Assembly: GCF_016894385.1 (NCBI RefSeq)
Contig: NZ_CP069811.1
Span: forward strand, 348,501 to 412,500
Length of the DNA stretch: 64,000 nt
Direction: 5' to 3'
Source of the DNA: Cupriavidus oxalaticus
Lineage (GTDB): Bacteria; Pseudomonadota; Gammaproteobacteria; Burkholderiales; Burkholderiaceae
Position numbers and translations under genes: made by a program. A model generated the notes under the pieces. It did no database searches and had not been told where the DNA came from. It saw nothing but the letters and a program-made list of their open reading frames with translations. Position 1 is the stretch's first letter. The number at the start of each line of letters is the position of its first letter. Of this stretch, positions 1 through 64,000 are shown piece after piece.

Positions 1-81
1 TCTTTTTGTGTTTGGAACATGGTGTCTTGGACAGCGGAGCGGCGCTCCCTTGGTGCGCTGCCCACGTCGAATTGGGCGCGG

Positions 82-714
82 TCAGGCGTGCACCACGGTG
101 AGGTCGTCCGATTGCGCACGCACTGACCGCATGTGTGCCCGCATGCCTTCCCAGCGCTGGTAGGCGGATTCCGAAGCGAGACCCAGCTGATCCAGCACCC
201 GCCACACGGTATGGCCAACCAGGTCGTCGAGCGTCCTGGGCAGCGCATAGAAGGCCGGCACCGGGGGCATGATGACGGCGCCCATCTCGGCTGCTGCCGT
301 CATATTGCGGAGGTGGGCGAGAGTCAGTGGCGTTTCCCTTGCGAGGAGTACCAGCGTCCGCCGTTCTTTCAGGGTTACGTCCGCAGCGCGGGTCAGCAGA
401 TTGTCGTTGAAGCCGTGGGCGACCGCGGCCAGCGTTCGCATGGAGCACGGCGCCACGACCATACCCTGGTGCCGGAACGAGCCGCTTGCCAGCGTGGCAC
501 CGATATCGCGGATGTCGTGGGCCACGTCGGCGAGCGATCGCGCCGCTTGCCGGTCTATGCTGCATTCCTGCTGCAAGGTCAGCCAGCCCGATGCCGACAC
601 CACCAGATGGGTTTCGACATCGAGCAGCCGCAAGGCCTCCAGCAGCCGGACACCGTAGATGGCGCCGGTGGCGCCGCTGATGCCAACGACGATGCGGGTG
701 CGGTCCCTGGCCAT
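82..714 (-). CDS. UbiX/Pad1-type flavin prenyltransferase
   Basis: This is a 210-residue protein of the UbiX/Pad1 family, which joins a prenyl group to FMN to make prenylated FMN, the cofactor of UbiD decarboxylases. The nucleotide-binding GISGATGA motif lies at residues 11-18. An APCSMRTLAAVAHG segment, the NLLTRAADVTLKERR stretch and a RETPL motif are all typical of the family. A longer upstream in-frame start exists but would run into the neighbouring ubiD-like gene. ATG at 714 lies one base after the TGA of that gene, so the two are translationally coupled. The partner makes a catabolic decarboxylase more likely than the ubiquinone-pathway copy. Confidence 0.92.
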   Translation of the reverse strand: MARDRTRIVVGISGATGAIYGVRLLEALRLLDVETHLVVSASGWLTLQQECSIDRQAARSLADVAHDIRDIGATLASGSFRHQGMVVAPCSMRTLAAVAHGFNDNLLTRAADVTLKERRTLVLLARETPLTLAHLRNMTAAAEMGAVIMPPVPAFYALPRTLDDLVGHTVWRVLDQLGLASESAYQRWEGMRAHMRSVRAQSDDLTVVHA

Positions 715-715
715 G

Positions 716-2053
716 TCAGCGCACCTCCGAGGCAAAGGCGGGCAGATACTTGCCGAGTTCGATTTCCGCTTCGCCTGGAATGCGCTTTCGTTCAAACTCC
801 GCTTCGCGGCCCCAGGGTTTCGTCGCATCAATGGCAAGGCGGCCCCAGTGATCCTTGTGCGGATCGCGGTAGAAGCCTGGTACATTGTTCAGCACCATGG
901 TCCGGGTGTCCGCGCGTCCCCGCGTCACGAACGCCCAGATCACTTCATCGAGGTTATAGATGTCGACGTCCTCGTCCACCACCATGCAAAGCTTGTTGTA
1001 GTCCAGATGCGCGCCCATTGCCGCGAGCAGCGCATGCTGCGCGTGCCCCTCGTACTGCTTCCTGAGCTTGATGACGGTGTTCATTACCGTGGGCTTGCAG
1101 GACACATCGATGATGCCCGGCACCTGTCCCTTGATGGCGCGATAGATGCGCGCAGCGGTGGCAGCCTCGAGCGGACGCAGGTCTTCGTCGGAGCCGCAGA
1201 TCAGGCCGTGGAAGATCGCACCCTTGCGCCACGAGACATGCGTGACTTCGAACACGTGGTTGTCGCCCACCTCGACGTAATAGCCCATGAATTCGCCGAA
1301 GGGACCTTCCGGGCGGCGCACGTTCGGAAGGATCCTGCCTTCAATCACGATGTCGGTGGCGGCGGGAACGCAGAGATCGATGGTCTGGCACCGGCGCGTG
1401 CGCAAGGGGCCGCCCCGCATCGCGGCCGCCAGGGCCAGCTCGTTTGCCTGCGGAGGCAGCGAGACGCAGGCTGACATGAAGACCTCGGGCGGGGCGCCGA
1501 TCAGGATGGCGGCTTCCAGCGCCTTTCCCTGCTGCTCGGCAGCGGCCTGATAGCGGGCGAGATCGTGCGAGCTTCCGAGGCGGATGCGCAGCTCGTGGTC
1601 GGAAATCACCATCGAGCGGTGGAACGACAGGTTAGGCACGCCCGTGTCGGGGTCACGTGCGAGAAAGACGCCGGAGGTGATGTAAGGCGCGCCGTCCCGC
1701 TCGTGGTAAGTCAGGATCGGCAGGTCGCTGAGCTTGCCGCTTTCGAGGCGCTCGGGCTGTGAGTCCTCTTCCGCATAGGTCTGCAGGGTTGCCGCGACGT
1801 CGATTTCCTCGTCCAGCCGCTCGCAGAAGGTGCGCGTGCCACAACGGATCATTTCGCGCAGGCGTTCATGGTCGCTGTAGAGATTCATGACGACCGGAAG
1901 TGCGGAACCCCGCACGTTCTTGAAAAGCACGGCCTGGTTCGAGACACGTTGCAGCCGCCTTGCGATAGCGGCTGCTTCAAAACGGGGATCGACTTCGCGC
2001 TCGACAATGGCAAGGTCGCCACGCGCTTGCAGGCGGCTCAGGTAGTGCCTCAT
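716..2053 (-). CDS. UbiD-family prenyl-FMN decarboxylase
   Basis: The 445-residue product is a UbiD-family (de)carboxylase acting on aromatic or alpha,beta-unsaturated acids with prenylated FMN. Family signatures are visible: the GPFGEFMGYY stretch carrying a conserved Glu, the HRSMVISDHELRIRLG segment and a C-terminal GFYRDPHKDHWG region. Its length is normal for catabolic UbiD proteins, which are shorter than E. coli UbiD. It is transcribed ahead of its own UbiX-type cofactor synthase and divergently from an AraC regulator. The substrate cannot be read from sequence. A hydroxybenzoate- or vanillate-like acid fits the aldehyde dehydrogenase nearby, but that is inference. Confidence 0.92.
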   Translation of the reverse strand: MRHYLSRLQARGDLAIVEREVDPRFEAAAIARRLQRVSNQAVLFKNVRGSALPVVMNLYSDHERLREMIRCGTRTFCERLDEEIDVAATLQTYAEEDSQPERLESGKLSDLPILTYHERDGAPYITSGVFLARDPDTGVPNLSFHRSMVISDHELRIRLGSSHDLARYQAAAEQQGKALEAAILIGAPPEVFMSACVSLPPQANELALAAAMRGGPLRTRRCQTIDLCVPAATDIVIEGRILPNVRRPEGPFGEFMGYYVEVGDNHVFEVTHVSWRKGAIFHGLICGSDEDLRPLEAATAARIYRAIKGQVPGIIDVSCKPTVMNTVIKLRKQYEGHAQHALLAAMGAHLDYNKLCMVVDEDVDIYNLDEVIWAFVTRGRADTRTMVLNNVPGFYRDPHKDHWGRLAIDATKPWGREAEFERKRIPGEAEIELGKYLPAFASEVR

Positions 2054-2336
2054 GGTTTTCTCGGATAGTTCGGAAGGTGGCCCGACGTTACCTTAACGGG
2101 CACCTTTGCCGCCTGTGCGGGAGCGCCGGGAACATAGGAAATCCGAACTCAATTCTCTTTGCGTCGAGCAAGGGGCAGCGCAGGACGTTACGATGAGCCG
2201 CCACGCGGCAATATCGCGCCTTCTTGCCCCGGGCGGCGAAAACATCGCTGGCTCCGCGTTGTTGCGCATCCTGATTCAGGCGCACCCTTGAAGGCGCAAT
2301 GCGGTGCAATCGAAAAATTATCTCGAGGTAGACATA
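2054..2336. promoter_or_regulatory. Divergent ubiD-like/araC control region with inverted repeat
   Basis: This 283-bp gap separates two divergent genes. It holds a bulged inverted repeat, with arms at 2074-2084 (AAGGTGGCCCG) and 2097-2106 (CGGGCACCTT). These lie 21-53 bases upstream of the ubiD-like start. The repeat could be an operator for the AraC protein or a leader hairpin. No convincing -10/-35 pair was identified by eye. Confidence 0.35.
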
Positions 2337-3458
2337 ATGGCCGGTCTGAATCTTACGTTGCCGGAGCCGGGAAACGATGGCCTGTTCCGTACCCGCCTGG
2401 CTGGCCGTCACGCTCGTACCAGCGAGGCATTCAGCGCGCTTCGCGAACAGCCGGAACACTTGTCTTCCGCTCCGCACGGAGAGGCCGGCCTGTATGGTGG
2501 ATCCGTCCCGGTCTCTGACGATCCCGAGGAAGGGAAGTGGGAGTTGATCAGCATCCGTGACGAGATTCTCCTCGTCGTTTCGGATGGCCACCTTACCCGG
2601 CAGCATAGCGAGAGCGTGCTGCCCGAGGGTTATATCGAGTTCCATTTCATGGTCGCCGGTCCGGTTAGCGTTGAGTTCTCCGAGGCGGGAAGGATCGAAG
2701 TCGCTTCGCCGAACCTCACGGTGGTGCACCAGGGCGATGACATGCACTATCAGGTGTCGTGCGGTCCGGGCCTGTGGCGCTCCGTTGGTCTCTATATCAG
2801 CCGTGACTACTTCCACAGTTTCCTGAGGGCCTCCGTGGGCGTGGACGGCCCCCTTTGGCAGCAGCTGCAGAAGCTGCGGAACGAGCAGGTGTTTTGCCAC
2901 CAGATGCCGGTCAATCCCCAGGTGCTGACAGCGGTCAAGCAACTGCTGGAGAATCCGTATGAAGGCTATCGGCGCCTGCTCTTCGCTCAAGCCAAGGCAT
3001 ACGAGGTGATGTGCGCGTCATTGGATCTGTGGCAGGCCTATCTCGAAAGCCACCATACCGCCGAGGTGTTCTCCTCGCGGGACCTGCGGCTGATCGAGAA
3101 GGCGCGAGATCTTCTGGTCGGCGATCTTCGGCACATGATGACGATTCCGGAACTGGCGCGCGCCGTGGGGACCAACACATCCAAGCTCAAGCGCGGCTTC
3201 AAGTTCCTCTACGGCATGACAGTGTTTGAATGCGGCCACCGTGCGCGCATGGACAGGGCACTGGAGTTGCTGGGAAATGAGCGCCTGAGTGTCAACGAGG
3301 TGGCGTTCGCAGTCGGCTACCAGCACCAGACCAGTTTCACGGCGTCATTCCGCGATTATTTTGGCTTCGCTCCCAAGGATGCCAGGCGGATGGCAGACTT
3401 GCGCAATGTCCGGGCCCGTTCTTCATCCGCGGGGGTTACCGCAGCAGAGGATTCGTAA
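2337..3458 (+). CDS. AraC-family transcriptional regulator
   Basis: A 373-residue regulator. The last 100 or so residues form the AraC double helix-turn-helix, with MTIPELARAVGTNTSKLKRG as the first HTH and LSVNEVAFAVGYQHQTSFTA as the second, followed by the FRDYFGFAPKDARR signature. The N-terminal 260 residues are a ligand-sensing region I cannot assign. An in-frame ATG lies 33 bases upstream, but the ATG at 2337 is preferred because GAGG lies 8 bases before it. It is divergent from the decarboxylase pair and precedes the aldehyde dehydrogenase on the same strand, so it probably controls one or both. Confidence 0.9.
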   Translation: MAGLNLTLPEPGNDGLFRTRLAGRHARTSEAFSALREQPEHLSSAPHGEAGLYGGSVPVSDDPEEGKWELISIRDEILLVVSDGHLTRQHSESVLPEGYIEFHFMVAGPVSVEFSEAGRIEVASPNLTVVHQGDDMHYQVSCGPGLWRSVGLYISRDYFHSFLRASVGVDGPLWQQLQKLRNEQVFCHQMPVNPQVLTAVKQLLENPYEGYRRLLFAQAKAYEVMCASLDLWQAYLESHHTAEVFSSRDLRLIEKARDLLVGDLRHMMTIPELARAVGTNTSKLKRGFKFLYGMTVFECGHRARMDRALELLGNERLSVNEVAFAVGYQHQTSFTASFRDYFGFAPKDARRMADLRNVRARSSSAGVTAAEDS

Positions 3459-3603
3459 GTCCCCGCCTCTGCGGAGATTGGTAATCTGCAGCAATTCCTA
3501 GTCGATCGGCATTCGTTCCGCGGGCGCACCCTGCGCGCCGTGTTTCCTCGCATAGCATCGTCCCCATACCCGACAGGCGGGTGCGATCAACGACGAGGAA
3601 CGC

Positions 3604-5028
3604 ATGGCAGTTATCAAAGTGAGGAACCCCCGCACCGGCGCGCACGACTATGAATTTGTCGCCGCCGATGCCGATGCGGTAGGCAAGGCCGTGGCGCGGG
3701 CACGCGACGCGCAGCGGGAGTGGTACGGCAAGGGACTGGAACACCGTATCCAGGCCTTGTCAGCCTGGGCCACGGCCCTGGAAACCCGCGCGGATGCCAT
3801 TACCAGTGCGCTGGCAGACGATACTGCCCGCACCAGGATCTCGCGCGAAGAGCTTGGCGCGGTGATCCATTTCATTCATGGATATTGCGAGGCGGCACCG
3901 GAAGTCCTCGCGCAGCCATTCCGCAAGTTCCGCCATAACAGCGATGTCGTGTTCAAGACGACCCTGGTGCCCTATCCCGTGGTTGGCGTCATCAGCCCCT
4001 GGAACTTCCCGCTCGTGCTCTCATTCATCGATGCCATTCCGGCATTGCTGGCGGGCGCAACCGTTGTCATCAAGCCGAGCGAGGTGACGCCACGCTTCGT
4101 GGAGCCCCTGCAGGCATCGATCGGCGACGTGCCCGGCCTGGACGGCGTCATCAGCCTTCTGCAGGGCGCGGCGGAAACCGGCCGCGCCCTGCTGTCGGAA
4201 GTCGATGCCATCGTGTTTACCGGCAGCGTGCCGACCGGGCGAAAGATCGCCGTGGCCGCCGCGGAGCGCTTCATCCCGGCGTTCCTGGAACTGGGTGGCA
4301 AGGATCCGGCCGTGGTGCTGGCGGGTTCCGACCTCGCGCGCGCCGCCACCAGCATCCTGCGCAGCGCGCTCTATAACACCGGGCAGGTGTGCTATGCAAT
4401 CGAGCGCGTGTACGTCGACGCGTCGATCCACGATGCCTTCATGGAGGAACTGGTCCGCCAGGTCCAGGGCATGCGCCGCAGCGCGGCCGCCGGTGACGGC
4501 GGCCACTATGGCCCCTTCATCCACGCGGCCCAGGGCGACATTGTCCGCGCACAATTGCAGGACGCGGTTGCCAGGGGTGCGCGCGTGGTAACGGGCGGCG
4601 TGGTGGAGAACGCCGGCGGCGCGGTATGGCTCGACCCCACGATCGTGGTCGACGTGGATCACTCGATGGACCTGATGACGCAGGAGACCTTCGGCCCGGT
4701 GGTCCCGGTCATGCGCTTTGCCAGCGAAGACGAGGCGGCGCGGCTGGCGAACGACACCATCTTTGGCCTGAGCGGTGCCGTGTTCGGCCCGGATACGCAT
4801 ACCGCGGGCGACTTCGCCACGCGCATGGAAGCCGGCGGAGTCAGCATCAACGACACGGAACTGCAGCGCGGCATGATGTTCGACGGCGAAAAGACCGCCT
4901 TCAAGTTCTCGGGCATGGGCGGTTCGCGCTACGGTGCCACCAGCATCCTGCGCTATGTGCGCAAGCGCGCGCTGATCGCGAACGAGGGCGGCATCAAGCC
5001 GCTGGACGAACTGTCCGAGATCGACTGA
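3604..5028 (+). CDS. NAD(P)+-dependent aldehyde dehydrogenase
   Basis: A complete 474-residue aldehyde dehydrogenase oxidising an aldehyde to its acid. Visible landmarks in order are the GVISPWNFPLVLS cofactor region, KPSEVTPR, FTGSVPTGRKIA, the general-base Glu in LELGGKDP, the nucleophilic Cys in NTGQVCYAIERV, and QETFGPVVPVM near the end. A GAGGAA ribosome site precedes the ATG. The proximity of UbiD/UbiX suggests an aromatic aldehyde such as a hydroxybenzaldehyde or vanillin type, but that is inference. It is followed after 88 bases by a binding protein. A GC-rich hairpin without a T tract lies at about 5046-5067. Confidence 0.93.
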   Translation: MAVIKVRNPRTGAHDYEFVAADADAVGKAVARARDAQREWYGKGLEHRIQALSAWATALETRADAITSALADDTARTRISREELGAVIHFIHGYCEAAPEVLAQPFRKFRHNSDVVFKTTLVPYPVVGVISPWNFPLVLSFIDAIPALLAGATVVIKPSEVTPRFVEPLQASIGDVPGLDGVISLLQGAAETGRALLSEVDAIVFTGSVPTGRKIAVAAAERFIPAFLELGGKDPAVVLAGSDLARAATSILRSALYNTGQVCYAIERVYVDASIHDAFMEELVRQVQGMRRSAAAGDGGHYGPFIHAAQGDIVRAQLQDAVARGARVVTGGVVENAGGAVWLDPTIVVDVDHSMDLMTQETFGPVVPVMRFASEDEAARLANDTIFGLSGAVFGPDTHTAGDFATRMEAGGVSINDTELQRGMMFDGEKTAFKFSGMGGSRYGATSILRYVRKRALIANEGGIKPLDELSEID

Positions 5029-5116
5029 TCTGCGGCCCGCTTTCCGCCCGCCGCACCCGGCGGCGGGTGGGGGCGCCCCGAAACCCGGACGTCTTTGCTC
5101 CCCAGAGGAAACGCCC

Positions 5117-6136
5117 ATGTTGAAAGCACACAAGACGAAACGCGCCGTGGCCGCGGGCCTGGCGCTCGCGCTGAGCGCGCTGGCGGCGGCCGCCGCGGCG
5201 CAGGAGCCGGCAGCCAAAGGCACGCCCCAGGGCAATACCGTCATTGGCATTGCCAACTTTGGTCCGCATCCCGCGCTGGATCAGAGTGTTTCCGGCTTCA
5301 AGGAGGAGATGCGCAAGCATGGCTACGTGGAAGGAAAAAACACCACGTACGTCTACAGCGACGCGAATTTCACGCCCGCGATGATCCCCCAGATCCTCGG
5401 CCAGATCGAGGCGAAGAAGCCGGCGGTGATACTGACCGTGACAACCCCGGTTTCCCAGGCAGCGCTGTCGAGCATTACGAACAAGTCCCTGCCGATGGTG
5501 TTCTGCCTGATCAGCGACCCGGTGGCGGCCGGCCTCGTGCCCAGCTGGCGCCAGGGTAGCGCGCGCTTCGTTGGCTCGGCCAGTGCCATGGACTATGACG
5601 CCGTGCTGAGCTTTGCCAAGCGCATGTTCCCCGATGCCAGGCGGTTTGGGGTGCTGTACTCCCCGGGCGAGGCCAACGATGTGGTGGCAGTCAAGGCGAT
5701 CGAGGCGGCGTCGGCGCGGCAGGGCCTGACCCTGCGCAGCATCAGCGTCGATGCCTCCATGGACGTGCCGCAGCGCACGCAGATGCTGTCGGACGTCGAT
5801 TTTGTCTATGCCATCGGCTCCAATCTCGTGCAGTCGTCCATGCCGGCCGTGGCATCCGTTACCGACCGCTACAAGATTCCTATCCTGAGCGCGGAGACAG
5901 AGCTCATCAAGAAGGGCGGGGTGGTGGCTGTTGCTTACTCGGCATCGTATGCCGCGCAAGGTGCGCAGGCAGCGCAACTGGCGGCAAAGATCCTGGATGG
6001 CAAGCGGCCGTCCGAGCTGGCACCGCTCAAGCCGGGACCGAACGACTACACGACACTGATCAGCCGCAAGAAGCTTGCCCAGCTGGGCAAGCCCCTGCCT
6101 GCGAGCATGGCTTCATGCAATTGCTTCGTTGACTGA
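5117..6136 (+). CDS. Periplasmic ABC-type substrate-binding protein (TrpX-like family)
   Basis: A 339-residue secreted protein with an Ala-rich signal peptide ending near AAAAAQ. The mature part matches the ABC_sub_bind fold (PF04392-type), with the opening VIGIANFGPHPALDQ, the GYVEGKNTTYVYSDANF segment, KPAVILTVTTPVSQAAL and YAIGSNLVQSSMPAV. The family includes the aromatic amino acid binder TrpX. No ABC permease or ATPase is encoded in this window, so it must use transport components encoded elsewhere or act as a sensor. It ends two bases before the racemase-like gene, indicating a shared transcript. Confidence 0.85.
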   Translation: MLKAHKTKRAVAAGLALALSALAAAAAAQEPAAKGTPQGNTVIGIANFGPHPALDQSVSGFKEEMRKHGYVEGKNTTYVYSDANFTPAMIPQILGQIEAKKPAVILTVTTPVSQAALSSITNKSLPMVFCLISDPVAAGLVPSWRQGSARFVGSASAMDYDAVLSFAKRMFPDARRFGVLYSPGEANDVVAVKAIEAASARQGLTLRSISVDASMDVPQRTQMLSDVDFVYAIGSNLVQSSMPAVASVTDRYKIPILSAETELIKKGGVVAVAYSASYAAQGAQAAQLAAKILDGKRPSELAPLKPGPNDYTTLISRKKLAQLGKPLPASMASCNCFVD

Positions 6137-6138
6137 CC

Positions 6139-6864
6139 ATGGATGCCTACGACACCGGACTTCGGTCACGCACCGTGCACGGCGTTGCAATCGGCATCCT
6201 GATGCTCGACACAGGCTTTGAGCGGCTGCCCGGCGATGTCGGCCATGCCGCGACCTGGCCGTTCCCGGTCCAGTATGGGGTCGTGCGCGGCGCCGATGCC
6301 GCGGCGGCTGCACGCGGCGACACCGAGGGAATGCTCGCGGCCCTGGTCGCGGGCGCAACGGAACTGGTGGCAACCGGGGTCGATGCGATTGCCACCAGTT
6401 GCGGCTTCCTGGCGCCGCTGCAATCCCGGCTGGCGGCAAGCTGTCCCGTTCCGGTCGCGACCTCCAGCCTGCTGCAGATCCCGCTGGCGCAGCAGCTACT
6501 TCCGGCGGGACGCCGGGTCGGGATCCTGGCGGCGACGCGCGCGGGGCTGACTGGCGAAGTATTTCGTGCGATCGGCGTGCCGCCCGACCTGCCGGTCGAG
6601 GCGCTCGATGAAGGCAGTGCGTTCCTGCGCGACCATCGTGAGAACAGGCTGCGGGTGGATGGACAGGCGCATCGCCAGGAAGTCGTTGCGGCGGCGCGGC
6701 GCCTGCTGCAACGGCACCCCGAGGTGGGCGCGATCGTCTGCGAGTGCGCCAATTTCCCGCGGCATTCGCGCGCCATCCGCGAGGCGACCGGGTTGCCGGT
6801 CTTCGATGCGGTCACACTGGTCAACTGGCTGCACGCGAGCGTGAACCCCGCCTTCCACGCCTGA
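6139..6864 (+). CDS. Asp/Glu/hydantoin racemase-family protein
   Basis: A 241-residue protein of the cofactor-independent racemase/isomerase superfamily (aspartate/glutamate racemase, hydantoin racemase, maleate isomerase, AroM). The two catalytic cysteines expected for the fold are visible in IATSCGFLAPL and IVCECANFPRHS. The gene starts two bases after the preceding binding-protein gene. A HyuA/HyuB-type hydantoinase lies 1 kb away on the opposite strand, so hydantoin racemisation is one possible role. AroM-like or maleate isomerase-like activities cannot be excluded. Confidence 0.8.
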   Translation: MDAYDTGLRSRTVHGVAIGILMLDTGFERLPGDVGHAATWPFPVQYGVVRGADAAAAARGDTEGMLAALVAGATELVATGVDAIATSCGFLAPLQSRLAASCPVPVATSSLLQIPLAQQLLPAGRRVGILAATRAGLTGEVFRAIGVPPDLPVEALDEGSAFLRDHRENRLRVDGQAHRQEVVAAARRLLQRHPEVGAIVCECANFPRHSRAIREATGLPVFDAVTLVNWLHASVNPAFHA

Positions 6865-6888
6865 CATCCTGCCCCCCGGCCGAGGAGG

Positions 6889-6921
6889 TTGCGGCAGACT
6901 GGCATCGTCAGTCTGCCGCAA
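6889..6921. terminator. Bidirectional hairpin terminator between convergent genes
   Basis: Perfect 12-bp arms, TTGCGGCAGACT at 6889-6900 and AGTCTGCCGCAA at 6910-6921, enclose a 9-base loop. They sit exactly between the converging racemase-like and Bug genes. There is no strong T tract, so efficiency is uncertain. Confidence 0.7.
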
Positions 6922-6925
6922 TGTC

Positions 6926-7903
6926 TTACTGGGGTTGGTATCCGGCCGCTTTCACCAGCTCGGCATTGGCTTTCCGGCTGGCTTCCGTGACGCGTGCCAG
7001 GTCATCCGGCGTGCCGGCGCTGGCGATGATGCCGGATTCCGCGACCCGTTCCCGGAAGGCTTTGGACGCGACAACCTTGTTGATCGCCGCGTTGTACTTG
7101 GTCACCAACGCCGGCGAGAGGCCGGCCGGCGCGATGATGCCGAGTGTCATGGCGTCGCTCAGGCCGTTGACGCCGCGCTCGGCGTAGGTGGGGACATCGA
7201 AACCAGGCAGCCTTTCGGGCCCGTCGACCGCCAGGAGCCTGAGCTTGCCGGCGCGCACATGAGGCAGGGCGGCAGCCATCGCGCAGATGCCGGCGGGAAT
7301 CTGTCCCGCCAGCATGTCCTGCACCATCGGAGCATCGCCCCGGTAGGCAACGGCCTTGAGGTCTGCGCTGAAGGCCTTGTTCAACAGCGCTATGGAGAAC
7401 TCCGGCGCGCTCGCCGGCGCGGGAACGCCGATGTTGCCCCGGCCGGGTTTCTCTCTCGCCCATTGCGAAAATGCCTTCAGGCTGTCCACACCGGGTCCCA
7501 CTAATTCCGGATTCACGACAAAGAAATTCGGCATCGTCCCGACCAGGCCAACCGGCGTGAAGTCCTTCTGCGGGTCATATCCCGGATGGAGACTGGTAAG
7601 GGGAATCATGGCAGTGGTGTGGCTGTTGGTCAGGAACAGCGTACTGCCATCGGGGCGGGCGGCCTTGAGGACTTGCGCCGCAATCTGGCCGCCGGCGCCT
7701 GGACGGTTTTCCACAATGACTGGCCGCGCGATCTCCGTCTGCATGCCTTTGGCCAGCAGGCGGGCAACGACGTCCGTCACGCCGCCCGGCGGGAAGCCCA
7801 CCAGGACCCTGACGGGGCCTTCCTGCGCCGAACCGGTCTGCGCGGCCAGCGCCACGGGTAGTACCACAAGACAGCGTGCCAACGATGCGAGGAAAGGTTT
7901 CAT
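6926..7903 (-). CDS. Bug-family (TTT) periplasmic substrate-binding protein
   Basis: A 325-residue extracytoplasmic receptor of the Bug/tripartite tricarboxylate transporter family. It has a signal peptide (MKPFLASLARCLVVLPVALA, then cleavage near GSAQ). The family motif RVLVGFPPGGVTDVVAR follows the mature N-terminus, and ENRPGAGGQIAA comes shortly after. No TctA/TctB membrane genes accompany it. It lies 14 bases downstream of the fused hydantoinase and is presumably co-transcribed, so its ligand may be the hydantoinase substrate or a related organic acid. Confidence 0.93.
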   Translation of the reverse strand: MKPFLASLARCLVVLPVALAAQTGSAQEGPVRVLVGFPPGGVTDVVARLLAKGMQTEIARPVIVENRPGAGGQIAAQVLKAARPDGSTLFLTNSHTTAMIPLTSLHPGYDPQKDFTPVGLVGTMPNFFVVNPELVGPGVDSLKAFSQWAREKPGRGNIGVPAPASAPEFSIALLNKAFSADLKAVAYRGDAPMVQDMLAGQIPAGICAMAAALPHVRAGKLRLLAVDGPERLPGFDVPTYAERGVNGLSDAMTLGIIAPAGLSPALVTKYNAAINKVVASKAFRERVAESGIIASAGTPDDLARVTEASRKANAELVKAAGYQPQ

Positions 7904-7917
7904 GAGAATGGATGTGG

Positions 7918-10900
7918 TTAAGCGTTGATTTCAGGCTGTGCTACATAACCCATTTCGATGTCGCGTCGACGTGCGTCGTCGTCGCGTTCCTTGGCATGGC
8001 CATACCCCGCCCCGCCAGGCACGTCGATGCGCAATACCTCGCCCGCGGGAACCGTCTGCAATCCCAATGACCTGAGCGGCTGGCCGCTGGCGAGGCCCAC
8101 CCATCCCGGTGCGCCATCCATGCCGCCATTGCGGCCCCTTGCAGGGTTGCGCACGCGGTCGAAGAGACCGAAGAACTGGAATGCCGAGCCGTCGCGGGTG
8201 GACACTTCGACGCGCTGTCCGAGGCCGCCTCGCCACCGTCCAGCGCCTCCCGACCCGGGCAGGAGCTCTTTTTGCCAGATGACGATGGGGGCAAAGTTCT
8301 CGCAGATCTCCACCGGGATGGAGCGGATGCCGCTGGGGAAACACGTCGCGGAGAGGCCGTCGCTGTCGGCGCGCGCGCCCGAGCCGCCTGCGTTGAAGAA
8401 CAGGATTTCGAACCCCTGATGCTGCCCGCCGGCGCCATGGCCCCGCAACTGCAGGCCCCAGTTGCACGCCGCACCTTCCGCCGGCACGCTGTCGGGCATC
8501 GCCGCCGCAAGCGCGCCCAGGACGACCTCCGGCAGGAATTGCCCGATGATATGCCGTGCGCAGACCGGGGCAGGGCGCTCTACATTGAGAATCGAGCCCA
8601 CCGGCGCATTGACTTCAACCAGGGCAAGCGAGCCCGCATTGTTGGGAACGGAAGGCGCGACTGCCGCGCGGACGCCGAAGGCGGCATAGGCCCGCGTGTA
8701 GTTGAGGACCAGGTTGATCCCCCGCTGGCTGGCGGCGGAAGTGCCGTCAAAGGTCACCGAAATCTTGCCTTCGGCAATCTCGACCTGGCATTCGATATGC
8801 ACTGGCGCATCGTAGCCATCGAGCGCCATGCTGTGGCGAAACGTACCGCGCGGCAGTTTCCCGATCGCCGCACGCATGCCGGCGGCGGAGCGTTCGCAAA
8901 CAAAGTTGCCGATCCTCTCCAGCCCGGCCTCACCCAGTTCATCCAGCGTTGCCACCAGTCGCCGGCCGCTGCTCTCATTTGCGGTGATGTAGGACAGGAT
9001 GTCGCCGGTCACTGCCTCGGGCTGGCGCACATTCGCTCGCACCATGTCCAGCAGGTCTTCATTCAGCCGGCCGTTTCGTGCCAGCTTGAGCATCGGGATC
9101 TGGAGGCCTTCTTCGTAGACCGACTTGGCGTCGGGTCCCATGCCAAGGCCGCCGATGTCGACCTGATGGCAGGTGCAGGCAAAGAAGCCGATGGGCTGGC
9201 CAGCCTGGAATACCGGCGACAACACGGTAATGTCGTGCAGATGCCCTGAGGCAAGCCATGGATCATTGGTAATGAAATGGTCTCCTTCACGCATTTCCGC
9301 GATCGGGTACTTCTTCAGGAAATGCACCGTGCATGCCGCCAGGGAATTCACATGGCCGGGCGTTCCGGTAACCGCTTGCACAATGAGGCGGCCCTCCAGA
9401 TCGAAGAGCCCCGCTGCCAGGTCACCGGCTTCCCGTACGGTCGGCGAGAAGGCGGTCCGCATCATGGTGCGTGCCTGTTCTTCAACCAGGGCATTGAGGC
9501 GATCCCATAGCACTTGCAGGCGAATGCTGGCAGGCATCGCAGCCGCAGCATCGGTCCTGCCTGTTGCACTGTGTTCCTGATTGCGCAGAAGCTGGAGGTC
9601 TCCGGCTTGCCCCAGGGCATAACCAAAGCCCAGCGGTACCACAACGGTTGTCTCGTCTGTCACAAGCAGGGCCGGACCCGGGCGCGGGTCGGCACGCTCG
9701 AGGTCCGCGATGCGATGCACTGCGGAGCGTCCCCAGGTTCTGGCGCCCTGGTCGAACGCATCGCGGATCCGGGGTGAGGCTGCTCCCGTGGAGCTGGCGG
9801 AGGATGGGCGTGCAGGCGTCGGCGCGCTTGTCGCCTGGGGCCCGGAGGCTTCCACCCGAATGGTCCAGCCCAGGATCTCAACCTGCCCCGCCTCGACCGT
9901 ACGACCATAGGATGCATGGTAGGCTGCCTCGAAGGTCCGCCTGAGGGCCTCGCCGTCGTTGGGTTGGAACCGGCGGGACGGCAATTCGACACGAATCTCG
10001 TGGCCCTGGCCCTTGTAGCGCATCCAGGCCATGCGATGCTCAGTCATGGGTTGCGCCGAGGCAGCCCTGGAAACCAGCTGCCGGAGGTCCGCGATGAGGC
10101 CATCGGCGATGGCATTGGCCGCATCGGCGTCAAACTGCGCCGTACCAAGCAGCACGCTGCGGGTGGCTTCGAATGAGACCGGCGCCCGGAGAAAGCCCAA
10201 TGCGGAGCCCACGCCCGCGCCCACCGGGACGATCACGTGGTCCAGGCCGAGTTTGGCGGCGAGGCGGGCGCCGTGGAGCGGGGCCATGCCGCCAATAGCG
10301 ATGAGCGTCCGGCCATCGAGTCCCTTGCCGACTTCCACGGCGTGCTCGCGCACCGCGCTGGCCATGTTTTCATCGACGATTTCGCATACGCTCCAGGCGG
10401 CATCCTGGGCAGACAGGCCGAGCGCGTCGCCCAGTTGCTGATACGCACGTTCGGCCGCGCGCAGATCCAGCTTCATCTTGCCGCCGCCGAATTCGTCGGG
10501 GTCGATCCTGCCCAGCAGCAGGTGTGCGTCCGTGACCGTCGGTGCCGTGCCGCCTCGGCCATAGCAAGCGGGCCCGGGCACCGAACTGGCACTTTCAGGT
10601 CCCACCTGCAGTCGTCCAAGCGTGTCCCGGTGCGCAATGGAGCCGCCGCCGGCGCCAATCTCCGCCAGTTCGATGACCGGAAAGCGCAGCGGGATGCCGC
10701 TTCCCGCCTTGAAACGCGCGATACGCGCGACTTCCATCGAGCGCGCAGTCTGCGGCACGCCATGATCGATGAAGCAAAGTTTTGCGGTGGTCCCGCCAAT
10801 GTCGACGAGCAGCGCGCGCTCCAGCTTGAGCGTGCGCGCAACATGGGCGGCGAGAATGGCCCCGCCCGCCGGCCCGGATTCGAGCAGGCGCACCGGGAAG

Positions 10901-11664
10901 CGGCGCGCGACTTCGGCCTCGCACAAGCCGCCATTGGAGAGCATCAGCATCAGTGGCGCGCGGATGCCCAGGTTCGCCATTTCGCCCTCAAGGCGCTCCA
11001 GGTATCCCGCCATGACGGGCTGGACGTAGGCGTTGGCGCAAACGGTGGCAAAGCGTTCGTATTCGCGGATTTCGGGTGCGACTTCGCAGGATAGGGAAAC
11101 GCGTATCCGGGGACGCCATGCGCGGAGCAGTTCCGCGGCCTTGCGTTCGTGCTCCGGATTGGCAAAGCTATGCAGGAAGCCGATGGCAACAGCTTCCACC
11201 TCTGCTTCATCAAGCGTCGGCAACAGTTCCCGCATGCCCTCCTCATCCAGCGGAACGAGGACCTTGCCGTCTGCCGCCAGGCGCTCCCGCACCGTCAGCC
11301 GCAGGCAACGTGGCACGAGCGGCTCGGGCTTTTCTACATGGAGGTCATAATGGTCGTACCGGCTTTCGTTGCCCATTTCCAGGGTATCGCGAAATCCCTC
11401 TGTCGTCAGGAACGCAATGCGTGCGCCGCGGCGCTCGATGACGGCGTTGGTCGCCAGGGTCGTGCCGTGCACGAGGGTCTTGACGTCAGCCGGTTGAAGG
11501 CCCGCTGCCGCCAGTATCTGGCGGGTACCTTCCACAACCGCAACTTCGGGTGCGTGGGGCGTTGTCAGTACCTTCTGGAAGTGGTGACGCAAGGCACCAT
11601 CGTGAAGAACTTCGAGTGCGAAATCGGTGAACGTGCCGCCAATGTCGATACCGAGCCTTGCCAT
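7918..11664 (-). CDS. Fused HyuA-HyuB hydantoinase/5-oxoprolinase-type protein
   Basis: A 1248-residue ATP-dependent amidohydrolase that combines both subunits of the N-methylhydantoinase/oxoprolinase family. Residues 1 to about 610 form the HyuA part, with MARLGIDIGGTFTDFALE at the start and the second actin-like phosphate loop LLVDIGGTTAKLCF. A low-complexity Ala/Ser/Pro linker lies near residues 615-640. From about residue 700 onward the HyuB part reads IRLQVLWDRLNALVEEQART, followed by DLAAGLFDLEGRLIVQA. The length is close to that of eukaryotic 5-oxoprolinase. Cyclic amides (hydantoins, 5-oxoproline) are the expected substrates; carboxylases of the same superfamily are an alternative. 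Confidence 0.9.
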   Translation of the reverse strand: MARLGIDIGGTFTDFALEVLHDGALRHHFQKVLTTPHAPEVAVVEGTRQILAAAGLQPADVKTLVHGTTLATNAVIERRGARIAFLTTEGFRDTLEMGNESRYDHYDLHVEKPEPLVPRCLRLTVRERLAADGKVLVPLDEEGMRELLPTLDEAEVEAVAIGFLHSFANPEHERKAAELLRAWRPRIRVSLSCEVAPEIREYERFATVCANAYVQPVMAGYLERLEGEMANLGIRAPLMLMLSNGGLCEAEVARRFPVRLLESGPAGGAILAAHVARTLKLERALLVDIGGTTAKLCFIDHGVPQTARSMEVARIARFKAGSGIPLRFPVIELAEIGAGGGSIAHRDTLGRLQVGPESASSVPGPACYGRGGTAPTVTDAHLLLGRIDPDEFGGGKMKLDLRAAERAYQQLGDALGLSAQDAAWSVCEIVDENMASAVREHAVEVGKGLDGRTLIAIGGMAPLHGARLAAKLGLDHVIVPVGAGVGSALGFLRAPVSFEATRSVLLGTAQFDADAANAIADGLIADLRQLVSRAASAQPMTEHRMAWMRYKGQGHEIRVELPSRRFQPNDGEALRRTFEAAYHASYGRTVEAGQVEILGWTIRVEASGPQATSAPTPARPSSASSTGAASPRIRDAFDQGARTWGRSAVHRIADLERADPRPGPALLVTDETTVVVPLGFGYALGQAGDLQLLRNQEHSATGRTDAAAAMPASIRLQVLWDRLNALVEEQARTMMRTAFSPTVREAGDLAAGLFDLEGRLIVQAVTGTPGHVNSLAACTVHFLKKYPIAEMREGDHFITNDPWLASGHLHDITVLSPVFQAGQPIGFFACTCHQVDIGGLGMGPDAKSVYEEGLQIPMLKLARNGRLNEDLLDMVRANVRQPEAVTGDILSYITANESSGRRLVATLDELGEAGLERIGNFVCERSAAGMRAAIGKLPRGTFRHSMALDGYDAPVHIECQVEIAEGKISVTFDGTSAASQRGINLVLNYTRAYAAFGVRAAVAPSVPNNAGSLALVEVNAPVGSILNVERPAPVCARHIIGQFLPEVVLGALAAAMPDSVPAEGAACNWGLQLRGHGAGGQHQGFEILFFNAGGSGARADSDGLSATCFPSGIRSIPVEICENFAPIVIWQKELLPGSGGAGRWRGGLGQRVEVSTRDGSAFQFFGLFDRVRNPARGRNGGMDGAPGWVGLASGQPLRSLGLQTVPAGEVLRIDVPGGAGYGHAKERDDDARRRDIEMGYVAQPEINA

Positions 11665-11972
11665 TTTCTGAAATACTCCTCGCCGTGATGTACGGAGGTT
11701 ATTTCTCGATGGACGAGGAGATATAGCCTCGGCGTACCGTTACTGGATCAATACGATGCACTGCTGCGCATTGTATGAACCGGGGTTTGCCGGGGGAGTA
11801 TCGAATCGGCGGAACTTTGAGGATTGCGGAACTAACGTGCCGGGAGTGTCGTATCCGGCACGCCTGCTGCGGCCAGAAACTGCTCGGGCCGAAGACCATG
11901 GTGTCACGGCTTGAGCGTGCCGGTTTCCCGGCAGGCTCTTCTATCGCATGTGCGCGGCCTGGCCCATCCTGC
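11665..11972. other. Intergenic region without a recognised gene
   Basis: The 308 bases between the hydantoinase start and the stop of the next minus-strand gene contain only short ORFs without family features. It should hold the promoter of the hydantoinase-Bug unit. I see no clear operator or terminator. Confidence 0.4.
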
Positions 11973-12950
11973 TCATTCGACCGTGGCCCCGGACGCCTTG
12001 ACGATGTCCTTCCACTTCAGATAATCGCTCTGGACAAGCTTTGAGAACTCTGCTGCGGACATGGACTTCGCTTCCGCGCCCTGTTCGTTGATGTGGTGGA
12101 TGACGGCTGGCTTGGCCATTGCCTTGTTCACCTCCATGCCGATGCGTTCTACAACGTCCTTGGGCGTCTTCGCCGGCGCGAAAAGCCCATACCAGGAGCT
12201 GACGTCAACCTGCTGGTAGCCGCTTTCTGCAACCGTGGGCACGTCGGGCAAGGCGGAGCTACGCGTTGCCGAGGTGACAGCCATGGCGCGCACCTTGCCC
12301 GCCTTGATCTGCGCCAGCGCCGATGGAACCGAGGAGATCATCACATTCACATTCCCTGCCATGGTATCGACCAGCGCAGCGTTGGAGCCCTTGTAGGGGA
12401 CATGCAGGAGCCTGATGCCGGCGGCCTTGCCGATGATCTCGGCGGCAAGATGGGCCGTGGTGCCGTTGCCCGGCGACGCATACGTGATCGTGCCAGGCGA
12501 TTTCCGCGCGGCGGCCACCAGGTCCGGGAAGGACTTGTAAGGCGAATCCTTTGGCGTGACGATTACCAGCGGGATGTACGCAACGTGGGCGATCGCCACG
12601 AGATCCTTGCGCGGGTCGTAGCTCACGGCCTTGTTCACCCACGGCGCGACCACGACATTGTCCTTCTGCCCCATCACGATGTCGTATCCGGTCGGGGCGG
12701 CCCTGACCACATCGGCAATACCGATGGTCCCGCCGGCGCCGGGCTTGTTGTCCGGGACAAACGTCCACCTGGTGCCTTGGGACACCTCGGTCGCAACGAT
12801 GCGGGACAGGATGTCGGTGCCGCCACCGGGCGGAAACGGGATCACCAGCCGGATTGGCCTGGCCGGCCATGTGGTTTCGGCATGAGACGGGGTGCCTCCC
12901 GCCATCACGCCACACACGAGCAGAATCGCTGCGGTCAGTCTTTTTTTCAT
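11973..12950 (-). CDS. Bug-family (TTT) periplasmic substrate-binding protein
   Basis: A 325-residue Bug receptor. The start at MKKRLTAAILLVCGV is chosen over an upstream in-frame Met because it gives a clean signal peptide and has GGAGAC just upstream. RLVIPFPPGGGTDILSRIV and PDNKPGAGGTIG are the family motifs, and VPYKGSNAALVDTMAG is the usual domain-2 segment. It is probably co-transcribed with the class III CoA-transferase upstream, which suggests uptake of a carboxylic acid that is then activated to its CoA ester. The ligand is unknown. Confidence 0.93.
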   Translation of the reverse strand: MKKRLTAAILLVCGVMAGGTPSHAETTWPARPIRLVIPFPPGGGTDILSRIVATEVSQGTRWTFVPDNKPGAGGTIGIADVVRAAPTGYDIVMGQKDNVVVAPWVNKAVSYDPRKDLVAIAHVAYIPLVIVTPKDSPYKSFPDLVAAARKSPGTITYASPGNGTTAHLAAEIIGKAAGIRLLHVPYKGSNAALVDTMAGNVNVMISSVPSALAQIKAGKVRAMAVTSATRSSALPDVPTVAESGYQQVDVSSWYGLFAPAKTPKDVVERIGMEVNKAMAKPAVIHHINEQGAEAKSMSAAEFSKLVQSDYLKWKDIVKASGATVE

Positions 12951-13030
12951 CCTTGTCTCCTGTTCTCGATATTTCTGAAGCAGCCTGAACGTCGTCAGGC
13001 TTCTATGCATTACCAATGCATTGCGTTACC

Positions 13031-13095
13031 AGCCGGGTATCAGCCGGGTATCAGCCGGGTATCAGGTGGCAGCAGGGTGGTGGTGGCAGCAGGGT
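13031..13095. repeat. Short tandem repeats in leader of Bug gene
   Basis: Three perfect 11-bp copies of AGCCGGGTATC run from 13031 to 13063. Two copies of GGTGGCAGCAGGGT follow at 13065-13078 and 13082-13095. The cluster lies between a CoA-transferase and its downstream Bug gene. The second array ends at the CoA-transferase stop codon, so its number of units may vary by slippage. Confidence 0.8.
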
Positions 13096-14327
13096 CAATC
13101 CATGTGGCCGGCGGCCGGTTGGGCGGGATCGGGCCCACAGTGCCTGGCCACGATGGCATCCACCTCGCTTGCCGAACAGCCGACGGATTCCAGCACCTCA
13201 CGGGTGTGCTCGCCAATGCGTGCGATCGGCATGCGAGGCTGCAGGCGTGCGCCATCCAGGCTGAGCGGCAGCAGGGGAACTTCGGTGATGCTGCCGTCAT
13301 CGACCTGCAGCTTCGCCAGCCCGCCACTTTCCTTGAGATGCGGATCGTCGAACAGCTCTTCGGGACGGGTGATCTCGGCAAACGGTACGTTGCCCGCTTC
13401 AAAAGCGGCCGTCAGCATTTCGGGGCGGAAGGCCTTCAGGGTTTCGGCCAGCGTCGGCAACAACCAGTCCCTTGCCAGTACCCTGTCGTTGTTGGACGCC
13501 AGGCGCCGGTCCTCGAGGAGATCGTTCCGGTCGATGATGTGGCAAAGCGTCCGCCACTGGGCGTCACCGGTGGCGGCAATAAACATCTGGTGGCTGTCTG
13601 CCAGCTCGAACACATCGTAGACAGCCCAGGCGCTGATCCGTGCCGGCATCGGCGCTGCGGGCTTTCCGGTCACGGCGTACTGCTGCATGTGTTGCGCAGA
13701 CAAGAGGACGCAGTTCTCGAAAAGGCCGGACTGGATCTCCTTGCCCGTTCCGGTGGCGTTGCGTTCGTGCAAGGCCGCAAGCACACCAATGGCGCCGAAC
13801 ATGCCCCCCATGATGTCATTGACTGAGCTGCCGGCACGCAAGGGGCGTCCGGCCGGGCCTGTCATGTAGGCGAGCCCCGCCATCATCTGTACGACTTCGT
13901 CGAGAGCAAGGCGCTTTTCGTATGGCCCGCTGAGAAATCCCTTGTGCGAGACATAGATCAGCCTCGGGTTGCGCTTGCGCAGCGTTTCATAGTCCAGGCC
14001 CAGGTCTTTCATGCGGCCAGGCTTGAAGTTTTCAAGAAAGACATCGGCGCTGTCGATCAGCTTCAGCAGGGCTTGCATGTCCTTGCTTTCGCTCACTTCG
14101 ACTGAGATGCTCTTCTTGTTTCGGTTGAATGCCCGAAAGAACCCTGCGCCCGCGCCGAGCAACCGACGCGTGCCGTCCCCTTTCGGCGGTTCGACCTTGA
14201 TGACCTCTGCTCCCAGGTCGGCAAGGACCAGTCCGCATGCCGGGCCCATGACCATGTGGGTCATTTCTATGACCCGGATTCCGCTTAGGGGCAGGCGTTG
14301 TGCTGCCGGAGTGCTTTCGCTACCCAT
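13095..14327 (-). CDS. Class III (CaiB/BaiF) CoA-transferase
   Basis: A 410-residue family III acyl-CoA transferase, moving CoA between carboxylic acids through aspartyl-acyl anhydride intermediates. The N-terminal RVIEMTHMVMGPACGLVLADLGAE pattern (shown in part), VEPPKGDGTRRL and FLENFKPGRMKDLGLDYE are standard. The likely catalytic Asp is D171 in SSVNDIMGGMFG. The interlocked-dimer C-terminal region is present. The gene starts after a 213-bp gap below a LysR regulator on the same strand and precedes a Bug receptor, a common uptake-plus-activation arrangement. Confidence 0.92.
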   Translation of the reverse strand: MGSESTPAAQRLPLSGIRVIEMTHMVMGPACGLVLADLGAEVIKVEPPKGDGTRRLLGAGAGFFRAFNRNKKSISVEVSESKDMQALLKLIDSADVFLENFKPGRMKDLGLDYETLRKRNPRLIYVSHKGFLSGPYEKRLALDEVVQMMAGLAYMTGPAGRPLRAGSSVNDIMGGMFGAIGVLAALHERNATGTGKEIQSGLFENCVLLSAQHMQQYAVTGKPAAPMPARISAWAVYDVFELADSHQMFIAATGDAQWRTLCHIIDRNDLLEDRRLASNNDRVLARDWLLPTLAETLKAFRPEMLTAAFEAGNVPFAEITRPEELFDDPHLKESGGLAKLQVDDGSITEVPLLPLSLDGARLQPRMPIARIGEHTREVLESVGCSASEVDAIVARHCGPDPAQPAAGHMD

Positions 14328-14540
14328 TGAAGTGCTCCGTTTGTGCCAGAGCGTTGGGGAGCTGCGCCCGGCAGCAGGCCGGGGCGGGCAATGTAGCCAT
14401 ACGACGGTGCACGCTCAAATTCCTATAGACGATCTGGGATCAGAGCTTGCCTCCACGTCGGGCGTGCGGCAATTCCATTCCGGCGATGGCTGCCATCGTC
14501 CTGCGCGATGGCCCGGACCGGCAGCGCGCCCGCTGCCGCA

Positions 14541-15452
14541 CTATTGCGAGGAATCCCTCGGCGGCAGGGCTCGCGTCAAATGCGCAAGAAACTTGCTCGC
14601 AGCGGAAGAGAGCTGGTCGGCGTGGCGAACGCAGATGACGAATTGCCGTGTTGCCCACGGATCGAGCAACCTGATCGCGCAGATATCGTAGAGCGGCTGG
14701 TACTTTTGTATGGCTTCCGCCGGCAGCACCGCAAGGCCAAGGTTCAGGTGTATCAGCCGGCATGCCGCGTCGAACGTCGTGACATTGGCCCGATACCGGA
14801 TCGTCCGCCTGTTTTCGTACGCAACCCTGCGGGTCAGCGCATGCAGGGCGACGTTGGGTGCGAAGCCGACATGCTCGTAGCCGAGGGTGTCCGCAAAAGA
14901 TACCTCGCTCCGAGCCGCCAGCGGGTGGCTGCGATGCACGACGGCACAGAAGTGATCCGCGCGGAATGGCAGCATTTCCACCTCTCGCTCCGCCACGAAA
15001 TCACGACAGATGCCGATGTCGGCGCTACCCTCGGCAATGCCCCTGACGATTTCCGAACTCGCGCGCTCCTCAAGAACGACGTGAATATTCTCGTGGGTCT
15101 GCAAAAAGGACGCGATCTCCTCAGGCACGAACTCGACGATGGACGAAATATTCGCAAGAACCCGGACCAGGCCTCGGACCCCGGAGGAAAACTCGCTCAG
15201 GTCGGATTGCATTTGCTCAACGCCCTGCATCAGGTGTCTGGCATGGCGAAGGAGGATATCTCCCGCCGGCGTGGGATTCACGCCCCGCGAACTGCGGATC
15301 AGTAGCTGCGTGCCGAGCCCGCGCTCCATATCGGCCACCCGCTTGCTCACGGCTGCCGCGGCCATGCCCTCCCGCTCGCTGGCACGGGCGATGCTGCCTT
15401 CCTCACAGACCGCGATGAAGAGCCGAAGGGAGATGGGGTCCGGTTGCCACAT
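14541..15452 (-). CDS. LysR-family transcriptional regulator
   Basis: A 303-residue LysR regulator. ISLRLFIAVCEEGSIARASE opens the winged HTH, followed by AAAVSKRVADMERGLGTQLL and the recognition wing RSSRGVNPTPAG. The effector domain (LVRVLANISSIVEFVPEEI onward) has the CysB/CbnR-like fold. ATG at 15452 gives the conventional N-terminus; an in-frame ATG 45 bases upstream is possible. It is encoded on the same strand as the CoA-transferase/Bug pair, with a 213-bp gap. The effector is likely an organic acid, but that is inference. Confidence 0.92.
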   Translation of the reverse strand: MWQPDPISLRLFIAVCEEGSIARASEREGMAAAAVSKRVADMERGLGTQLLIRSSRGVNPTPAGDILLRHARHLMQGVEQMQSDLSEFSSGVRGLVRVLANISSIVEFVPEEIASFLQTHENIHVVLEERASSEIVRGIAEGSADIGICRDFVAEREVEMLPFRADHFCAVVHRSHPLAARSEVSFADTLGYEHVGFAPNVALHALTRRVAYENRRTIRYRANVTTFDAACRLIHLNLGLAVLPAEAIQKYQPLYDICAIRLLDPWATRQFVICVRHADQLSSAASKFLAHLTRALPPRDSSQ

Positions 15453-15625
15453 TGTTGAAGGATGTCCAGGGTCAGGCCAATAAGCAGCAGCCTCCAAGGC
15501 ACGCTGGCTGCTGGCAGAAAGCTGCTACCCTCTGTAGCACCTTAACGGCCTCACGGAAGGGCGGGCGAGCGTCTGCCACGATCCGGCTAGTATATTCGCG
15601 GGTGCCTCGGCGAGTGCGACCGTGA

Positions 15626-15757
15626 CCTGTTCCGGCTACGAAGAAGCGCTTTGGCGACAACCCTTTTACTGGCCAAGAGCAATGGTTTGCTGCTAAGCCG
15701 GCATCCGTGAAGGTCAAGATCCGTCCGCTGAAGAATCTGAAGGACGCTGCGCTGTAA
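15626..15757 (+). pseudogene. C-terminal remnant of Ralstonia-type HU DNA-binding protein
   Basis: A plus-strand frame ending at TAA 15755-15757 reads VPATKKRFGDNPFTGQEQWF, then AAKPASVKVKIRPLKNLKD, then AAL. This is the C-terminal third of the long Ala/Lys-rich HU-like proteins of Burkholderiales. A stop (TGA, 15623-15625) closes the frame upstream. Residues resembling the preceding beta strand appear in a shifted frame, so the gene is both truncated and frameshifted. No intact copy lies in the window. A pyrimidine-rich imperfect hairpin at about 15774-15804 could be its old terminator. Confidence 0.6.
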
Positions 15758-15894
15758 AGCGAAAATCAGCCGAAAGAAGGGAGGGCTCCAACCCCCTTTC
15801 TCGTTACAAAATTCTACGGCGGCTTGCGGCCTTCCGCGCGCGGCGAGAATCAGCATTTCAGAGTCAGTGCGGTGGCTTTGTCTGGCTGTGGGGT

Positions 15895-17266
15895 TCAGTG
15901 TGTCACCACGACAGTCTTCGAGACGCCCTCGTCCCGCGTGCTCACGGATTTCACCACCAACGCTGCGGCGGCGATAAAGGCAGGGATTGTCAGCAGGGTG
16001 AAGATGACTTCGAAGCTCAAGGCCATGCGCAACAGTTCGGCACCAAGCAAGGCACCGCTGATTCCGCCGAAGCGTCCAATGCCGAGCATCCATGCCACGC
16101 CGGTGGCGCGTCCCTGCGTCGGGTAGAAAGCTGCGGCGAGCGTTGGCATCGACGCCTGGGCGCCGTTCATGACGGTACCGGCCATAAATATCAGCAGTCC
16201 AAGCAATACCTGGTTCGCCGCGCTGCCGTGGCCGACCATGTAGATCAGGACGCCTGCCCCTGCGTACATTATTGCGATGACCTTGTTCGGGTTCATGCGG
16301 TCCATGAGCCAGCCTGCGGCAACGGTGCCGATGCCGCCTCCCAACGGAAACAGGGCGGTCAGGAACGAGGCCCGCTGCAGCGTGAAGCCGGCGTCCTTCA
16401 TCAGCGTGGGCATCCAGCTGGTCAGCAGATAGAAGATGACAAGTCCCATGAAGTATGTCAGCCACAACATGGCCGATCCGAGACGGTATCGCGCAGCGAG
16501 CACCGTGCCGATCGCCGAATCGGCGGAGGGTGTTGCTTCATGGATGCTGAAGTGTTGAGCGCCCGAGACATCAGCCCCCGTCACGCGCTTGAGTATGTCC
16601 CGGATCGTAGCGGGTGGCGCCTGGCGTACCACAAGGTAACGAATTGACTCGGGCAACGCGAATACCAGGATGACCGCCAGCACCAGTGGTACGACCCCGC
16701 CAAATATCAGCACGCTTTGCCAGCCGAAATGCGGGATGATGGCCGCGGAAAAAAAAGCCCCCGGCTGCCGATCCAAGCGGAAATCCGCAGAACATCGTGT
16801 TCACCAGCACCGCACGGCGCCGTGCCGGCGCGTATTCGGACATCAGTGTGACCGCGTTGGGCATGGCGGCGCCCAGGCCGAGACCGGTCAGAAACCGCAT
16901 GGCGGTCAGCCACGCCAGCGAAGGCGCGAACGCGGTGGCCAGGCTGCAGGCGCCAAAGAAGAACACGGACAGGACCAGGACCTTCTTGCGCCCGACGCGG
17001 TCAGCCATCGGTCCGGCAAAGATGGCGCCGAATGCGAGGCCGAACAAGGCGGCGCTCATGACGGGACCCAGGGTGGCTTTGTCGATGCCCCAGTCTTGCA
17101 CCAGCGCGGGAGCAACGTAGCCGATTGCCGCCGTATCGAAGCCATCGATGGCGACAATCAGGAAGCACAGGACCAGGATGAGCCACTGGTAGCGCGAAAT
17201 GGGGCGGTTGTCGATCAATGTCTGCACATCGACGGCAACTGCGGATGGGGAGCTTGTGGTTTGCAT
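15895..17266 (-). pseudogene. AAHS-type MFS aromatic-acid transporter, frameshifted at a poly-T run
   Basis: Two overlapping frames together encode a 12-helix major facilitator of the aromatic acid:H+ symporter (PcaK/BenK) type. The N-terminal part has AIDGFDTAAIGYVAPAL and the loop motif GPMADRVGRKKV. The C-terminal part begins FFSAAIIPHFGWQSVLIFGG. They break at an 8-base T run on the coding strand (16749-16756). Dropping one T restores GGFFSAAIIPHFGW and one 456-residue protein. ATG 17266 has a GGAGAG ribosome site. It may be a true lesion, a slippage-variable switch or a sequencing error. Its neighbours suit uptake of an aromatic acid. Confidence 0.88.
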
Positions 17267-17341
17267 GTCTCTCTCCGGGGGGGCGGACTTGACGCCCGTT
17301 TGCACGGGCATGGTGTTGGAATAGCAGTGATGCGAGTGTCG

Positions 17342-18127
17342 TCAGGCGGTTTGCGCAAGAGCCGGCATATACCGGCGGCATGCGTCGCCAAAACGCGTGA
17401 ATAGCGATTGCGAGAGCCGATCTGTGCTTGCGCTGACTTCCGGGTGCCACTGGACGCCGATGGCGAAATCCGCATCCACGACCCGGATTGCCTCGATCAG
17501 TCCGTCGGCATGCATGGCTTCCGCCGCCAGTCCTTCGCCCAGCGTACGAATACCCTGCATATGCAGTGAATTCACGAGTGCCACGTCGGCACGCGTCCAG
17601 TCACGCAGCAGGCCGTCCGGCGCAAGAAAGACGCTGTGCTTGTAGCGGTAGCGCGTGTCGAGCGGATCCGAAAGCTCCTCCCGGTGATCCGCATCGTGGC
17701 CGGCCGCGTAGATATCGGGATGCAGCGTGCCGCCGAACGCGACATTCATTTCCTGGAAACCACGGCAGATCGCGAGCATGGGAAGACCCCGCGACACGGC
17801 GCCGCGAATCAGTTGCATGGCGACGTGATCGCGTGCGGGATCGAGCAGGAAGCCCGCCGGCTCTTCGCCTCCATAGAGGGCCGGCGCCACGTTGGAAGCG
17901 CCACCGGGGAACAGCAGGCCGGACAGCACCCTGAGATAGGGCGTGACATCGGAGATCGCGTCGGTCGCGGGAATGAAAACCGGTGCTACGCCGGCTATGT
18001 CGCTCAATGCACGGCGATAGCTTTCCTTGACGCCATGATGATCGTGGTCCCCGACAAAAAACCTGTCGCAGACAATGCCGACGAGAGGCGGGTTGGCGTG
18101 GCGCGGAGAGCAGGCTGGGGATGTCAT
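17342..18127 (-). CDS. Peptidase C26 / gamma-glutamyl hydrolase-like amidotransferase
   Basis: A 261-residue class-I glutamine-amidotransferase-fold protein of the PuuD/peptidase C26 group, which cleaves gamma-glutamyl amides. The nucleophile elbow is LAICRGFQEMNVAFGG, with the Cys in AICRG. The catalytic His/Glu pair lies in IGVQWHPE, and the oxyanion region is LLFPGGASNV. Starts at 18127 or 18148 are both possible and neither has a clear ribosome site. It sits near a glutamine-synthetase homologue and a Rieske oxygenase. AtdA2/TdnT, of the same fold, occur in aniline gene clusters. A role in releasing glutamate from a gamma-glutamyl intermediate is inferred. Confidence 0.85.
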   Translation of the reverse strand: MTSPACSPRHANPPLVGIVCDRFFVGDHDHHGVKESYRRALSDIAGVAPVFIPATDAISDVTPYLRVLSGLLFPGGASNVAPALYGGEEPAGFLLDPARDHVAMQLIRGAVSRGLPMLAICRGFQEMNVAFGGTLHPDIYAAGHDADHREELSDPLDTRYRYKHSVFLAPDGLLRDWTRADVALVNSLHMQGIRTLGEGLAAEAMHADGLIEAIRVVDADFAIGVQWHPEVSASTDRLSQSLFTRFGDACRRYMPALAQTA

Positions 18128-18253
18128 GGCGGGGCGTCGCTTATGCATGGTGTGGCATGGTGTGCTGTCAGCCGATGGTAGGCGAAGGCATCGCCGGCTT
18201 GAACGCCTGGGCGCCATTTGGCGGCACCCCCATGCAAAACATGATTGGAGAAG

Positions 18254-18282
18254 AAAAAAGGCCGCCCGGAGGCCGAGGCGGC
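18254..18282 (-). terminator. Orphan Rho-independent terminator (minus strand)
   Basis: Read on the minus strand, GCCGCC (from 18282) pairs with GGCGGC (to 18261), and a run of six T (18259-18254) follows. No intact minus-strand gene lies directly upstream; only plus-strand remnants are there. It therefore probably belonged to a deleted gene or acts distally on the AraC transcript. Confidence 0.55.
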
Positions 18283-18456
18283 GAAGTACGGCTAACGTTA
18301 CGTCGGTTCAAGAAACGAACTCTGACAAGCGGCATCGCCGCAAGAAAAGCGCCGCATTCACATGAAAGACCCCGGCTGAGGCCTGTTGCTACATTGCCTT
18401 CCAGTTTTCGGCCAATCACCAAGGATCAAGCGTGACCAGGATTGCAGCTTCCTGAA

Positions 18457-18936
18457 ATGCGTGAGGATGTGCTGAACGCGAAATACGCCGTCCTGGCCAA
18501 ACGCGAGCACACACCCGCGCAGGCGATAGCCTGGGAAACCGTCCAGCGAGAGACCGCCCGGCTGTTCGGGTATGACGTCTTCGTGATCAGCACGCCCATG
18601 TGGAACTGGGGCCTGCCGTATCGGCTCAAGCACTATATCGACGTCATCACGCAGCCGGGCCTCACCTTCAAGTGGACCCCCGAGCGCGGCTACGAAGGGT
18701 TGGTGCTGGGCCGCCGTGCAGTCGTGGCCTACGCCAGCTCCTTTGACTATGGCGATGGCTCTCCGCTGGCGCGCTTTGACCATCAGAAGGGCTACCTTGA
18801 GGACTGGCTGCGCATGATCGGGATCGACGACATCCGCACCATCGCGTTCGGTCCGACCCATCCTGACGCTCCGGCCATGCCCGCCGCCCGCGCGCAGGCG
18901 CTGAAGCAAGCCGAGGCGCTGGCGCGTACGCTCTGA
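18457..18936 (+). pseudogene. 5'-truncated FMN-dependent NADH azoreductase/quinone reductase
   Basis: The 159-residue frame matches the body of AzoR-type flavodoxin-fold reductases: YDVFVISTPMWNWGLPYRLK, then HYIDVITQPGLTFKW and GLVLGRRAVVAYASS. Intact members are about 200 residues. Here the first 40 or so, including the FMN-phosphate loop, are absent, and an in-frame stop lies at 18433-18435. The surviving part is uninterrupted, so loss may be recent. TGA overlaps ATG of the next remnant, preserving an operon junction. Confidence 0.75.
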
Positions 18937-19067
18937 TGCGCGGGCATGCCAGGCATGGATTGCCGCTTGTCGTCATCGTGGCGTTTGCATGCGGTGGCTT
19001 CAGCCTGCGCACGCCGATGACGACGATCGGCGCCGTGCTGCAGCGCGTGCAGGCCGATAGCGCGATG
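18936..19067 (+). pseudogene. N-terminal remnant of CynX/NimT-type MFS transporter
   Basis: The frame starts at an ATGA-type overlap with the azoreductase remnant and encodes one hydrophobic helix (LPLVVIVAFACGGFSLRT) followed by PMTTIGAVLQRVQADSAMSA. This is the opening of cyanate/nitroimidazole-transporter-like MFS proteins. Similarity stops near residue 44, where the sequence runs into the 3' end of the convergent AraC gene. Rearrangement seems to have removed the rest. Confidence 0.6.
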
Positions 19068-19126
19068 TCGGCATGGGCCGTTGGCCGAACCTGGCCTGAT
19101 GCGATGCCCGATGTCCCGGCATGCAC

Positions 19127-19984
19127 TCAGGTGCGCTCCCGGCGGATGCGTGCCGGCGTGTTGCCGGCGATGCGGCGAAAGCAGGTGGTCATATGCGCCT
19201 GGTCGGCAAAGCCGCACTCATGTGCGATCTTGCTCAACGGCGTGCTCGTTTCCACCAGCAGTCGCGTGGCGCGTGTCACGCGCCGCTGCATGATGAAGCG
19301 CAGCGGCGCCTCGCCGGTGGAGGTGCGGAAGGCGCGCATGAAATGCGGAAGGCTGACCTCGGCCAACGCGGCCAGCTCGGTAATGGCGATATTGTCGCCA
19401 AGATGGGCTTCGATGTAGTCGAGGATACGGCGCAGCCGGAAAGGCGCGAGCCCGCCCTTGCAGGGCTGGCGCGGTGCCGGCGTCCCGAGCCTGGCAAGCT
19501 CCACGGCGAGCAGGCCGATCAGGCTCTCGCAGTAGAGCCGCTGGCCGATGCGGGGCGTGACGCATTCCAGCGCGAGCCGGTCGGTGATGGCCCAGATGGG
19601 CTTGTTCTCGAACATGAGGCGGGAGTGGAAAAGCTCCGCGCCATTGGCGGTGCCGCAGGCCTCGGCCAGCAGGGCGTCGTCGAAATGGATCGCCACGCAG
19701 CGAAAGCTGCGAATGAATGGCGTATGGCCGTACGCTTCGCCGCCACGTTCGATCAGGCTGAGGTGATCGCTGCCGCGATAGCCATCGGCAAGCGGTTTCG
19801 ATGGCTTGTGGCGTGCCTCGATGCGGCCTCCCGTCTCGCGCAGGGCAGCTCGCAGGCTGACTCTTTTGGAACCGATCGGGCGGGCGACATCCTGCAATTC
19901 GCCGTACTCGATGACTTCCACTGCCGTGTTTGCCCAGATGCCGGCGGTGCGGCTCTGATGTGCGTTGGTGACGATGTGTACCAC
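19127..19984 (-). CDS. AraC-family transcriptional regulator
   Basis: A 285-residue AraC/XylS regulator. The C-terminal DNA-binding domain has NIAITELAALAEVSLPHFMR as the first HTH, RAFRTSTGEAPLRFIMQRRV, and the second HTH in TPLSKIAHECGFADQAHMTT. The longer ATG-started frame encodes an implausible Arg-rich leader. GTG at 19984 is preferred because AGGAG lies about 7 bases upstream. It is divergent from the Rieske operon across 552 bp and is a candidate activator of it. Its 3' end abuts gene debris. Confidence 0.85.
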   Translation of the reverse strand: MVHIVTNAHQSRTAGIWANTAVEVIEYGELQDVARPIGSKRVSLRAALRETGGRIEARHKPSKPLADGYRGSDHLSLIERGGEAYGHTPFIRSFRCVAIHFDDALLAEACGTANGAELFHSRLMFENKPIWAITDRLALECVTPRIGQRLYCESLIGLLAVELARLGTPAPRQPCKGGLAPFRLRRILDYIEAHLGDNIAITELAALAEVSLPHFMRAFRTSTGEAPLRFIMQRRVTRATRLLVETSTPLSKIAHECGFADQAHMTTCFRRIAGNTPARIRRERT

Positions 19985-20229
19985 GTTCAGTCTCCTACCT
20001 GACCTGACCCCTGACCATGAATACATCCCGGGATCGCAAGGCCGTTCTCGATGCCATGCAAGGCTGCATGGCGCTCGGTTATCGCGACCCCGACGCCCGT
20101 GAACTCGCCGTCCGTCAGCCCCGTATCGAGGTGTTTCGGTTCGCTTCGTTTTCGGGCTTCTGACACGGTGGTTCCCCCTCTTCGGCGTCATGGCGACAGC
20201 GCCAGGCTCGCCGAACTCTTTTACTGCGT

Positions 20230-20237
20230 TGCATACA
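20230..20237. promoter_or_regulatory. TGCATACA element, site 1
   Basis: TGCATACA differs by one base from the palindrome TGCATGCA found at sites 2, 3 and 5. It lies 42 bp (about four helical turns) before site 2. Candidate operator half of the GntR regulator encoded downstream; inference only. Confidence 0.35.
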
Positions 20238-20271
20238 GAGTGTACTAACAAGAGTCCAGAAAATACAGTTA

Positions 20272-20279
20272 TGCATGCA
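20272..20279. promoter_or_regulatory. TGCATGCA palindrome, site 2
   Basis: A perfect 8-bp palindrome in the araC-Rieske intergenic region, identical to the core of the palindrome in front of gntR. Probable transcription factor site by recurrence. Confidence 0.4.
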
Positions 20280-20446
20280 GTCTAGCGAATTCTCCGGTGG
20301 TTAAGGGTAAACACCTAAGATTCCTGTCGGTTGTGAGGGTGACGAAGAAAATCTATATAAAACATGTAGTTATAAGAGTGTTTCAGGCATGATGGCTTGT
20401 GACGTGATGTCACGACATTAAGAAGTTTGGCGCGATGATTGTTTTC

Positions 20447-20458
20447 ATTGCATGCATC
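20447..20458. promoter_or_regulatory. ATTGCATGCATC operator-like element, site 3
   Basis: Ten of twelve bases match the perfect palindrome ATTGCATGCAAT upstream of gntR. It lies about 80-90 bases before the Rieske start codon, at or downstream of the likely promoter, a position suiting repression. Confidence 0.5.
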
Positions 20459-20470
20459 GACTAGCATGGC

Positions 20471-20478
20471 TGCATACA
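20471..20478. promoter_or_regulatory. TGCATACA element, site 4
   Basis: It is spaced 22 bp from site 3 (core to core), two helical turns, so both would face the same side of the helix. This phasing supports a paired operator. Confidence 0.35.
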
Positions 20479-20536
20479 ACGACCAATGCGCAGCGGCCGT
20501 TGGCCATCCAAAACCCCCAAGCAGGAGACCCCGACC

Positions 20537-21853
20537 ATGATGTCCAAGGAACAGAACGACCTGATTACCCGCGTGGGCGCCGATGCGCCGGCGGGCCGTC
20601 TGCTACGCCAATACTGGCAACCCGTCGCGCTTGTTGATGAATTCGAGGGCGCCCGGCCTGTGCGCGCAGTGCGGCTGATGGGTCAGGACTTCGTCGTGTT
20701 TCGCGACGAGCGAGGCCAGTACGGCATGCTCGACCGGGACTGCCCGCACCGGGGTGCCGATCTGAGTTTCGGTCGCCTGGAAGATGGCGGGCTGCGCTGC
20801 CCGTTCCACGGCTGGCTGTTCGACCGCAATGGCACCTGCCTGCAGACCCCGGCAGAGCCGGCGGGCAGCAAGCTGTGCTCGCGTATCAGGCAAAATGCCT
20901 ACCCCGTGGTCGAGCGCAGCGGCATGCTCTTTGCCTTTATCGGCGAAGGCGAGCCGCCGGCATTCCCTGCCTTTGACTGCTTTGTCGCGCCGAGCGAATA
21001 CACCTTTGCCTTCAAGGGGCTGCTCGAATGCAACTGGCTCCAGGCGCTGGAGGTTGGTATCGATCCCGCGCATGCTTCGTTCCTGCACCGCTTTTTTGAG
21101 GATGAGGACACCGCGGAGAGCTATGGCAAGCAGTTTCGCGGTGCGTCGGCCGACTCCGCCATGCCGATCACCAAGGTGCTGCGGGAGTTTGATTGCCCGG
21201 ATATCAGCCTTGCCTCGACCGGGTACGGCATGCGGCTGACGGCGCTGCGCGACCTGGGCGAGGGACAGCAGCATGTACGCGTGACCAATGTCGTGTTTCC
21301 GCAGGCCTTCATCATCCCGATGAGCGCGGAAATGACGATCGCGCAATGGCACGTGCCGATCGACGATACCAGCTGCTACTGGTACGCCATTTTCACGAGC
21401 TTTACCGAGCCGGTAAACAAGCAGCAGATGCGCGACCAGCGCCTGGCGTTGTACGAGCTGCCCGATTACCGGCCGCGCCAGAACAAGCACAACCGGTATG
21501 GCTTCAACCCCTACGAGCAACGCACCAGGACGTACACGGGCATGGGCAACGACATCAACGTCCACGACCAATGGGCGGTGGAATCGCAGGGCGCCATCCA
21601 GGACCGCACGCGCGAGCACCTGGGCACGACCGACAAGGGAATCATTGCGTACCGCAAGCAGCTGGTGGCCGCCATCGAGGCCAACGAACGTGGCGAGAAG
21701 GCGCTGATGATGGTCGATGCGGCCCAGGCAGGCGCTTTGACCGGCCCGCCGTCGATCGACGGCGTAAGCGTTGGCAGCATGGCGCCGGACGACTACTGGA
21801 GCAGCGCCGATGCAAAGCGACGTGCCGAGTCGCAATGGGCATCGCGCGCCTGA
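20537..21853 (+). CDS. Rieske non-heme iron oxygenase, alpha subunit (phthalate-dioxygenase type)
   Basis: A 438-residue ring-hydroxylating or N/O-dealkylating oxygenase of the alpha-only class. The Rieske [2Fe-2S] site is C69-x-H71 (DCPHRGADLS) and C88-x2-H91 (RCPFHGW). The mononuclear iron motif is IDPAHASFLHRFF, with H179 and H184 as ligands and D176 the likely bridging Asp. AGGAG nine bases before ATG 20537 fixes the start. Electrons are probably supplied by the ferredoxin and reductase encoded downstream. No beta subunit gene is present. The intervening glutamine-synthetase homologue suggests that an amine or its gamma-glutamyl amide is the substrate. Confidence 0.93.
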   Translation: MMSKEQNDLITRVGADAPAGRLLRQYWQPVALVDEFEGARPVRAVRLMGQDFVVFRDERGQYGMLDRDCPHRGADLSFGRLEDGGLRCPFHGWLFDRNGTCLQTPAEPAGSKLCSRIRQNAYPVVERSGMLFAFIGEGEPPAFPAFDCFVAPSEYTFAFKGLLECNWLQALEVGIDPAHASFLHRFFEDEDTAESYGKQFRGASADSAMPITKVLREFDCPDISLASTGYGMRLTALRDLGEGQQHVRVTNVVFPQAFIIPMSAEMTIAQWHVPIDDTSCYWYAIFTSFTEPVNKQQMRDQRLALYELPDYRPRQNKHNRYGFNPYEQRTRTYTGMGNDINVHDQWAVESQGAIQDRTREHLGTTDKGIIAYRKQLVAAIEANERGEKALMMVDAAQAGALTGPPSIDGVSVGSMAPDDYWSSADAKRRAESQWASRA

Positions 21854-21949
21854 CCCGGCAACCCGCAGCACAACCCTTCAACGATCGAGGCGGCCCAGCC
21901 GCGTCGTGCATCGCCTCGCGCGATGTGCGGCGCGGGAGGCCGGACCCAT

Positions 21950-23386
21950 ATGGCATTTGTAGACAAATTCGGCCTCTGGTCCGATGCACAGGCGCACGCA
22001 GCCGATGAGGTGGCCAAGCGCCTGAGCGCGGGTGACATCGAGGTCGTGCGCTTCTCCTTCCCCGACCAGCATGGGGTATTGCGCGGCAAGGCGCTGGTGG
22101 CATCGGAGGCCATCAAGGCGCTGCGCAGCGGGCTCAACGTCACGACGACGCTGTTCGCCAAGGACACGTCGCATCGCACCGTCTTCCCGGTATTCAGTAC
22201 CGGCGGCGGCTTCGATATTCCCGGCATGCAAGGCGGCGCGGACGTGACGCTGATCCCTGACCCCACCACCTTCCGCGTACTGCCATGGTCGCCAAATACG
22301 GGATGGGTGCTGTGTGATCCGTATTTCCAGGACGGCCGCGCGGTGCCGTTTGCCACCCGGCGCGTCCTGCGCAATGCCGAGCAGCGGCTGGAAGCCGAAG
22401 GCTACCGGCTCGTCACCGGGCTTGAAGTCGAATTCCATGTGTTCAAGCTCTTGCATGAGCACATGACGCCCGACGATGCCGGCCAGCCCGGCGAGCCGCC
22501 CGAGGTTGGCCTTCTTTCGCATGGGTACCAGTTCCTGACCGAACTGCGCTATGACGCGAGCGAAGCGGTCATCGAACTGATCCGCAAGAACGTGCAGCAA
22601 CTGGGACTGCCCGTGCGTTCGCTCGAGATCGAGTTCGGTCCGAGCCAGTTCGAGTTCACGTTCGCGCCGGCTTCACCCTGCGAAACGGCCGACGCCATGG
22701 TGCTGTTCCGCAGCGCGGTCAAGCAGGTATGCAAGCGGCACGGCTATCACGCCACATTCATGTGCCGGCCCAGGATCCGCAACGTGGTGTCCAGTGGCTG
22801 GCACCTGCACCAGTCGCTGCAGCGCGTTGGCGATGGAAGCAACGCGATGGTGCCGGAGATTGCCGGCGACGATCTGTCGCCGGTGGGCCGTCACTACCTC
22901 GGCGGCCTGCTGGCGCACGCGTGCGGCGCCACCGCATTCTCCACCCCGACGATCAACGGCTACAAGCGCTACCGCGCCTACTCGCTGGCGCCGGACCGCG
23001 CCATCTGGGCGCGCGACAACCGGGGCGCGATGCTGCGCGTACTGGGCGGCATGGGCGATGCGGCCACCCGTATCGAAAACCGTGTGGGCGAGCCCGCCGC
23101 CAATCCGTACCTGTACCTCGCATCGCAAGCCATTTCGGGGCTCGATGGCATCCAGCGCCGGCTGGATCCGGGACCGTCCGCTGACTCTCCCTACGAGACG
23201 CCGGCGCCATGCCTGCCGAAGACGCTGGAGGAAGCGCTGGAATGCCTGCATCAGGATACGGTGCTGCGCGAGGGCATGGGCAATGGATTCGTGGACTACT
23301 TCTGTCACATCAAGCAGGCCGAGATCGACCGCTTCAACCTCGAAGTCAGCGACTGGGAACAGCGCGAGTACTTCGATACGTTCTGA
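21950..23386 (+). CDS. Glutamine synthetase homologue (gamma-glutamyl-amide synthetase-like)
   Basis: A 478-residue ATP-dependent ligase with the glutamine synthetase core. Visible are the metal site GLEVEFHVFK, the EFGPSQFEFTFAP segment, the ATP/ammonium region SSGWHLHQSL and the glutamate-binding NGYKRYRAYSLAPDRAIWAR. An N-terminal PDQHGVLRGKAL beta-grasp region is present. The divergent motifs and the location in a catabolic operon argue against housekeeping GlnA and for ligation of glutamate to an amine, as in AtdA1/TdnQ, IpuC or GmaS. GGGAGG precedes ATG 21950 by 10 bases. The amine is unknown. Confidence 0.88.
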   Translation: MAFVDKFGLWSDAQAHAADEVAKRLSAGDIEVVRFSFPDQHGVLRGKALVASEAIKALRSGLNVTTTLFAKDTSHRTVFPVFSTGGGFDIPGMQGGADVTLIPDPTTFRVLPWSPNTGWVLCDPYFQDGRAVPFATRRVLRNAEQRLEAEGYRLVTGLEVEFHVFKLLHEHMTPDDAGQPGEPPEVGLLSHGYQFLTELRYDASEAVIELIRKNVQQLGLPVRSLEIEFGPSQFEFTFAPASPCETADAMVLFRSAVKQVCKRHGYHATFMCRPRIRNVVSSGWHLHQSLQRVGDGSNAMVPEIAGDDLSPVGRHYLGGLLAHACGATAFSTPTINGYKRYRAYSLAPDRAIWARDNRGAMLRVLGGMGDAATRIENRVGEPAANPYLYLASQAISGLDGIQRRLDPGPSADSPYETPAPCLPKTLEEALECLHQDTVLREGMGNGFVDYFCHIKQAEIDRFNLEVSDWEQREYFDTF

Positions 23387-23407
23387 TGCCATTGCAGCGA
23401 GGTTGTT

Positions 23408-23731
23408 ATGCCGACAATTATCTACGTCCTGAAGGACGGTAACCGCAAGACCGTGGCGGCAGCCAACGGCAAGACGCTGATGGAGGTGGCCATTGCCAAC
23501 AATGTGCGTGGCATCGATGCGGAGTGCGGAGGCTGTTGCTCGTGTGCCACGTGCCACGTCTATGTCGACGAAGCCTGGCTTGGCAAGCTGCCGGCGCTTG
23601 ATGACATGGAGAACGAGCTGCTCGACGGCGTGGCTGCCGAGCGCACCGGATCGAGCCGGCTGAGCTGCCAGATCATCGTCAACGACGCGCTCGACGGCCT
23701 GGTGGTGCGCATCCCTGAAACGCAGGGGTAG
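23408..23731 (+). CDS. Adrenodoxin/putidaredoxin-type [2Fe-2S] ferredoxin
   Basis: A 107-residue vertebrate-type ferredoxin. Cluster ligands are C40, C46 and C49 in ECGGCCSCATCHVYV and C87 in RLSCQII. Two further cysteines (C43, C44) lie inside the loop. It shuttles single electrons from a FAD reductase to an oxygenase. The gene lies 21 bases after the glutamine-synthetase homologue and 3 bases before the reductase, so the three are one transcriptional unit with the Rieske gene. Pairing a Rieske alpha subunit with this ferredoxin class is known for three-component oxygenases such as dicamba demethylase. Confidence 0.93.
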   Translation: MPTIIYVLKDGNRKTVAAANGKTLMEVAIANNVRGIDAECGGCCSCATCHVYVDEAWLGKLPALDDMENELLDGVAAERTGSSRLSCQIIVNDALDGLVVRIPETQG

Positions 23732-23734
23732 GCC

Positions 23735-24979
23735 ATGTCCGACCTTGTCATCATCGGCGCGTCCTACGCGGGCACGCAGCTCGCCCTGGCGGCACGCGCC
23801 AACGGCTTCACCGGAACGATCACCATGGTTGGCGACGAGCCGCATCCGCCTTACCAGCGTCCACCGCTGTCCAAAGGCTTCCTGCGCAACGAGGCCGACG
23901 CGTCCAGCCTCGCGCTGCAGTCGCCCGAGCGCTTCGCCGAGGAAACCGTCTTGCTGCGCACGGGCGTCACTGCGCTTCGCGTCGACCGTGATGCGCGCAG
24001 GGTAGAGCTGTCGGACGGCAGCCGCATCGTCTATGGCCATCTCGCGCTGACTACGGGCGCCCGCTGCCGAACGCTGGGCTGCGAGGGCGCGGGCCTTGGC
24101 AACATCCACTATCTGCGCGGGCTTGCCGATGCCTGCGCGATCCGCGATGCCGCGGCCCGGGCGCGTCGCGTCGTGGTCATCGGTGGCGGCTTCATCGGGC
24201 TTGAGGTCGCCTCGGCGTTGCGCTCGCTGGGACTCGATGTGACAGTGATCGAAATGCAGGACCGCCTGCTCAAGCGGGCCGTGCCACCGCTGATTTCCTC
24301 ATTCCTGATGCAGGCGCACAGGGACAATGGCGTGCGCTTTTGCCTGTCCTCATCCGTGCGCCGGATGGTCGGTACACAGGTGGTCGAGGCGGTCGAACTG
24401 GAGTCGGGTGAGGCCATCGATGCCGATATGGTGGTGGCGGGCCTGGGCGTGATCCCGAATGTCGAGCTGGCGCAGGCATGCGGGCTGCTGGTCGATAACG
24501 GCATCGTGGTCGACCGCCACGCGCGCACCAGCGATCCGCGCATCGTGGCAGCCGGCGATTGCGCTTCGTATCCGAATCCCTGGCTGAACACGTCGGAACT
24601 GCCTGATCAAGCCGGCCGATGCGTGCGCGTCGAGTCGATCCAGAGTGCCAATGACCTGGCCCGGGTCGCAGCGGCGACCGTGGCAGGGTGCGCCACGGCC
24701 TACGACGCCGTGCCATGGTTCTGGTCGGATCAATACCACTACAAGCTGCAAATGGCGGGGACGTCGGCCGCCCATGACCAGGCCGTGGTGCGCGGAGACA
24801 TAACGGCCGGGAAGTTCACGGCGCTCTATCTGCGCGCCGGCACGCTCATTGGTGCGGATTCGATCAACCGGCCGGTCGACCATATGGCGGCGCGCCGCCT
24901 GATTGCGGCGCGCGTACGGCCGGACCCGGGCTTGCTGCAGGACGACACGGTCGCGTTGAAGTCGCTGGTGCCCGCCTGA
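23735..24979 (+). CDS. FAD-dependent NAD(P)H:ferredoxin reductase
   Basis: A 414-residue reductase of the putidaredoxin-reductase type. The FAD dinucleotide fold is VIIGASYAGTQLALAAR at the N-terminus and the NAD fold is RVVVIGGGFIGLEVASAL near residue 150. RPPLSKGFL, the FAD-contacting RIVAAGDCASYPNP and the C-terminal reductase domain are present. It would complete the chain NAD(P)H to FAD to [2Fe-2S] to Rieske oxygenase. It is the last gene of the tightly spaced unit; 129 bases separate it from gntR. Confidence 0.93.
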   Translation: MSDLVIIGASYAGTQLALAARANGFTGTITMVGDEPHPPYQRPPLSKGFLRNEADASSLALQSPERFAEETVLLRTGVTALRVDRDARRVELSDGSRIVYGHLALTTGARCRTLGCEGAGLGNIHYLRGLADACAIRDAAARARRVVVIGGGFIGLEVASALRSLGLDVTVIEMQDRLLKRAVPPLISSFLMQAHRDNGVRFCLSSSVRRMVGTQVVEAVELESGEAIDADMVVAGLGVIPNVELAQACGLLVDNGIVVDRHARTSDPRIVAAGDCASYPNPWLNTSELPDQAGRCVRVESIQSANDLARVAAATVAGCATAYDAVPWFWSDQYHYKLQMAGTSAAHDQAVVRGDITAGKFTALYLRAGTLIGADSINRPVDHMAARRLIAARVRPDPGLLQDDTVALKSLVPA

Positions 24980-24980
24980 A

Positions 24981-25028
24981 CGCTCCGGGTTGCGCTCCGG
25001 GTTGCGCTTCGGGTTGCGCTTCGGGTTG
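24981..25028. repeat. Four 12-bp tandem repeats after the reductase gene
   Basis: Two copies of CGCTCCGGGTTG followed by two of CGCTTCGGGTTG sit immediately after the reductase stop codon and end 16 bases before the gntR palindrome. They are direct, without spacers. The unit length suggests slippage expansion. Confidence 0.85.
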
Positions 25029-25043
25029 GTGTACCATTGCCGC

Positions 25044-25055
25044 ATTGCATGCAAT
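25044..25055. promoter_or_regulatory. ATTGCATGCAAT palindrome upstream of gntR (site 5)
   Basis: A perfect 12-bp palindrome 54 bases before the chosen gntR start. GntR/FCD regulators commonly bind short palindromes of this kind and autoregulate. Its core recurs upstream of the Rieske gene, tying the two promoters together. Confidence 0.55.
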
Positions 25056-25108
25056 TGTGTGCCAACCGGTATGCAATGCGGCCCGACTTTCCGCTGGACG
25101 CGAGTGAG

Positions 25109-25837
25109 ATGGAATCCCACCAGACACGTGTATTGGTACAACTTCGGGACTTGATCCTGAAAGGCGAGTTCGAGCCCGGGGCCCGGCTCGCGGAAATTCC
25201 GCTGGCCGAGAAGCTCGGCGTCTCGCGCACGCCGGTGCGGCTTGCGCTCGCGTCGCTGGAGCAGGAAGGCCTGATCGAGCCATCGCCGAGCAGCGGCTAT
25301 ATGATGCGGCGCTTCACCCCGCGCGAGATCCAGGACGCGATTGCCGTGCGCGGACACCTGGAAGGCATGGCGGCGCGGCTGGTGGCCGAACACGGGTTGT
25401 CGCGGCAGCTGTCGCTGGACCTTCAGGATTGCCTGCGTGAAGGCGACCGCGTGCTGACGAAAGCGCAGCTCGATTACGACGACTACGTCGCGTACAGCAA
25501 CATGAACGACCGCTTTCACGCGCTGATCGTGGACGGCAGCGGCAACAGCGCCCTGGCGCGCGCCATCGAGCTGAACAACCGCCTGCCGTTTGCCGCGGCC
25601 AGCGCCATGCTGCCGATGCAGTCGGCGGTGGCCGAGGGTGCGCAGTGGCTGGTGTATGCGCACCGGCAGCACCACAGCCTGTTCGATGCCATGCAGCGCG
25701 GCGAAGGGACGCGCGCGCAGGCGCTGGCGACGGAGCACGTCAACGTGGCAAGGCTGAACCTGGAAACCGCGCTGGACCGGCCCGAGCAGGCATCGCAGGT
25801 GATGCCCGCGATGCGGCTGTTCGTGACGGCTGCCTGA
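25109..25837 (+). CDS. GntR-family regulator (FCD subfamily)
   Basis: A 242-residue regulator. The N-terminal winged HTH reads LAEIPLAEKLGVSRTPVRLA, followed by LEQEGLIEPSPSSGYMMRRF. The rest is an all-helical FCD effector domain with the expected metal or ligand His residues (FHALIV, HRQHHSLFDAM). ATG 25109 is chosen for normal family length; ATGs at 25076 and 25037 are in frame and none has a strong ribosome site. It follows the oxygenase electron-transfer genes and probably represses that operon and itself through TGCATRCA sites. Confidence 0.88.
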   Translation: MESHQTRVLVQLRDLILKGEFEPGARLAEIPLAEKLGVSRTPVRLALASLEQEGLIEPSPSSGYMMRRFTPREIQDAIAVRGHLEGMAARLVAEHGLSRQLSLDLQDCLREGDRVLTKAQLDYDDYVAYSNMNDRFHALIVDGSGNSALARAIELNNRLPFAAASAMLPMQSAVAEGAQWLVYAHRQHHSLFDAMQRGEGTRAQALATEHVNVARLNLETALDRPEQASQVMPAMRLFVTAA

Positions 25838-25861
25838 GCCGCTTGGCGCCGGATCTGCGTA

Positions 25862-25896
25862 ACAAGGGCCGCGTCAATGCGGCCCTTGTGCTTTTC
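25862..25896 (+). terminator. Rho-independent terminator after gntR
   Basis: Perfect 11-bp arms (ACAAGGGCCGC at 25862-25872, GCGGCCCTTGT at 25879-25889) enclose a 6-base loop, followed by a short T-rich tail GCTTTTC. It ends the gntR transcript and isolates the next gene. Confidence 0.85.
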
Positions 25897-26032
25897 GGTT
25901 TCGATGCCGGACTGCCAGCGCGCCACGGGACGACAGGCAGGTGAAATGAATGATTGCCTGGCTCAAGGCTTTGCAGGGACGGCTACCTATACTCGTGAAC
26001 ACCGACGACATGCCGTCTCTGGAGACCTGATC

Positions 26033-26530
26033 ATGACAATTCCCCCCAGCACATCGACTACCCGCGCCCAACTGAAGACTGCCGCGATCCGCCTGTTGAA
26101 CGCCGTTGGCGACAGGCCACTAGGCCCCGATACGGAGCGGTGGCTGAACGAGACCTTTCCCCCCGGCAGCGAACTCTACGAAACGCTGGCCACGCTGATA
26201 CGCGCGGGGGAGAAGGAGGGCTGGGCCTGCAATGTTGAAATCACCGGTCCCGAATATCGCCGCAGTCCGATCTACGACGCCAGCGACGATACCCGGGGGT
26301 TCAGCATCAACAGCGTCTACATGGACAACCTCGTTGGGCAGTATCACGCCCATCCCAACGGCGAGATCAATATGATCGTGCCGCTGACGCCGGGCGCGAA
26401 GTTCTGCGGTCACCTCGCTGGCTGGACAGCGCCGGAGCCGGGCAGCGAACACTTTCCCGAAGTCACAGACGGGACCGCCATCATGCTGTACTTCTTGCCG
26501 CGCGGAGAAATTACCTACACGGGCAAATGA
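26033..26530 (+). CDS. DUF4863 protein, 4-hydroxylaminobenzoate lyase-like
   Basis: A 165-residue protein. The C-terminal half is a small cupin-like barrel with MDNLVGQYHAHPNGEINMIV, FCGHLAGW and IMLYFLPRGEITY. This pattern matches the DUF4863 family as I remember it, which includes PnbB, the lyase converting 4-hydroxylaminobenzoate to protocatechuate and ammonia. The His-x-His-Pro-x-Gly-Glu stretch could bind metal. GGAG at 26021-26024 supports ATG 26033 over an upstream Met. A terminator separates it from gntR. Its presence suggests amino- or nitro-aromatic chemistry; specificity is unproven. Confidence 0.65.
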   Translation: MTIPPSTSTTRAQLKTAAIRLLNAVGDRPLGPDTERWLNETFPPGSELYETLATLIRAGEKEGWACNVEITGPEYRRSPIYDASDDTRGFSINSVYMDNLVGQYHAHPNGEINMIVPLTPGAKFCGHLAGWTAPEPGSEHFPEVTDGTAIMLYFLPRGEITYTGK

Positions 26531-26573
26531 TGCGCGGCTTCAGCATCTTCGGTTGCCTCTGCGGCGTCCCCGA

Positions 26574-27566
26574 CTACGCGCTGACCTCGTTGGTGAGCGG
26601 CTTGCCGGTCTCGAATTCGGTCACGCTGCGCAACGTGGTCTCGCTGATGGTCGTTACGGCTTCGCGCGTGAGGAAGGCCTGGTGCCCGGTCACGATCACG
26701 TTCGGGAACGTGATGAGCCGCTGCATCATCACGTCGTCGACGATGGTGCCGGACAGGTCGCGGAAGAACAGTTCCGCCTCCTGCTCGTACACGTCGATCG
26801 CCAGCCCGCCGAGTTGCCCGCTGCTGAGCGCGTCGATGACCGCTTCCGTGTCGATCAGTCCGCCGCGGCTGGTGTTGATCAGCAAGGCCCCGCGCTTGGC
26901 GCGCGACAAGGCCTCGGCGTTGATGATGTGATGGGTCTCGGGGGTGAGCGGGCAGTGCAGCGAGATACAGTCCGCGCTCTCCCCGATTTCTCCCTCGTCG
27001 GCGTAGCGGCCGCCAAGGGCCTCGAACTGCGGGGACGGGTACTTGTCGTAGCCGATCACGTTACAGCCGAACCCGACCATGATCTTGGCGAACACGCGCC
27101 CGATCTTGCCGGTGCCGATCACGGCCACGGTCTTGCCGCACAGGTCGAAGCCCATCAGTCCTTCGAGCGAGAAATTGAAGTCCCGCGTGCGGTTGTAGGC
27201 CCGGTGGATCTTGCGGTTGACCGCCATCAGCAGTGCCACCGCATGCTCGGCGACGGAATTGGGCGAGTAGTCGACCACGCGCACGACCTTGATCCCGAGT
27301 GCCCGTGCGGCTTTCAGGTCGACGTTGTTGAACCCGGTGCAGCGCAGCGCAACCAGCCTGGTGCCGCCGCGCCCGAGCGCTTCCAGCACGCTCGCATCGG
27401 CCCGGTCATTGACGAAAATGCACACCGCGCCGTGGCCTGCGGCGAGGCCCACCGTGTCACTGTCCAGCGGGACCTCGAAGTACCTGAGCCGGTGGCCTTC
27501 CGCCGCATTCGCGGCATCGAGATGCTGGCGATCGTAGGACTTTGCGCTGAAGACGGCGATTTCCAT
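26574..27566 (-). CDS. D-2-hydroxyacid dehydrogenase (D-lactate dehydrogenase LdhA-like)
   Basis: A 330-residue NAD-dependent D-2-hydroxyacid dehydrogenase, expected to interconvert pyruvate and D-lactate. The NAD fold is KTVAVIGTGKIGRVFAKIM. Substrate-binding RCTGFNNVDLKAA, the catalytic Arg region LLINTSRGGLIDTEAV, the Glu in DVYEQEAELFF and the catalytic His in VTGHQAFLTREA all match LdhA-type enzymes. It lies 52 bases downstream of the AspT-like transporter on the same strand, which suggests metabolite exchange coupled to fermentation or overflow. Confidence 0.9.
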   Translation of the reverse strand: MEIAVFSAKSYDRQHLDAANAAEGHRLRYFEVPLDSDTVGLAAGHGAVCIFVNDRADASVLEALGRGGTRLVALRCTGFNNVDLKAARALGIKVVRVVDYSPNSVAEHAVALLMAVNRKIHRAYNRTRDFNFSLEGLMGFDLCGKTVAVIGTGKIGRVFAKIMVGFGCNVIGYDKYPSPQFEALGGRYADEGEIGESADCISLHCPLTPETHHIINAEALSRAKRGALLINTSRGGLIDTEAVIDALSSGQLGGLAIDVYEQEAELFFRDLSGTIVDDVMMQRLITFPNVIVTGHQAFLTREAVTTISETTLRSVTEFETGKPLTNEVSA

Positions 27567-27618
27567 GATGTGTCTCCGCGGCGAATCGCCGGCCGCGATT
27601 CGCCCAGGTTGCGCTGCA

Positions 27619-29211
27619 CTATCCGCCGGCCAGCGTGGCGGCGACCTGTACGAACAGGATTTTCACGATGGTCATCGACGGGAAGATCATCGAGTAGCCG
27701 AGGTCGGGCCGGTCGGTGGGTGCGACGCGGTTGGCAAAGGCAAGAATGGCGGGATTGCCGGTCGCGCCGCAGATCACGCCTACCGCCAGGTCGAATGGGA
27801 GCCTGAACACCCAGAGGCAGAAGATCGCCGTGATCAGCAGCAGGGCAAGCAGGATCGCCACGCCGTAGAGCAGGAAGGACACGCCGGTCACGCCGATGGT
27901 GGCGAAGAACTTCGGCCCCGAGGCGAGGCCCACTTGCGCGAGGAAGATGGTCAGCCCGAAGTTGCGCAGGACCAGGTTGGCCGAGAGCGGCATGGTCCAG
28001 ACGAACGGCCCGAAACGGCGCACCCGGCCGAGCACGAGGGCGACCAGCAGCAGCGCGGCGAGCCCCAGCGCCAGCGTGCCCACGCCGGGGATCGGCACCG
28101 GAATCAGTCCGACAAGCAGCCCGAGGGCGGCGCCGATGCCGATCGAGATAAAGCTCAGCTCGGCGGTGCCCTTGATGGAGTCGCCAAACAGCGCGCGAAT
28201 TGGCTTCATGTGGGCGCGATTGACCAGCAGCCCGACGCGGTCACCGAACTCAAGGATGAGATCCTGGTTGGGCATCAGGTCGGCATCGCCCCGGCGAACA
28301 TGGGCGATCGAGCAAACCGTACCCTCGGGAAAGCGGATATCGCGCAGCGCGTGCCCGACCACGAACCGGCTCGACGCGAACACACGCATATAGTCCAGGT
28401 CCTCGCGATGGCTGGTCATGCGGCCCGGCTGCAATTCCCCGCACAGCGAGGTGATTTCACGCAGCACGGCAGGGTCCGTAGCGGTCGCGAGCAGGACGTC
28501 GTCCGCCTGCAGCACCAGGTCGTCCGCAGGCGGCTGGTTGTGGTGTGCCCGGCGCACGGCAGCGATCGCCACGCCGTCCGGCAGGCGCGCCAGCAGCTCC
28601 GACAGCCGCGCGCCGATGAACGCCTGGTTTGTCAGCGCGATCTCGGCGGTCTCGATCAACTTTGGCGGCGGCCGCGCGATACTCGGCTTGAGCAACGCGG
28701 TGAGGACATACAGGAACAGGATCGGCCCCGCAACGCCGATCGGGTACGCGACGCTGTAGCCCACCGCGGCGCCGTCGCTCTTCATCGCCGCCATCGCAGC
28801 CTGCAGGCTTGCCGTGCTGGTGCCCGCGCCAGCGAACATGCCCAGGGACTCGTCGAGCTTCACGCCGACCAGTGGCACCAGTGCAACGGCGACCAGCCCC
28901 GAGCCGACCACGCCGAGCACGGCGGCGGCGTTGGCCTTGAGGCCGTCGGGGCTGGTCAGGCCCTTGAAGAACTGCTCGCCGTACTGGATCCCGATACCGT
29001 AGAGAAAGAGCAGCAGTCCGAGCGTACCGAGCACGGCAGGTGGCGCGGACTTGGGCGCGAATCCGCCGATCGCCAGCCCGACGAAGAGTACCGCGCCCGA
29101 CCCGAGCGACACGCCTTTGATATTGATCTCGCCGATGACATAGCCCAGCGCAACCGTGAGAAACAGCGTGAGCAGCGGCTGGGTTTCGAGCAATGTCCTG
29201 ACTGCATCCAT
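27619..29211 (-). CDS. AspT/YidE (AAEx)-type putative exchanger with TrkA-C domain
   Basis: A 530-residue membrane protein of the aspartate:alanine exchanger family. Two hydrophobic halves, each of about five helices, surround a soluble central region (roughly residues 205-290) with a TrkA-C-like segment, ALTNQAFIGARLSELLARLP onward, including a LQADDVLLATA strand. The repeated glycine-rich helix motifs GAGTSTASLQAAM and GATGNPAILAFANR occupy matching places in the two halves. Members exchange dicarboxylates or amino acids; specificity is not readable here. It is the first gene of an operon with the D-lactate dehydrogenase. Confidence 0.88.
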   Translation of the reverse strand: MDAVRTLLETQPLLTLFLTVALGYVIGEINIKGVSLGSGAVLFVGLAIGGFAPKSAPPAVLGTLGLLLFLYGIGIQYGEQFFKGLTSPDGLKANAAAVLGVVGSGLVAVALVPLVGVKLDESLGMFAGAGTSTASLQAAMAAMKSDGAAVGYSVAYPIGVAGPILFLYVLTALLKPSIARPPPKLIETAEIALTNQAFIGARLSELLARLPDGVAIAAVRRAHHNQPPADDLVLQADDVLLATATDPAVLREITSLCGELQPGRMTSHREDLDYMRVFASSRFVVGHALRDIRFPEGTVCSIAHVRRGDADLMPNQDLILEFGDRVGLLVNRAHMKPIRALFGDSIKGTAELSFISIGIGAALGLLVGLIPVPIPGVGTLALGLAALLLVALVLGRVRRFGPFVWTMPLSANLVLRNFGLTIFLAQVGLASGPKFFATIGVTGVSFLLYGVAILLALLLITAIFCLWVFRLPFDLAVGVICGATGNPAILAFANRVAPTDRPDLGYSMIFPSMTIVKILFVQVAATLAGG

Positions 29212-29520
29212 GGCAGCTCCTTTTCGATGGACAGGAGCAAGGGCGCAGCGGCAAGCAGTCGCGCAGGATCACGCGCACCCCGCGCGGACGGGATTGCCAG
29301 GCCCTTCGGTTCCGGACATGCGTTATCGGGTGTGGATTGCCGTGAATCCGATCATCGTGACAGGGGCTGGCCGGCACGGCGGCAACCACGGGAATGCCCC
29401 TCGAAAATATACGATGCGCCGCATGAATTCAAGAATCCAGGCGAATAGCGGATAGTCATATCCGACGGTGAATTGCCATGCCCCTGTTTCCCACGAACTC
29501 GATCCTGGGTGAAGCCCTCG
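29212..29520. other. Intergenic region upstream of the AspT-like gene
   Basis: These 309 bases separate two minus-strand genes. They should carry the promoter of the transporter-dehydrogenase pair and the end of the acyl-CoA operon. I find only short ORFs, an AT-rich patch near 29405-29420 and no recognisable operator. Confidence 0.35.
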
Positions 29521-30492
29521 TCAATGCTGCATCAGCTTCGCAGTCTGCGTTCGCGCCCGTGCATATTCTCCAGCCAGCACATCAACCAGTTCATCCACGG
29601 GAAGCACCCGGTCCACCCCAGAAACGCTGTGCCCGGCGCTCCAGATGTCGACCCAGCGTTTAGGGCCGTGCGCCTCCCGGCCATGCTCGCTGAACAACTC
29701 GCGGGCGCGCTCGGGCGACACCTTGCCCTGCAGGGCCTGCGGGTCCAGCCCCGCCGCCACGATGGAGGGGCGCAGCATGTTGGTATCCAGTCCCGTGAAG
29801 GCCTGGGTTAGCAGCACGTCGTCGAGCCGGCTGTCCACCAGCATGGACTTGTAGCGATCCGCGCCCAGGCTTTCGGGCGTGGCGATGAAGCGCGTGCCCA
29901 TCATGCCCAGATCGCAGCCCAGCGTGCGGGCCGCCCACAGCGCGGCGCCGTCGGACATGCCGCCCGACAGCACGATGGGGCCGTCGAACATCTTGCGCAC
30001 GGCGCGCACAAAAGAAAAAGGATTGGCCCAGCCGGTCTGCCCGCCAGCCCCGGCCGTAAGAAGGATCAGACCATCGGCCCCCGCGGCCAGCGCCTTCTCG
30101 GCATGGCGGATCGATGCCACGTCGGCGAACACCAGGCAGCCGATATCGTGCAGCGGCTGGATGACGGCCTCGGGCGAGCCTACGCTGGCGATGACCATCT
30201 CCACCCGGTGGCGGATGAGGACCTGCAGGTCCTCATCCAGCGTGGTCTGGCGGCGCATGATGATGTTTGGGCAGACCGGCGCAACCGGCCCAGGCGCTTC
30301 GGCGCACCGCGCCTTGATCCGGGTAAGCCAGGCGTCCAGCTGCTCGGCGCCGCGGGCGTTGACCGTGGGAAACGCGCCGATGACGCCGCTGCGGCACGCG
30401 GCCGCCACCAGGTCCGGGCCGGACACGCGCAGCATCGGCGCGGCAATCAGCGGCAGTCGCAGGCGCGACGCCAGCGATGAAGGCAAACTCAT
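29521..30492 (-). CDS. Nitronate monooxygenase-family flavoprotein
   Basis: A 323-residue FMN-dependent TIM barrel of the nitronate monooxygenase/2-nitropropane dioxygenase family. RLPLIAAPMLRVSGPDLVAA, FADVASIRHAEKALAAGADG, TAGAGGQTGWANPFSF and IVLSGGMSDGAALWAAR are the family FMN and phosphate loops. It oxidises nitronates, but many homologues in acyl-CoA clusters have unknown substrates or act as enoyl reductases. It is the distal gene of the TetR-controlled operon, 75 bases after the Bug gene. Confidence 0.88.
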   Translation of the reverse strand: MSLPSSLASRLRLPLIAAPMLRVSGPDLVAAACRSGVIGAFPTVNARGAEQLDAWLTRIKARCAEAPGPVAPVCPNIIMRRQTTLDEDLQVLIRHRVEMVIASVGSPEAVIQPLHDIGCLVFADVASIRHAEKALAAGADGLILLTAGAGGQTGWANPFSFVRAVRKMFDGPIVLSGGMSDGAALWAARTLGCDLGMMGTRFIATPESLGADRYKSMLVDSRLDDVLLTQAFTGLDTNMLRPSIVAAGLDPQALQGKVSPERARELFSEHGREAHGPKRWVDIWSAGHSVSGVDRVLPVDELVDVLAGEYARARTQTAKLMQH

Positions 30493-30567
30493 GCGATCCT
30501 CTCCATCGGATGCCTGGGCATCCGCTCACGATGCGGTGCGCCAGGCCATGTCAATCCATCAGTTCGA

Positions 30568-31536
30568 TCAGTTTGCATAGCCGGTCTTTTCGATCAGGCG
30601 GGCAAAGCGCTTGCGCTCCTCCTGCGCATAGAGCGTGGTCTTCTCCGGGTCCAGGTCGATCGTCTCGGAGCCGGCGCTGGATTGCTCCACGTAGGCCAGA
30701 TACTCCTTGGACTTCAGCGCGGCGGAAAACCCCTTGTACAGGCGTTGCACCATCTCGGGTGGCGTGCCGGCCTTGACCCCGTAGCCGATCCAGACGTAAG
30801 CCGTCGAACCCGGGTAGCCCAGCTCGCTGAAGGTCGGCACATCCGGGAAGGCAGGGGGTCTGCGCTCGTGCGTCAGGGCCAGCAGGTGGATCTTGCCGGC
30901 GCGGAAGAATTCGCGCGCGGCGCCGGCGTCGATGATCATCGCGTCGACATTGCCGCCGACCACGTCGTTGAGCGCGGGCGCCGGGGCCTTGTATTGCACG
31001 TTGTTGAGCTGGATGCCGAGGTCGCGCTGGATCATCAGCGCCAGCAGCTTGTAGTAGTGGCCGCTGTAGGTGGCCAGCGACGCCTTGCCCGGGTTGGCCT
31101 TGGCGTAGGCGACGAACTCGGCCAGCGACTTGTGCCTGCCCGCCTTCACGACCAGGGCGGCACCGCCGCGCACCGAGGTGATGACGGGCTGCAGCTGGGT
31201 TTCCGGATTGAAGCGCAGGCTCTTGTTGACCAGCGGAACGATCACCATGTTGCTGGGCGAAAGCATCAGCACGCGCGTGCCGTCGGCCGGCCCGTTCAGC
31301 ACGTATTGCGTGGCGATCATGGTGTCGGCGCCCGGCTTGTTCTCCACGATTACGGTGCGCTGCAGTTCGCGGGACAGCACATCGGCAAGGATACGCGTGC
31401 TGGTGTCGGCGCCTGTGCCGCCGCCCAGGGGCATGATGATGCTGATCGGGGTCTTGTCCTGCGCAAGCAGTGGCGAATGCGCTGCCCATGCCGTGGCCGC
31501 CGCTGCGGAGCCCAGCAGAAAGCTTCGTCTTTGCAT
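30568..31536 (-). CDS. Bug-family periplasmic binding protein, Tat-like leader
   Basis: A 322-residue Bug receptor. The leader MQRRSFLLGSAAAATAWAA has an RRSFL start resembling a twin-arginine signal, unlike the Sec-type leaders of the other Bug genes here. AGGAGGAGAC upstream fixes ATG 31536. ISIIMPLGGGTGADTSTRIL replaces the common FPPGG with PLGGGTG, and ENKPGADTMIAT follows. It is embedded in the acyl-CoA operon, so its ligand is probably the carboxylic acid that the operon degrades. Confidence 0.9.
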   Translation of the reverse strand: MQRRSFLLGSAAAATAWAAHSPLLAQDKTPISIIMPLGGGTGADTSTRILADVLSRELQRTVIVENKPGADTMIATQYVLNGPADGTRVLMLSPSNMVIVPLVNKSLRFNPETQLQPVITSVRGGAALVVKAGRHKSLAEFVAYAKANPGKASLATYSGHYYKLLALMIQRDLGIQLNNVQYKAPAPALNDVVGGNVDAMIIDAGAAREFFRAGKIHLLALTHERRPPAFPDVPTFSELGYPGSTAYVWIGYGVKAGTPPEMVQRLYKGFSAALKSKEYLAYVEQSSAGSETIDLDPEKTTLYAQEERKRFARLIEKTGYAN

Positions 31537-31561
31537 AGTTGTCTCCTCCTTGTTCCTGGTG

Positions 31562-32332
31562 CTATTCGCCGGACCAGACCGGCGCGCGCTTGGCCGCAAA
31601 AGCCTTGAGCCCTTCCACCCGGTCCTTTGAGTTGAGCGCGACCTGGGCAATCGGCATCTGGTTCTCCCACGCTTCCAGCTCCTGCCATTCGAAGGCCTTG
31701 GACATGATGCGCTTGGACGCGGCCAGCGCCGTCGGGCCGTTCACCAGCAGCGAGCGGGCCAGTTCCATGGCGCTTTCCAGCGTCGTGCCCGGCTCGACCA
31801 CCCGGTTCAGGATGCCATAGGGCCGCAGGAAATCGGCGTCGTAGATCTTGCCAGTCAGGGCCATCTCGAACGCGATGTTGCAGGGAATCTTCTTGGGCAG
31901 GCGGAACAGCCCGCCGCCCACGGCCACCAGGTTGTGCCTGACCTCGGGCAGGCCGAACTTGGCGTTGGCGGCGGCCACCACCATGTCGGCGGTCAGGCAC
32001 AGCTCGAAGCCGCCGCCCACCGCATAGCCCTCGACGGCGGCGATCAGCGGCTTGCGCAGCGGATGCACGAAGCAGCCGAAGCCGCCGCGGCGCAGCCTGG
32101 TGCGCTTGACGCCGCTGGCCGCTTCCTTCAGGTCGGCGCCGGTCGAGAAATTGCCGCCGGCGCCATGGATGACGGCGACGAAGCAGTTCCTGTCTTCATC
32201 GATCTCGTCCATGATGTCCTGCAACGCGGTCGCCATGGCGTTGTTGCAGCAGTTCTTGACCTCGGGCCGGTTCAGGGTGATGACGGCCACCCCGTCCTTT
32301 TTCTCAAGCACTGCGGCTTGCTCGGTTGTCAT
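31562..32332 (-). CDS. Enoyl-CoA hydratase/isomerase (crotonase family)
   Basis: A 256-residue crotonase. VAVITLNRPEVKNC opens the fold, GNFSTGADLKEAASG is the oxyanion-hole/CoA loop, and the catalytic glutamates lie in AVGGGFELCLTADMV and KFGLPEVRHNLVAVGGGLF. The C-terminal trimerisation helix is present. GAGGAG precedes ATG 32332. It hydrates the double bond formed by the acyl-CoA dehydrogenase of the same operon and is followed by an SDR that would oxidise the product, although crotonases also catalyse other reactions. Confidence 0.92.
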   Translation of the reverse strand: MTTEQAAVLEKKDGVAVITLNRPEVKNCCNNAMATALQDIMDEIDEDRNCFVAVIHGAGGNFSTGADLKEAASGVKRTRLRRGGFGCFVHPLRKPLIAAVEGYAVGGGFELCLTADMVVAAANAKFGLPEVRHNLVAVGGGLFRLPKKIPCNIAFEMALTGKIYDADFLRPYGILNRVVEPGTTLESAMELARSLLVNGPTALAASKRIMSKAFEWQELEAWENQMPIAQVALNSKDRVEGLKAFAAKRAPVWSGE

Positions 32333-32342
32333 GCTGCACTCC

Positions 32343-33140
32343 TCACAGGTTGAACGAGAAACCACCGTTGACCGGATAGGTCTGGCCCGTGACCCACGAG
32401 CTGGATCCCGAGGCCAGGAACAACACCATGTTGGCGACGTCCTCGGGCTTCCCCACACGGCGGATCACGTAGTTCGACAGCATCTTCTTTGTCCTGTCGG
32501 GATCGGCCTCCAGCCGCGCCGCGATCGCCGGCGTTGCCGTGGCGGAGATGGCCACGCAATTGGCCGTGATGTTGTAGCGCCCCAGGGCCCTGGCAGCGCC
32601 GCGCATGAAGCCGGCGGCCCCGGCCTTGGCGCCCGAGTAGATCTCCAGGTTGGGCTCGCCCACGCGGCCGGCATCGGAGATGATGGTGATCAGCCGGCCC
32701 GCTTTCTTTTCGATCATGCCGGGCACCACCGCCGCGGTGCAGTTGATGACGCCGTAGAAATTGACGCGGATGAAGCTGTTCCAGGCCGCCTCGCCGACTT
32801 CCCAGAAATGCTTGCGCGCTTCCGGGTCGGGGTTGACGCCGGAGTTGCCGGCGTTGTTGACCAGAATGTCGATGCTGCCGCCGGCCTCGCGCGCGGCCTG
32901 CGCAAAGACCGCCTTGACCTGCGCTTCGTCGGTCACGTCGCATACGGCGGCCACGCCCTTCACGCCCAGCGCCTCGATTTCCCGCACCACCGCCTGCGCC
33001 CGCTCGGCATAGAAGTCGTTGACGATGACGGCCCGGGCGCCGCTCCTGGCGAAGTGCAGCGCCACCTCGCGGCCCACGCCCTGGCCCGCGCCGGTGACGG
33101 CGGCGATTTGTCCGTTGAGATCTGTCAGGTTCAAAGTCAT
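32343..33140 (-). CDS. Short-chain dehydrogenase/reductase (3-hydroxyacyl-CoA dehydrogenase-like)
   Basis: A 265-residue classical SDR. The cofactor loop is VTGAGQGVGREVALHFARSG, NNAG is in ILVNNAGNSG, and the active site shows YSGAKAGAAG with Tyr and Lys; Ser of IISDAGRVG fills the usual Ser position. The C-terminal VTGQTYPVNGGFS motif is normal. An acidic residue after the second strand (VNDFYAE) favours NAD(H). ATG 33140 overlaps the ligase stop by four bases. Oxidation of a beta-hydroxyacyl-CoA is inferred from the operon. Confidence 0.92.
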   Translation of the reverse strand: MTLNLTDLNGQIAAVTGAGQGVGREVALHFARSGARAVIVNDFYAERAQAVVREIEALGVKGVAAVCDVTDEAQVKAVFAQAAREAGGSIDILVNNAGNSGVNPDPEARKHFWEVGEAAWNSFIRVNFYGVINCTAAVVPGMIEKKAGRLITIISDAGRVGEPNLEIYSGAKAGAAGFMRGAARALGRYNITANCVAISATATPAIAARLEADPDRTKKMLSNYVIRRVGKPEDVANMVLFLASGSSSWVTGQTYPVNGGFSFNL

Positions 33141-34684
33141 ACGTTGCGCTCCTGGGTCTTCCAATGAGGTTGGCGAAGCTCGCGCTTCAGGATCTTGCCG
33201 ACGGCATTGCGCGGCAGTTCGGCGACATGCACGAAATCCCGTGGCCGCTTGTACGACGCCAGGTGCGCTTGCCCCAGCGCAGCCAGTTCGTCGCCGGCGA
33301 TGGGCTGGCCGTCCCGGGATTCGTAGTAGGCCACCACCTTTTCGCCGAATTCTTCGTCGGGCAGGCCGACCACCGCGATGTCGAGCAGGCCGGGGTGCTG
33401 GTAGAACGCGGCCTCGATTTCCGCGGGATAGATGTTGACCCCGCCGGAGATGATCATGTCCTTGGCGCGGTCGGTGATGTAGAGATAGCCGTCCGCGTCG
33501 AGATGCCCCATGTCGCCCGTGCGGAAGAAACCGCGCGCATCGAGCGTGTCTTCATCCAGCGGTGGTGCGTTGAGATAGCTCTTGATCACGGCGGGCGTGT
33601 CGACCCAGATTTCGCCGACGGTGCCGCAAGGGCACGGCTTGCCGTCCTCGTCGCGGATTTCCACTTCCACGCCGTCATAGGGCAGGCCGCTGGAGCCGGG
33701 TTTGCGGAAGTGGTCGTCCGGCTTCATGCCGGCGACCATGCCGGTCTCGGTGGAGCCGTAGCCCTCATGCAGCACCGGCCCGAACTGCTCGTGCACCCAC
33801 CGCTTGATCGCCATGGGTACAGGCGCGGCGCCGATGCCCATGCTCTTGAGGCGCGGCACCTGGCGGCCCGAGGCCTCCTGGTAGCTCTTGAGCCGCTTGT
33901 ACATGGTGGGCACGCCCGTCCAGTGCGTGACGCCGTGCTGCTCGGCCAGGTCGAACCAGTGCGCGGCATCGAAGCGGTTCTGCAAGACCAGCATGGAGCC
34001 GCTCGCCATCGCCGCGCGCACCTGCGAAGGGCCGGAACCGTGGTGCAGCGGCATGGACACCAGCACCACGTCGCAGGCCTGGTAGCGCTTGTACGCCCCG
34101 CCCTGGGCTTCGAGGTAGCGGTTCAGTCGCTCGTTGCCGGGCTCGGGCCGCAGATGGCGCTCCACGCCCTTGGGCCTGCCCGTGGTACCCGAGGTGTAGA
34201 TGATCTGCTCGCACAGCTCATCCATGGCGAGCGGTGCGCCGGCCGGCCGGATCAGCGCGTTCCACTGGCTCCCTGCGCCGGTCCGGTTCACCGGAATGAT
34301 GGCGTCCCGCGGCAGCGCGGAGATCTTGTCCATGAACGCCTGGGGCGGCTCGTCGTCCAGGATCAGCATCCTGGCGCCGGCGTTCTCCAGCACATAATTG
34401 ACCTCGTCGGCCACCAGGCGCCAGTTGATGCCCAGCAGCCGGGCCTTGAGCTTGGACAGCGCCAGCATCAGGGTGACCCATTGCGACGTGGTCTGCATGC
34501 GCAGCGCCACGATGTCGCCGGCGCTTATGCCGCGCCGGGCCAGCTGGTTGGCGATGTTGTCGGCCAGCGTGTTGAGTTCGCGCCAGCTCAGGGTCTGGTC
34601 TGCGGCGACCACGGCGGGCCGGTCCGGCTGGACCTGCGCCCAGTGTTCCGGCAAGTTTGGTGCGGTTGTCATCGGCGTGTCCAT
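33137..34684 (-). CDS. AMP-forming acyl-CoA synthetase
   Basis: A 515-residue ANL-superfamily ligase that activates a carboxylate via acyl-AMP. Motifs are IIYTSGTTGRPKGVER (P-loop), YGSTETGMVAG, FFRTGDMGHLDADGYLYI and the C-terminal Lys in LPRNAVGKILKREL. Two in-frame ATGs (34684 and 34672) are possible and neither has a strong ribosome site, but coupling to the preceding acyl-CoA dehydrogenase stop (34688) fits either. It should be the first enzymatic step for the acid taken up by this operon's Bug protein. Confidence 0.92.
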   Translation of the reverse strand: MDTPMTTAPNLPEHWAQVQPDRPAVVAADQTLSWRELNTLADNIANQLARRGISAGDIVALRMQTTSQWVTLMLALSKLKARLLGINWRLVADEVNYVLENAGARMLILDDEPPQAFMDKISALPRDAIIPVNRTGAGSQWNALIRPAGAPLAMDELCEQIIYTSGTTGRPKGVERHLRPEPGNERLNRYLEAQGGAYKRYQACDVVLVSMPLHHGSGPSQVRAAMASGSMLVLQNRFDAAHWFDLAEQHGVTHWTGVPTMYKRLKSYQEASGRQVPRLKSMGIGAAPVPMAIKRWVHEQFGPVLHEGYGSTETGMVAGMKPDDHFRKPGSSGLPYDGVEVEIRDEDGKPCPCGTVGEIWVDTPAVIKSYLNAPPLDEDTLDARGFFRTGDMGHLDADGYLYITDRAKDMIISGGVNIYPAEIEAAFYQHPGLLDIAVVGLPDEEFGEKVVAYYESRDGQPIAGDELAALGQAHLASYKRPRDFVHVAELPRNAVGKILKRELRQPHWKTQERNV

Positions 34685-34687
34685 CCG

Positions 34688-35839
34688 TCAGCGGAACAGG
34701 TGGCGGGCCAGCACGTGGTACTTGTGCACCTCGGTCGGGCCTTCATAGATGCGGGCAGGGCGCTGCGAGCGGTACCAGTGCGCGATGGGGTTGTCCAGCG
34801 ACACCCCGGCCGCGCCAAACACCTGCACGCCGCGGTCGAGCACGCGGCCGACCACCTCGGTGGCCTGCATCTTGATCAGGCTGGCCTCGACGCGCGTGTC
34901 GTGGCCGGCGTCGGCCTTCCTGGCGGCGGCGTACATCATCAGGCGGCACTGGTTGATGTCGATCCACGAGTCCACGACCATGGCCTGGATCGCCTGCTTC
35001 TGCGACAGGGCGGAGCCGAAGGCCACGCGCTGCTTCGCATACTCGGTCATCATGTCGAGCGTGCGCATGGCGATGCCCAGCGCGCGCGCGCCGACGCCGA
35101 AGCGCGCCTGCGACAGGATGATCTGCGCGTTGCGGAAGCCTTCGCCGCTGGCGCCGATCAACGCGTCCTCCGTCACTTCGCAGTTGTCGAAGATCAGCTC
35201 GTTGGTGATCATGCCGTCCAGCGTCTGGATGTCGCGCGACACCTTCAGGCCCGGGTTGGACTTGTCCACCGCGAACATGGAGATGCCGCCGTGCTGGCGC
35301 TTTTCCTGGTCAGTCACGGCCACGACGAAGATCACCTCGGCGGGGCCGACGCTGGAGATGAAGACCTTGGTGCCGTTGATCACCCACTTGTCGCCCCGCT
35401 TGACGGCCTTGGTCTGGATCGCATTGCCGGGGTCGGCGCCGCCCGAGGGCTCGGTCTGCGCAAACGCATACCGCAGCCGGTCCTCCAGGCAGGGATCGAG
35501 GTAGCGCGCCTTCTGCACGCCCGTGGCGTTGAAGAGGAACGGCGGCACCCGCCCCCCGAACTGCAGCGGCACGAGGCATTGGTAGCTCTCCTCGGTGACC
35601 GCCAGTTGCTGCGTCACGGTCAGCCTGGCGCCGCCCAGATGCTCGGGCAGCGTCAGGCCCCACAGGCCCACCTCCCTGGCGGCCCGGGTGCCGGGCAGCA
35701 GGTCCTGCGGGGTGATCTCGCCGCCCTGCAGCTTCCTGGCCTCCAGCGGCATCTGGTGCTTGTGCACCAGCTTGCGGGTGAGGTCGACGATGGCACGCGT
35801 GTCCTCGTCGAATTCGACCATGTAGTCGATCATGGACAT
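34688..35839 (-). CDS. Acyl-CoA dehydrogenase
   Basis: A 383-residue FAD-dependent acyl-CoA dehydrogenase introducing an alpha,beta double bond. AFAQTEPSGGADPGNAIQTK is the FAD/substrate loop, WVINGTKVFISSVGPAEVIF the central barrel, and the catalytic base Glu lies in RIYEGPTEVHKYHVLAR. The N-terminal helical domain is full length. ATG 35839 has GGAG only two bases away. ATG 35833 gives ideal spacing and may be the true start. It sits between the thiolase-like and ligase genes. Confidence 0.93.
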   Translation of the reverse strand: MSMIDYMVEFDEDTRAIVDLTRKLVHKHQMPLEARKLQGGEITPQDLLPGTRAAREVGLWGLTLPEHLGGARLTVTQQLAVTEESYQCLVPLQFGGRVPPFLFNATGVQKARYLDPCLEDRLRYAFAQTEPSGGADPGNAIQTKAVKRGDKWVINGTKVFISSVGPAEVIFVVAVTDQEKRQHGGISMFAVDKSNPGLKVSRDIQTLDGMITNELIFDNCEVTEDALIGASGEGFRNAQIILSQARFGVGARALGIAMRTLDMMTEYAKQRVAFGSALSQKQAIQAMVVDSWIDINQCRLMMYAAARKADAGHDTRVEASLIKMQATEVVGRVLDRGVQVFGAAGVSLDNPIAHWYRSQRPARIYEGPTEVHKYHVLARHLFR

Positions 35840-35862
35840 GTCTCCTTGTTGTCAGTCGTAAT

Positions 35863-37008
35863 TCAGATGCTGAGCACGTGCGCGTAGCAGACGGCGCCCA
35901 CGCCCACCATGTGCGCGAGCCCGGTGCGCGCCCGGGGCTGCTGCCGCTGCCCGGCCTCGCCGCGCAGTTGCAGCGTGATTTCGGCGATCTGGCCAACGCC
36001 GGTGGGACCGATCGGGTGCCCCATGGCAATGAGCCCGCCGGATGGGCTCACCGCCACCTTGCCGCCGATGTGGAAGTCGCCCGCCTTCAGGGCCGGTATG
36101 GCCTGGCCCGGCTTGCACAGGCCCATGGCCTCGAGGTACAGCACTTCCTCGATCGCAAAGGCGTCGTGCAGCTCGACCACGTCGAGCGCCGTGGGCGCTA
36201 CGCCGGCCTCCTGCAGCGCCTGCAGGCAGGTGGCCTGCGTGAGCAGTTCGTCGAACGCGGTGGCGTCCTTGTAGACGGCCTGGCTCCGGGCGGCCGACGA
36301 CAGCACCCGCACCGCGCGGCCGGGATCGATGCCATGCGCCTGGATCGCGTCTTCGGACATCAGCACCACGGCCGCCGCGCCTTCGCCGACCGGCGTGCAT
36401 TGCAGCACCGTGAGGTCGCCCGACACCTTGCGCCCGCCCAGCACCTCGTCGAGCGTGCGCGGCTTCTGGCGCTGGGCGTTCGGGTTGAGCGCGCCGTTGT
36501 TGTGGTTCTTCACCGCCGCCAGCGCGATGTCGCGCATGTCGGCGCCGGAGCGATGCACGTATTTGTCTGCCAGCAGCGCAAAGTGGGTGAAGGGCGCGAT
36601 GTACTCGCTGGCCAGTTGCTCGATGCCGGCCTGCGTCTCGCCGCGCACCACCGGCGCGCGCTTGTCCACGCCCAGCACCAGCGCGGTATCGGCCAGGCCG
36701 CTGGCCACTTCGATGCAGGCATTGCGGAACGCCGTGGAACCGGAGGCCGAAGCGTTTTCGACATGGGCGATGGGCAGTCCTGTCGCCCCGAGGTGGCGCA
36801 GGATGGGCCTGCCGCAGGCCATGCCCAGCAGCGCCCGGGCAACATAGGCCGTGTCCACGCCGGCGATCGGCACCCCCGCGTCTGCCAGCGCCTGGCGCGC
36901 GGCAGTCAGGCCCAGGGTTACGTACGGCGTATCCGACGGATCCTGGTAGCGGTGCCAGCCAATGCCCACGACGTACACCGGGCGCAGGTCTTTCAGTGTC
37001 CGCTTCAT
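35863..37008 (-). CDS. Thiolase-fold protein lacking the nucleophilic Cys (SCP2-thiolase/Ltp-type)
   Basis: A 381-residue protein of the lipid-transfer/SCP2-thiolase class. The usual CASG nucleophile motif reads S87-ASG (VENASASGSTAFRNA), so the nucleophilic Cys is replaced by Ser. The later catalytic loop GGLIAMGHPIGPTGV with its His is kept. Ltp-type retro-aldolases form complexes with DUF35 partners and do not depend on thiolytic chemistry. Here the DUF35 gene overlaps by four bases (ATGA). Carbon-carbon cleavage by retro-aldol rather than thiolysis is therefore my preferred inference. Confidence 0.88.
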   Translation of the reverse strand: MKRTLKDLRPVYVVGIGWHRYQDPSDTPYVTLGLTAARQALADAGVPIAGVDTAYVARALLGMACGRPILRHLGATGLPIAHVENASASGSTAFRNACIEVASGLADTALVLGVDKRAPVVRGETQAGIEQLASEYIAPFTHFALLADKYVHRSGADMRDIALAAVKNHNNGALNPNAQRQKPRTLDEVLGGRKVSGDLTVLQCTPVGEGAAAVVLMSEDAIQAHGIDPGRAVRVLSSAARSQAVYKDATAFDELLTQATCLQALQEAGVAPTALDVVELHDAFAIEEVLYLEAMGLCKPGQAIPALKAGDFHIGGKVAVSPSGGLIAMGHPIGPTGVGQIAEITLQLRGEAGQRQQPRARTGLAHMVGVGAVCYAHVLSI

Positions 37009-37415
37009 GCCGTCACCCCGAAGCGGAATGCCAGCACCGCGGGGTCTTGCCCGCGCTGACGCAGCACGCCATGCACGCGGCGGCCATGCCAGTCGCCCGC
37101 CGCGTGCCCCACGTCCAGCAGGGCGCGCACCACCGGGCCGGCATCGAGCCGGACTTCGGCCACCGTGAATGGCACCGCGGGCTCCGGCTGGGCATGGATG
37201 TGGACCTGGCTGCTGCCGAGCACCACGCCTTGCGCGGCCAGTTCGATATCGGCCAGTTCGGCGCTGCCGCAGCACTCGCAGCCGTAGTGCTGGGGTGGGA
37301 ACGCCACTTCATTGCACGCGGTGCAGCGGACTCCCTTGAGAAAAGGGGTCTGATGGGCGTCCCAACCACAGAGGGTGGGTTTTTCGATCTGGAAGCTTGT
37401 CTCGTCTGTCGTCAT
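37005..37415 (-). CDS. DUF35 Zn-ribbon/OB-fold protein
   Basis: A 136-residue partner protein with a rubredoxin-like zinc ribbon, C31-x2-C34 (RCTACNE) and C46-x2-C49 (CECC), followed by an OB-fold (VLGSSQVHIHAQPEPAVPFT onward). Such proteins bind acyl-CoA and pair with thiolase-fold enzymes, as ChsH2 does with Ltp2. It is the first gene of the minus-strand operon and its stop overlaps the thiolase-like start. The TetR-type operator lies just upstream. Confidence 0.92.
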   Translation of the reverse strand: MTTDETSFQIEKPTLCGWDAHQTPFLKGVRCTACNEVAFPPQHYGCECCGSAELADIELAAQGVVLGSSQVHIHAQPEPAVPFTVAEVRLDAGPVVRALLDVGHAAGDWHGRRVHGVLRQRGQDPAVLAFRFGVTA

Positions 37416-37433
37416 GTTTTTTCCTCAACTTAC

Positions 37434-37451
37434 TTACCATATGGTCGGTAA
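37434..37451. promoter_or_regulatory. TetR-type operator between divergent acyl-CoA genes
   Basis: TTACCATATGGTCGGTAA is an inverted repeat (TTACC...GGTAA, further flanked by AC and GT) with an inner perfect palindrome ACCATATGGT. It lies 18 bases from the DUF35 start and 77 from the racemase start. TetR regulators of acyl-CoA metabolism bind similar ACCGACC-type palindromes. The TetR gene two positions downstream is the natural ligand-controlled repressor. Confidence 0.7.
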
Positions 37452-37528
37452 GTTTGTATGATTTGGCAAATAGGGTTTTCCGCAGGTCCTGCCTTTCCAT
37501 CCCATCCATCTCAACAAGGAGCACCAGC

Positions 37529-38662
37529 ATGGGCCCACTCGCAGGCGTCAAAGTGATCGAAATCAGCGGCATCGGACCCGGTCCGTTCTGCGGCATGCTG
37601 CTGGCCGACCTGGGGGCGACCGTCATCGCCGTCGAGCCGCCGGAGCGCCTGGCCGCGCCGGAACGGCCCCATGCCATCACCAGCCGCGGCAAGCAATCGG
37701 TGGTGCTGAATCTCAAGGATCCCGTCGCCGTGGAGGCCGTGTTGCGGCTGTGCGAGGACGCCGACCTGCTGATCGAGGGCATGCGTCCCGGCGTGATGGA
37801 GCGCCTGGGCCTCGGACCAGAGGTGTGTCTGCAGCGCCGGCCCGCGCTGGTGTACGGCCGCATGACGGGCTGGGGCCAGCATGGCCCGTGGGCGCCGCGC
37901 GCCGGCCACGACAGCAACTACACCGCCCTCAGCGGCGCCCTGTGGTTTGCCGGGCCGGCCGGTGAGCCGCCGGTGGCGCCGTCCACCGTACTGGGCGACG
38001 TGGCCGGCGGCGCGCTGTATCTGGCAGTGGGGCTGCTGGCCGCCCTGCAGCATGCGCGCAGCACGGGGCAAGGACAGGTCGTCGATGCCGCCATCGTCGA
38101 TGGCGCGGCCCACATGCTGAACCTGATGCTGGGTGCCATCCAGCGGCGCGGCGGCAACTTCGAGCGCGGCACGCAGGCTTTTGACAGTTCGCACTGGGCG
38201 GCGCAAAGCTACCAGTGCCGGGACGGCGGCTGGATCAACTTTGCGCCGCTGGAGCCGAAGTTCTATGCCGAACTGCTCGCGCGCCTGGGGCTGGACGGCG
38301 ACGCGCGCTTTGTCCGCGGCCAGAACGACCCCGGCCTGTGGCCCGAGCTCAGGCAAGCCATGGCCGCACTGATGCGCTCGCGCACCCGCGCCGAATGGGA
38401 AGCCCGCCTGGGCGGCAGCGACGCCTGCTGGGCGCCCGTGCTGGCGCCGCACGAGGCCGCCCGCCACCCGCACATGGCCGCGCGCCAGAGCTATGTCGAG
38501 CGTGGCGGCGTGCTGCAGGCCGCGCCCGCGCCGCGGTTCTCGGCCACGCCGCTGGCGATGCGGGACATCGCGCCCGTCGGTACCCACACGCGTGAAATTC
38601 TGAGCACCCTGGCTCTCACGCCCGATAATCTGGAAAATTTGCTTCGTTCACAAAATACTTGA
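37529..38662 (+). CDS. Alpha-methylacyl-CoA racemase-like CaiB-family protein
   Basis: A 377-residue class III CoA-transferase-fold protein. H127 (AGHDSNYTALSG) and D157 (TVLGDVAGG) match the catalytic His/Asp pair of alpha-methylacyl-CoA racemases, which true CoA-transferases of the fold do not share as a pair. AAGGAG precedes ATG 37529. It is divergent from the acyl-CoA operon and followed 12 bases later by tetR. Racemisation of a 2-methyl-branched acyl-CoA would give the stereoisomer accepted by the acyl-CoA dehydrogenase. CoA transfer remains possible. Confidence 0.85.
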   Translation: MGPLAGVKVIEISGIGPGPFCGMLLADLGATVIAVEPPERLAAPERPHAITSRGKQSVVLNLKDPVAVEAVLRLCEDADLLIEGMRPGVMERLGLGPEVCLQRRPALVYGRMTGWGQHGPWAPRAGHDSNYTALSGALWFAGPAGEPPVAPSTVLGDVAGGALYLAVGLLAALQHARSTGQGQVVDAAIVDGAAHMLNLMLGAIQRRGGNFERGTQAFDSSHWAAQSYQCRDGGWINFAPLEPKFYAELLARLGLDGDARFVRGQNDPGLWPELRQAMAALMRSRTRAEWEARLGGSDACWAPVLAPHEAARHPHMAARQSYVERGGVLQAAPAPRFSATPLAMRDIAPVGTHTREILSTLALTPDNLENLLRSQNT

Positions 38663-38674
38663 ATTCGCCTGACC

Positions 38675-39322
38675 ATGACCGCAACAACACCCCGTCCCGC
38701 CCGAACCCGACGCACCCAGGAGGAGCGGCGCGCCACGTCGGAGCTGGCCTTGATCAAAGCCGCCATGACGGTCATGCGCGCCAAGGGCGTGGGCGGCATG
38801 ACGATTGCCGAGGTGGCCGAGTCCGCGGGCGTCAGCAAGGGTCTCGTCGTTCACCTGTACGGCAACAAGCAGGCCCTGCAACTGGCCGTGCTGACCGAGC
38901 TGCGCACCGAGTTCGCCAAGCGCTTCCACCAGGCGGAAGGGCACACGGTCGGCCTCGAGCGCCTGCGCAGCTTCATACGCGCGCACTTCGGCAGCCTCAG
39001 CAAGCCGGACTCCAACACCCAGGTGTTCTCGGCGCTGTTGTCGGAGGCCATCTTTCAGGATCAGGAGTTCGCCGCGGACGTCGCGAGCATGAACGACGCC
39101 ACGATCGCTTTCGTGCGCGAGTGCCTGGAGGCAGAACAGTCCCGGGGCACCCGCTTCATCGAGTCCGACCTGGACAGCCTGGCCACCTTCATTGTCGCCA
39201 ACATGCGCGGCATCGCGCAGGTCTTTTCCATCAACGCCACTGCCAGGAGCAAGACCCTTGATACGAAAAAGCTGATGCACCTGTGCGAGGCGATGGTGGA
39301 CCGCATGGTGGTTTCCGCTTGA
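38675..39322 (+). CDS. TetR-family transcriptional repressor
   Basis: A 215-residue TetR regulator. The N-terminal HTH reads MTIAEVAESAGVSKGLVVHL, followed by YGNKQALQLAVL; the C-terminal helices form a ligand pocket with no close signature, although the layout resembles BetI-like repressors. It lies 12 bases after the racemase-like gene and is probably co-transcribed and autoregulated. Its target should be the inverted repeat at 37434-37451, controlling both divergent acyl-CoA transcripts in response to an acyl-CoA ligand. Confidence 0.92.
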   Translation: MTATTPRPARTRRTQEERRATSELALIKAAMTVMRAKGVGGMTIAEVAESAGVSKGLVVHLYGNKQALQLAVLTELRTEFAKRFHQAEGHTVGLERLRSFIRAHFGSLSKPDSNTQVFSALLSEAIFQDQEFAADVASMNDATIAFVRECLEAEQSRGTRFIESDLDSLATFIVANMRGIAQVFSINATARSKTLDTKKLMHLCEAMVDRMVVSA

Positions 39323-39340
39323 TGGTGAACTGGCGGCTCC

Positions 39341-39445
39341 GGCGGCAACCCCGCCAGGCCGATCAGGAAGCGATTCGCCGACGAGGAAATCGCCTTGCTT
39401 CCGGAAACGCAATGGTGGGATTGGCCGGACAAGAATTGGAGAGGC
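39341..39445 (+). pseudogene. C-terminal remnant of CatB/Vat-type acetyltransferase
   Basis: The plus frame from 39341 reads [20 protein letters not shown] and then [12 protein letters not shown], the end of hexapeptide-repeat xenobiotic acetyltransferases (GGNPAK-I-KRF...WWDWP). No start or left-handed helix repeats precede it; the tetR stop lies only 19 bases upstream. The rest of the gene is gone. Confidence 0.65.
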
Positions 39446-39512
39446 CGTGTCTTTGCCGTGCTCATCCAACATTGGCGGCCTCTGGCGGCCGGCGGGCTGG
39501 CTGCCATTGGGG

Positions 39513-39821
39513 TTTGCTCACGCGAGCGACTTGTCGGAGACCCGTGACCTGGAGGTCGGCATCGCACAGGGCCGCTTCGTCGTGCCGCACGTCGAGGTCG
39601 CGCGCGACCTGGCGCTCGGTGCGCTCGTCTACGGCATCGGCACCATGCTGCGTCCCGGTGCGCCGGCAGACTATCCGGAGCAGGTCATCCTGGCTGTGCT
39701 GCGCGCGCTCGGCCTCAACGAGGCCGAGGCGGCCGCGCTCGCCACGGCGCCGCTGCCGCAGACCCATGCGCCGCAGGGCGTGATCTTCGAGCGGATCGGG
39801 GCCAATCCGCAGCCTGACTGA
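39513..39821 (+). pseudogene. Probable C-terminal fragment of a second TetR-family regulator
   Basis: The frame encodes HVEVARDLALGALVYGIGTM followed by YPEQVILAVLRALGLNEAEA, resembling the last helices of TetR-type repressors. No HTH precedes it, and the frame opens inside unrelated sequence. It could be translated from ATG 39447 as a 124-residue protein, but I regard it as debris. Confidence 0.45.
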
Positions 39822-39956
39822 TGACGCCCGTCGCGATGGATCAGCTTCCGAATCGCTTGAATGGGGATCACACTACTGCCTTCGATCAGGGCGCGGCATG
39901 ATGCACTGCAGTGAAAGACACCCTGATCGTCACGAATAACCAGAAAGGAGAGTGAA

Positions 39957-40385
39957 GTGATTACTAGCGCACGCAATCAATTCTCGGGCGAAGTCGCGGA
40001 GGCGAAGCACGGCGCCGTCAACGACGAAGTCACGCTGCGCCTGGCCGGCGGGCAGGAAATCGTTGCCACGGTGACCAGCGAAAGCGCCAGGCGCCTCGGG
40101 CTTGCATCAGGCAAGAAGGCTGTTGCCATGGTCAAGGCCAGCTCGGTGATCGTCATGGTAGACGTCGATGTCAGCAAGGTATCGGCGCGCAACGCGATCA
40201 GTGGCAAGGTCACCAACGTCACCAAGGGGGCAGTCAACACGGACGTGACCGTGACCGACGATACGGGTCTGGCGATCTCCGCCATCATCACCAATAGCAG
40301 CGCTGAGCGGCTCGGGCTGGTCGTCGGCAAGCCTGCAGCCGCCATCTTCAAGGCGTCGAGCGTGATCGTGGCGGTAGATGGCTGA
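39957..40385 (+). CDS. mop: Molybdate-binding Mop (molbindin) protein with two TOBE domains
   Basis: A 142-residue protein made of two homologous Mop/TOBE domains (about residues 1-70 and 74-142). Each contains SARN-x-x-SG near its start, a GAVN-x-[DE]VT strand and a [MI]-[VF]-KASSVIV-x-VD end. Such proteins bind molybdate or tungstate oxyanions in the cytoplasm as storage or sensor modules. GTG 39957 is used, with AAGGAG ending seven bases earlier. It converges on an HTH-only ModE gene 17 bases away, so sensor and DNA-binding halves of a classical ModE are encoded side by side. Confidence 0.92.
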   Translation: MITSARNQFSGEVAEAKHGAVNDEVTLRLAGGQEIVATVTSESARRLGLASGKKAVAMVKASSVIVMVDVDVSKVSARNAISGKVTNVTKGAVNTDVTVTDDTGLAISAIITNSSAERLGLVVGKPAAAIFKASSVIVAVDG

Positions 40386-40401
40386 CCGGGTGTAACAGGC
40401 G

Positions 40402-40785
40402 TCAGGCCAGCAGCTTCAGCAATGCCTTGATTTCGGCGGAGCAGGCGGCTGAGGCCTGCGCTTCGATGGCGCGATAGAGCCGGATGACGTCTTCGCCTTC
40501 CGGCGTCAGCGTACTGCCGCCGCGGTGCTCGCCGCCGTGTTCGGACAGCACGGCGGGCCGCCGCATCGACTGGTTGATTTCCTGCAGCAGCAGCCAGGCG
40601 CGCCGGTACGACATGTCGAGGCTGCGTGCCGCGGCCGAAATCGAACCATGCTCGCGGATGGCCTCGAGCAGGTCCACCTTGCCAGGACCGACGGCGACCA
40701 CGTCGGCCACCGTCACGCGCATCCGGAACCGGACCTTGGGCTTGCCGACAACGGTACGGGAGCGGGGCAATGGACGTTTAACCAT
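40402..40785 (-). CDS. modE: ModE-type molybdate regulator, DNA-binding domain only
   Basis: A 127-residue protein corresponding to the N-terminal winged HTH of ModE: VDLLEAIREHGSISAAARSL, DMSYRRAWLLLQEINQS and GGSTLTPEGEDVIRLYRAIE. The two C-terminal Mop domains of E. coli ModE are absent. Stand-alone HTH versions are known in other bacteria. It converges with a two-domain Mop gene, which could supply molybdate sensing. ATG 40785 is preferred over the upstream Met. Two ModE-like boxes nearby (40886, 42471) are probable targets. Confidence 0.9.
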   Translation of the reverse strand: MVKRPLPRSRTVVGKPKVRFRMRVTVADVVAVGPGKVDLLEAIREHGSISAAARSLDMSYRRAWLLLQEINQSMRRPAVLSEHGGEHRGGSTLTPEGEDVIRLYRAIEAQASAACSAEIKALLKLLA

Positions 40786-40885
40786 CGCGCAAGTGTACTG
40801 CAATGCCCGGGTTCCACGGCGTCCGGGTGTGATGACGGCGCCGGGTTCCAGGCATGTTTGGTCGCACGATCGAGCGTTTGACCGC

Positions 40886-40909
40886 CGTTATATACGACGC
40901 TATATTTCG
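40886..40909. promoter_or_regulatory. ModE-like box upstream of nifQ-like gene
   Basis: Half-sites CGTTATAT (40886-40893) and ATATTTCG (40902-40909) flank an 8-base spacer, in inverted orientation with two mismatches. This resembles the CGTTATAT-based ModE operator of E. coli modA. The site ends three bases before the nifQ-like ATG, so binding should block transcription or the region may be the promoter itself. Confidence 0.6.
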
Positions 40910-40912
40910 CTC

Positions 40913-41527
40913 ATGAATTGTTCCCTTCTCCTGCTCGATGCCTTTGCCGCGCACCCCGGCGACCCGGTGTCGCGTGCGCTGTCGGGTGTGCTGGAAAGCG
41001 CCGGCGCCGGTTGCCTGCCACGTTTCGCCCAGTGGCTGGGGTTGCCGCCGGACGAATTCCGGCAGATGCTGGACACCTGTTTCCCCGGTGCGGCAGCAGC
41101 AGGCTGGGCACCTGACGTCCCAGCCGCGGACCCAGGCGCCTTGCCTTGCGAATTTGGCGATCTGGTGGAGATGCTCTGGAGCGGGCGGTCTGCCGGCCAC
41201 GATAGCCAACTGGTGCGTTGGGCAGCGCACGCCCTCGCCTGCGGATGCTTCGGCCGGACGCACCTGTGGCAGGACATGGGATTGTCAGGGCGCGAGGATG
41301 TATCGGGCCTGCTGCGCGCGATGTTCGAGCCGGTGTTCCTTGCCAACACCACGGACATGAAATGGAAGAAGTTCTTCTATCACCGAGTTTGTGAGCGGTT
41401 GGACCTGCATCCCTGCCCGGAGCCTTCCTGCAGTGGCTGCGACCAGTTCGCCAACTGTCATGGACCGGAGCCGGGGCTGGACCAGGCGCAGGCGGTGCCC
41501 ATATTGCCCTCGGCAAAGCGGCCATGA
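40913..41527 (+). CDS. nifQ: NifQ-like molybdenum-handling protein
   Basis: A 204-residue NifQ-family protein. The C-terminal cysteine cluster C-x4-C-x2-C-x5-C is visible in HPCPEPSCSGCDQFANC, which in NifQ binds a Mo-Fe-S cluster that donates molybdenum to FeMo-co synthesis. FGRTHLWQDMGLSGREDVSG and MKWKKFFYHRVCE are also family-like. No nif genes are in this window, so the role may be general molybdenum delivery. No ribosome site is evident before ATG 40913, and the ModE-like box overlaps that region. Confidence 0.85.
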   Translation: MNCSLLLLDAFAAHPGDPVSRALSGVLESAGAGCLPRFAQWLGLPPDEFRQMLDTCFPGAAAAGWAPDVPAADPGALPCEFGDLVEMLWSGRSAGHDSQLVRWAAHALACGCFGRTHLWQDMGLSGREDVSGLLRAMFEPVFLANTTDMKWKKFFYHRVCERLDLHPCPEPSCSGCDQFANCHGPEPGLDQAQAVPILPSAKRP

Positions 41528-41790
41528 GAGGAACAATCCCGGATATGCGATGAACTCCCCCAGGCCGGCGAGCAAGATGGTGCCGGCCCGGGTTCCCCGT
41601 GTGCCCTGAGTCGCTTCGGGCCCCGACGCGGAAGAGATTTCCATCGGCTTCAGGCCTTATACCGCGCGGCCTCCTCCGATCCCTTGGTGGCATTGCCCGC
41701 GCTGTACGAGTGCGCGCCATGCCGTGATGTGGTCGGCAGGGGCGGGCTGGGGGAACCAGACGTCATCGGCTACGGGATGGACTCCGGCGA
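41528..41790. other. Intergenic gap between convergent genes
   Basis: These 263 bases separate the 3' ends of the nifQ-like gene and the small molybdopterin-fold gene. No gene or perfect hairpin terminator was recognised. A short minus-strand hydrophobic stretch (ILLAGLGEFIAYPGLFL) near 41530-41590 may be debris of a membrane protein. Confidence 0.3.
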
Positions 41791-42282
41791 TTAGCGCAAG
41801 GCTGTCTGCCAGTCGCGAACGGCAATCCGGTTGACCGCGATGGCCTGCCTGGGACCCAGGCGCCGATCCTGCAGCGAAATCAACTGCAGGCCTCCCGCCG
41901 TGGCAGGTAGCAGGTCCCCGTCTTGCTCCACCAACAGCATCGCGCCGTTGCCGATATCCGAGTTATACAACTCATGCCAACTGAACAGGCACGCGTAGCC
42001 GTCGCCGGCCATGACGGCAATGACCAGTCGCTTGCACTGGGAGCGCGGCAATGATTGCATGCCCGCCGCGTCAAGCAAGTCGGTCAACAGGACGCCGCGC
42101 AGATGACTGACTGTCCGGATATGGCGGCCGGAGAAGCATTCGATGGTGACGGGTCCCCTATGCGTTCCCGCCAGGTCCAGCAGGTCTTCCCGTTCGTACC
42201 GGCGCCCATGCGGCAGGATGCCATCTATTGAAAGACTGTCGGAATAGTGGTGGATGGCCTGGCTTGTCGAATCAGCTCGCAT
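41791..42282 (-). CDS. Small molybdopterin-oxidoreductase (sulfite oxidase/YedY-fold) domain protein
   Basis: A 163-residue protein matching the C-terminal part of Oxidored_molyb domains: TIECFSGRHIRTVSHLRGVL, LTDLLDAAGMQSL, VIAVMAGDGYACLFSWHELY and LQDRRLGPRQAIAVNRIAVR. It is much shorter than YedY or sulfite oxidase. The Cys in IECFSG occupies the region where the Mo-ligating Cys is found, but the following Asn/Gly pattern is not conserved. AGAGGAA precedes ATG 42282. It may bind pterin or act as a molybdate-responsive accessory; catalysis is doubtful. A ModE-like box lies about 190 bases upstream. Confidence 0.7.
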   Translation of the reverse strand: MRADSTSQAIHHYSDSLSIDGILPHGRRYEREDLLDLAGTHRGPVTIECFSGRHIRTVSHLRGVLLTDLLDAAGMQSLPRSQCKRLVIAVMAGDGYACLFSWHELYNSDIGNGAMLLVEQDGDLLPATAGGLQLISLQDRRLGPRQAIAVNRIAVRDWQTALR

Positions 42283-42356
42283 ATCGCCGTTTCCTCTGGA
42301 TTGGCACTGCGTGCCGCGGCACCAGTGCCCGAGCCACATCGACGACAACGCCGCGC

Positions 42357-42482
42357 CGCCGTGCGCGAAACACTGCGCTCGGTGAGCAGCATGTGTAAAA
42401 CGCGGACCAGATGCGAATCGACCAACTCCCTTGGCATGCCATTGTTCCCGAAGCCCTCTACGTCCCGAACCGTTATATACAT
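42357..42482 (-). pseudogene. LysR-type HTH remnant
   Basis: The minus frame from ATG 42482 reads RELVDSHLVRVLHMLLTERS and VSRTAAR, the first helix-turn-helix half of LysR regulators (LLRVFDALL-ERSVTRAAERL). Similarity ends after about 45 residues in an Arg/Cys-rich run. The rest is missing, probably a truncated regulator that once preceded the molybdopterin-fold gene. Confidence 0.5.
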
Positions 42483-42494
42483 TGTGACATAGCG
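42471..42494. promoter_or_regulatory. Second ModE-like box
   Basis: CGTTATAT (42471-42478) and ACATAGCG (42487-42494) are inverted half-sites around an 8-base spacer, the same geometry as the box at 40886. It overlaps the start of the LysR remnant and is upstream of the molybdopterin-fold gene, its likely target. Confidence 0.55.
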
Positions 42495-42584
42495 GACGGC
42501 GAATGGTCATGTTCGGAATGACATGAAGGTTATCGGTAACGGGTTGGGGATTTCCCAGGGAGCGTCATGCCCGGCCGCCACAGG

Positions 42585-43907
42585 TCATCCGCCGTACCCC
42601 AGCCTGGAACACGATTGCGTCGCAAGGTGTCTCTTGAACCAGCCCACCGTGAGCGTTGCGACGTCTTCCAGCGCCTTGCGGTCTTCGAATCCGCGGCCAT
42701 TGGTTGGGATGATCCTCAACTGCCGCGGGCAATGCATCTGCTCAAACGCAAGATTGTTGATCTGTATGCTCTTTGGATCGCCGCTTGCACTGATCAGCAA
42801 GGCAGGGATCTCGAGGCGCTGCAGGCTGGCGGTACCTGCGAGGTCCAGCCGCCCCGCAACACAGGCCACCGCGCGAAGTTCTGCGGCGCTGCACGCGGCC
42901 GAGCGCAAGACCGCCGCTGCGGCGGTGCCGGTACTAAGCAAGCCGACAGGCAGGTCTGCGCAGGGCGTTCCCGCGTGCAGGAAGCTCAGCGTCTGGTTTA
43001 ACCTTGCCACCAATTCATCGACATCCGACTCGGGCGCGTCGTCGAAGCGGCGGTCGGGCTGCAGGTCCACAAGCACGGTAGCGAATCCATTCGCGCGCAG
43101 CTTGCGTGCCAGGTAATGACTGCGGGCATCGCGGCGTTGCGCGCCACCGGCATGAACCATCACCGCGACCCCGATGGGGTTCGGGGCGGTTTCGAACATT
43201 GCCCGCAGGCAAGTCGTCTGGTACGGAATGAGCATCGCCCTGCTGATTGCCGGCACGCGCGTGTCCGCACCTGGCCGGGCATGGCCCGGGGGTTGCGCCG
43301 GCTGCATCGCCGTCACCTGTCGGACAAAATCGTCGGTGACCAGGCTGAACTCGTGATAGAAATGCGCAAGGTTTTCGATGCAATCCGGGGTATCCAGGCA
43401 GATGACTTCATCCGCCAGCGCGCGGATCCTGTCCAGTCCCGCCCTTGCGGCGATCGGAAGCGCGCAGACGAGCCGGGCGGGCCGCCGCTTGCGCAGGCTG
43501 GAGAGGGCCGCATACATCGTCGCGCCGCTCACCAGGCCGTCATCCACGACAATCACCACCCGACCGCCCGGATCCGCCTGCTTGCGAACCGGCTTGTAAA
43601 CCGCGCGTTGCCTGCGAAGCTGGTCGAACTGGGCGTCACGTTGGCTGTCGGCGTCGCCATGCGCGTTCGCTTCGCCCGTGCACCAGGTCATGCCTGAGTC
43701 GTCCAGTGCCACCCCCGGGACGATGCGGCGCGCCATCACAAGGTCGAATTCGGCGTCCAGCGCGTCGGCGACGACGCGCCCGACTGGCACCCCACCGCGA
43801 GGGATCGCCAGGACCAGGGCGCCGGTTCCCCGATATGCACGCAGAGCCCGCGCCAGTTCCGTTCCGGCATGTTCACGGGTCTGAAAACGTGTTTGATAAG
43901 GGCGCAT
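42585..43907 (-). CDS. Phosphoribosyltransferase-alpha/beta hydrolase fusion protein
   Basis: A 440-residue two-domain protein. Residues 1 to about 215 are a type I phosphoribosyltransferase with ALVLAIPRGGVPVGRVVADA, and the PRPP loop VVIVVDDGLVSGATM. The rest is a dienelactone-hydrolase-like domain (VAVMVHAGGAQRRDARSHYL, VGLLSTGTAAAAVLRSAA, PALLISASGD), in which the usual nucleophile elbow is GTGTA-like and lacks an obvious Ser/Cys in GxSxG. ATG 43907 is chosen because longer frames enter the dehydrogenase gene. It is last in the UspA-dehydrogenase operon. The substrate is unknown. Confidence 0.85.
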   Translation of the reverse strand: MRPYQTRFQTREHAGTELARALRAYRGTGALVLAIPRGGVPVGRVVADALDAEFDLVMARRIVPGVALDDSGMTWCTGEANAHGDADSQRDAQFDQLRRQRAVYKPVRKQADPGGRVVIVVDDGLVSGATMYAALSSLRKRRPARLVCALPIAARAGLDRIRALADEVICLDTPDCIENLAHFYHEFSLVTDDFVRQVTAMQPAQPPGHARPGADTRVPAISRAMLIPYQTTCLRAMFETAPNPIGVAVMVHAGGAQRRDARSHYLARKLRANGFATVLVDLQPDRRFDDAPESDVDELVARLNQTLSFLHAGTPCADLPVGLLSTGTAAAAVLRSAACSAAELRAVACVAGRLDLAGTASLQRLEIPALLISASGDPKSIQINNLAFEQMHCPRQLRIIPTNGRGFEDRKALEDVATLTVGWFKRHLATQSCSRLGYGG

Positions 43908-43923
43908 TGGGAACGGAAGAGAA

Positions 43924-44934
43924 TCAATGATCAATCTGTAGGACCGCGGCACCGGAAATGCGGCCGTCACGCAGATCGGCTAACGCTGCATTGGCCTGCT
44001 CCAGCGGATAGGCGGTGGTGTGTGTATGCAGCAAGGTGCGGGCGGCGACTTCCATCAGCGCGATCCCGTCGGCGCGCGTCAGGTTGGCGACGGAACACAG
44101 GCGTCTTTCTTCCCAAAGCAGCTCGTAAGGCATGCTTGGAATATCGCTCATGTGAATGCCGCCGCAGACAACGGTGCCCCCCTTGTCCACGGCGCGCAGC
44201 GCTTTGGGCACCAGTGCGCCCACCGGTGCGAAAATCAGCGCGGCGTCCAGGAGCGCGGGAGGCTGGTGATCGCTTGAGCCGGCCCAGCAGGCTCCGGTCT
44301 GGTATGCCAGCTGCTGGGCGCCGGTGTCGCCCGCGCGGGTGAACGCGAAGACCTCCCGGCCTTGTGCCACGGCAATCTGCGACACCAGGTGGGCGGCTGC
44401 GCCAAAGCCGTAGATGCCAAGGCGACGTGCATCGGCGGCAGGACCCGCCATGCGCAGCGTCCGGTAGCCGATCAGGCCGGCACAGAGCAGCGGGGCAGCG
44501 TGCTCGTCATCGTAGGCAGGCGGAATCCCGAAGCAATACTTGCTGTCTGCGACAACATACTCGGCGTAGCCGCCATCGCGCGTATAGCCCGTAAAGAGCG
44601 GTGCATCGCAGAGGTTTTCGTGATGACGCAGGCAGTAGCGACAGTGGCCGCAGGTATGGCCAAGCCATGGCACACCCACGCGGTCGCCCGGCCTGAAGGC
44701 GGTGACACCCGCTCCGCAGGCATCCACCCGTCCAACGATCTCGTGTCCGGGGATGAGCGCCGGCTTGGGATGGCGCAGGTCGCCATCGACGATATGCAGG
44801 TCGGTCCGGCATACGCCGCAAGCAGCAACAGCGATGCGTACCTCGCCGGGCCCGGGCTCGGGTACTGGCACGCGCACCAGTGCCAGGGGCTGCCCCGCGC
44901 CCGCATATTGCATGGCTCGCATGGTCTCTGGCAT
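43924..44934 (-). CDS. Zinc-dependent alcohol dehydrogenase
   Basis: A 336-residue medium-chain alcohol dehydrogenase. Catalytic-zinc residues appear in ACGVCRTDLHIVDGDL and PALIPGHEIVGRV. The structural-zinc cysteines are in GHTCGHCRYCLRHHENLC. The NAD fold LGIYGFGAAAHLVSQIAVAQ has GFGAAA in place of the usual GxGxxG. GYTRDGGYAEYVVAD is the typical class signature. It follows uspA by 31 bases and precedes the phosphoribosyltransferase, forming an operon headed by an Fnr-type site, so expression under low oxygen is expected. Confidence 0.93.
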   Translation of the reverse strand: MPETMRAMQYAGAGQPLALVRVPVPEPGPGEVRIAVAACGVCRTDLHIVDGDLRHPKPALIPGHEIVGRVDACGAGVTAFRPGDRVGVPWLGHTCGHCRYCLRHHENLCDAPLFTGYTRDGGYAEYVVADSKYCFGIPPAYDDEHAAPLLCAGLIGYRTLRMAGPAADARRLGIYGFGAAAHLVSQIAVAQGREVFAFTRAGDTGAQQLAYQTGACWAGSSDHQPPALLDAALIFAPVGALVPKALRAVDKGGTVVCGGIHMSDIPSMPYELLWEERRLCSVANLTRADGIALMEVAARTLLHTHTTAYPLEQANAALADLRDGRISGAAVLQIDH

Positions 44935-44965
44935 GGCGAGGTCCTTCTCGGCGCCCGGGCGTGGA

Positions 44966-45421
44966 TCAGCCTTCGATCTCGCTGCGGACCAGCAGCAGGG
45001 GCTTGCTGGTCTGGGACAGAACGCCTTCCGCTACGCTGCCCATCAGCAGGCGCCTGACGCCGCGCCGCCCATGCGTGCCCATGACAATCATGTCGGCATT
45101 CCATTTGTCGGCTTCGACGGCGATGGTCGTGGAGATCCGGCCCGGAGCCACCGGCTTCTCGTCCAGTTGCGCATGGCATCGGATTCCCGCCTGGCTGAGG
45201 CGTGCCGTCGCAGCGTCCAGCGCCTTGCCGCCGTACGAGATTTGCTGGTTCGCCACTTCGCGGGGATCGAAATAGCCCGCCTCAAAGTACACATCGCTGT
45301 CATCGACCACAAATAACGCCTTGACTTCGGCGCCGGTTGCCGCGGCGATGGCGATGGCCTGGCTGAGCGCCAGGTCGGAGGAGTGGCTGCCGTCCACGGC
45401 GAGCAGGATGCGCTGGTACAT
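44966..45421 (-). CDS. Universal stress protein (UspA family)
   Basis: A 151-residue UspA-domain protein. MYQRILLAVDGSHSSDLALS at the start and the ATP-binding IVMGTHGRRGVRRLLMGSVAEGV loop (G-x2-G-x9-G-[ST], shown here as GTHGRRG...GSVAE) are complete, so nucleotide binding is likely. Upstream, TTGAT-ATTG-GTCAA at 45502-45515 is a near-perfect Fnr/Anr site centred about 87 bases from the start codon. First gene of a three-gene operon. Confidence 0.93.
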   Translation of the reverse strand: MYQRILLAVDGSHSSDLALSQAIAIAAATGAEVKALFVVDDSDVYFEAGYFDPREVANQQISYGGKALDAATARLSQAGIRCHAQLDEKPVAPGRISTTIAVEADKWNADMIVMGTHGRRGVRRLLMGSVAEGVLSQTSKPLLLVRSEIEG

Positions 45422-45501
45422 GCGATGCTCCTGTGAGGGGGGACTGCATAGTCCCGTCTGGATTCGATGCGTTCAGCCTAGACGGCGGCGTTGGATGGAG
45501 C

Positions 45502-45515
45502 TTGATATTGGTCAA
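45502..45515 (-). promoter_or_regulatory. Fnr/Anr-type box for the uspA operon
   Basis: TTGATATTGGTCAA matches the Fnr consensus TTGAT-N4-ATCAA with one mismatch. A minus-strand TAGGCT at 45480-45475 as -10 would place the site at about -41, the class II activator position. Confidence 0.7.
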
Positions 45516-45668
45516 ACCAAGGTGTGGCCGCAGCATCGCGGGCAGGCTGGTGCCGTGCCCATGCGCTTGCCAGTTCCCATTCCCGGACGGCTGCGCCCTC
45601 GGTCGGCGCCGCCTGCTGCACCTGTCGTCCAGCGCCGCTGGACACGTCATCGACAGTGCTGGCGATCC

Positions 45669-45682
45669 TTGATCCGGATCAA
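45669..45682 (+). promoter_or_regulatory. Perfect Fnr/Anr box for the beta-CASP nuclease gene
   Basis: TTGATCCGGATCAA matches TTGAT-N4-ATCAA exactly and extends to the 16-bp palindrome CTTGATCCGGATCAAG. TAGACT at 45704-45709 is a plausible -10, giving a start near 45717 and the box centred near -41.5. Between this and the other box, 45516-45668 holds no gene. Confidence 0.8.
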
Positions 45683-45775
45683 GCGTCCAGGGATGCTGTT
45701 TCCTAGACTTGCGGTAATGGCCAGCGTCCCCGTGCCGTCATCGGCTGCCTCGCTCTGGCGTCAAAGGAAACCGCC

Positions 45776-47134
45776 ATGCAACTGCAATTTCTCGGCGCGA
45801 CCGATACGGTCACCGGCTCAAAGTACCTGCTCGATACCGGCCGGCGCCGGATACTGGTCGATTGCGGCCTGTTCCAGGGATACAAGAACCTGCGCCTGCG
45901 CAACTGGGACCCACTGCCGCTGGATCCGGCCAACCTCGACGCCGTGGTGCTGACCCATGCCCACATCGACCACAGCGGCTATTTGCCGCTGTTGGTGCGA
46001 AACGGCTTTCGGGGGAGCGTGTATTGCACGATGGGCACCGCGCAGCTGTGCTGCATCCTGCTGCCGGACTGCGCTCACCTTGCCGAGGAGGACGCTGCCT
46101 ATGCGAATCGCAAGGGATTTTCCCGCCACCGGCCCGCCTTGCCACTCTACACGGGCGCCGACGCTGAACGGTCGCTGCGCCGGCTTCAGCCGACACAGTT
46201 CGGCAAGCGCTTCCAGGTCGTTCCCGGCGTCGAGGCCGAATTCACCCGGGCCGGACATATCATCGGTTCGGCGATTGTCACCTTGTATGCCGGGGGCAAG
46301 CGCATCGTCTTCTCGGGGGATCTGGGGCGGCAGCAGGACATTGTCATGCGCGCGCCGGAAATGGTGCGGCAGGCGGATTACCTGCTGGTGGAGTCAACCT
46401 ACGGTGACCGGCGTCATCCGGACGACGACCCGCTGGACGCCCTTGGCGAGATCGTAAGCCGGACGGTAGGCCGCGGCGGCAGCTTGATCATTCCGGCCTT
46501 CGCTGTCGGGCGCACGCAAAGCTTGCTCTACTGCCTGCACCGCCTGCGCGAGCTCAAGCGCATCCCGGACGTGCCGGTGTACCTCAACAGCCCGATGGCC
46601 ATTGATGCGACCACCATCTTCTCTCTGCATCCGGAAGAATTGCGTATCAGCCGCGAGGCGTGCACCGCTGCCTGCAACCTTGCGACGCCGGTGCAGAGCA
46701 TGGAACAGTCGATCTGGCTGAACCAGGATCACAGCCCGAAAATCATCCTTGCCGGCAGCGGCATGGCGACCGGCGGCCGCGTGGTGCATCATCTTGCTGC
46801 CTACGGGCCGAATCCCCGCAATACCATCCTGCTGTCCGGCTTCCAGGCGGCGGGTACGCGCGGCGCGGCGCTGGCTGCGGGCCGGCGCGAGATCCGCCTG
46901 CATGGCAAGGACATCGCCGTGCGCGCCACCGTGGAGCAAGTGGAGCACCTGTCCGCGCATGCCGACGCTGGCGAGCTCATGACCTGGCTTGGCGGCTTTC
47001 ACCAGGCGCCCCGGTGTACGTTCGTCGTGCATGGCGAGCCGCAGGCGAGCGACGCCCTGCGCCAGCACATCGAGCGGGACCTGCAGTGGACAGTGACCAT
47101 GCCGGAGTACAGGCGGTCATATCCGCTCGATTGA
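45776..47134 (+). CDS. Metallo-beta-lactamase-fold beta-CASP RNA-processing nuclease homologue
   Basis: A 452-residue MBL/beta-CASP/RMMBL protein of the CPSF-73-like bacterial group. The metal motif is H61-x-H63-x-D65-H66 (THAHIDHSG). Others are AGHIIGSAIVTLY, FSGDLGRQQDIVMR and the beta-CASP segments PAFAVGRTQSLLYCLH and IILAGSGMATGGRVVHHLA. The C-terminal RMMBL has HLSAHADAGELMTWL. Activity would be metal-dependent RNA or nucleic-acid phosphodiesterase. The preceding Fnr box predicts induction when oxygen is low, together with the divergent uspA operon. Confidence 0.92.
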   Translation: MQLQFLGATDTVTGSKYLLDTGRRRILVDCGLFQGYKNLRLRNWDPLPLDPANLDAVVLTHAHIDHSGYLPLLVRNGFRGSVYCTMGTAQLCCILLPDCAHLAEEDAAYANRKGFSRHRPALPLYTGADAERSLRRLQPTQFGKRFQVVPGVEAEFTRAGHIIGSAIVTLYAGGKRIVFSGDLGRQQDIVMRAPEMVRQADYLLVESTYGDRRHPDDDPLDALGEIVSRTVGRGGSLIIPAFAVGRTQSLLYCLHRLRELKRIPDVPVYLNSPMAIDATTIFSLHPEELRISREACTAACNLATPVQSMEQSIWLNQDHSPKIILAGSGMATGGRVVHHLAAYGPNPRNTILLSGFQAAGTRGAALAAGRREIRLHGKDIAVRATVEQVEHLSAHADAGELMTWLGGFHQAPRCTFVVHGEPQASDALRQHIERDLQWTVTMPEYRRSYPLD

Positions 47135-47213
47135 TCACGCCGGCACTTGTCGCCGGGGTCGATGCCAGGCTTGCCGTACTCGCCTCGCTTCGATCCCTCC
47201 CCGTGCCATCCAA

Positions 47214-48734
47214 TCACTTCGCGGTGGGCATCGCGAACTCGGCTCCACGAGCCGTATCGTCGGGCCAGCGTTGCATGATGCTCTTCTGGCGGGTGTAGAA
47301 GCGCACGCCTTCCTCGCCATAGGCGTGCATGTCGCCGAACAGCGAACGCTTCCAGCCGCCAAAGCCATGCCACGCCATCGGCACGGGGATCGGTACGTTA
47401 ATGCCCACCATGCCCACTTCGATACGGCGGGCGAACTCGCGGGCAATTTGCCCATCCCGTGTGTAGCAGGCCACGCCGTTTCCGAATTCGTGCCCGTTGA
47501 TCAGCTTCACGGCTTGCGCGAAGTCATCCACTCGCACGCATGACAGCACCGGACCAAAAATCTCTTCCCGATAGATGCGCATGCCGGTTGTCACGTTGTC
47601 AAACAGCGTGCCGCCAGTGAAGAACCCTTGCTCGTGGCCAGGCACCTTGTAGTTGCGGCCATCGACGAGCAGCGTGGCACCTTCTTCCACGCCGAGCGCA
47701 ATGTAGTTCTCGATGCGTTCCAGCGCCTGCCCCGTCACGACCGGGCCCATCTCTGCGTCAGCCTCCATGCCGTTCTTGATGACCAGCTCGCGCGTGCGCG
47801 CTGCGAGCTTCGGCATGATCTTGTCCGCCACGTCGCCCACGAGCACCGCCACCGAGATGGCCATGCAGCGTTCGCCTGCCGAGCCATATGCTGCCCCGAT
47901 CAGTCCGTCGACTGCCTGGTCGATATCCGCGTCGGGCATCACCACCATGTGGTTCTTCGCGCCACCCAGGGCCTGGACCCGCTTGCCGAGCCTGGCGCCG
48001 GTTTCATAGATGTAGTTCGCAATGGGAGTCGACCCGACGAAGCTCACGGCCTTGACATCGTCATGCTGAAGCAGGGCGTCGACGACGGTCTTGTCACCCT
48101 GAACGACGTTGAACACGCCATCGGGAAGTCCTGCCTCCCTGAGGAGGCGGGCCATGAAGAGCGATGCCGATGGGTCGCGCTCGCTTGGCTTCAGGATGAA
48201 GCAGTTGCCCGTGGCGATGGCGACGGGGAACATCCAGCACGGCACCATGCAAGGAAAGTTGAACGGGGTGATGCCCGCGACAACACCCAGCGGCTGGCGC
48301 ATCGTCCAGTTGTCCATGCCGGTCGAAACCTGGTCCGTGAAGTCGCCCTTGAGCAACTGAGGGACGCCGCAGGCAAACTCAATGATGTCGATGCCGCGGC
48401 TGACTTCGCCGGCGGCGTCGCTCAGCACCTTGCCGTGCTCGGCCGTGATGATCGCGGCCAGCTCGTCCTTGTTCCGGTTCATCAGTTCGAGGAACTTCAG
48501 CATGACACGCGCCCGGCGAATGGGCGGGGTATCGGCCCACTTCGGAAACGCGGCAACGGCGGATGCGACGGCGGCATCAACGTCCGCGGCCGTACCCAGT
48601 CGGACCTGGCGCGAAACCGCGCCGGTGGCGGGATTGAACACCGCCTGCGAGCGCGTGCCGTTGCCTTCGTACGGCTCGCCGGAAACAAAATGGATCACAT
48701 CTGCGGGGTCGGTGTACGGCGCAGTCACGGGCAT
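47214..48734 (-). CDS. mmsA: CoA-acylating methylmalonate-semialdehyde dehydrogenase
   Basis: A 506-residue MmsA, converting methylmalonate semialdehyde (or malonate semialdehyde) with CoA and NAD+ to propionyl-CoA (acetyl-CoA), the end of valine and myo-inositol/beta-alanine routes. [52 protein letters not shown], the Cys in [18 protein letters not shown] and [13 protein letters not shown] fit MmsA. The Glu general base of ordinary aldehyde dehydrogenases is replaced by the Asn of [15 protein letters not shown], as expected for this family. It is divergent from a LysR gene, its probable regulator. Confidence 0.95.
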
Positions 48735-48916
48735 CTCCTGTCAGTGCCGGGCGGCGGTTCGGAATGCCCGCCGCGTGGTCGATGCCTGGAGTGTATGGAC
48801 GGCGCAAACCAGAGGGTAGTCCTCCGGCGGTGAACTCATTGTTCAGGAAATTTGGCTACCACCATGTTATAGATATGAAATGTCACGGGATCGATGTGGC
48901 GATTAACGGGGGTTGC

Positions 48917-49882
48917 ATGCGAAAAGACAACGTCGAGGAACTCTGGGAGCACTTGCACTGGCTGGTCGTGCTGCACCAGCAGGGCAGCTTCAGCAAGGCT
49001 GCCGCGCGCCTTGGCGTAAGCAAGGCGTCGATGAGCCAGCACATTGCGGATCTCGAGAAGGCTGCCGGGATTGCGCTGGTTCAGCGGACGACCCGCAGTG
49101 CGACCCTGACCGATGCCGGACGGCAACTGGTCGAATCCATGCGCGGCGCGTTCGAGCAGATCGCAACCGGCTACGCCAATGTGCGCGACCTGGCTGGGGT
49201 GCCAAGAGGTTTCCTTCGCGTGACCGCTCCGGTGGCTTTCTCCAGGCAGCAGCTGGTGCCTCGCCTGCCAGATTTCCTGCGCCGATATCCGCAGATCCAG
49301 CTTGAACTCGATATGTCGGATCGTTTGCGACCGTTGGCCCAGGAGGGCTTTGACATCGCGGTCAGGCATACGTCCGTCCCGCCGGAGACCCATGTGGCAT
49401 GGACGCTCGCGGCAACGCGCGTTGTTCTGGTGGCAAGCCGTGCTTACCTGCGCAGCAGGGGGGCTCCGGAGACGCCGCAAGCGCTGGCCGATCATGCATG
49501 CCTTCACTATCCACGGCTGCAGGGAATGGCCACCTGGACATTCGTCCCTGCGGTTGCCGAGCCCAATGCCACGCACGCTGATCCCGTGACGGTGCCCGTT
49601 GCCGGCCCCTTCGCCGTCAATAACAGCGAAGCCCTGCGCGATGCCGCGATCGAAGGCCTGGGCATCGCCCTCCTTCCGGACTTCAGTGCTCAGTCCGCTT
49701 TGGAAACAGGCCGGCTCGTCGAAATCTTGCCGCAGTGGCGCTCCACCGGCGCATTCGGGGACTGGCTTTACGCCATCCGCCCATACTCCGCCCACGCCTC
49801 ACGGGTGTCGCAGGTATTTGTGGACTATTTGCGAGAGACCTTTTCGCAGGGCTTTACGTCGACGCCTCCCAAACTGATTTGA
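48917..49882 (+). CDS. LysR-family transcriptional regulator
   Basis: A 321-residue LysR regulator of the CrgA/DsdC-like group. The HTH is FSKAAARLGVSKASMSQHIA, DLEKAAGIALVQRTTRSATL follows, and the effector domain starts at LAGVPRGFLRVTAPVAFSRQ. ATG 48917 gives the usual N-terminus, while 48875 and 48764 would add atypical residues. It is divergent from mmsA (182 bp between starts), so mmsA is the likely target. It converges with the iclR gene 22 bases downstream without a visible hairpin terminator. Confidence 0.92.
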   Translation: MRKDNVEELWEHLHWLVVLHQQGSFSKAAARLGVSKASMSQHIADLEKAAGIALVQRTTRSATLTDAGRQLVESMRGAFEQIATGYANVRDLAGVPRGFLRVTAPVAFSRQQLVPRLPDFLRRYPQIQLELDMSDRLRPLAQEGFDIAVRHTSVPPETHVAWTLAATRVVLVASRAYLRSRGAPETPQALADHACLHYPRLQGMATWTFVPAVAEPNATHADPVTVPVAGPFAVNNSEALRDAAIEGLGIALLPDFSAQSALETGRLVEILPQWRSTGAFGDWLYAIRPYSAHASRVSQVFVDYLRETFSQGFTSTPPKLI

Positions 49883-49904
49883 TGGTAACGGCCAGGCCCG
49901 CCCA

Positions 49905-50714
49905 CTATCGAGCCGACATCTTCCGCGCGATGGCGTCGGCGCTGCGCCGCAGCGGCTCCAGGCATTGCGCCACCATCTGGTCGAGCGTGCGCACGCCCTG
50001 GATCCAGACGATGTTGACGCAGCCGTACACGCGTCCCTTCTCCTCCATGATGGGCACGGCCAGCGCCTCCAGCCGGTCGTTGGCCTCGGTGCGCGTCTTG
50101 TCGTAGTCGCCACCGAATCCCTGCTCGCGCACGCCGTAGCCGCGCCGCCGCGTGTGCTCGATCGAGCGGGTCAGGTTTGCCGCATCCCGTGCGATCGCGT
50201 CGCCGCCCCGGCGGCTGCGGCGCAGGGCCGCCAGGATCGTCTCGCGCTCCTTTTCCGGGCAGAAGGCCAGATACGCCCGTCCCACCGCGGAGCGGAGCAT
50301 GTTGACCTGGAAGCCAATGCTGTCACGCCGGATCATGAAGTACGACTCGGCCCGGTTCGTCTCGCACAGCACCATGGCGTTGCCGCGCCGGATCGCGAGA
50401 TCCGAGGGCCACAGGATCTCGGCCTGAAGCCGGTCCAGTTCGGGCGCCGCAAACTGGGCCAGCCGGTCGGTCAGTTCGGACTGCCGCCGGCTTCCCTGGG
50501 GCGGGCTGCCGGGACAATAGTGCCCGTCGGCGATGCGCCGCCAGATCAGGGCGCGGCGCTCCAGCGTCACCAGGATGCGCAGCAGGGTCGCCTTCGGCAG
50601 TCCCGTTTCGTCGTGCAATGCCTGCAGGCTGGTGCTCCCGGTGCTGCGGACCACATCGAGCACGGCCAGTCCCCGATCCAGCGCCGTGATCGTCTTGACC
50701 TTCGGATCCCACAT
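49905..50714 (-). CDS. IclR-family transcriptional regulator
   Basis: A 269-residue IclR regulator. The winged HTH is STSLQALHDETGLPKATLLR, with ILVTLERRALIWRR next. The GAF-like effector domain contains SDLAIRRGNAMVLCETNRAE, DSIGFQVNMLRSAVGRAYLA and EQGFGGDYDKTRTEANDRLE. GGGGAG precedes ATG 50714. It is divergent from the sulfatase-hydroquinone gene set. The palindrome at 50748-50764 between them is its probable operator. Its effector may be hydroquinone or a related phenol, by analogy with IclR regulators of aromatic pathways. Confidence 0.93.
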   Translation of the reverse strand: MWDPKVKTITALDRGLAVLDVVRSTGSTSLQALHDETGLPKATLLRILVTLERRALIWRRIADGHYCPGSPPQGSRRQSELTDRLAQFAAPELDRLQAEILWPSDLAIRRGNAMVLCETNRAESYFMIRRDSIGFQVNMLRSAVGRAYLAFCPEKERETILAALRRSRRGGDAIARDAANLTRSIEHTRRRGYGVREQGFGGDYDKTRTEANDRLEALAVPIMEEKGRVYGCVNIVWIQGVRTLDQMVAQCLEPLRRSADAIARKMSAR

Positions 50715-50747
50715 TCCTTGTCTCCCCTGGGGACGCGCCGCCCGTAG

Positions 50748-50764
50748 GTTTCACCCGGTGAAAC
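50748..50764. promoter_or_regulatory. IclR operator-like palindrome
   Basis: GTTTCACCCGGTGAAAC has perfect 8-bp arms around one central base, located 34 bases upstream of the iclR start and 128 bases upstream of the sulfatase start. IclR-family proteins typically bind short palindromes in such divergent gaps. Confidence 0.75.
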
Positions 50765-50891
50765 TCTAGCAGAAGCCGCTTGAGAAGCCCAGCTGCAGGA
50801 AATATTGTTCTGGCCATGGCGGCGGCATGCAGCGGCGGCACGGCAAGCGGGTCTGACCGCTTCAACACGAAAGCGAAGAGGAGACGTCGAG

Positions 50892-52469
50892 ATGGAAGCG
50901 CAACACGTACGCAATGTCCTTTGGATCATGTGTGATCAATTGCGCTGGGACTATCTCTCCTGCTATGGCCATCCCCGCCTGCACACGCCCAACATCGATC
51001 GCCTCGCCAGCCGCGGCGTGCGCTTCACCAACGCGTTTGTCCAGGGGCCGGTGTGCGGCCCGTCGCGCATGTCCTACTACACGGGACGGTATGTGACGAG
51101 CCATGGCGCCGTCTGGAATTTCGTGCCGATGCCGGTGGGCGAGATGACGCTTGGCGACTTCCTGCGGCCGCACGGCGTGCGCGTCGCGGTAGCGGGCAAG
51201 ACGCATGTGGAGGCCGACCGGGCCGGCATCAGGCGCCTCGGTATCGATCCGCGCAGTGCCGAAGGCGTGCTCGTTGCGCAAGGCGGCTTCGAGCCGTTCG
51301 AGCGCGACGACGGCATCTGGCCGCCGGGCTTTGCCGACGAGACTCACCAGTACACCGCCTACCTGCGCGCGCGTGGCTACGACGGCGAGAACCCGTGGCA
51401 CGACCATGCCAACTCGGCCGCCGGAGATAACGGGGAAGTCCTGTCGGGCTGGGACATGCGCCACGCGAGGCGGCCCGCCCGGGTGCGCGAGGAAGACTCT
51501 GAGACGCCTTACATGACGCGCCGCGCCATCGATTTCATCGAGCAGAGCGGCGATCAACCCTGGGTGTTGCATCTCTCGTACATCAAGCCGCACTGGCCCT
51601 ACGTGGCTCCCGCGCCATATCACGCCATGTACGGCCCGGAGGATGTGCTGCCGGTCAGGCAGCATCCGGGCGAACTGGATCACGCGCATCCCGTGCTGCA
51701 GGGCTTTCGCAACTGCGAGGTGAGCCGCAATTTCTCGCGGGCGGAGGTACGCGAAACCGTCATCCCCACATACATGGGCCTGATCAAACAGCTCGACGAC
51801 CAGCTCGGCGTGCTGTTCGGGTATCTCGAACGCACCGGCCGCTTCGACGACACCATGATCATTTTCTCGAGCGACCATGGCGACTACCTCGGCGACCACT
51901 ACCTGGGCGAGAAAGAACTCTTCCACGACAGCGTGGCCAAGGTGCCGCTGATCATCTACGACCCGCGCGTGAACGCCGCGCGCGGGCATGTGGAATCGCG
52001 GCTGGTGGAGGCCATCGACCTGGTGCCGACCATTCTCGACGCCTACGGGCTGCCCGTTCCCGACCACGTCGTGGAAGGCCGGTCGCTCGCGCCGCTGCTG
52101 CGCGGCGAATCGCCTGACGCGTGGCGCGACGCGGTGTTCGCCGAGAACGACTACGCCTTCCGCGATTTCGTGCGGGAACCGATCGGCCGTCCGGCGCATG
52201 GTTGCCACATGACGATGGTGCGCGATCACGACTGGAAATTCGTGCACTTCGAGGGGCTGCGCCCGCAGTTGTTCGACTTGCGCAACGACCCGGACGAGTT
52301 CGTCGATCTCGGCGCCGATCCCGCCTACGCGGCGGTGCGCGAGCGTTTCCAGCAGCGCCTGTTCGACTGGCTGCGCAATCGCCGCATCCATCCGACGATC
52401 AGCCACGACGCCATGGCCGGATGGACGCGCAAGGAGGAAGAGGTCGGCATCCATATCGGCCGCTGGTAG
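50892..52469 (+). CDS. Sulfatase-superfamily hydrolase (arylsulfatase or phosphonate/phosphate monoester hydrolase)
   Basis: A 525-residue alkaline-phosphatase-superfamily enzyme. The formylglycine motif C55-GPSR with its TGR extension is in PVCGPSRMSYYTGRYV. Metal residues come from IMCDQLRWDYLSCYG and FSSDHGDYLGDHYLGEKELF. GAGGAG precedes ATG 50892. No signal peptide is visible, so it is probably cytoplasmic, like phosphonate monoester hydrolases and choline-sulfatase-like enzymes. It heads the hydroquinone gene set, so release of hydroquinone from an aryl ester (for example a sulfate) is a reasonable but untested inference. Confidence 0.85.
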   Translation: MEAQHVRNVLWIMCDQLRWDYLSCYGHPRLHTPNIDRLASRGVRFTNAFVQGPVCGPSRMSYYTGRYVTSHGAVWNFVPMPVGEMTLGDFLRPHGVRVAVAGKTHVEADRAGIRRLGIDPRSAEGVLVAQGGFEPFERDDGIWPPGFADETHQYTAYLRARGYDGENPWHDHANSAAGDNGEVLSGWDMRHARRPARVREEDSETPYMTRRAIDFIEQSGDQPWVLHLSYIKPHWPYVAPAPYHAMYGPEDVLPVRQHPGELDHAHPVLQGFRNCEVSRNFSRAEVRETVIPTYMGLIKQLDDQLGVLFGYLERTGRFDDTMIIFSSDHGDYLGDHYLGEKELFHDSVAKVPLIIYDPRVNAARGHVESRLVEAIDLVPTILDAYGLPVPDHVVEGRSLAPLLRGESPDAWRDAVFAENDYAFRDFVREPIGRPAHGCHMTMVRDHDWKFVHFEGLRPQLFDLRNDPDEFVDLGADPAYAAVRERFQQRLFDWLRNRRIHPTISHDAMAGWTRKEEEVGIHIGRW

Positions 52470-52530
52470 CAATATCCGGTAGCGGCCGCCAGAGAGCCGC
52501 CCGGCATCAGGAAACCCATCAGGAGACAAC

Positions 52531-53511
52531 ATGAAGCCCCTACGCCTGGCACTTGCCCTTGCCTGCCCACTCGTCTGCCAGTTCGCGATCGCGCCGCCGG
52601 CAGCCGCGCAGGCCGATTGGCCCAGCCGGCCAATCCGGATCGTCGTGGCATTCCCGGCCGGATCGCCCGGCGACATTGCATCGCGACTGGTCGCTGACAA
52701 GCTCGGCCGGTCGCTCAGGCAGCCGGTGGTGGTGGAGAACCGGCCGGGCGCAGGCGGCAATATCGGCGCCGACGTGGTCGCCAAGTCGCCGGCCGATGGC
52801 TACACCTTCCTGCAAGGCCCGGACACCATCCTGACGGTCAATCCGGCGATCTACCGCAAGCTCAACTTCAAGCCCGGCGACCTCACGCCCGTGATTACGC
52901 TTGCGCGCTTCAACCAGATGCTGGTCTGTGTGCCGTCGTCGGGGATCCGGTCCGTTGCCGACCTGGCAAAGAAGGCCCGGTCCACGCCGGAGGGATTGAC
53001 CTATGCGTCCGGCGGCCCCGGCGTACCGGGCCATCTGGCGATGGAGATGTACGTCGCGCAAGCAGGAATCAGGATGACGCATGTGCCGTACAAGGGGCCG
53101 TCGCCCGCGATGCAGGACGTGCTGGCCGGACAGGTGCCGTGCGGATACCTGGCATCGCCGGTGGTCGCGCCAATGGTCAAGGCCGGCAAGCTCGTCGGGC
53201 TGGCGGTATCCGGTTCCACGCGCTCGGCGCTGGCGCCGCAGGTGCCGACCATGGCCGAGGCCGGTGTCAGTGGCTACGACGCGAGCTTCAGCGAACTGCT
53301 GCTCGCGCCCAAGGGCACGCCGGGCCCGATCGTGCGCCGCATGAACGAGGAGATCGGCCGCATCGTGCAGCTGCCGGAGGTCCGCGCGAAGCTGCTCGCC
53401 AACGATCTCGACCCTGCGCCGGACCAGCCCGCCGCGCTGGCCCGGCAGATTGAAGCCGACACCGCCAAGTGGCAGGCCGTGATTCGCCGGGTGGGTGTGT
53501 ATCTGGACTGA
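52531..53511 (+). CDS. Bug-family periplasmic substrate-binding protein
   Basis: A 326-residue Bug receptor with a signal peptide (MKPLRLALALACPLVCQFAI, cleavage near AAAQA). RIVVAFPAGSPGDIASRLVA replaces the usual FPPGG with FPAGS. ENRPGAGGNIGADVV and VPYKGPSPAMQDVLAGQ are standard. It lies between the sulfatase-type hydrolase and the hydroquinone dioxygenase genes on one strand, so the ligand may be the phenolic ester or acid that feeds the pathway. Permease genes are absent locally. Confidence 0.93.
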   Translation: MKPLRLALALACPLVCQFAIAPPAAAQADWPSRPIRIVVAFPAGSPGDIASRLVADKLGRSLRQPVVVENRPGAGGNIGADVVAKSPADGYTFLQGPDTILTVNPAIYRKLNFKPGDLTPVITLARFNQMLVCVPSSGIRSVADLAKKARSTPEGLTYASGGPGVPGHLAMEMYVAQAGIRMTHVPYKGPSPAMQDVLAGQVPCGYLASPVVAPMVKAGKLVGLAVSGSTRSALAPQVPTMAEAGVSGYDASFSELLLAPKGTPGPIVRRMNEEIGRIVQLPEVRAKLLANDLDPAPDQPAALARQIEADTAKWQAVIRRVGVYLD

Positions 53512-53534
53512 TCCCGGCCATCGCCACAGACAAC

Positions 53535-53588
53535 CGCAAACGCAAACGCAACCGCAACCGCAACCGCAACCGCAAACGCAAACGCAAG
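53535..53588. repeat. Nine-unit hexanucleotide tandem repeat (CGCAAM)
   Basis: Nine contiguous 6-bp units in order are CGCAAA x2, CGCAAC x4, CGCAAA x2 and CGCAAG x1. The array lies between the Bug stop codon and the hapC-like start, ending about 50 bases before that start. Units in the reverse frame would read alternating Phe/Val-Ala, but no gene is expected there. Copy number could vary by slippage and alter spacing in the mRNA leader. Confidence 0.9.
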
Positions 53589-53638
53589 CGCACGACCGAC
53601 ATTCACCGGCGGCGTACCCCTCAACTCAGGAGACATCC

Positions 53639-54127
53639 ATGACGACATCCATGTCCCGGACCGTATTCGGTTCCCTCGACAACTACCGCAAGGGCGGCAT
53701 CGAAGTGACCCAGGGCGATGCCCGCCACTACGTGTTTTCCAACGTCTTTGAAGTGGCCGCAACCTCGGCACCGTACGAGCGCGTGGTGGTCGGCAAGAAC
53801 CTGGAGTACGTGGTGGAAGCCGCGCGTGCGCAAGGGCAGTCGGCATGGTTCGCCTGCTCGCACGATGAATTCGTGATTTCGATGGATGGCGAGGTGCGCG
53901 TGGATTTCGTCAAGCTGGATGCAGCTCCCGCCGCCGCGGACGGCGCGGCGCTGGCCGAGCCCGTGGGCCGCAAGATGGGCCACGTGGTGCTGGGCAGGGG
54001 CCACCAGAGCCTGCTGCCGGCTGGCTGCGCGTACCGCTTCAGCGCGACCAAGCCGTGCACGCTGCTCGTGCAGTCGAAGCTCGGTGTGCTGTCCGTGCAG
54101 AAGTGGGCGCAAATCTGCCTGCAATGA
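53639..54127 (+). CDS. hapC: Hydroquinone 1,2-dioxygenase small (alpha) subunit
   Basis: A 162-residue protein matching the small subunit of two-component hydroquinone dioxygenases (HapC/PnpC). It is a cupin-like domain with GSLDNYRKGGIEVTQGDARH, YVFSNVFEVAATSAPYERV and a C-terminal SVQKWAQICLQ. It carries no iron ligands of its own but is needed with the large subunit encoded 50 bases downstream. AGGAG six bases before ATG 53639 fixes the start. Size, order and partner genes agree with the hapCDEF and pnpCDEF clusters. Confidence 0.87.
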   Translation: MTTSMSRTVFGSLDNYRKGGIEVTQGDARHYVFSNVFEVAATSAPYERVVVGKNLEYVVEAARAQGQSAWFACSHDEFVISMDGEVRVDFVKLDAAPAAADGAALAEPVGRKMGHVVLGRGHQSLLPAGCAYRFSATKPCTLLVQSKLGVLSVQKWAQICLQ

Positions 54128-54177
54128 ACTGCCCGCACTGATTCCACATCCCCAGCAAAGAACTCAGGAGACACACC

Positions 54178-55203
54178 ATGGCCATGCTCGACGTCGCCGA
54201 CAAGCCCCAAGCCGCCACCTTCGGCGCCGATAAAGTCCAGTCCGGCGCCCCCGACCCCGTCACCGGCTATCGCGACTTCACCCTCGGCGCCTTCCGCTTC
54301 TCGCGCGACGCCTACTTCGCCACCATCCAGTGGCCCGTCAACGGCCAGTTCCGTACGCACGCCATTCCCGCCGACGCCTTCCTGCGCGCCATGATGCGCG
54401 ACGTGGCCTGGGGCTTCTTCTACGGCTGGGTCAACTTCGACCACGTGTTCGGCACGCGCAACCACTATGGCAAGGTCGACATGTACGCCGGCGCCTTCAA
54501 CGGCGTGATGAAGGACGCGGGCGTCGACTACACTGAGACTTTCGACACCCCGGTCATCATGGCCACCTTCAAGGCCATTCTGCACGACTGGACCAACGAA
54601 GGCTTCGATCCGTTCGCTGCCCCCGAGGAAACCGGCAGCGCCTTTGGCCACAAGCACGGCGACAACGCCGCCGCCATCGAGCGCACGCGCATCGCCACGC
54701 GCCGCATGCCTGGGCTGCCGGACGATTCCCCGCTGCGCGACGACTTGCCCGTCAATCGCGCTTTCCTCGACGTTGCGCAGGACGAGCCCGCTGTCCACGT
54801 CGAACCCGGCTTTGAGGGCCAGCTTCACGCGTTCAACCTGTTCAAGTACCTGTCGCGCTCCGACGTGACGTGGAACCCGTCGGTCACGTCGGTGTGCGGC
54901 CAGAGCCTGTTCTGCCCGACCACGGAGGAATTCATCCTGCCGGTCTTCCATGGCAACGATCGCGTGGAGTGGTTCCTGCAACTGTCCGACGAGATCGTAT
55001 GGGACATCGGCGACAAGAACACCGGCTCGCCCCGCGCCCGCATCACCATGCGTGCCGGCGACATCTGCGCAATGCCGGCCGACATCCGCCACCAGGGATA
55101 CTCGACCAGGCGCTCGATGCTGCTGGTGTGGGAGAACGCCACGCCGAACCTGCCGAAGCGGTACGAGAGCGGGGAACTGAAGCCATATCCGGTGGATTTC
55201 TGA
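54178..55203 (+). CDS. hapD: Hydroquinone 1,2-dioxygenase large (beta) subunit
   Basis: A 341-residue catalytic subunit cleaving hydroquinone to 4-hydroxymuconic semialdehyde. The expected Fe ligands are visible: H258, N260 and E264 in PVFHGNDRVEWF and H305 in DIRHQGYS, matching the His/Asn/Glu/His set described for PnpD-type enzymes. TWNPSVTSVCGQSLFCPTTE precedes the site. CAGGAG lies just upstream of ATG 54178. It follows hapC directly and precedes the semialdehyde dehydrogenase. Confidence 0.92.
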   Translation: MAMLDVADKPQAATFGADKVQSGAPDPVTGYRDFTLGAFRFSRDAYFATIQWPVNGQFRTHAIPADAFLRAMMRDVAWGFFYGWVNFDHVFGTRNHYGKVDMYAGAFNGVMKDAGVDYTETFDTPVIMATFKAILHDWTNEGFDPFAAPEETGSAFGHKHGDNAAAIERTRIATRRMPGLPDDSPLRDDLPVNRAFLDVAQDEPAVHVEPGFEGQLHAFNLFKYLSRSDVTWNPSVTSVCGQSLFCPTTEEFILPVFHGNDRVEWFLQLSDEIVWDIGDKNTGSPRARITMRAGDICAMPADIRHQGYSTRRSMLLVWENATPNLPKRYESGELKPYPVDF

Positions 55204-55231
55204 CCGTCCGCGCCTTGCCTTAAAAGCACAC

Positions 55232-56710
55232 ATGGAATATCGCATCATGCAGAACAAGCTCTTCATCAATGGCCGCTTCGTCGACGCGCTGGCCGGCGGC
55301 ACCATCGACGTGCTGAATCCGCACGACGCCAGCCTCATTACCTCGATCGCCGCTGCCGAGGCGGCCGATGTGGATCTCGCCGTCGAGGCCGCTGCCCGCG
55401 CGTTTCCCGCCTGGTCCCGCATGGCTGCCGCCGAGCGCGGGCGCCTGCTGCTGAAGCTGGCCGACGCCATCGAAGCGCACACGGAGGAGCTGGCGCAGCT
55501 CGAATCGCTCGACACCGGGCATCCGATTCGCGACTCCCGCGCCCTCGACGTGCCGCGCACCGCCGCCTGCTTCCGCTACTTCGGCGGCATGGCCGACAAG
55601 CTGCAGGGCTCGGTCATCCCGGTGGAGACCGGCTTCCTCAACTACGTGCAGCGCGCCCCCATCGGCGTGGTCGGCCAGATCGTGCCGTGGAACTTTCCGC
55701 TGATGTTCACGAGCTGGAAGATGGGCCCGGCGCTGGCGGCCGGCAATACCGTGGTGATCAAGCCGTCCGAGCTGACGCCGCTGTCGTCGCTGCGGATTGC
55801 CGAGCTGATGGCCGAAGTGGGTTTTCCGGCGGGCGTGGTCAACATGGTGCCGGGCTACGGCCACACGGCGGGCCAGCGGCTGGCCGAGCATCCGGGGGTC
55901 GGCAAGATTGCCTTCACCGGCTCGACTGCCACGGGCCGGCGCATCGTGGAGGCGTCGAAGGGCAACCTGAAGCGCGTGCAGCTCGAACTGGGCGGCAAGG
56001 GTGCCAACATCGTGTTCGAGGATGCGAATTTGGACGCAGCCATCAACGGCGCCGCCTGGGCGATCTTCCACAACCAGGGGCAGGCGTGCATCGCGGGTTC
56101 GCGGCTGATGCTGCATGAACGCATCGCCGACGAGTTCCTCGACCGCTTCGGCAAGCTGGCGGCGTCGATCCGGCTGGGCAATCCGCTCGATCCGGATACG
56201 GAGATGGGCCCGCTGACGTCGGCGCAGCATCGCGACAAGGTCCTGTCTTATACCGGCGTGGCGCGGGAGCAGGGCGGCCGTGTGCTGACCGGTGGCCGGG
56301 CGCCGGCGCTGGCGGGGCTGGAGCAGGGCTATTACGTCGAGCCGACCATCGTCGAGGCCGGGCCGCACGACCGCGTGGCGCAGGAAGAAGTGTTCGGTCC
56401 CTTCGTCACCGTGCTGCGCTTTGGCAACGACGAGGAAGCGCTGGCCATCGCCAATGCCACCGAGTACGGCCTCGGCAGCGGCCTGTGGACGCGCGACCTG
56501 AGCCGCGCCCACAAAATGGCCAACGGCATCCATGCCGGCATGTGCTGGATCAACTGCTACAAGCGGGTGAACCCCGGCAGCCCGTTCGGCGGGCTGGGCC
56601 AGTCCGGCTACGGTCGCGAGATGGGCTTCGAGGCCATGCACGACTACACGGAGGCGCGGTCGGTATGGGTCAACGTGGACGCCACGATACCGCCGCATTT
56701 CAAGCGCTGA
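55232..56710 (+). CDS. hapE: 4-Hydroxymuconic semialdehyde dehydrogenase
   Basis: A 492-residue aldehyde dehydrogenase (or 487 from ATG 55247, which has GGAA at better spacing). GVVGQIVPWNFPLMFTSWKM, KPSELTPLSSLRIAEL, FTGSTATGRRIVEAS, the general base in LELGGKGANIVF, the Cys in NQGQACIAGSRLML and EEVFGPFVTVLRF are complete. Its position after hapCD and before maleylacetate reductase assigns oxidation of 4-hydroxymuconic semialdehyde to maleylacetate, rather than a general aldehyde role. Confidence 0.9.
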   Translation: MEYRIMQNKLFINGRFVDALAGGTIDVLNPHDASLITSIAAAEAADVDLAVEAAARAFPAWSRMAAAERGRLLLKLADAIEAHTEELAQLESLDTGHPIRDSRALDVPRTAACFRYFGGMADKLQGSVIPVETGFLNYVQRAPIGVVGQIVPWNFPLMFTSWKMGPALAAGNTVVIKPSELTPLSSLRIAELMAEVGFPAGVVNMVPGYGHTAGQRLAEHPGVGKIAFTGSTATGRRIVEASKGNLKRVQLELGGKGANIVFEDANLDAAINGAAWAIFHNQGQACIAGSRLMLHERIADEFLDRFGKLAASIRLGNPLDPDTEMGPLTSAQHRDKVLSYTGVAREQGGRVLTGGRAPALAGLEQGYYVEPTIVEAGPHDRVAQEEVFGPFVTVLRFGNDEEALAIANATEYGLGSGLWTRDLSRAHKMANGIHAGMCWINCYKRVNPGSPFGGLGQSGYGREMGFEAMHDYTEARSVWVNVDATIPPHFKR

Positions 56711-56751
56711 AGCATTCGGCCAGCTCAATGAGTCAGGAGTCAGGAGGGGGG

Positions 56752-57819
56752 ATGGAATCGTTTGTCTACCAGGCCACGCCGTCGCGGGTGGTCTTCGGGC
56801 CGGGTCGGCTGGCGGCGCTGCCCGACGAGGTGAAGCGGCTCGGCGCGCAGCGCGCCCTGGTGCTCACCACGCCGGAGCAGCGTCCGCTCGGCGAGCGCGT
56901 GGCGGCGCTGCTGGGAGAGTGCTCGGCGGGCGTCTATAGCCAGGCGGTGATGCACGTGCCGGCCGAGGTGGCGCTAGCCGCCCGGGACGAGGCCGCGCGG
57001 CTGGGTGCCGACTGCTACGTGGCGGTCGGCGGCGGCTCCACCATCGGGCTCGGCAAGGCCATCGCCCTGGTTTCGGGGCAGCCCATCATTGCCGTCCCGA
57101 CCACCTACGCGGGGTCGGAAGTCACGCCGATCTACGGACTGACCGAAGGGCGCCTGAAGAAGACCGGCCGCGACCAGCGCGTGTTGCCGCGCACCGTTGT
57201 CTACGATCCCCAACTGACGCTGACCTTGCCGGCCGATGTCTCCGCCGCCTCCGGCATGAACGCGATGGCGCACGCGGTCGAGGCGATGTATGCCGAAGAC
57301 GCCAATCCGATCATCAGCCTGATGGCGGAGGAGTCGGTCCGCGCGCTGGCCGGGTCGTTGCCCGGTGTGGTGCAACGGCCGGACGACATCGACGCACGCG
57401 GCCGCGCCCTGTACGGTGCGTGGCTGGCAGGCGCCTGCCTGGGCACGGTCGGCATGGCGATCCATCACAAGCTCTGCCATACGCTGGGCGGTCGCTTCAA
57501 CCTGCCGCACGCGCAGACGCATGCCGTCATGCTGCCGCATACCGCCCACTACAATCACGCCGCCGCGCCGCATGCGCTGGAACGCGTGGCGCGGGCGCTG
57601 GGCGGCGAACGGGCACAGGACGCCGGTCCGCTGCTGTTCAGGCTGAACCAGTCGCTGGGCATCGCCACGGCGCTGTCGGCCATCGGCATGCCCGAGGAAG
57701 GGCTGGACGAGGCCGCCACGCTGGCCTGCACCAATCCGTACTACAACCCCAGGCGCGTCGAACGCGAGGCGGTTCGCGCGCTGCTCGGACGTGCCTGGCG
57801 CGGCGAAGGCCCGGCCTGA
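56752..57819 (+). CDS. hapF: Maleylacetate reductase
   Basis: A 355-residue iron-alcohol-dehydrogenase-family reductase converting maleylacetate to 3-oxoadipate with NAD(P)H. VVFGPGRLAALPDEVKRLGA, the cofactor loop VAVGGGSTIGLGKAIALVSG, IIAVPTTYAGSEVTPIYGLT, and the His-rich region AIHHKLCHTLGGRFNLPHAQ, then THAVMLPH, are characteristic. AGGAGG with suitable spacing selects ATG 56752 over upstream in-frame Met codons. Normal family length. It completes the hydroquinone-to-3-oxoadipate route. Confidence 0.93.
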   Translation: MESFVYQATPSRVVFGPGRLAALPDEVKRLGAQRALVLTTPEQRPLGERVAALLGECSAGVYSQAVMHVPAEVALAARDEAARLGADCYVAVGGGSTIGLGKAIALVSGQPIIAVPTTYAGSEVTPIYGLTEGRLKKTGRDQRVLPRTVVYDPQLTLTLPADVSAASGMNAMAHAVEAMYAEDANPIISLMAEESVRALAGSLPGVVQRPDDIDARGRALYGAWLAGACLGTVGMAIHHKLCHTLGGRFNLPHAQTHAVMLPHTAHYNHAAAPHALERVARALGGERAQDAGPLLFRLNQSLGIATALSAIGMPEEGLDEAATLACTNPYYNPRRVEREAVRALLGRAWRGEGPA

Positions 57820-57926
57820 ATGCGGCCCGCCGACCATCCGCCGGCGCGGCGCTTCGGCTTCGATGGGCCGTCCCGCGATGCGCGCCACCACTTCGTCCTC
57901 GACCCGACCTCGCAAGGCTGATCGCC

Positions 57927-58241
57927 ATGTCCCGCTTCTATGCCATCTTCGCCACCGACAAGCCGGCCATGCTGGCCGTGCGCGAGCGCGTGCGCCCCGC
58001 CCATCGCGCCTATCTGCGCAACGCCGCGAGCGGGCACGGCGTATCCGTGCGGCTCGGTGGCCCGACGCTGGATGCCCGGTCCGGCACGATGAACGGCACG
58101 CTGCTGGTCATCGAGGCCGAGCACATCGACGACGTCCAACGCTTCGTCAGTGAGGATCCCTACATGCACGCCGGCATCTTTGAACGTGTGGAGATACGTC
58201 CGTGGAACTGGAGCCTGGGCAACCCCGGGCGCGAGGTGTGA
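57927..58241 (+). CDS. YCII/YciI-like small protein
   Basis: A 104-residue protein of the YciI superfamily, with MSRFYAIFATDKPAMLAVRE, RPAHRAYLRNAAS, LLVIEAEHIDDVQRFVSEDP and MHAGIFERVEIRPWNW. The conserved His (RPAH) and Asp (SEDP) expected for the fold are present. Relatives occur in aromatic catabolic operons as dehydrochlorinase-like or muconolactone-isomerase-like enzymes. Its TGA is four bases before the Rieske ferredoxin start. A role in isomerising or protecting a pathway intermediate is inferred. Confidence 0.85.
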   Translation: MSRFYAIFATDKPAMLAVRERVRPAHRAYLRNAASGHGVSVRLGGPTLDARSGTMNGTLLVIEAEHIDDVQRFVSEDPYMHAGIFERVEIRPWNWSLGNPGREV

Positions 58242-58245
58242 GGAT

Positions 58246-58563
58246 ATGGACACCACCATGCTCTGCCATCTCGATGCCGTGCCCGACGGCGGCGCTCGCG
58301 TGATCGACCGTGACCCGGGCGTCATCGTGGTCCGGCGGGGGCAACAGGTCTGGGCCTACATCAATCGATGTCCCCACTTCTCCATCCCGCTGGATTTCGA
58401 GCCGGGCACCATCTGCACGTATGACGCGGAGGTGCTGATGTGCGCCCATCATTCCGCGCTGTTCCGCTTTACCGACGGCGTCTGCATCGACGGCCCGTGC
58501 CGCGATGCGGCGCTGTCACCGCTGGCCGTGCAGGTCATCGAGGGGCGGGTGTGCCTGTGTTAG
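58246..58563 (+). CDS. Rieske-type [2Fe-2S] ferredoxin
   Basis: A 105-residue soluble Rieske protein with C42-x-H44 (NRCPHFSIPLDF) and C66-x2-H69 (LMCAHHSALFRF). No oxygenase large subunit lies in this operon. It may keep the extradiol iron of HapCD reduced, as plant-type ferredoxins (XylT) do for catechol 2,3-dioxygenase, or serve an oxygenase encoded elsewhere. It is the last gene of the hydroquinone unit and overlaps its translational context with the YciI-like gene. Confidence 0.88.
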   Translation: MDTTMLCHLDAVPDGGARVIDRDPGVIVVRRGQQVWAYINRCPHFSIPLDFEPGTICTYDAEVLMCAHHSALFRFTDGVCIDGPCRDAALSPLAVQVIEGRVCLC

Positions 58564-59121
58564 TCGAGGGACGCAGGATGGCCAGACCCGGAATGGCAGG
58601 AGCATGGGAATGAGAACGCCCGGCGCTGCTGGCACCGTACGGCGCTTGCGATGCTCGTCAATGGTGCCCCGCTGGTCCGTTCAGGAGCAGAGGCTCGGTC
58701 ACCGATGGCCCGGACGGTTGCTTTCCTGGTCTTTCTTGCTGCCTTGGCGTTGTTCACGGGGGGGCACAGAACGGCGGAGATTTTGAGCATTCTTCGGATG
58801 CTTGCGTAGTTTGCTCGATGCGGGGGAGTAAACAATCTACGACGGATTGTGGATGGGCTCGGACAGATGCTCGCCCGGGAATTGCGGCCGTCTCAAAGCG
58901 ACCCATCTGCGCCGTTCGAGTCTTCCTCAACACGATGACGGCTATCCTTGTCCAACGGTCATCCGCCTGCTGCTGCTTCGGCAGATGGTCGCCATTTCAG
59001 TCATTCGGCAATCAGCGCGCCAACGGCAGAAAAAGGATCGTGGCAGCTGTTACAGGTTGCCATGCCTACGGCCGCTTACCACCGCGGACTCAGCCGACCA
59101 CCATCCGAAATTACCCTGTAC
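58564..59121. other. Low-information region after the hydroquinone operon
   Basis: About 560 bases without a recognised gene. Codon patterns differ from the flanking catabolic genes and several short ORFs on both strands lack family features. The only item I would flag is a possible 34-residue membrane peptide. No terminator with a T tract was found after the Rieske ferredoxin. Confidence 0.4.
58705..58809 (+). CDS. Possible small single-helix membrane peptide
   Basis: ATG 58705 to TAG 58807-58809 encodes 34 residues beginning MARTVAFLVFLAALALFTGG, one hydrophobic helix with a positive N-terminus. A GAGG element lies 11 bases upstream. It is too short for the usual coding tests and could be chance. 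Confidence 0.2.
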   Translation: MARTVAFLVFLAALALFTGGHRTAEILSILRMLA

Positions 59122-59592
59122 TCATGCTTGTCCGGCGCCATCACCCGGCCACTGGCTCCATTTCCGCCCCGCGCCCCTCCGTAAGGTCGCCCAATACATG
59201 ACCCGAAGTTCCGAAGACAACTCTGCCTCTTCGATTCCGCATCCAGGTGGGAAGCCGCTCAAGTCAATGCCAAGTTCCACCGCCGCAGCTAGACAGATCA
59301 CCATGCGCCTCGGGCACGCTGAATGCATCTCCGCGCGATAGAGGAGGAGCAGCGCGGCCTGGTATCCGATACCGTGGCGCCTGGACAGATGCCGTGCCTG
59401 CCGTGCGGTAGCACCGCGCCAGTCACGCATCTCGCGCAAGATGTCGCCAAGGCGGTCGATCAACCGGTCTTCGCTGCCGATGCGATGCCGGACACGAGTC
59501 TTCTGCTCCGCCACGACCGGGCGCTCACGGATATCCCGAATGTGGAGAGCAGGCCCGGCGGGCCACCGAAAAACATTCACGAGGGAACTCAC
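59122..59592 (-). CDS. Hypothetical protein with possible HTH segment
   Basis: The minus frame read from GTG 59592 gives 156 residues. RLGDILREMRDWRGATARQA, then RHLSRRHGIGYQAALLLLYR, looks helical and HTH-like, and LAAAVELGIDLSGFPPG follows. I do not recognise the family. The start is uncertain, as there is no ribosome site, and it would overlap the acyl-CoA synthetase stop by four bases. Coding is suggested only by open length and residue composition. Confidence 0.3.
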   Translation of the reverse strand: MSSLVNVFRWPAGPALHIRDIRERPVVAEQKTRVRHRIGSEDRLIDRLGDILREMRDWRGATARQARHLSRRHGIGYQAALLLLYRAEMHSACPRRMVICLAAAVELGIDLSGFPPGCGIEEAELSSELRVMYWATLRRGAGRKWSQWPGDGAGQA

Positions 59593-61244
59593 GCCGGTTC
59601 GTGGCCGGGCCGGTGAGCGCCGGAGCTTGCTCGTTGCCTGAGGAGGAACTTCTGGATCTTGCCGGTCGACGTCCTGGGAAGGTGGCCGATGACCACCTTC
59701 TTCGGCGCCTTGAAGTGCGCCAAGTGGGCGCGGCAATGTTCGATCAGTTCGCGCTCGCCGACCCTGGCGCCATCGACGACTTCGACAAAGGCGCATGGCG
59801 TCTCCCCCCAACGCTCGTCCGGCTGGGCGACGACGGCTGCCACGCGCACCGCGGGGTGCCGGTAGAGCACCTCCTCCACCTCCAGCGAGTTGATATTCTC
59901 TCCGCCGGAAATGATGACGTCCTTGGAACGGTCCCGGATCTGTACATAGCCATCCGGGCAGACGACTGCGAGGTCACCCGAGTGGAACCAGCCGCCGGCA
60001 AAAGCTTCCGCCGTGGCCTCGGGGTTCTTCAGGTAGCCCTTCATCGTCATGTTGCCGCGGAACATGACTTCGCCGATAGTCTTCCCGTCCCGCGGCACCG
60101 GCACAAGGGTTTCGGGATGCAGCACGGCCATGCCTTCCTGTGCGGTGTAGCGGACGCCTTGCCGTCCTTTTCGTTCCGCCAGCGCACCGATGCCGAGGTC
60201 CTTCCATTCGGGCTGCTCCACGCAAACCGCCGCGGGGCCGTAGACCTCGGTGAGTCCGTAGATCTGGGTGATCCTGATCCCCATGCGCATCAGGCCTTCG
60301 ATCACCGGGATCGGCGGGGGGGCGCCGCCGATGAGGCCGTGGACCGGATGGCCGATGCCCGCCTTCCACGCTTCGGGTGCGTGGGCAAGCATCGCATGCA
60401 CGATCGGCGCCCCGCAGTAGTGAGTGACCTGGTGCTCGCGAATCGCATCGAGCACGGCGGCGGCCTCCACCCGCCGCAGGCAGACGCTGGTACCGGCGTT
60501 GGCCGCCAGCGTCCAGGCGAAGCACCAGCCATTGCAGTGGAACAGCGGCAGCGTCCACAGGAAGACGGCGTGCCGGGGCATGTCCCAGTCGAGCATGTTC
60601 GACAGCGCAGCCAGATAGGCGCCGCGATGATGGTAGACCACGCCCTTCGGGTTGCCTGTGGTGCCGGAGGTATAGTTGAGGGCGATGGCCTGCCATTCGT
60701 CGGCGGGCTCGCCGCCCTCCCAGTGCGGATCGCCCCCGGCCAGGAAGCCCTCGTATTCGATATCCGCCAGCCGGCGGCCCCCTTCGACGGCGGGATCGAT
60801 GATGTCGATCACCAGCGGCTTGTCGTCGAGCAGCGTCAGTGCGGCTTCGACTACGTCAGCGTACTCCGTGTCGGTGACCAGCACCTTTGCCTCCGCGTGC
60901 CTGAGCATGAAGGCGATGGCGGCCGCGTCCAGGCGCACGTTCAACGTGTTCAGCATGGCGCCACTCATGGGCACGCCGAAATGCATCTCCAGCATCTCCG
61001 GCGTGTTGGCGGCCATCACGGCCACCGTATCGCCAGGCCTGACGCCGGCGGCCACCAGCGCCGACGCGAGGCGGCGGCTGCGGTCCAGCATTGCCCGCCA
61101 GCTCGTGCGGCGCTCGCCGTAGACGATGGCTGTACGCTCAGGGTAGACCTCGGCCGTCCTGCGCAGGAAGGAGATCGGCGTCAGGGGCACGAAGTTGACC
61201 GGGCTGCGCTCCAGCCCATCCGCGCTGTGTTCGACGTGTTCCAT
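59589..61244 (-). CDS. AMP-forming acyl-CoA synthetase (fatty-acyl/aryl type)
   Basis: A 551-residue ANL ligase. ALNYTSGTTGNPKGVVYHHR is the P-loop, LPLFHCNGWCFAWTLAANAG is typical of AlkK-like medium-chain ligases, and YGLTEVYGPAAVCV, WFHSGDLAVVCPDGYVQIRD and the C-terminal Lys in PRTSTGKIQKFLLR complete the set. GAGG seven bases before ATG 61244 supports that start over an upstream Met. It lies 28 bases after an acyl-CoA dehydrogenase on the same strand. The carboxylic acid substrate is not evident. Confidence 0.92.
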   Translation of the reverse strand: MEHVEHSADGLERSPVNFVPLTPISFLRRTAEVYPERTAIVYGERRTSWRAMLDRSRRLASALVAAGVRPGDTVAVMAANTPEMLEMHFGVPMSGAMLNTLNVRLDAAAIAFMLRHAEAKVLVTDTEYADVVEAALTLLDDKPLVIDIIDPAVEGGRRLADIEYEGFLAGGDPHWEGGEPADEWQAIALNYTSGTTGNPKGVVYHHRGAYLAALSNMLDWDMPRHAVFLWTLPLFHCNGWCFAWTLAANAGTSVCLRRVEAAAVLDAIREHQVTHYCGAPIVHAMLAHAPEAWKAGIGHPVHGLIGGAPPPIPVIEGLMRMGIRITQIYGLTEVYGPAAVCVEQPEWKDLGIGALAERKGRQGVRYTAQEGMAVLHPETLVPVPRDGKTIGEVMFRGNMTMKGYLKNPEATAEAFAGGWFHSGDLAVVCPDGYVQIRDRSKDVIISGGENINSLEVEEVLYRHPAVRVAAVVAQPDERWGETPCAFVEVVDGARVGERELIEHCRAHLAHFKAPKKVVIGHLPRTSTGKIQKFLLRQRASSGAHRPGHEPA

Positions 61245-61272
61245 GGATTGCCTCACTGGCTGCAGCCGTGCG

Positions 61273-62415
61273 TCAGCGCGTTACGTCGCGGGAGATGATC
61301 ATCCGCTGGATCTCGGAGGTTCCCTCAACGATCTCGAGCACCTTGGCATCCCCGAACGCGCGGGATACCGCGTACTCCGTCATGATCCCGTTGCCGCCGT
61401 GGATCTGCACGGCCTGGTGGGCCGCCTCCATGGCCTTTTCGGTTGCGAAGAGCTTTGCCATCGAGGCCTGCCGATCATAGGGCCGGCCCTCGTCCTTGGC
61501 CACCGCAGCGTCGTAGAGCATCAGGCGGGCAGCGTGCGCGTGGGTCGCCATGTCGGCCAGCTTGAACTGCAGCGACTGGAACTGGTCGAGCGTCTTGCCG
61601 AACGCTGTGCGCTCGCTCATGTAGCGGGCAGAGCGTTCCAGCGAGCCCTGCAGGATGCCCAGGCCCAGCGTTCCGATCAGGATGCGGCCGGTGCTCACCT
61701 GTGACAAGGTCTGCCTGAGGCCGGCCCCGACCTCGCCGAGCAGGTGGTTGGCAGGAATGGCGCAGTCCTCGAAGAACAGCTCGAATGTGGTCGATCCGCG
61801 CCAGCCGATCTTGTGCAGCTTCTTGCCATGACTGAAGCCGGGCGTACCGTTCGGCACGATGAAGTTCGATATCTCCTTGCGCCCGTCGGGCCGGATTCCC
61901 GTCACCGCCGCGATGACGATCGGGCCGGTGATCTCGGAACCCGAGTTGCTGATGAAGGTCTTGGCGCCATTGATAACCCAGCAGCCATCCTTCAGCACTG
62001 CGCGGGTCTGGATATTGGCGGCATCGGAGCCGGCGTTCGGCTCTGTCAGGCCGATGCAGCCGACCTGCGTGCCCGCCAGGATCGGCCGCAGGAAGCGCGC
62101 CTTCTGGTCATCGGTGCCGTAGTTGTTGAGCAGGCTGGCCGCCGTCGAATTGGCCATGATGGCTACCGCCACGGCGCAATCGACGCGGGCGATCTCTTCC
62201 AGCGCAATGGCAAAGCCAAGCCAGTCGCCGCCGCTGCCTCCCCAGGCTTCAGGGTACGGCAGCCCGATATACCCCAGTTCGCCGGCCCGGCGCCAGACCT
62301 CGTAGGGAAAACTCTCCTCTTCCCACAACCGGTGGGCGACCGGTGCGATCTCTTCCTCGGCGAAACGGCGCACCGCCTCGCGGATCATCTCGTGGTGTTC
62401 TGCGATGTATGACAT
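61273..62415 (-). CDS. Acyl-CoA dehydrogenase
   Basis: A 380-residue short/medium-chain acyl-CoA dehydrogenase. GCIGLTEPNAGSDAANIQTR is the FAD/substrate loop, WVINGAKTFISNSGSE the barrel, and ITQ-like dimer residues are replaced by AVSRAFGDAKVLEIVEGTSE, which holds the C-terminal catalytic Glu (VEGTSEIQ). GGAGAAAG precedes ATG 62415. It lies between an Fe-dependent alcohol dehydrogenase and the acyl-CoA synthetase, so it oxidises the acyl-CoA that one of the activating enzymes makes. Confidence 0.93.
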   Translation of the reverse strand: MSYIAEHHEMIREAVRRFAEEEIAPVAHRLWEEESFPYEVWRRAGELGYIGLPYPEAWGGSGGDWLGFAIALEEIARVDCAVAVAIMANSTAASLLNNYGTDDQKARFLRPILAGTQVGCIGLTEPNAGSDAANIQTRAVLKDGCWVINGAKTFISNSGSEITGPIVIAAVTGIRPDGRKEISNFIVPNGTPGFSHGKKLHKIGWRGSTTFELFFEDCAIPANHLLGEVGAGLRQTLSQVSTGRILIGTLGLGILQGSLERSARYMSERTAFGKTLDQFQSLQFKLADMATHAHAARLMLYDAAVAKDEGRPYDRQASMAKLFATEKAMEAAHQAVQIHGGNGIMTEYAVSRAFGDAKVLEIVEGTSEIQRMIISRDVTR

Positions 62416-62426
62416 CGTCTTTCTCC

Positions 62427-63557
62427 TCAATACGATTCGTGCAGCATCGCCAGGTAGTCGTCGACCGTGGCAGTGCGGGGATTGGTGGCGTGGCAGTGGT
62501 CCTTCGTGGCGGCGACCGCGATGTCCTCCAACACGTCACGCGGCACGCCCATGGCGCCGAGACCAGCCGGCAAGCCGAGACCGGCGTTGAGTTCGCTGAT
62601 GGCCTGAGCCGGGTCCCCGCCGGCGGGCAGGCCCATGGCCTGTGCCAGTGCGGCCTGCTTGGCTTGGGTCGCCGGCTTGTTGAAGCGCAGCACGGCCGGC
62701 AGCAGCACGGCGTTCAGCGTGCCGTGGTGCAACGAGACGCCGGGCACCGCGCCCAGCGGGTGCGACAGGGCATGCACCGCGCCCAGCCCCTTCTGGAAGG
62801 CCAGCGCGCCTTCCATGGCGGCCATCATCATGTTCCAGCGCGCGTCGCGGTCGCAGCCGTCGGCGGTGGCCTTGCCGATATTGGCCATGCCGCGGCGCAG
62901 GCCGTCCAGGGCGATCGCTTCGGCGGGCGGGTTGATGGCCGGCGCCAGGAAGGTCTCGATGCAGTGGGCGATGGCGTCCATGCCGGTTGCGGCGGTCAGG
63001 GCCGGCGGCAGGCCCAGCGTCAGTTCGGGGTCGCAGATGGCGAGCTTCGGCAGCAGGAACGGACTAAGCAGGCCGAGCTTGCGGCCGGACTCCATGACGA
63101 TGACCGCGCCCCGGCCCACTTCGCTGCCGGTACCCGCGGTTGTCGGGATGGCCACCAGCGGGGCGACCCGGCTGGTGATCCGGCTCGCGCCGCCTTCCAC
63201 CGCCGCGTAGGTCTGCAGCGGTGCCGGGTGGGTCGCCAGCAGCGCAGTGGCCTTGCCCAGGTCGATGGGCGACCCGCCGCCCACGGCCGCGATGCCGTCG
63301 CAGCCATTGCCCAGGTAAAGGCCGGTCGCGGCGGACACGGCGGCTTCCGTCGGGTTGGGTGGGGTGTCCTCGAAGACGGTGGGGGTGCAATCCGGGCCCA
63401 GGGCGTCGAGCACCTTGCCGGCGATACCGGCGGCGCGGATGCCGCGGTCGGTGACGATCAGCGGTCGCTGGATGCCCAGGCGCTGCAGCTCGGCCCCCAG
63501 CATCCGGATGGCGCCGAAGTCGATGTGAACGGTGGTCAGGTAGTTGATGACAGCCAT
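62427..63557 (-). CDS. Iron-containing alcohol dehydrogenase
   Basis: A 376-residue Fe-dependent (group III) alcohol dehydrogenase. The NAD loop is IAAVGGGSPIDLGKATALLA, VAIPTTAGTGSEVGRGAVIV is the second signature, and metal ligands come from ATGMDAIAHCIETFLAPAIN, GAVHALSHPLGAVPGVSLHHG. It resembles 4-hydroxybutyrate or maleylacetate-reductase-like enzymes, but specificity cannot be assigned. It lies 11 bases before the acyl-CoA dehydrogenase start and follows a CoA-transferase gene, so a hydroxy acid/semialdehyde substrate is plausible. Confidence 0.9.
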   Translation of the reverse strand: MAVINYLTTVHIDFGAIRMLGAELQRLGIQRPLIVTDRGIRAAGIAGKVLDALGPDCTPTVFEDTPPNPTEAAVSAATGLYLGNGCDGIAAVGGGSPIDLGKATALLATHPAPLQTYAAVEGGASRITSRVAPLVAIPTTAGTGSEVGRGAVIVMESGRKLGLLSPFLLPKLAICDPELTLGLPPALTAATGMDAIAHCIETFLAPAINPPAEAIALDGLRRGMANIGKATADGCDRDARWNMMMAAMEGALAFQKGLGAVHALSHPLGAVPGVSLHHGTLNAVLLPAVLRFNKPATQAKQAALAQAMGLPAGGDPAQAISELNAGLGLPAGLGAMGVPRDVLEDIAVAATKDHCHATNPRTATVDDYLAMLHESY

Positions 63558-63583
63558 GTTTTCCTCGTAGATATGTCGATGCG

Positions 63584-64000
63584 TCAGGCGCGGAATAGCG
63601 TCGGGTCCATGCGCGGAAGCGGCTCCGCCACGCGCACCGGAGGGAAGGCCATCAGGTCCAGTACCTGGGACCTGACGTCGATGCCGGGCGCAACCTCCTC
63701 CAGCACCAGTCCGTCTGGCGCCACCGAGAAGACTGCGCGCTCGGTGATGACCTTGGCCTCCTGGCCACGCTCGGCCACGTTGCGCCCCAGTGGATAGGTG
63801 ATTTCGTCCACGCGCTCGACGAACTTGCGCACGCTCCCCTCACGCCCGACCGACAGGAAGCCGTCGGTGGTGTCGGCGACGAGGCCGCCGGTGGTGAAGG
63901 TGCCGGTGAACAGCAGCTTGCGCGCGTTGTAGGCGATGTCGATGAAGCCGCCCGGCCCTGGATTGGCCGCGCCGAAGCGGCTGACGTTGATGTTTCCGCC
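63584..64000 (-). CDS. Acetate/3-ketoacid CoA-transferase (YdiF/PCT-type), partial
   Basis: The last 138 codons of a gene running off the window. From the edge it reads GGNINVSRFGAANPGPGGFI, DIAYNARKLLFTGTFTTGGL and ends KVITERAVFSVAPDGLVLEE plus VAPGIDVRSQVLDLMAFPP. This is the C-terminal subdomain of class I CoA-transferases such as YdiF and propionate CoA-transferase; the catalytic Glu lies outside the window. It precedes the Fe-alcohol dehydrogenase by 26 bases and should be part of the same operon. Confidence 0.9.
   Translation of the reverse strand, partial: GGNINVSRFGAANPGPGGFIDIAYNARKLLFTGTFTTGGLVADTTDGFLSVGREGSVRKFVERVDEITYPLGRNVAERGQEAKVITERAVFSVAPDGLVLEEVAPGIDVRSQVLDLMAFPPVRVAEPLPRMDPTLFRA

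Follow-up and report, generated by a model that had tools for sequence, protein, structure and literature searches.

The closest described relative of the locus studied here is the sad operon of Hydrogenophaga intermedia PBC, in which sadA encodes the 4-aminobenzenesulfonate 3,4-dioxygenase and is accompanied by genes encoding a glutamine synthetase (sadB) and a ferredoxin (sadC), and by sadD (PMC5632844). As the nearest precedent, this combination displaces the aniline clusters tdn and atd, with which an earlier sequence-only reading had compared the locus. Ligases of the glutamyl-organic-amine synthase type are marked by loss of the flap glutamate of glutamine synthetase (GS) and by an extra amine-tunnel loop (PMC11335346).

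Within the window, i.e., the whole stretch of 64,000 nucleotides of Cupriavidus oxalaticus DNA that was analysed, a cluster was found that is interpreted, with slightly better than even confidence, as a Sad-type gamma-glutamylating Rieske dioxygenase system of a soil Cupriavidus, its substrate most likely being 4-aminobenzoate. The glutamylate-then-dioxygenate mechanism itself, inferred from homology, is regarded as highly probable, and the prediction of 4-aminobenzoate as the main substrate is given an even chance. The new element is the evidence on the substrate provided by neighbouring genes and a tunnel residue of the ligase.

Gene content of the locus

All parts named by the sequence-only reading (Rieske alpha subunit, GS homologue, ferredoxin, reductase, gamma-glutamyl hydrolase and DUF4863 protein) were recovered by Pfam/NCBIfam matches (Table 1).

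Table 1. Features assigned at the locus (positions within the window).
Feature	Position	Strand	Basis
PcaK-type aromatic-acid/H+ transporter (MFS), split over two frames (15898-16782, 16727-17233)	15898..17233	-	Family match; comparison with relative
Gamma-glutamyl hydrolase, C26/PuuD type	17342..18217	-	Peptidase_C26, 192 bits
Flavodoxin_2-family ORF	18436..18936	+	First 21 residues of relative missing
AraC-family regulator, divergent from oxygenase, homology from 19984	19127..20251	-	HTH_18
Rieske oxygenase alpha subunit, SadA-like, phthalate/isophthalate-dioxygenase type	20537..21853	+	Pfam Rieske and LigXa_C
GS-like gamma-glutamyl aromatic-amine ligase, SadB-like, tunnel residue K80	21950..23386	+	Pfam Gln-synt_C; NpaA1 match; tree
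[2Fe-2S] ferredoxin, adrenodoxin/ISC type, SadC-like	23408..23731	+	Fer2, 40 bits
FAD/NAD ferredoxin reductase, SadD-like	23735..24979	+	Pyr_redox_2, 222 bits; Reductase_C, 107 bits
GntR/FCD regulator of cluster	25037..25837	+	Pfam
Terminator-like hairpin, probable operon end	25862..25889	+	12-pair stem, T-rich tail
PnbB-family 4-hydroxylaminobenzoate lyase (DUF4863 = Pfam PnbB)	26033..26530 (ORF opens 25877, start inferred)	+	PF16155, 182 bits

The oxygenase gene lies in an ORF at 20486-21853 (+) matching PF00355 (74 bits) and LigXa_C PF19301 (95 bits), and its start was set at about 20537 because of homologue lengths and a GGAG motif ahead of the ATG. The ligase ORF at 21923-23386 (+; PF00120, 268 bits) was assigned a start near 21950, again because of homologue lengths. 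No match to an oxygenase beta subunit was obtained among the window ORFs scanned. The top NCBIfam matches of the ferredoxin (fdx_isc, 56 bits) and of the reductase (AndAa reductase, 346 bits) were under their cut-offs of 132 and 650, respectively. The corresponding sadD of the sad operon presumably also encodes a reductase.

The C26 hydrolase is encoded about 2.3 kb from the oxygenase on the opposite strand, keeps the aligned Cys and the His-x-Glu motif, and its ORF is probably over-long at the N-terminus. It is 80% identical to the C. pinatubonensis copy and 38% to E. coli PuuD; within the stretch read, it was absent from four of nine Cupriavidus loci. The frame split of the transporter gene could be accounted for by a sequencing error.

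Scanning for terminators yielded seven sites versus 6.3 expected in shuffles, the stem at 25862-25889 being the longest of the seven. Since this hairpin separates the GntR gene from the PnbB gene, the latter is probably transcribed separately, starting near 26033, and its membership in the oxygenase/ligase operon is doubtful. Rfam and tRNA scans of the window returned no match, and the promoter scan found 0 sites versus 1.8 expected.

Ligase family, oxygenase residues and conserved pairing

NpaA1 was the top match of the ligase among solved structures by sequence (452 bits; next 197) and also by structure (TM 0.86, predicted model). The models are of middling quality (pLDDT 75 and 68), and ligase residues 82-95, which form a section of the tunnel loop, score under 50; residue geometry is therefore not read from these models. 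In a quick tree with SH-aLRT support only, the ligase grouped with the glutamyl-organic-amine synthases NpaA1 and TdnQ, apart from GlnA and from PuuA, the latter on a separate, very long branch of unsure place; two further GS genes of the host both grouped with E. coli GlnA. The flap Glu of GlnA is replaced by L355, NpaA1 likewise being without it, and the extra amine-tunnel loop is present at residues 73-86 and absent from the three GlnA-type rows aligned. The ligase shares the GlnA-separate branch, the lost flap Glu and the tunnel loop with the glutamyl-organic-amine synthases (GoaS: NpaA1, AtdA1, TdnQ, DcaQ). Furthermore, it is 25% identical to PuuA and scored 234 bits against the PuuA-type curated model (cut-off 650). 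A housekeeping or polyamine role of the ligase is rejected on account of its place in the tree, its scores against the curated PuuA and GlnA models, which stay under the cut-offs, and the missing flap Glu.

At tunnel position 80, equivalent to Phe75 of NpaA1, Lys was observed in 80/80 loci (best 80 of 579 confirmed) and in 240/240 proteins among the matches listed for two queries. H84 was kept in the same 80/80 loci, and position 86 aligns with the NpaA1 specificity residue M81. Of the Lys-bearing tree rows (n = 44), 41 cluster together (SH-aLRT 85), whereas the other three branch at a fork without resolution; the Lys pattern thus counts for no more than a few evolutionary events, and Lys could be ancestral.

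The nearest solved relatives of the oxygenase are phthalate and isophthalate dioxygenases, including structures with phthalate, isophthalate or terephthalate bound. Residues D193, H196, H201 and D361 were identical in 118/118 related sequences. Moreover, three arginines that possibly bind the carboxylate or the glutamyl moiety, R202, R218 and R233, were present in every ligase-linked member examined and missing in the host's oxygenase paralogue without adjoining ligase.

Conservation of the gene set far exceeds chance. The oxygenase gene was located 6-261 bases upstream of the ligase gene on the same strand in 80/80 loci (best 80 of 579 confirmed), and both were adjacent in 16 of the 19 oxygenase-bearing genomes among 300 examined genomes of the order. 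A GntR relative was present in 27 of these 80 loci, divergent and upstream of the pair in 26 of them. Two results named in the sequence-only reading as speaking against it, a ligase inside the GlnA or PuuA clade and a ligase-oxygenase association that is not conserved, did not occur: the ligase falls outside both clades and the pairing is retained. Overall, the sequence-only reading is supported in part, the exception being tdn/atd as the nearest precedents.

Proposed route, substrate and alternative readings

Based on the observed gene content, family membership, conservation and residue patterns, the following reactions are proposed. The GS-like ligase would use ATP to link an anionic aromatic amine, through its amino group, to L-glutamate. 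The one-subunit Rieske oxygenase, supplied with electrons from NADH via the FAD reductase and the [2Fe-2S] ferredoxin, would dioxygenate the amide-bearing carbon and its neighbour, and the resulting diol would shed glutamine and re-aromatise to a catechol. For 4-aminobenzoate, a folate precursor, this predicts conversion via gamma-glutamyl-4-aminobenzoate to protocatechuate and glutamine, and subsequent cleavage by the pcaHG product encoded elsewhere in the genome, where pcaH (364 bits, cut-off 296) is adjoined by a pcaG-like frame (protocatechuate 3,4-dioxygenase genes). The C26 hydrolase may return excess or toxic gamma-glutamyl conjugate to the free amine. PnbB could serve a parallel branch leading from 4-nitrobenzoate via 4-hydroxylaminobenzoate to the same protocatechuate; the cluster in the window contains no nitroreductase gene, the nearest one in the genome being 44% identical.

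The hint at an aromatic N-substrate that had been taken from DUF4863 gains weight and now points more narrowly to an aminoarene bearing a carboxylate or sulfonate group, with 4-aminobenzoate as the most likely one. PnbB was encoded within 12 kb of the ligase on the same contig in 7/9 ligase-bearing Cupriavidus genomes (60 examined; naive expectation about 0.003 per locus), without such linkage in the other two, and a nitroreductase and a PcaK-type transporter were each found in 6/9 of these loci. PnbB-bearing loci occupy three separate places in the ligase tree, i.e., Cupriavidus, Burkholderia/Paraburkholderia/Caballeronia and Methylobacterium. The PnbB of the window is only 48% identical to that of C. 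pinatubonensis, and the AraC regulator is 84% identical to its counterpart beside the C. pinatubonensis cluster. Among the best 80 of 579 loci, a PnbB match was absent in 77; the 75 loci outside the Burkholderiaceae showed no PnbB or PcaK match and one nitroreductase match, so that those loci may serve another substrate, or the clue may hold only locally.

The absence of PnbB matches from most of these loci would also agree with the same mechanism acting on a different anionic aromatic amine, such as 3-aminobenzoate, for which the mab cluster is known in Comamonas, an aminosalicylate, an aminophthalate or similar. K80 and H84, conserved in 80/80 of the best 80 of 579 loci each, argue only for an anionic substrate, and the oxygenase relatives accept ortho-, meta- and para-dicarboxylates. 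Since PnbB and PcaK take their names from benzoates substituted in the para position and are linked in the Cupriavidus and Burkholderia relatives, this is considered rather unlikely. Sulfanilate (4-aminobenzenesulfonate) 3,4-dioxygenation as in the Sad system, which converts sulfanilate to 4-sulfocatechol, would fit the gene kinds of the sad operon (PMC5632844). It would also fit the identities of 65% (oxygenase) and 60% (ligase) to a pair on a plasmid of N. resinovorum SA1, a degrader of sulfanilate; we infer this pair to be its sulfanilate oxygenase system. It is deemed improbable, as sulfocatechol-pathway genes were not found among the ORFs scanned. Moreover, the SA1 ligase alone among its 120 nearest matches listed has Asn at positions 84 and 86, the latter being the position of NpaA1 M81; this points to sulfanilate use as a derived trait.

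The linkage of PnbB in 7/9 Cupriavidus loci could also be explained by one linear route, in which the oxygenase would form 4-hydroxylaminobenzoate by N-oxygenation and PnbB would convert it to protocatechuate. This is very improbable: the nitrogen would be blocked once gamma-glutamylated, a gamma-glutamyl amide is converted to a ring diol product by the related NpaA system (PMC11335346), and a PnbB match is absent from 77 of the best 80 of 579 loci. Just as little probability is assigned to a cluster decaying in this strain and without present function. The split pcaK and the truncated flavodoxin ORF would agree with it, but the oxygenase, ligase, ferredoxin, reductase, hydrolase and both regulator genes are open with family matches, the catalytic residues checked are present, and the transporter split is explicable as noted above.

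For glutamylation and dioxygenation of 4-aminobenzoate, a wider extension is put forward tentatively, at somewhat less than even confidence: a widespread, unrecognised aerobic 4-aminobenzoate route, in which a Lys-tunnel Sad-type ligase and a three-arginine phthalate-type oxygenase would yield protocatechuate and glutamine, and from which the sulfanilate degraders would have branched off recently through exchanges in the tunnel (H84N and T86N in SA1). The enzyme family was found in many Burkholderiales and Bradyrhizobium among the matches listed. Titles and abstract beginnings of open-licence literature revealed no account of a 4-aminobenzoate dioxygenase that works with glutamylation, which is weak evidence of absence. 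The locus and its relatives provide a concrete, assayable candidate substrate, 4-aminobenzoate, and named residues; if true, a single enzyme family would connect the breakdown of a vitamin precursor with that of nitrobenzoate and dye-derived amines.

Comparison with known systems

The aniline, chloroaniline and naphthylamine clusters (tdnQTA1A2B, atdA1-A5, npaA1-A5) share with the locus a GS-like ligase, which in them glutamylates the aromatic amine before Rieske oxidation, and a hydrolase of class-I amidotransferase fold. However, their oxygenase is of alpha/beta type with a ferredoxin--NADP reductase, whereas no beta subunit was seen among the window ORFs scanned; nine aligned alpha/beta-linked ligases, 43-49% identical, carry Phe (7), Val (1) or His (1) instead of the tunnel Lys, and their hydrolase belongs to another subfamily with weak partial matches only. 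Direct membership of the aniline clusters is excluded, as oxygenase and hydrolase differ. A pair consisting of a ferredoxin and an FAD reductase likewise accompanies a GS and an alpha/beta oxygenase in Rhodococcus DND3.

The oxygenase shares its fold and about 30% identity with phthalate/isophthalate dioxygenases (PDB 7fjl, 7v25, 7v28, 9ina, 9ioy), for which, to our knowledge, no GS-like partner has been described. The putrescine Puu pathway (PuuA/PuuD) resembles the locus in its PuuD-type hydrolase, but the ligase is far from PuuA.

With the sad operon, the locus has in common the clustering of dioxygenase, glutamine synthetase and ferredoxin genes, a likeness in gene kinds. Among the SA1-ligase matches listed (n = 120), none was named Hydrogenophaga, most being without organism name. 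The locus differs from the sad operon in the neighbours of the cluster, namely the C26 gamma-glutamyl hydrolase, the PcaK-type transporter and PnbB.

Gene content and ligase identity

Family matches confirmed the components proposed by the sequence-only reading, namely a Rieske alpha subunit, a glutamine synthetase (GS) homologue, a ferredoxin, a reductase and a gamma-glutamyl hydrolase; the beta subunit, claimed to be absent, had no match among the window ORFs scanned. Left of the oxygenase gene lie an AraC regulator gene in divergent orientation, a flavodoxin-type ORF that is truncated, and genes encoding the C26 gamma-glutamyl hydrolase and a transporter of the PcaK type; a PnbB-family lyase gene is located on the right side of the cluster. 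The transporter gene (window 15898-17233) comprises two overlapping frames and is a single gene in C. pinatubonensis. Upstream of the cluster, window 7918-14327 encodes a fused hydantoinase/oxoprolinase A+B protein, a TctC-type binding protein and a CoA-transferase III. The host genome consists of two contigs, the window representing 348501-412500 of contig 1; closest named homologues of ligase and oxygenase originate from Cupriavidus.

Core genes of the cluster, window positions
Feature	Position	Strand	Basis
Rieske alpha subunit	20537-21853	+	family matches
GS-like ligase	21950-23386	+	family matches
Small [2Fe-2S] ferredoxin	23408-23731	+	family matches
FAD ferredoxin reductase	23735-24979	+	family matches
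GntR/FCD regulator, next after reductase	25037-25837	+	family matches

The top solved-structure match to the ligase was the glutamyl-amine synthase NpaA1 (8wwu; 452 bits vs 197 for the next), which was also the first structural match of its AlphaFold model (pLDDT 75; TM 0.86). In a 59-row tree, built by a quick method with SH-aLRT as sole support, 41 of 44 rows bearing Lys at position 80, including the window ligase and its homologue from the sulfanilate degrader SA1, grouped together (SH-aLRT 85), and TdnQ/DcaQ/NpaA1 types formed a separate group (support 85-90). The remaining Lys rows (L104, L136, L138) were placed at an unresolved fork beside both groups. Concerning the earlier question of a GlnA or PuuA origin, GlnA types were distant from the window ligase and PuuA was located on a very long branch. 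Moreover, the GlnA flap Glu corresponds to L355 in the window ligase and to Leu in NpaA1, with Asn or Met in eight other Lys-bearing rows; flap-Glu loss is listed among the features of glutamyl-organic-amine synthases by the NpaA1 authors (PMC11335346).

Pairing of oxygenase and ligase across genomes

The association of ligase and oxygenase, named by the sequence-only reading as a point to check in other genomes, was conserved. A genome collection was scanned with a profile built from 20 relatives, and the best 80 of 579 stretches encoding a relative were kept; in 80/80 of these, the ligase is preceded on the same strand by an oxygenase homologue, with 6-261 bases (median 96) between the two. 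Among 300 genomes of the order (E <= 1e-120), 19 encode the oxygenase and 17 the ligase, both being adjacent by coordinates in 16/19 oxygenase-bearing genomes (in reverse order in G033). Exceptions are G160, with the genes on separate contigs, and G075 and G185, without a ligase at this cut-off; in G185, a 34% ligase adjoins the oxygenase. Ligase paralogues of 45-48% in G033, G072 and G263 had no such oxygenase alongside at E <= 1e-120. Furthermore, 13 plasmid records carry an oxygenase relative (E <= 1e-100), and 12/12 among the matches listed also appeared in the ligase list.

Oxygenase and amine tunnel residues

Top structural matches of the oxygenase model (pLDDT 68) were isophthalate and phthalate dioxygenases, some terephthalate-bound. 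D193, H196, H201 and D361 are identical in 118/118 aligned relatives, and the Rieske Cys/His are retained apart from two cut-off rows (L040, L065) and L136, where the Rieske domain is annotated as a gene of its own. The aligned counterpart of R265 (118/118 rows) in phthalate dioxygenase is R244, taken here to be a substrate-binding residue; R207, presumably the other relevant Arg of that enzyme, has no clear counterpart in the aligned oxygenase. R202, R218 and R233 are retained in 80/80 collection loci (best 80 of 579) and 36/38 other rows, both rows without the full set (L010, L144) representing one single host-genome paralogue without adjacent ligase. This 38% identical Rieske oxygenase (G000 C2:2029696-2030877) is located ~7 kb from protocatechuate 3,4-dioxygenase genes.

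Window ligase residues 73-86 align with NpaA1 V68-M81, placing K80 opposite F75 and position 86 opposite M81. Exchange of F75 for Ala is reported to almost abolish aniline activity, and a change of M81 to alter substrate preference (PMC11335346). Lys80 was found in 80/80 collection loci (best 80 of 579), in 120/120 relatives each of the window and SA1 ligases among the matches listed, and in 114/132 rows of the full ligase alignment, these sets sharing rows. The 18 other rows are nine alpha/beta-linked ligases (seven Phe, one Val, one His), Nostoc and Streptomyces (both Phe), three distant order ligases, PuuA and three GlnA types. Position 84 is His in 80/80 collection loci (best 80 of 579); Asn at both 84 and 86 occurs in the SA1 ligase only, among its 120 relatives listed. 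We read this pattern at positions 80, 84 and 86 as a probable preference of the family for anionic aromatic amines, with the use of sulfanilate by the SA1 ligase probably derived. The SA1 pair is inferred to be the sulfanilate oxygenase of that strain, given the degrader it comes from and a maleylacetate reductase encoded at 2 kb distance. On the SA1 plasmid pSA3, which carries the pair, folP (L101:3361-4191) lies ~8 kb from the pair; its product, dihydropteroate synthase, consumes 4-aminobenzoate and is the sulfa-drug target.

Neighbouring genes, proposed pathway and known systems

Among 60 Cupriavidus genomes, nine encode the ligase (E <= 1e-100) and 42 PnbB (4-hydroxylaminobenzoate lyase; 53 copies). 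PnbB is located 2.7-11.7 kb from the ligase on the same contig in 7/9 ligase-bearing genomes and elsewhere, unlinked, in G004 and G341; naive chance is 0.003 per locus (P ~7e-17), a significance that is overstated since the strains are related. Window and C. pinatubonensis PnbB are only 48% identical, and linked PnbB also occurs in Burkholderia, Paraburkholderia, Caballeronia and Methylobacterium, whose ligases take separate positions in the tree. The nine loci compared in Cupriavidus comprise the window, the C. pinatubonensis plasmid (taken as G342 by matching coordinates) and seven further stretches, of which L158 stops at a contig end; a nitroreductase is linked in six, the PcaK-type transporter in six (window copy split) and a PuuD-type hydrolase in five. 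In the collection loci (best 80 of 579; tblastn, E <= 1e-7), PnbB was found in 3/80, nitroreductase in 4/80, PcaK-type transporter in 5/80, amidotransferase-fold hydrolase in 10/80, ferredoxin in 22/80 and branched-chain-type ABC permeases in 61/80. The same 80 loci (best 80 of 579) include 34 with an AMP-ligase gene and 20 with a LuxI-type autoinducer synthase 3.9-9.8 kb past the ligase (e.g., L091:16289-16963), the latter from Bradyrhizobium and a single Frankia-titled record. L095, titled Frankia sp. RB7, carries a Bradyrhizobium-like form of the locus and is probably mislabelled or a mixed assembly.

In the proposed pathway, the ligase would convert 4-aminobenzoate, glutamate and ATP to the gamma-glutamyl conjugate, whose 3,4-dioxygenation by oxygenase, ferredoxin and reductase, with loss of glutamine, would yield protocatechuate; the host genome encodes pcaH (364 bits vs curated cut-off 296) and an adjoining pcaG-like frame. 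PnbB may provide a parallel entry route from 4-nitrobenzoate. The hydrolase may clear surplus conjugate, by analogy to an amidotransferase reported to remove gamma-glutamylanilide (PMC4539516). For the NpaA system, the ligase is reported as essential and the amidotransferase as dispensable, the conjugate being the direct oxygenase substrate (PMC11335346).

Membership in the tdn/atd clusters was rejected because oxygenase and hydrolase are of different types, with no beta subunit matched among the ORFs scanned. Rhodococcus gordoniae DND3 (L133) features a separate ferredoxin and FAD reductase with an alpha/beta oxygenase, together with a GS-like ligase, an amidotransferase and catA. A Streptomyces tendae plasmid (L139) encodes a related ligase (48%) next to an amidotransferase and a carbon-nitrogen hydrolase; within 5 kb of this ligase no oxygenase alpha subunit is annotated, possibly reflecting a different use of glutamylation. 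As judged from sequence, the window cluster would work like the sad operon for sulfanilate 3,4-dioxygenation, where sadD presumably encodes the reductase, the order A-B-C-D being taken from the lettering. The sad operon is described as conserved in various Hydrogenophaga, with sulfocatechol genes only in H. intermedia, and a natural compound resembling sulfanilate is named as its likely original substrate (PMC5632844). The window cluster would represent a variant of this Sad-type system, and its substrate prediction is clear and testable.
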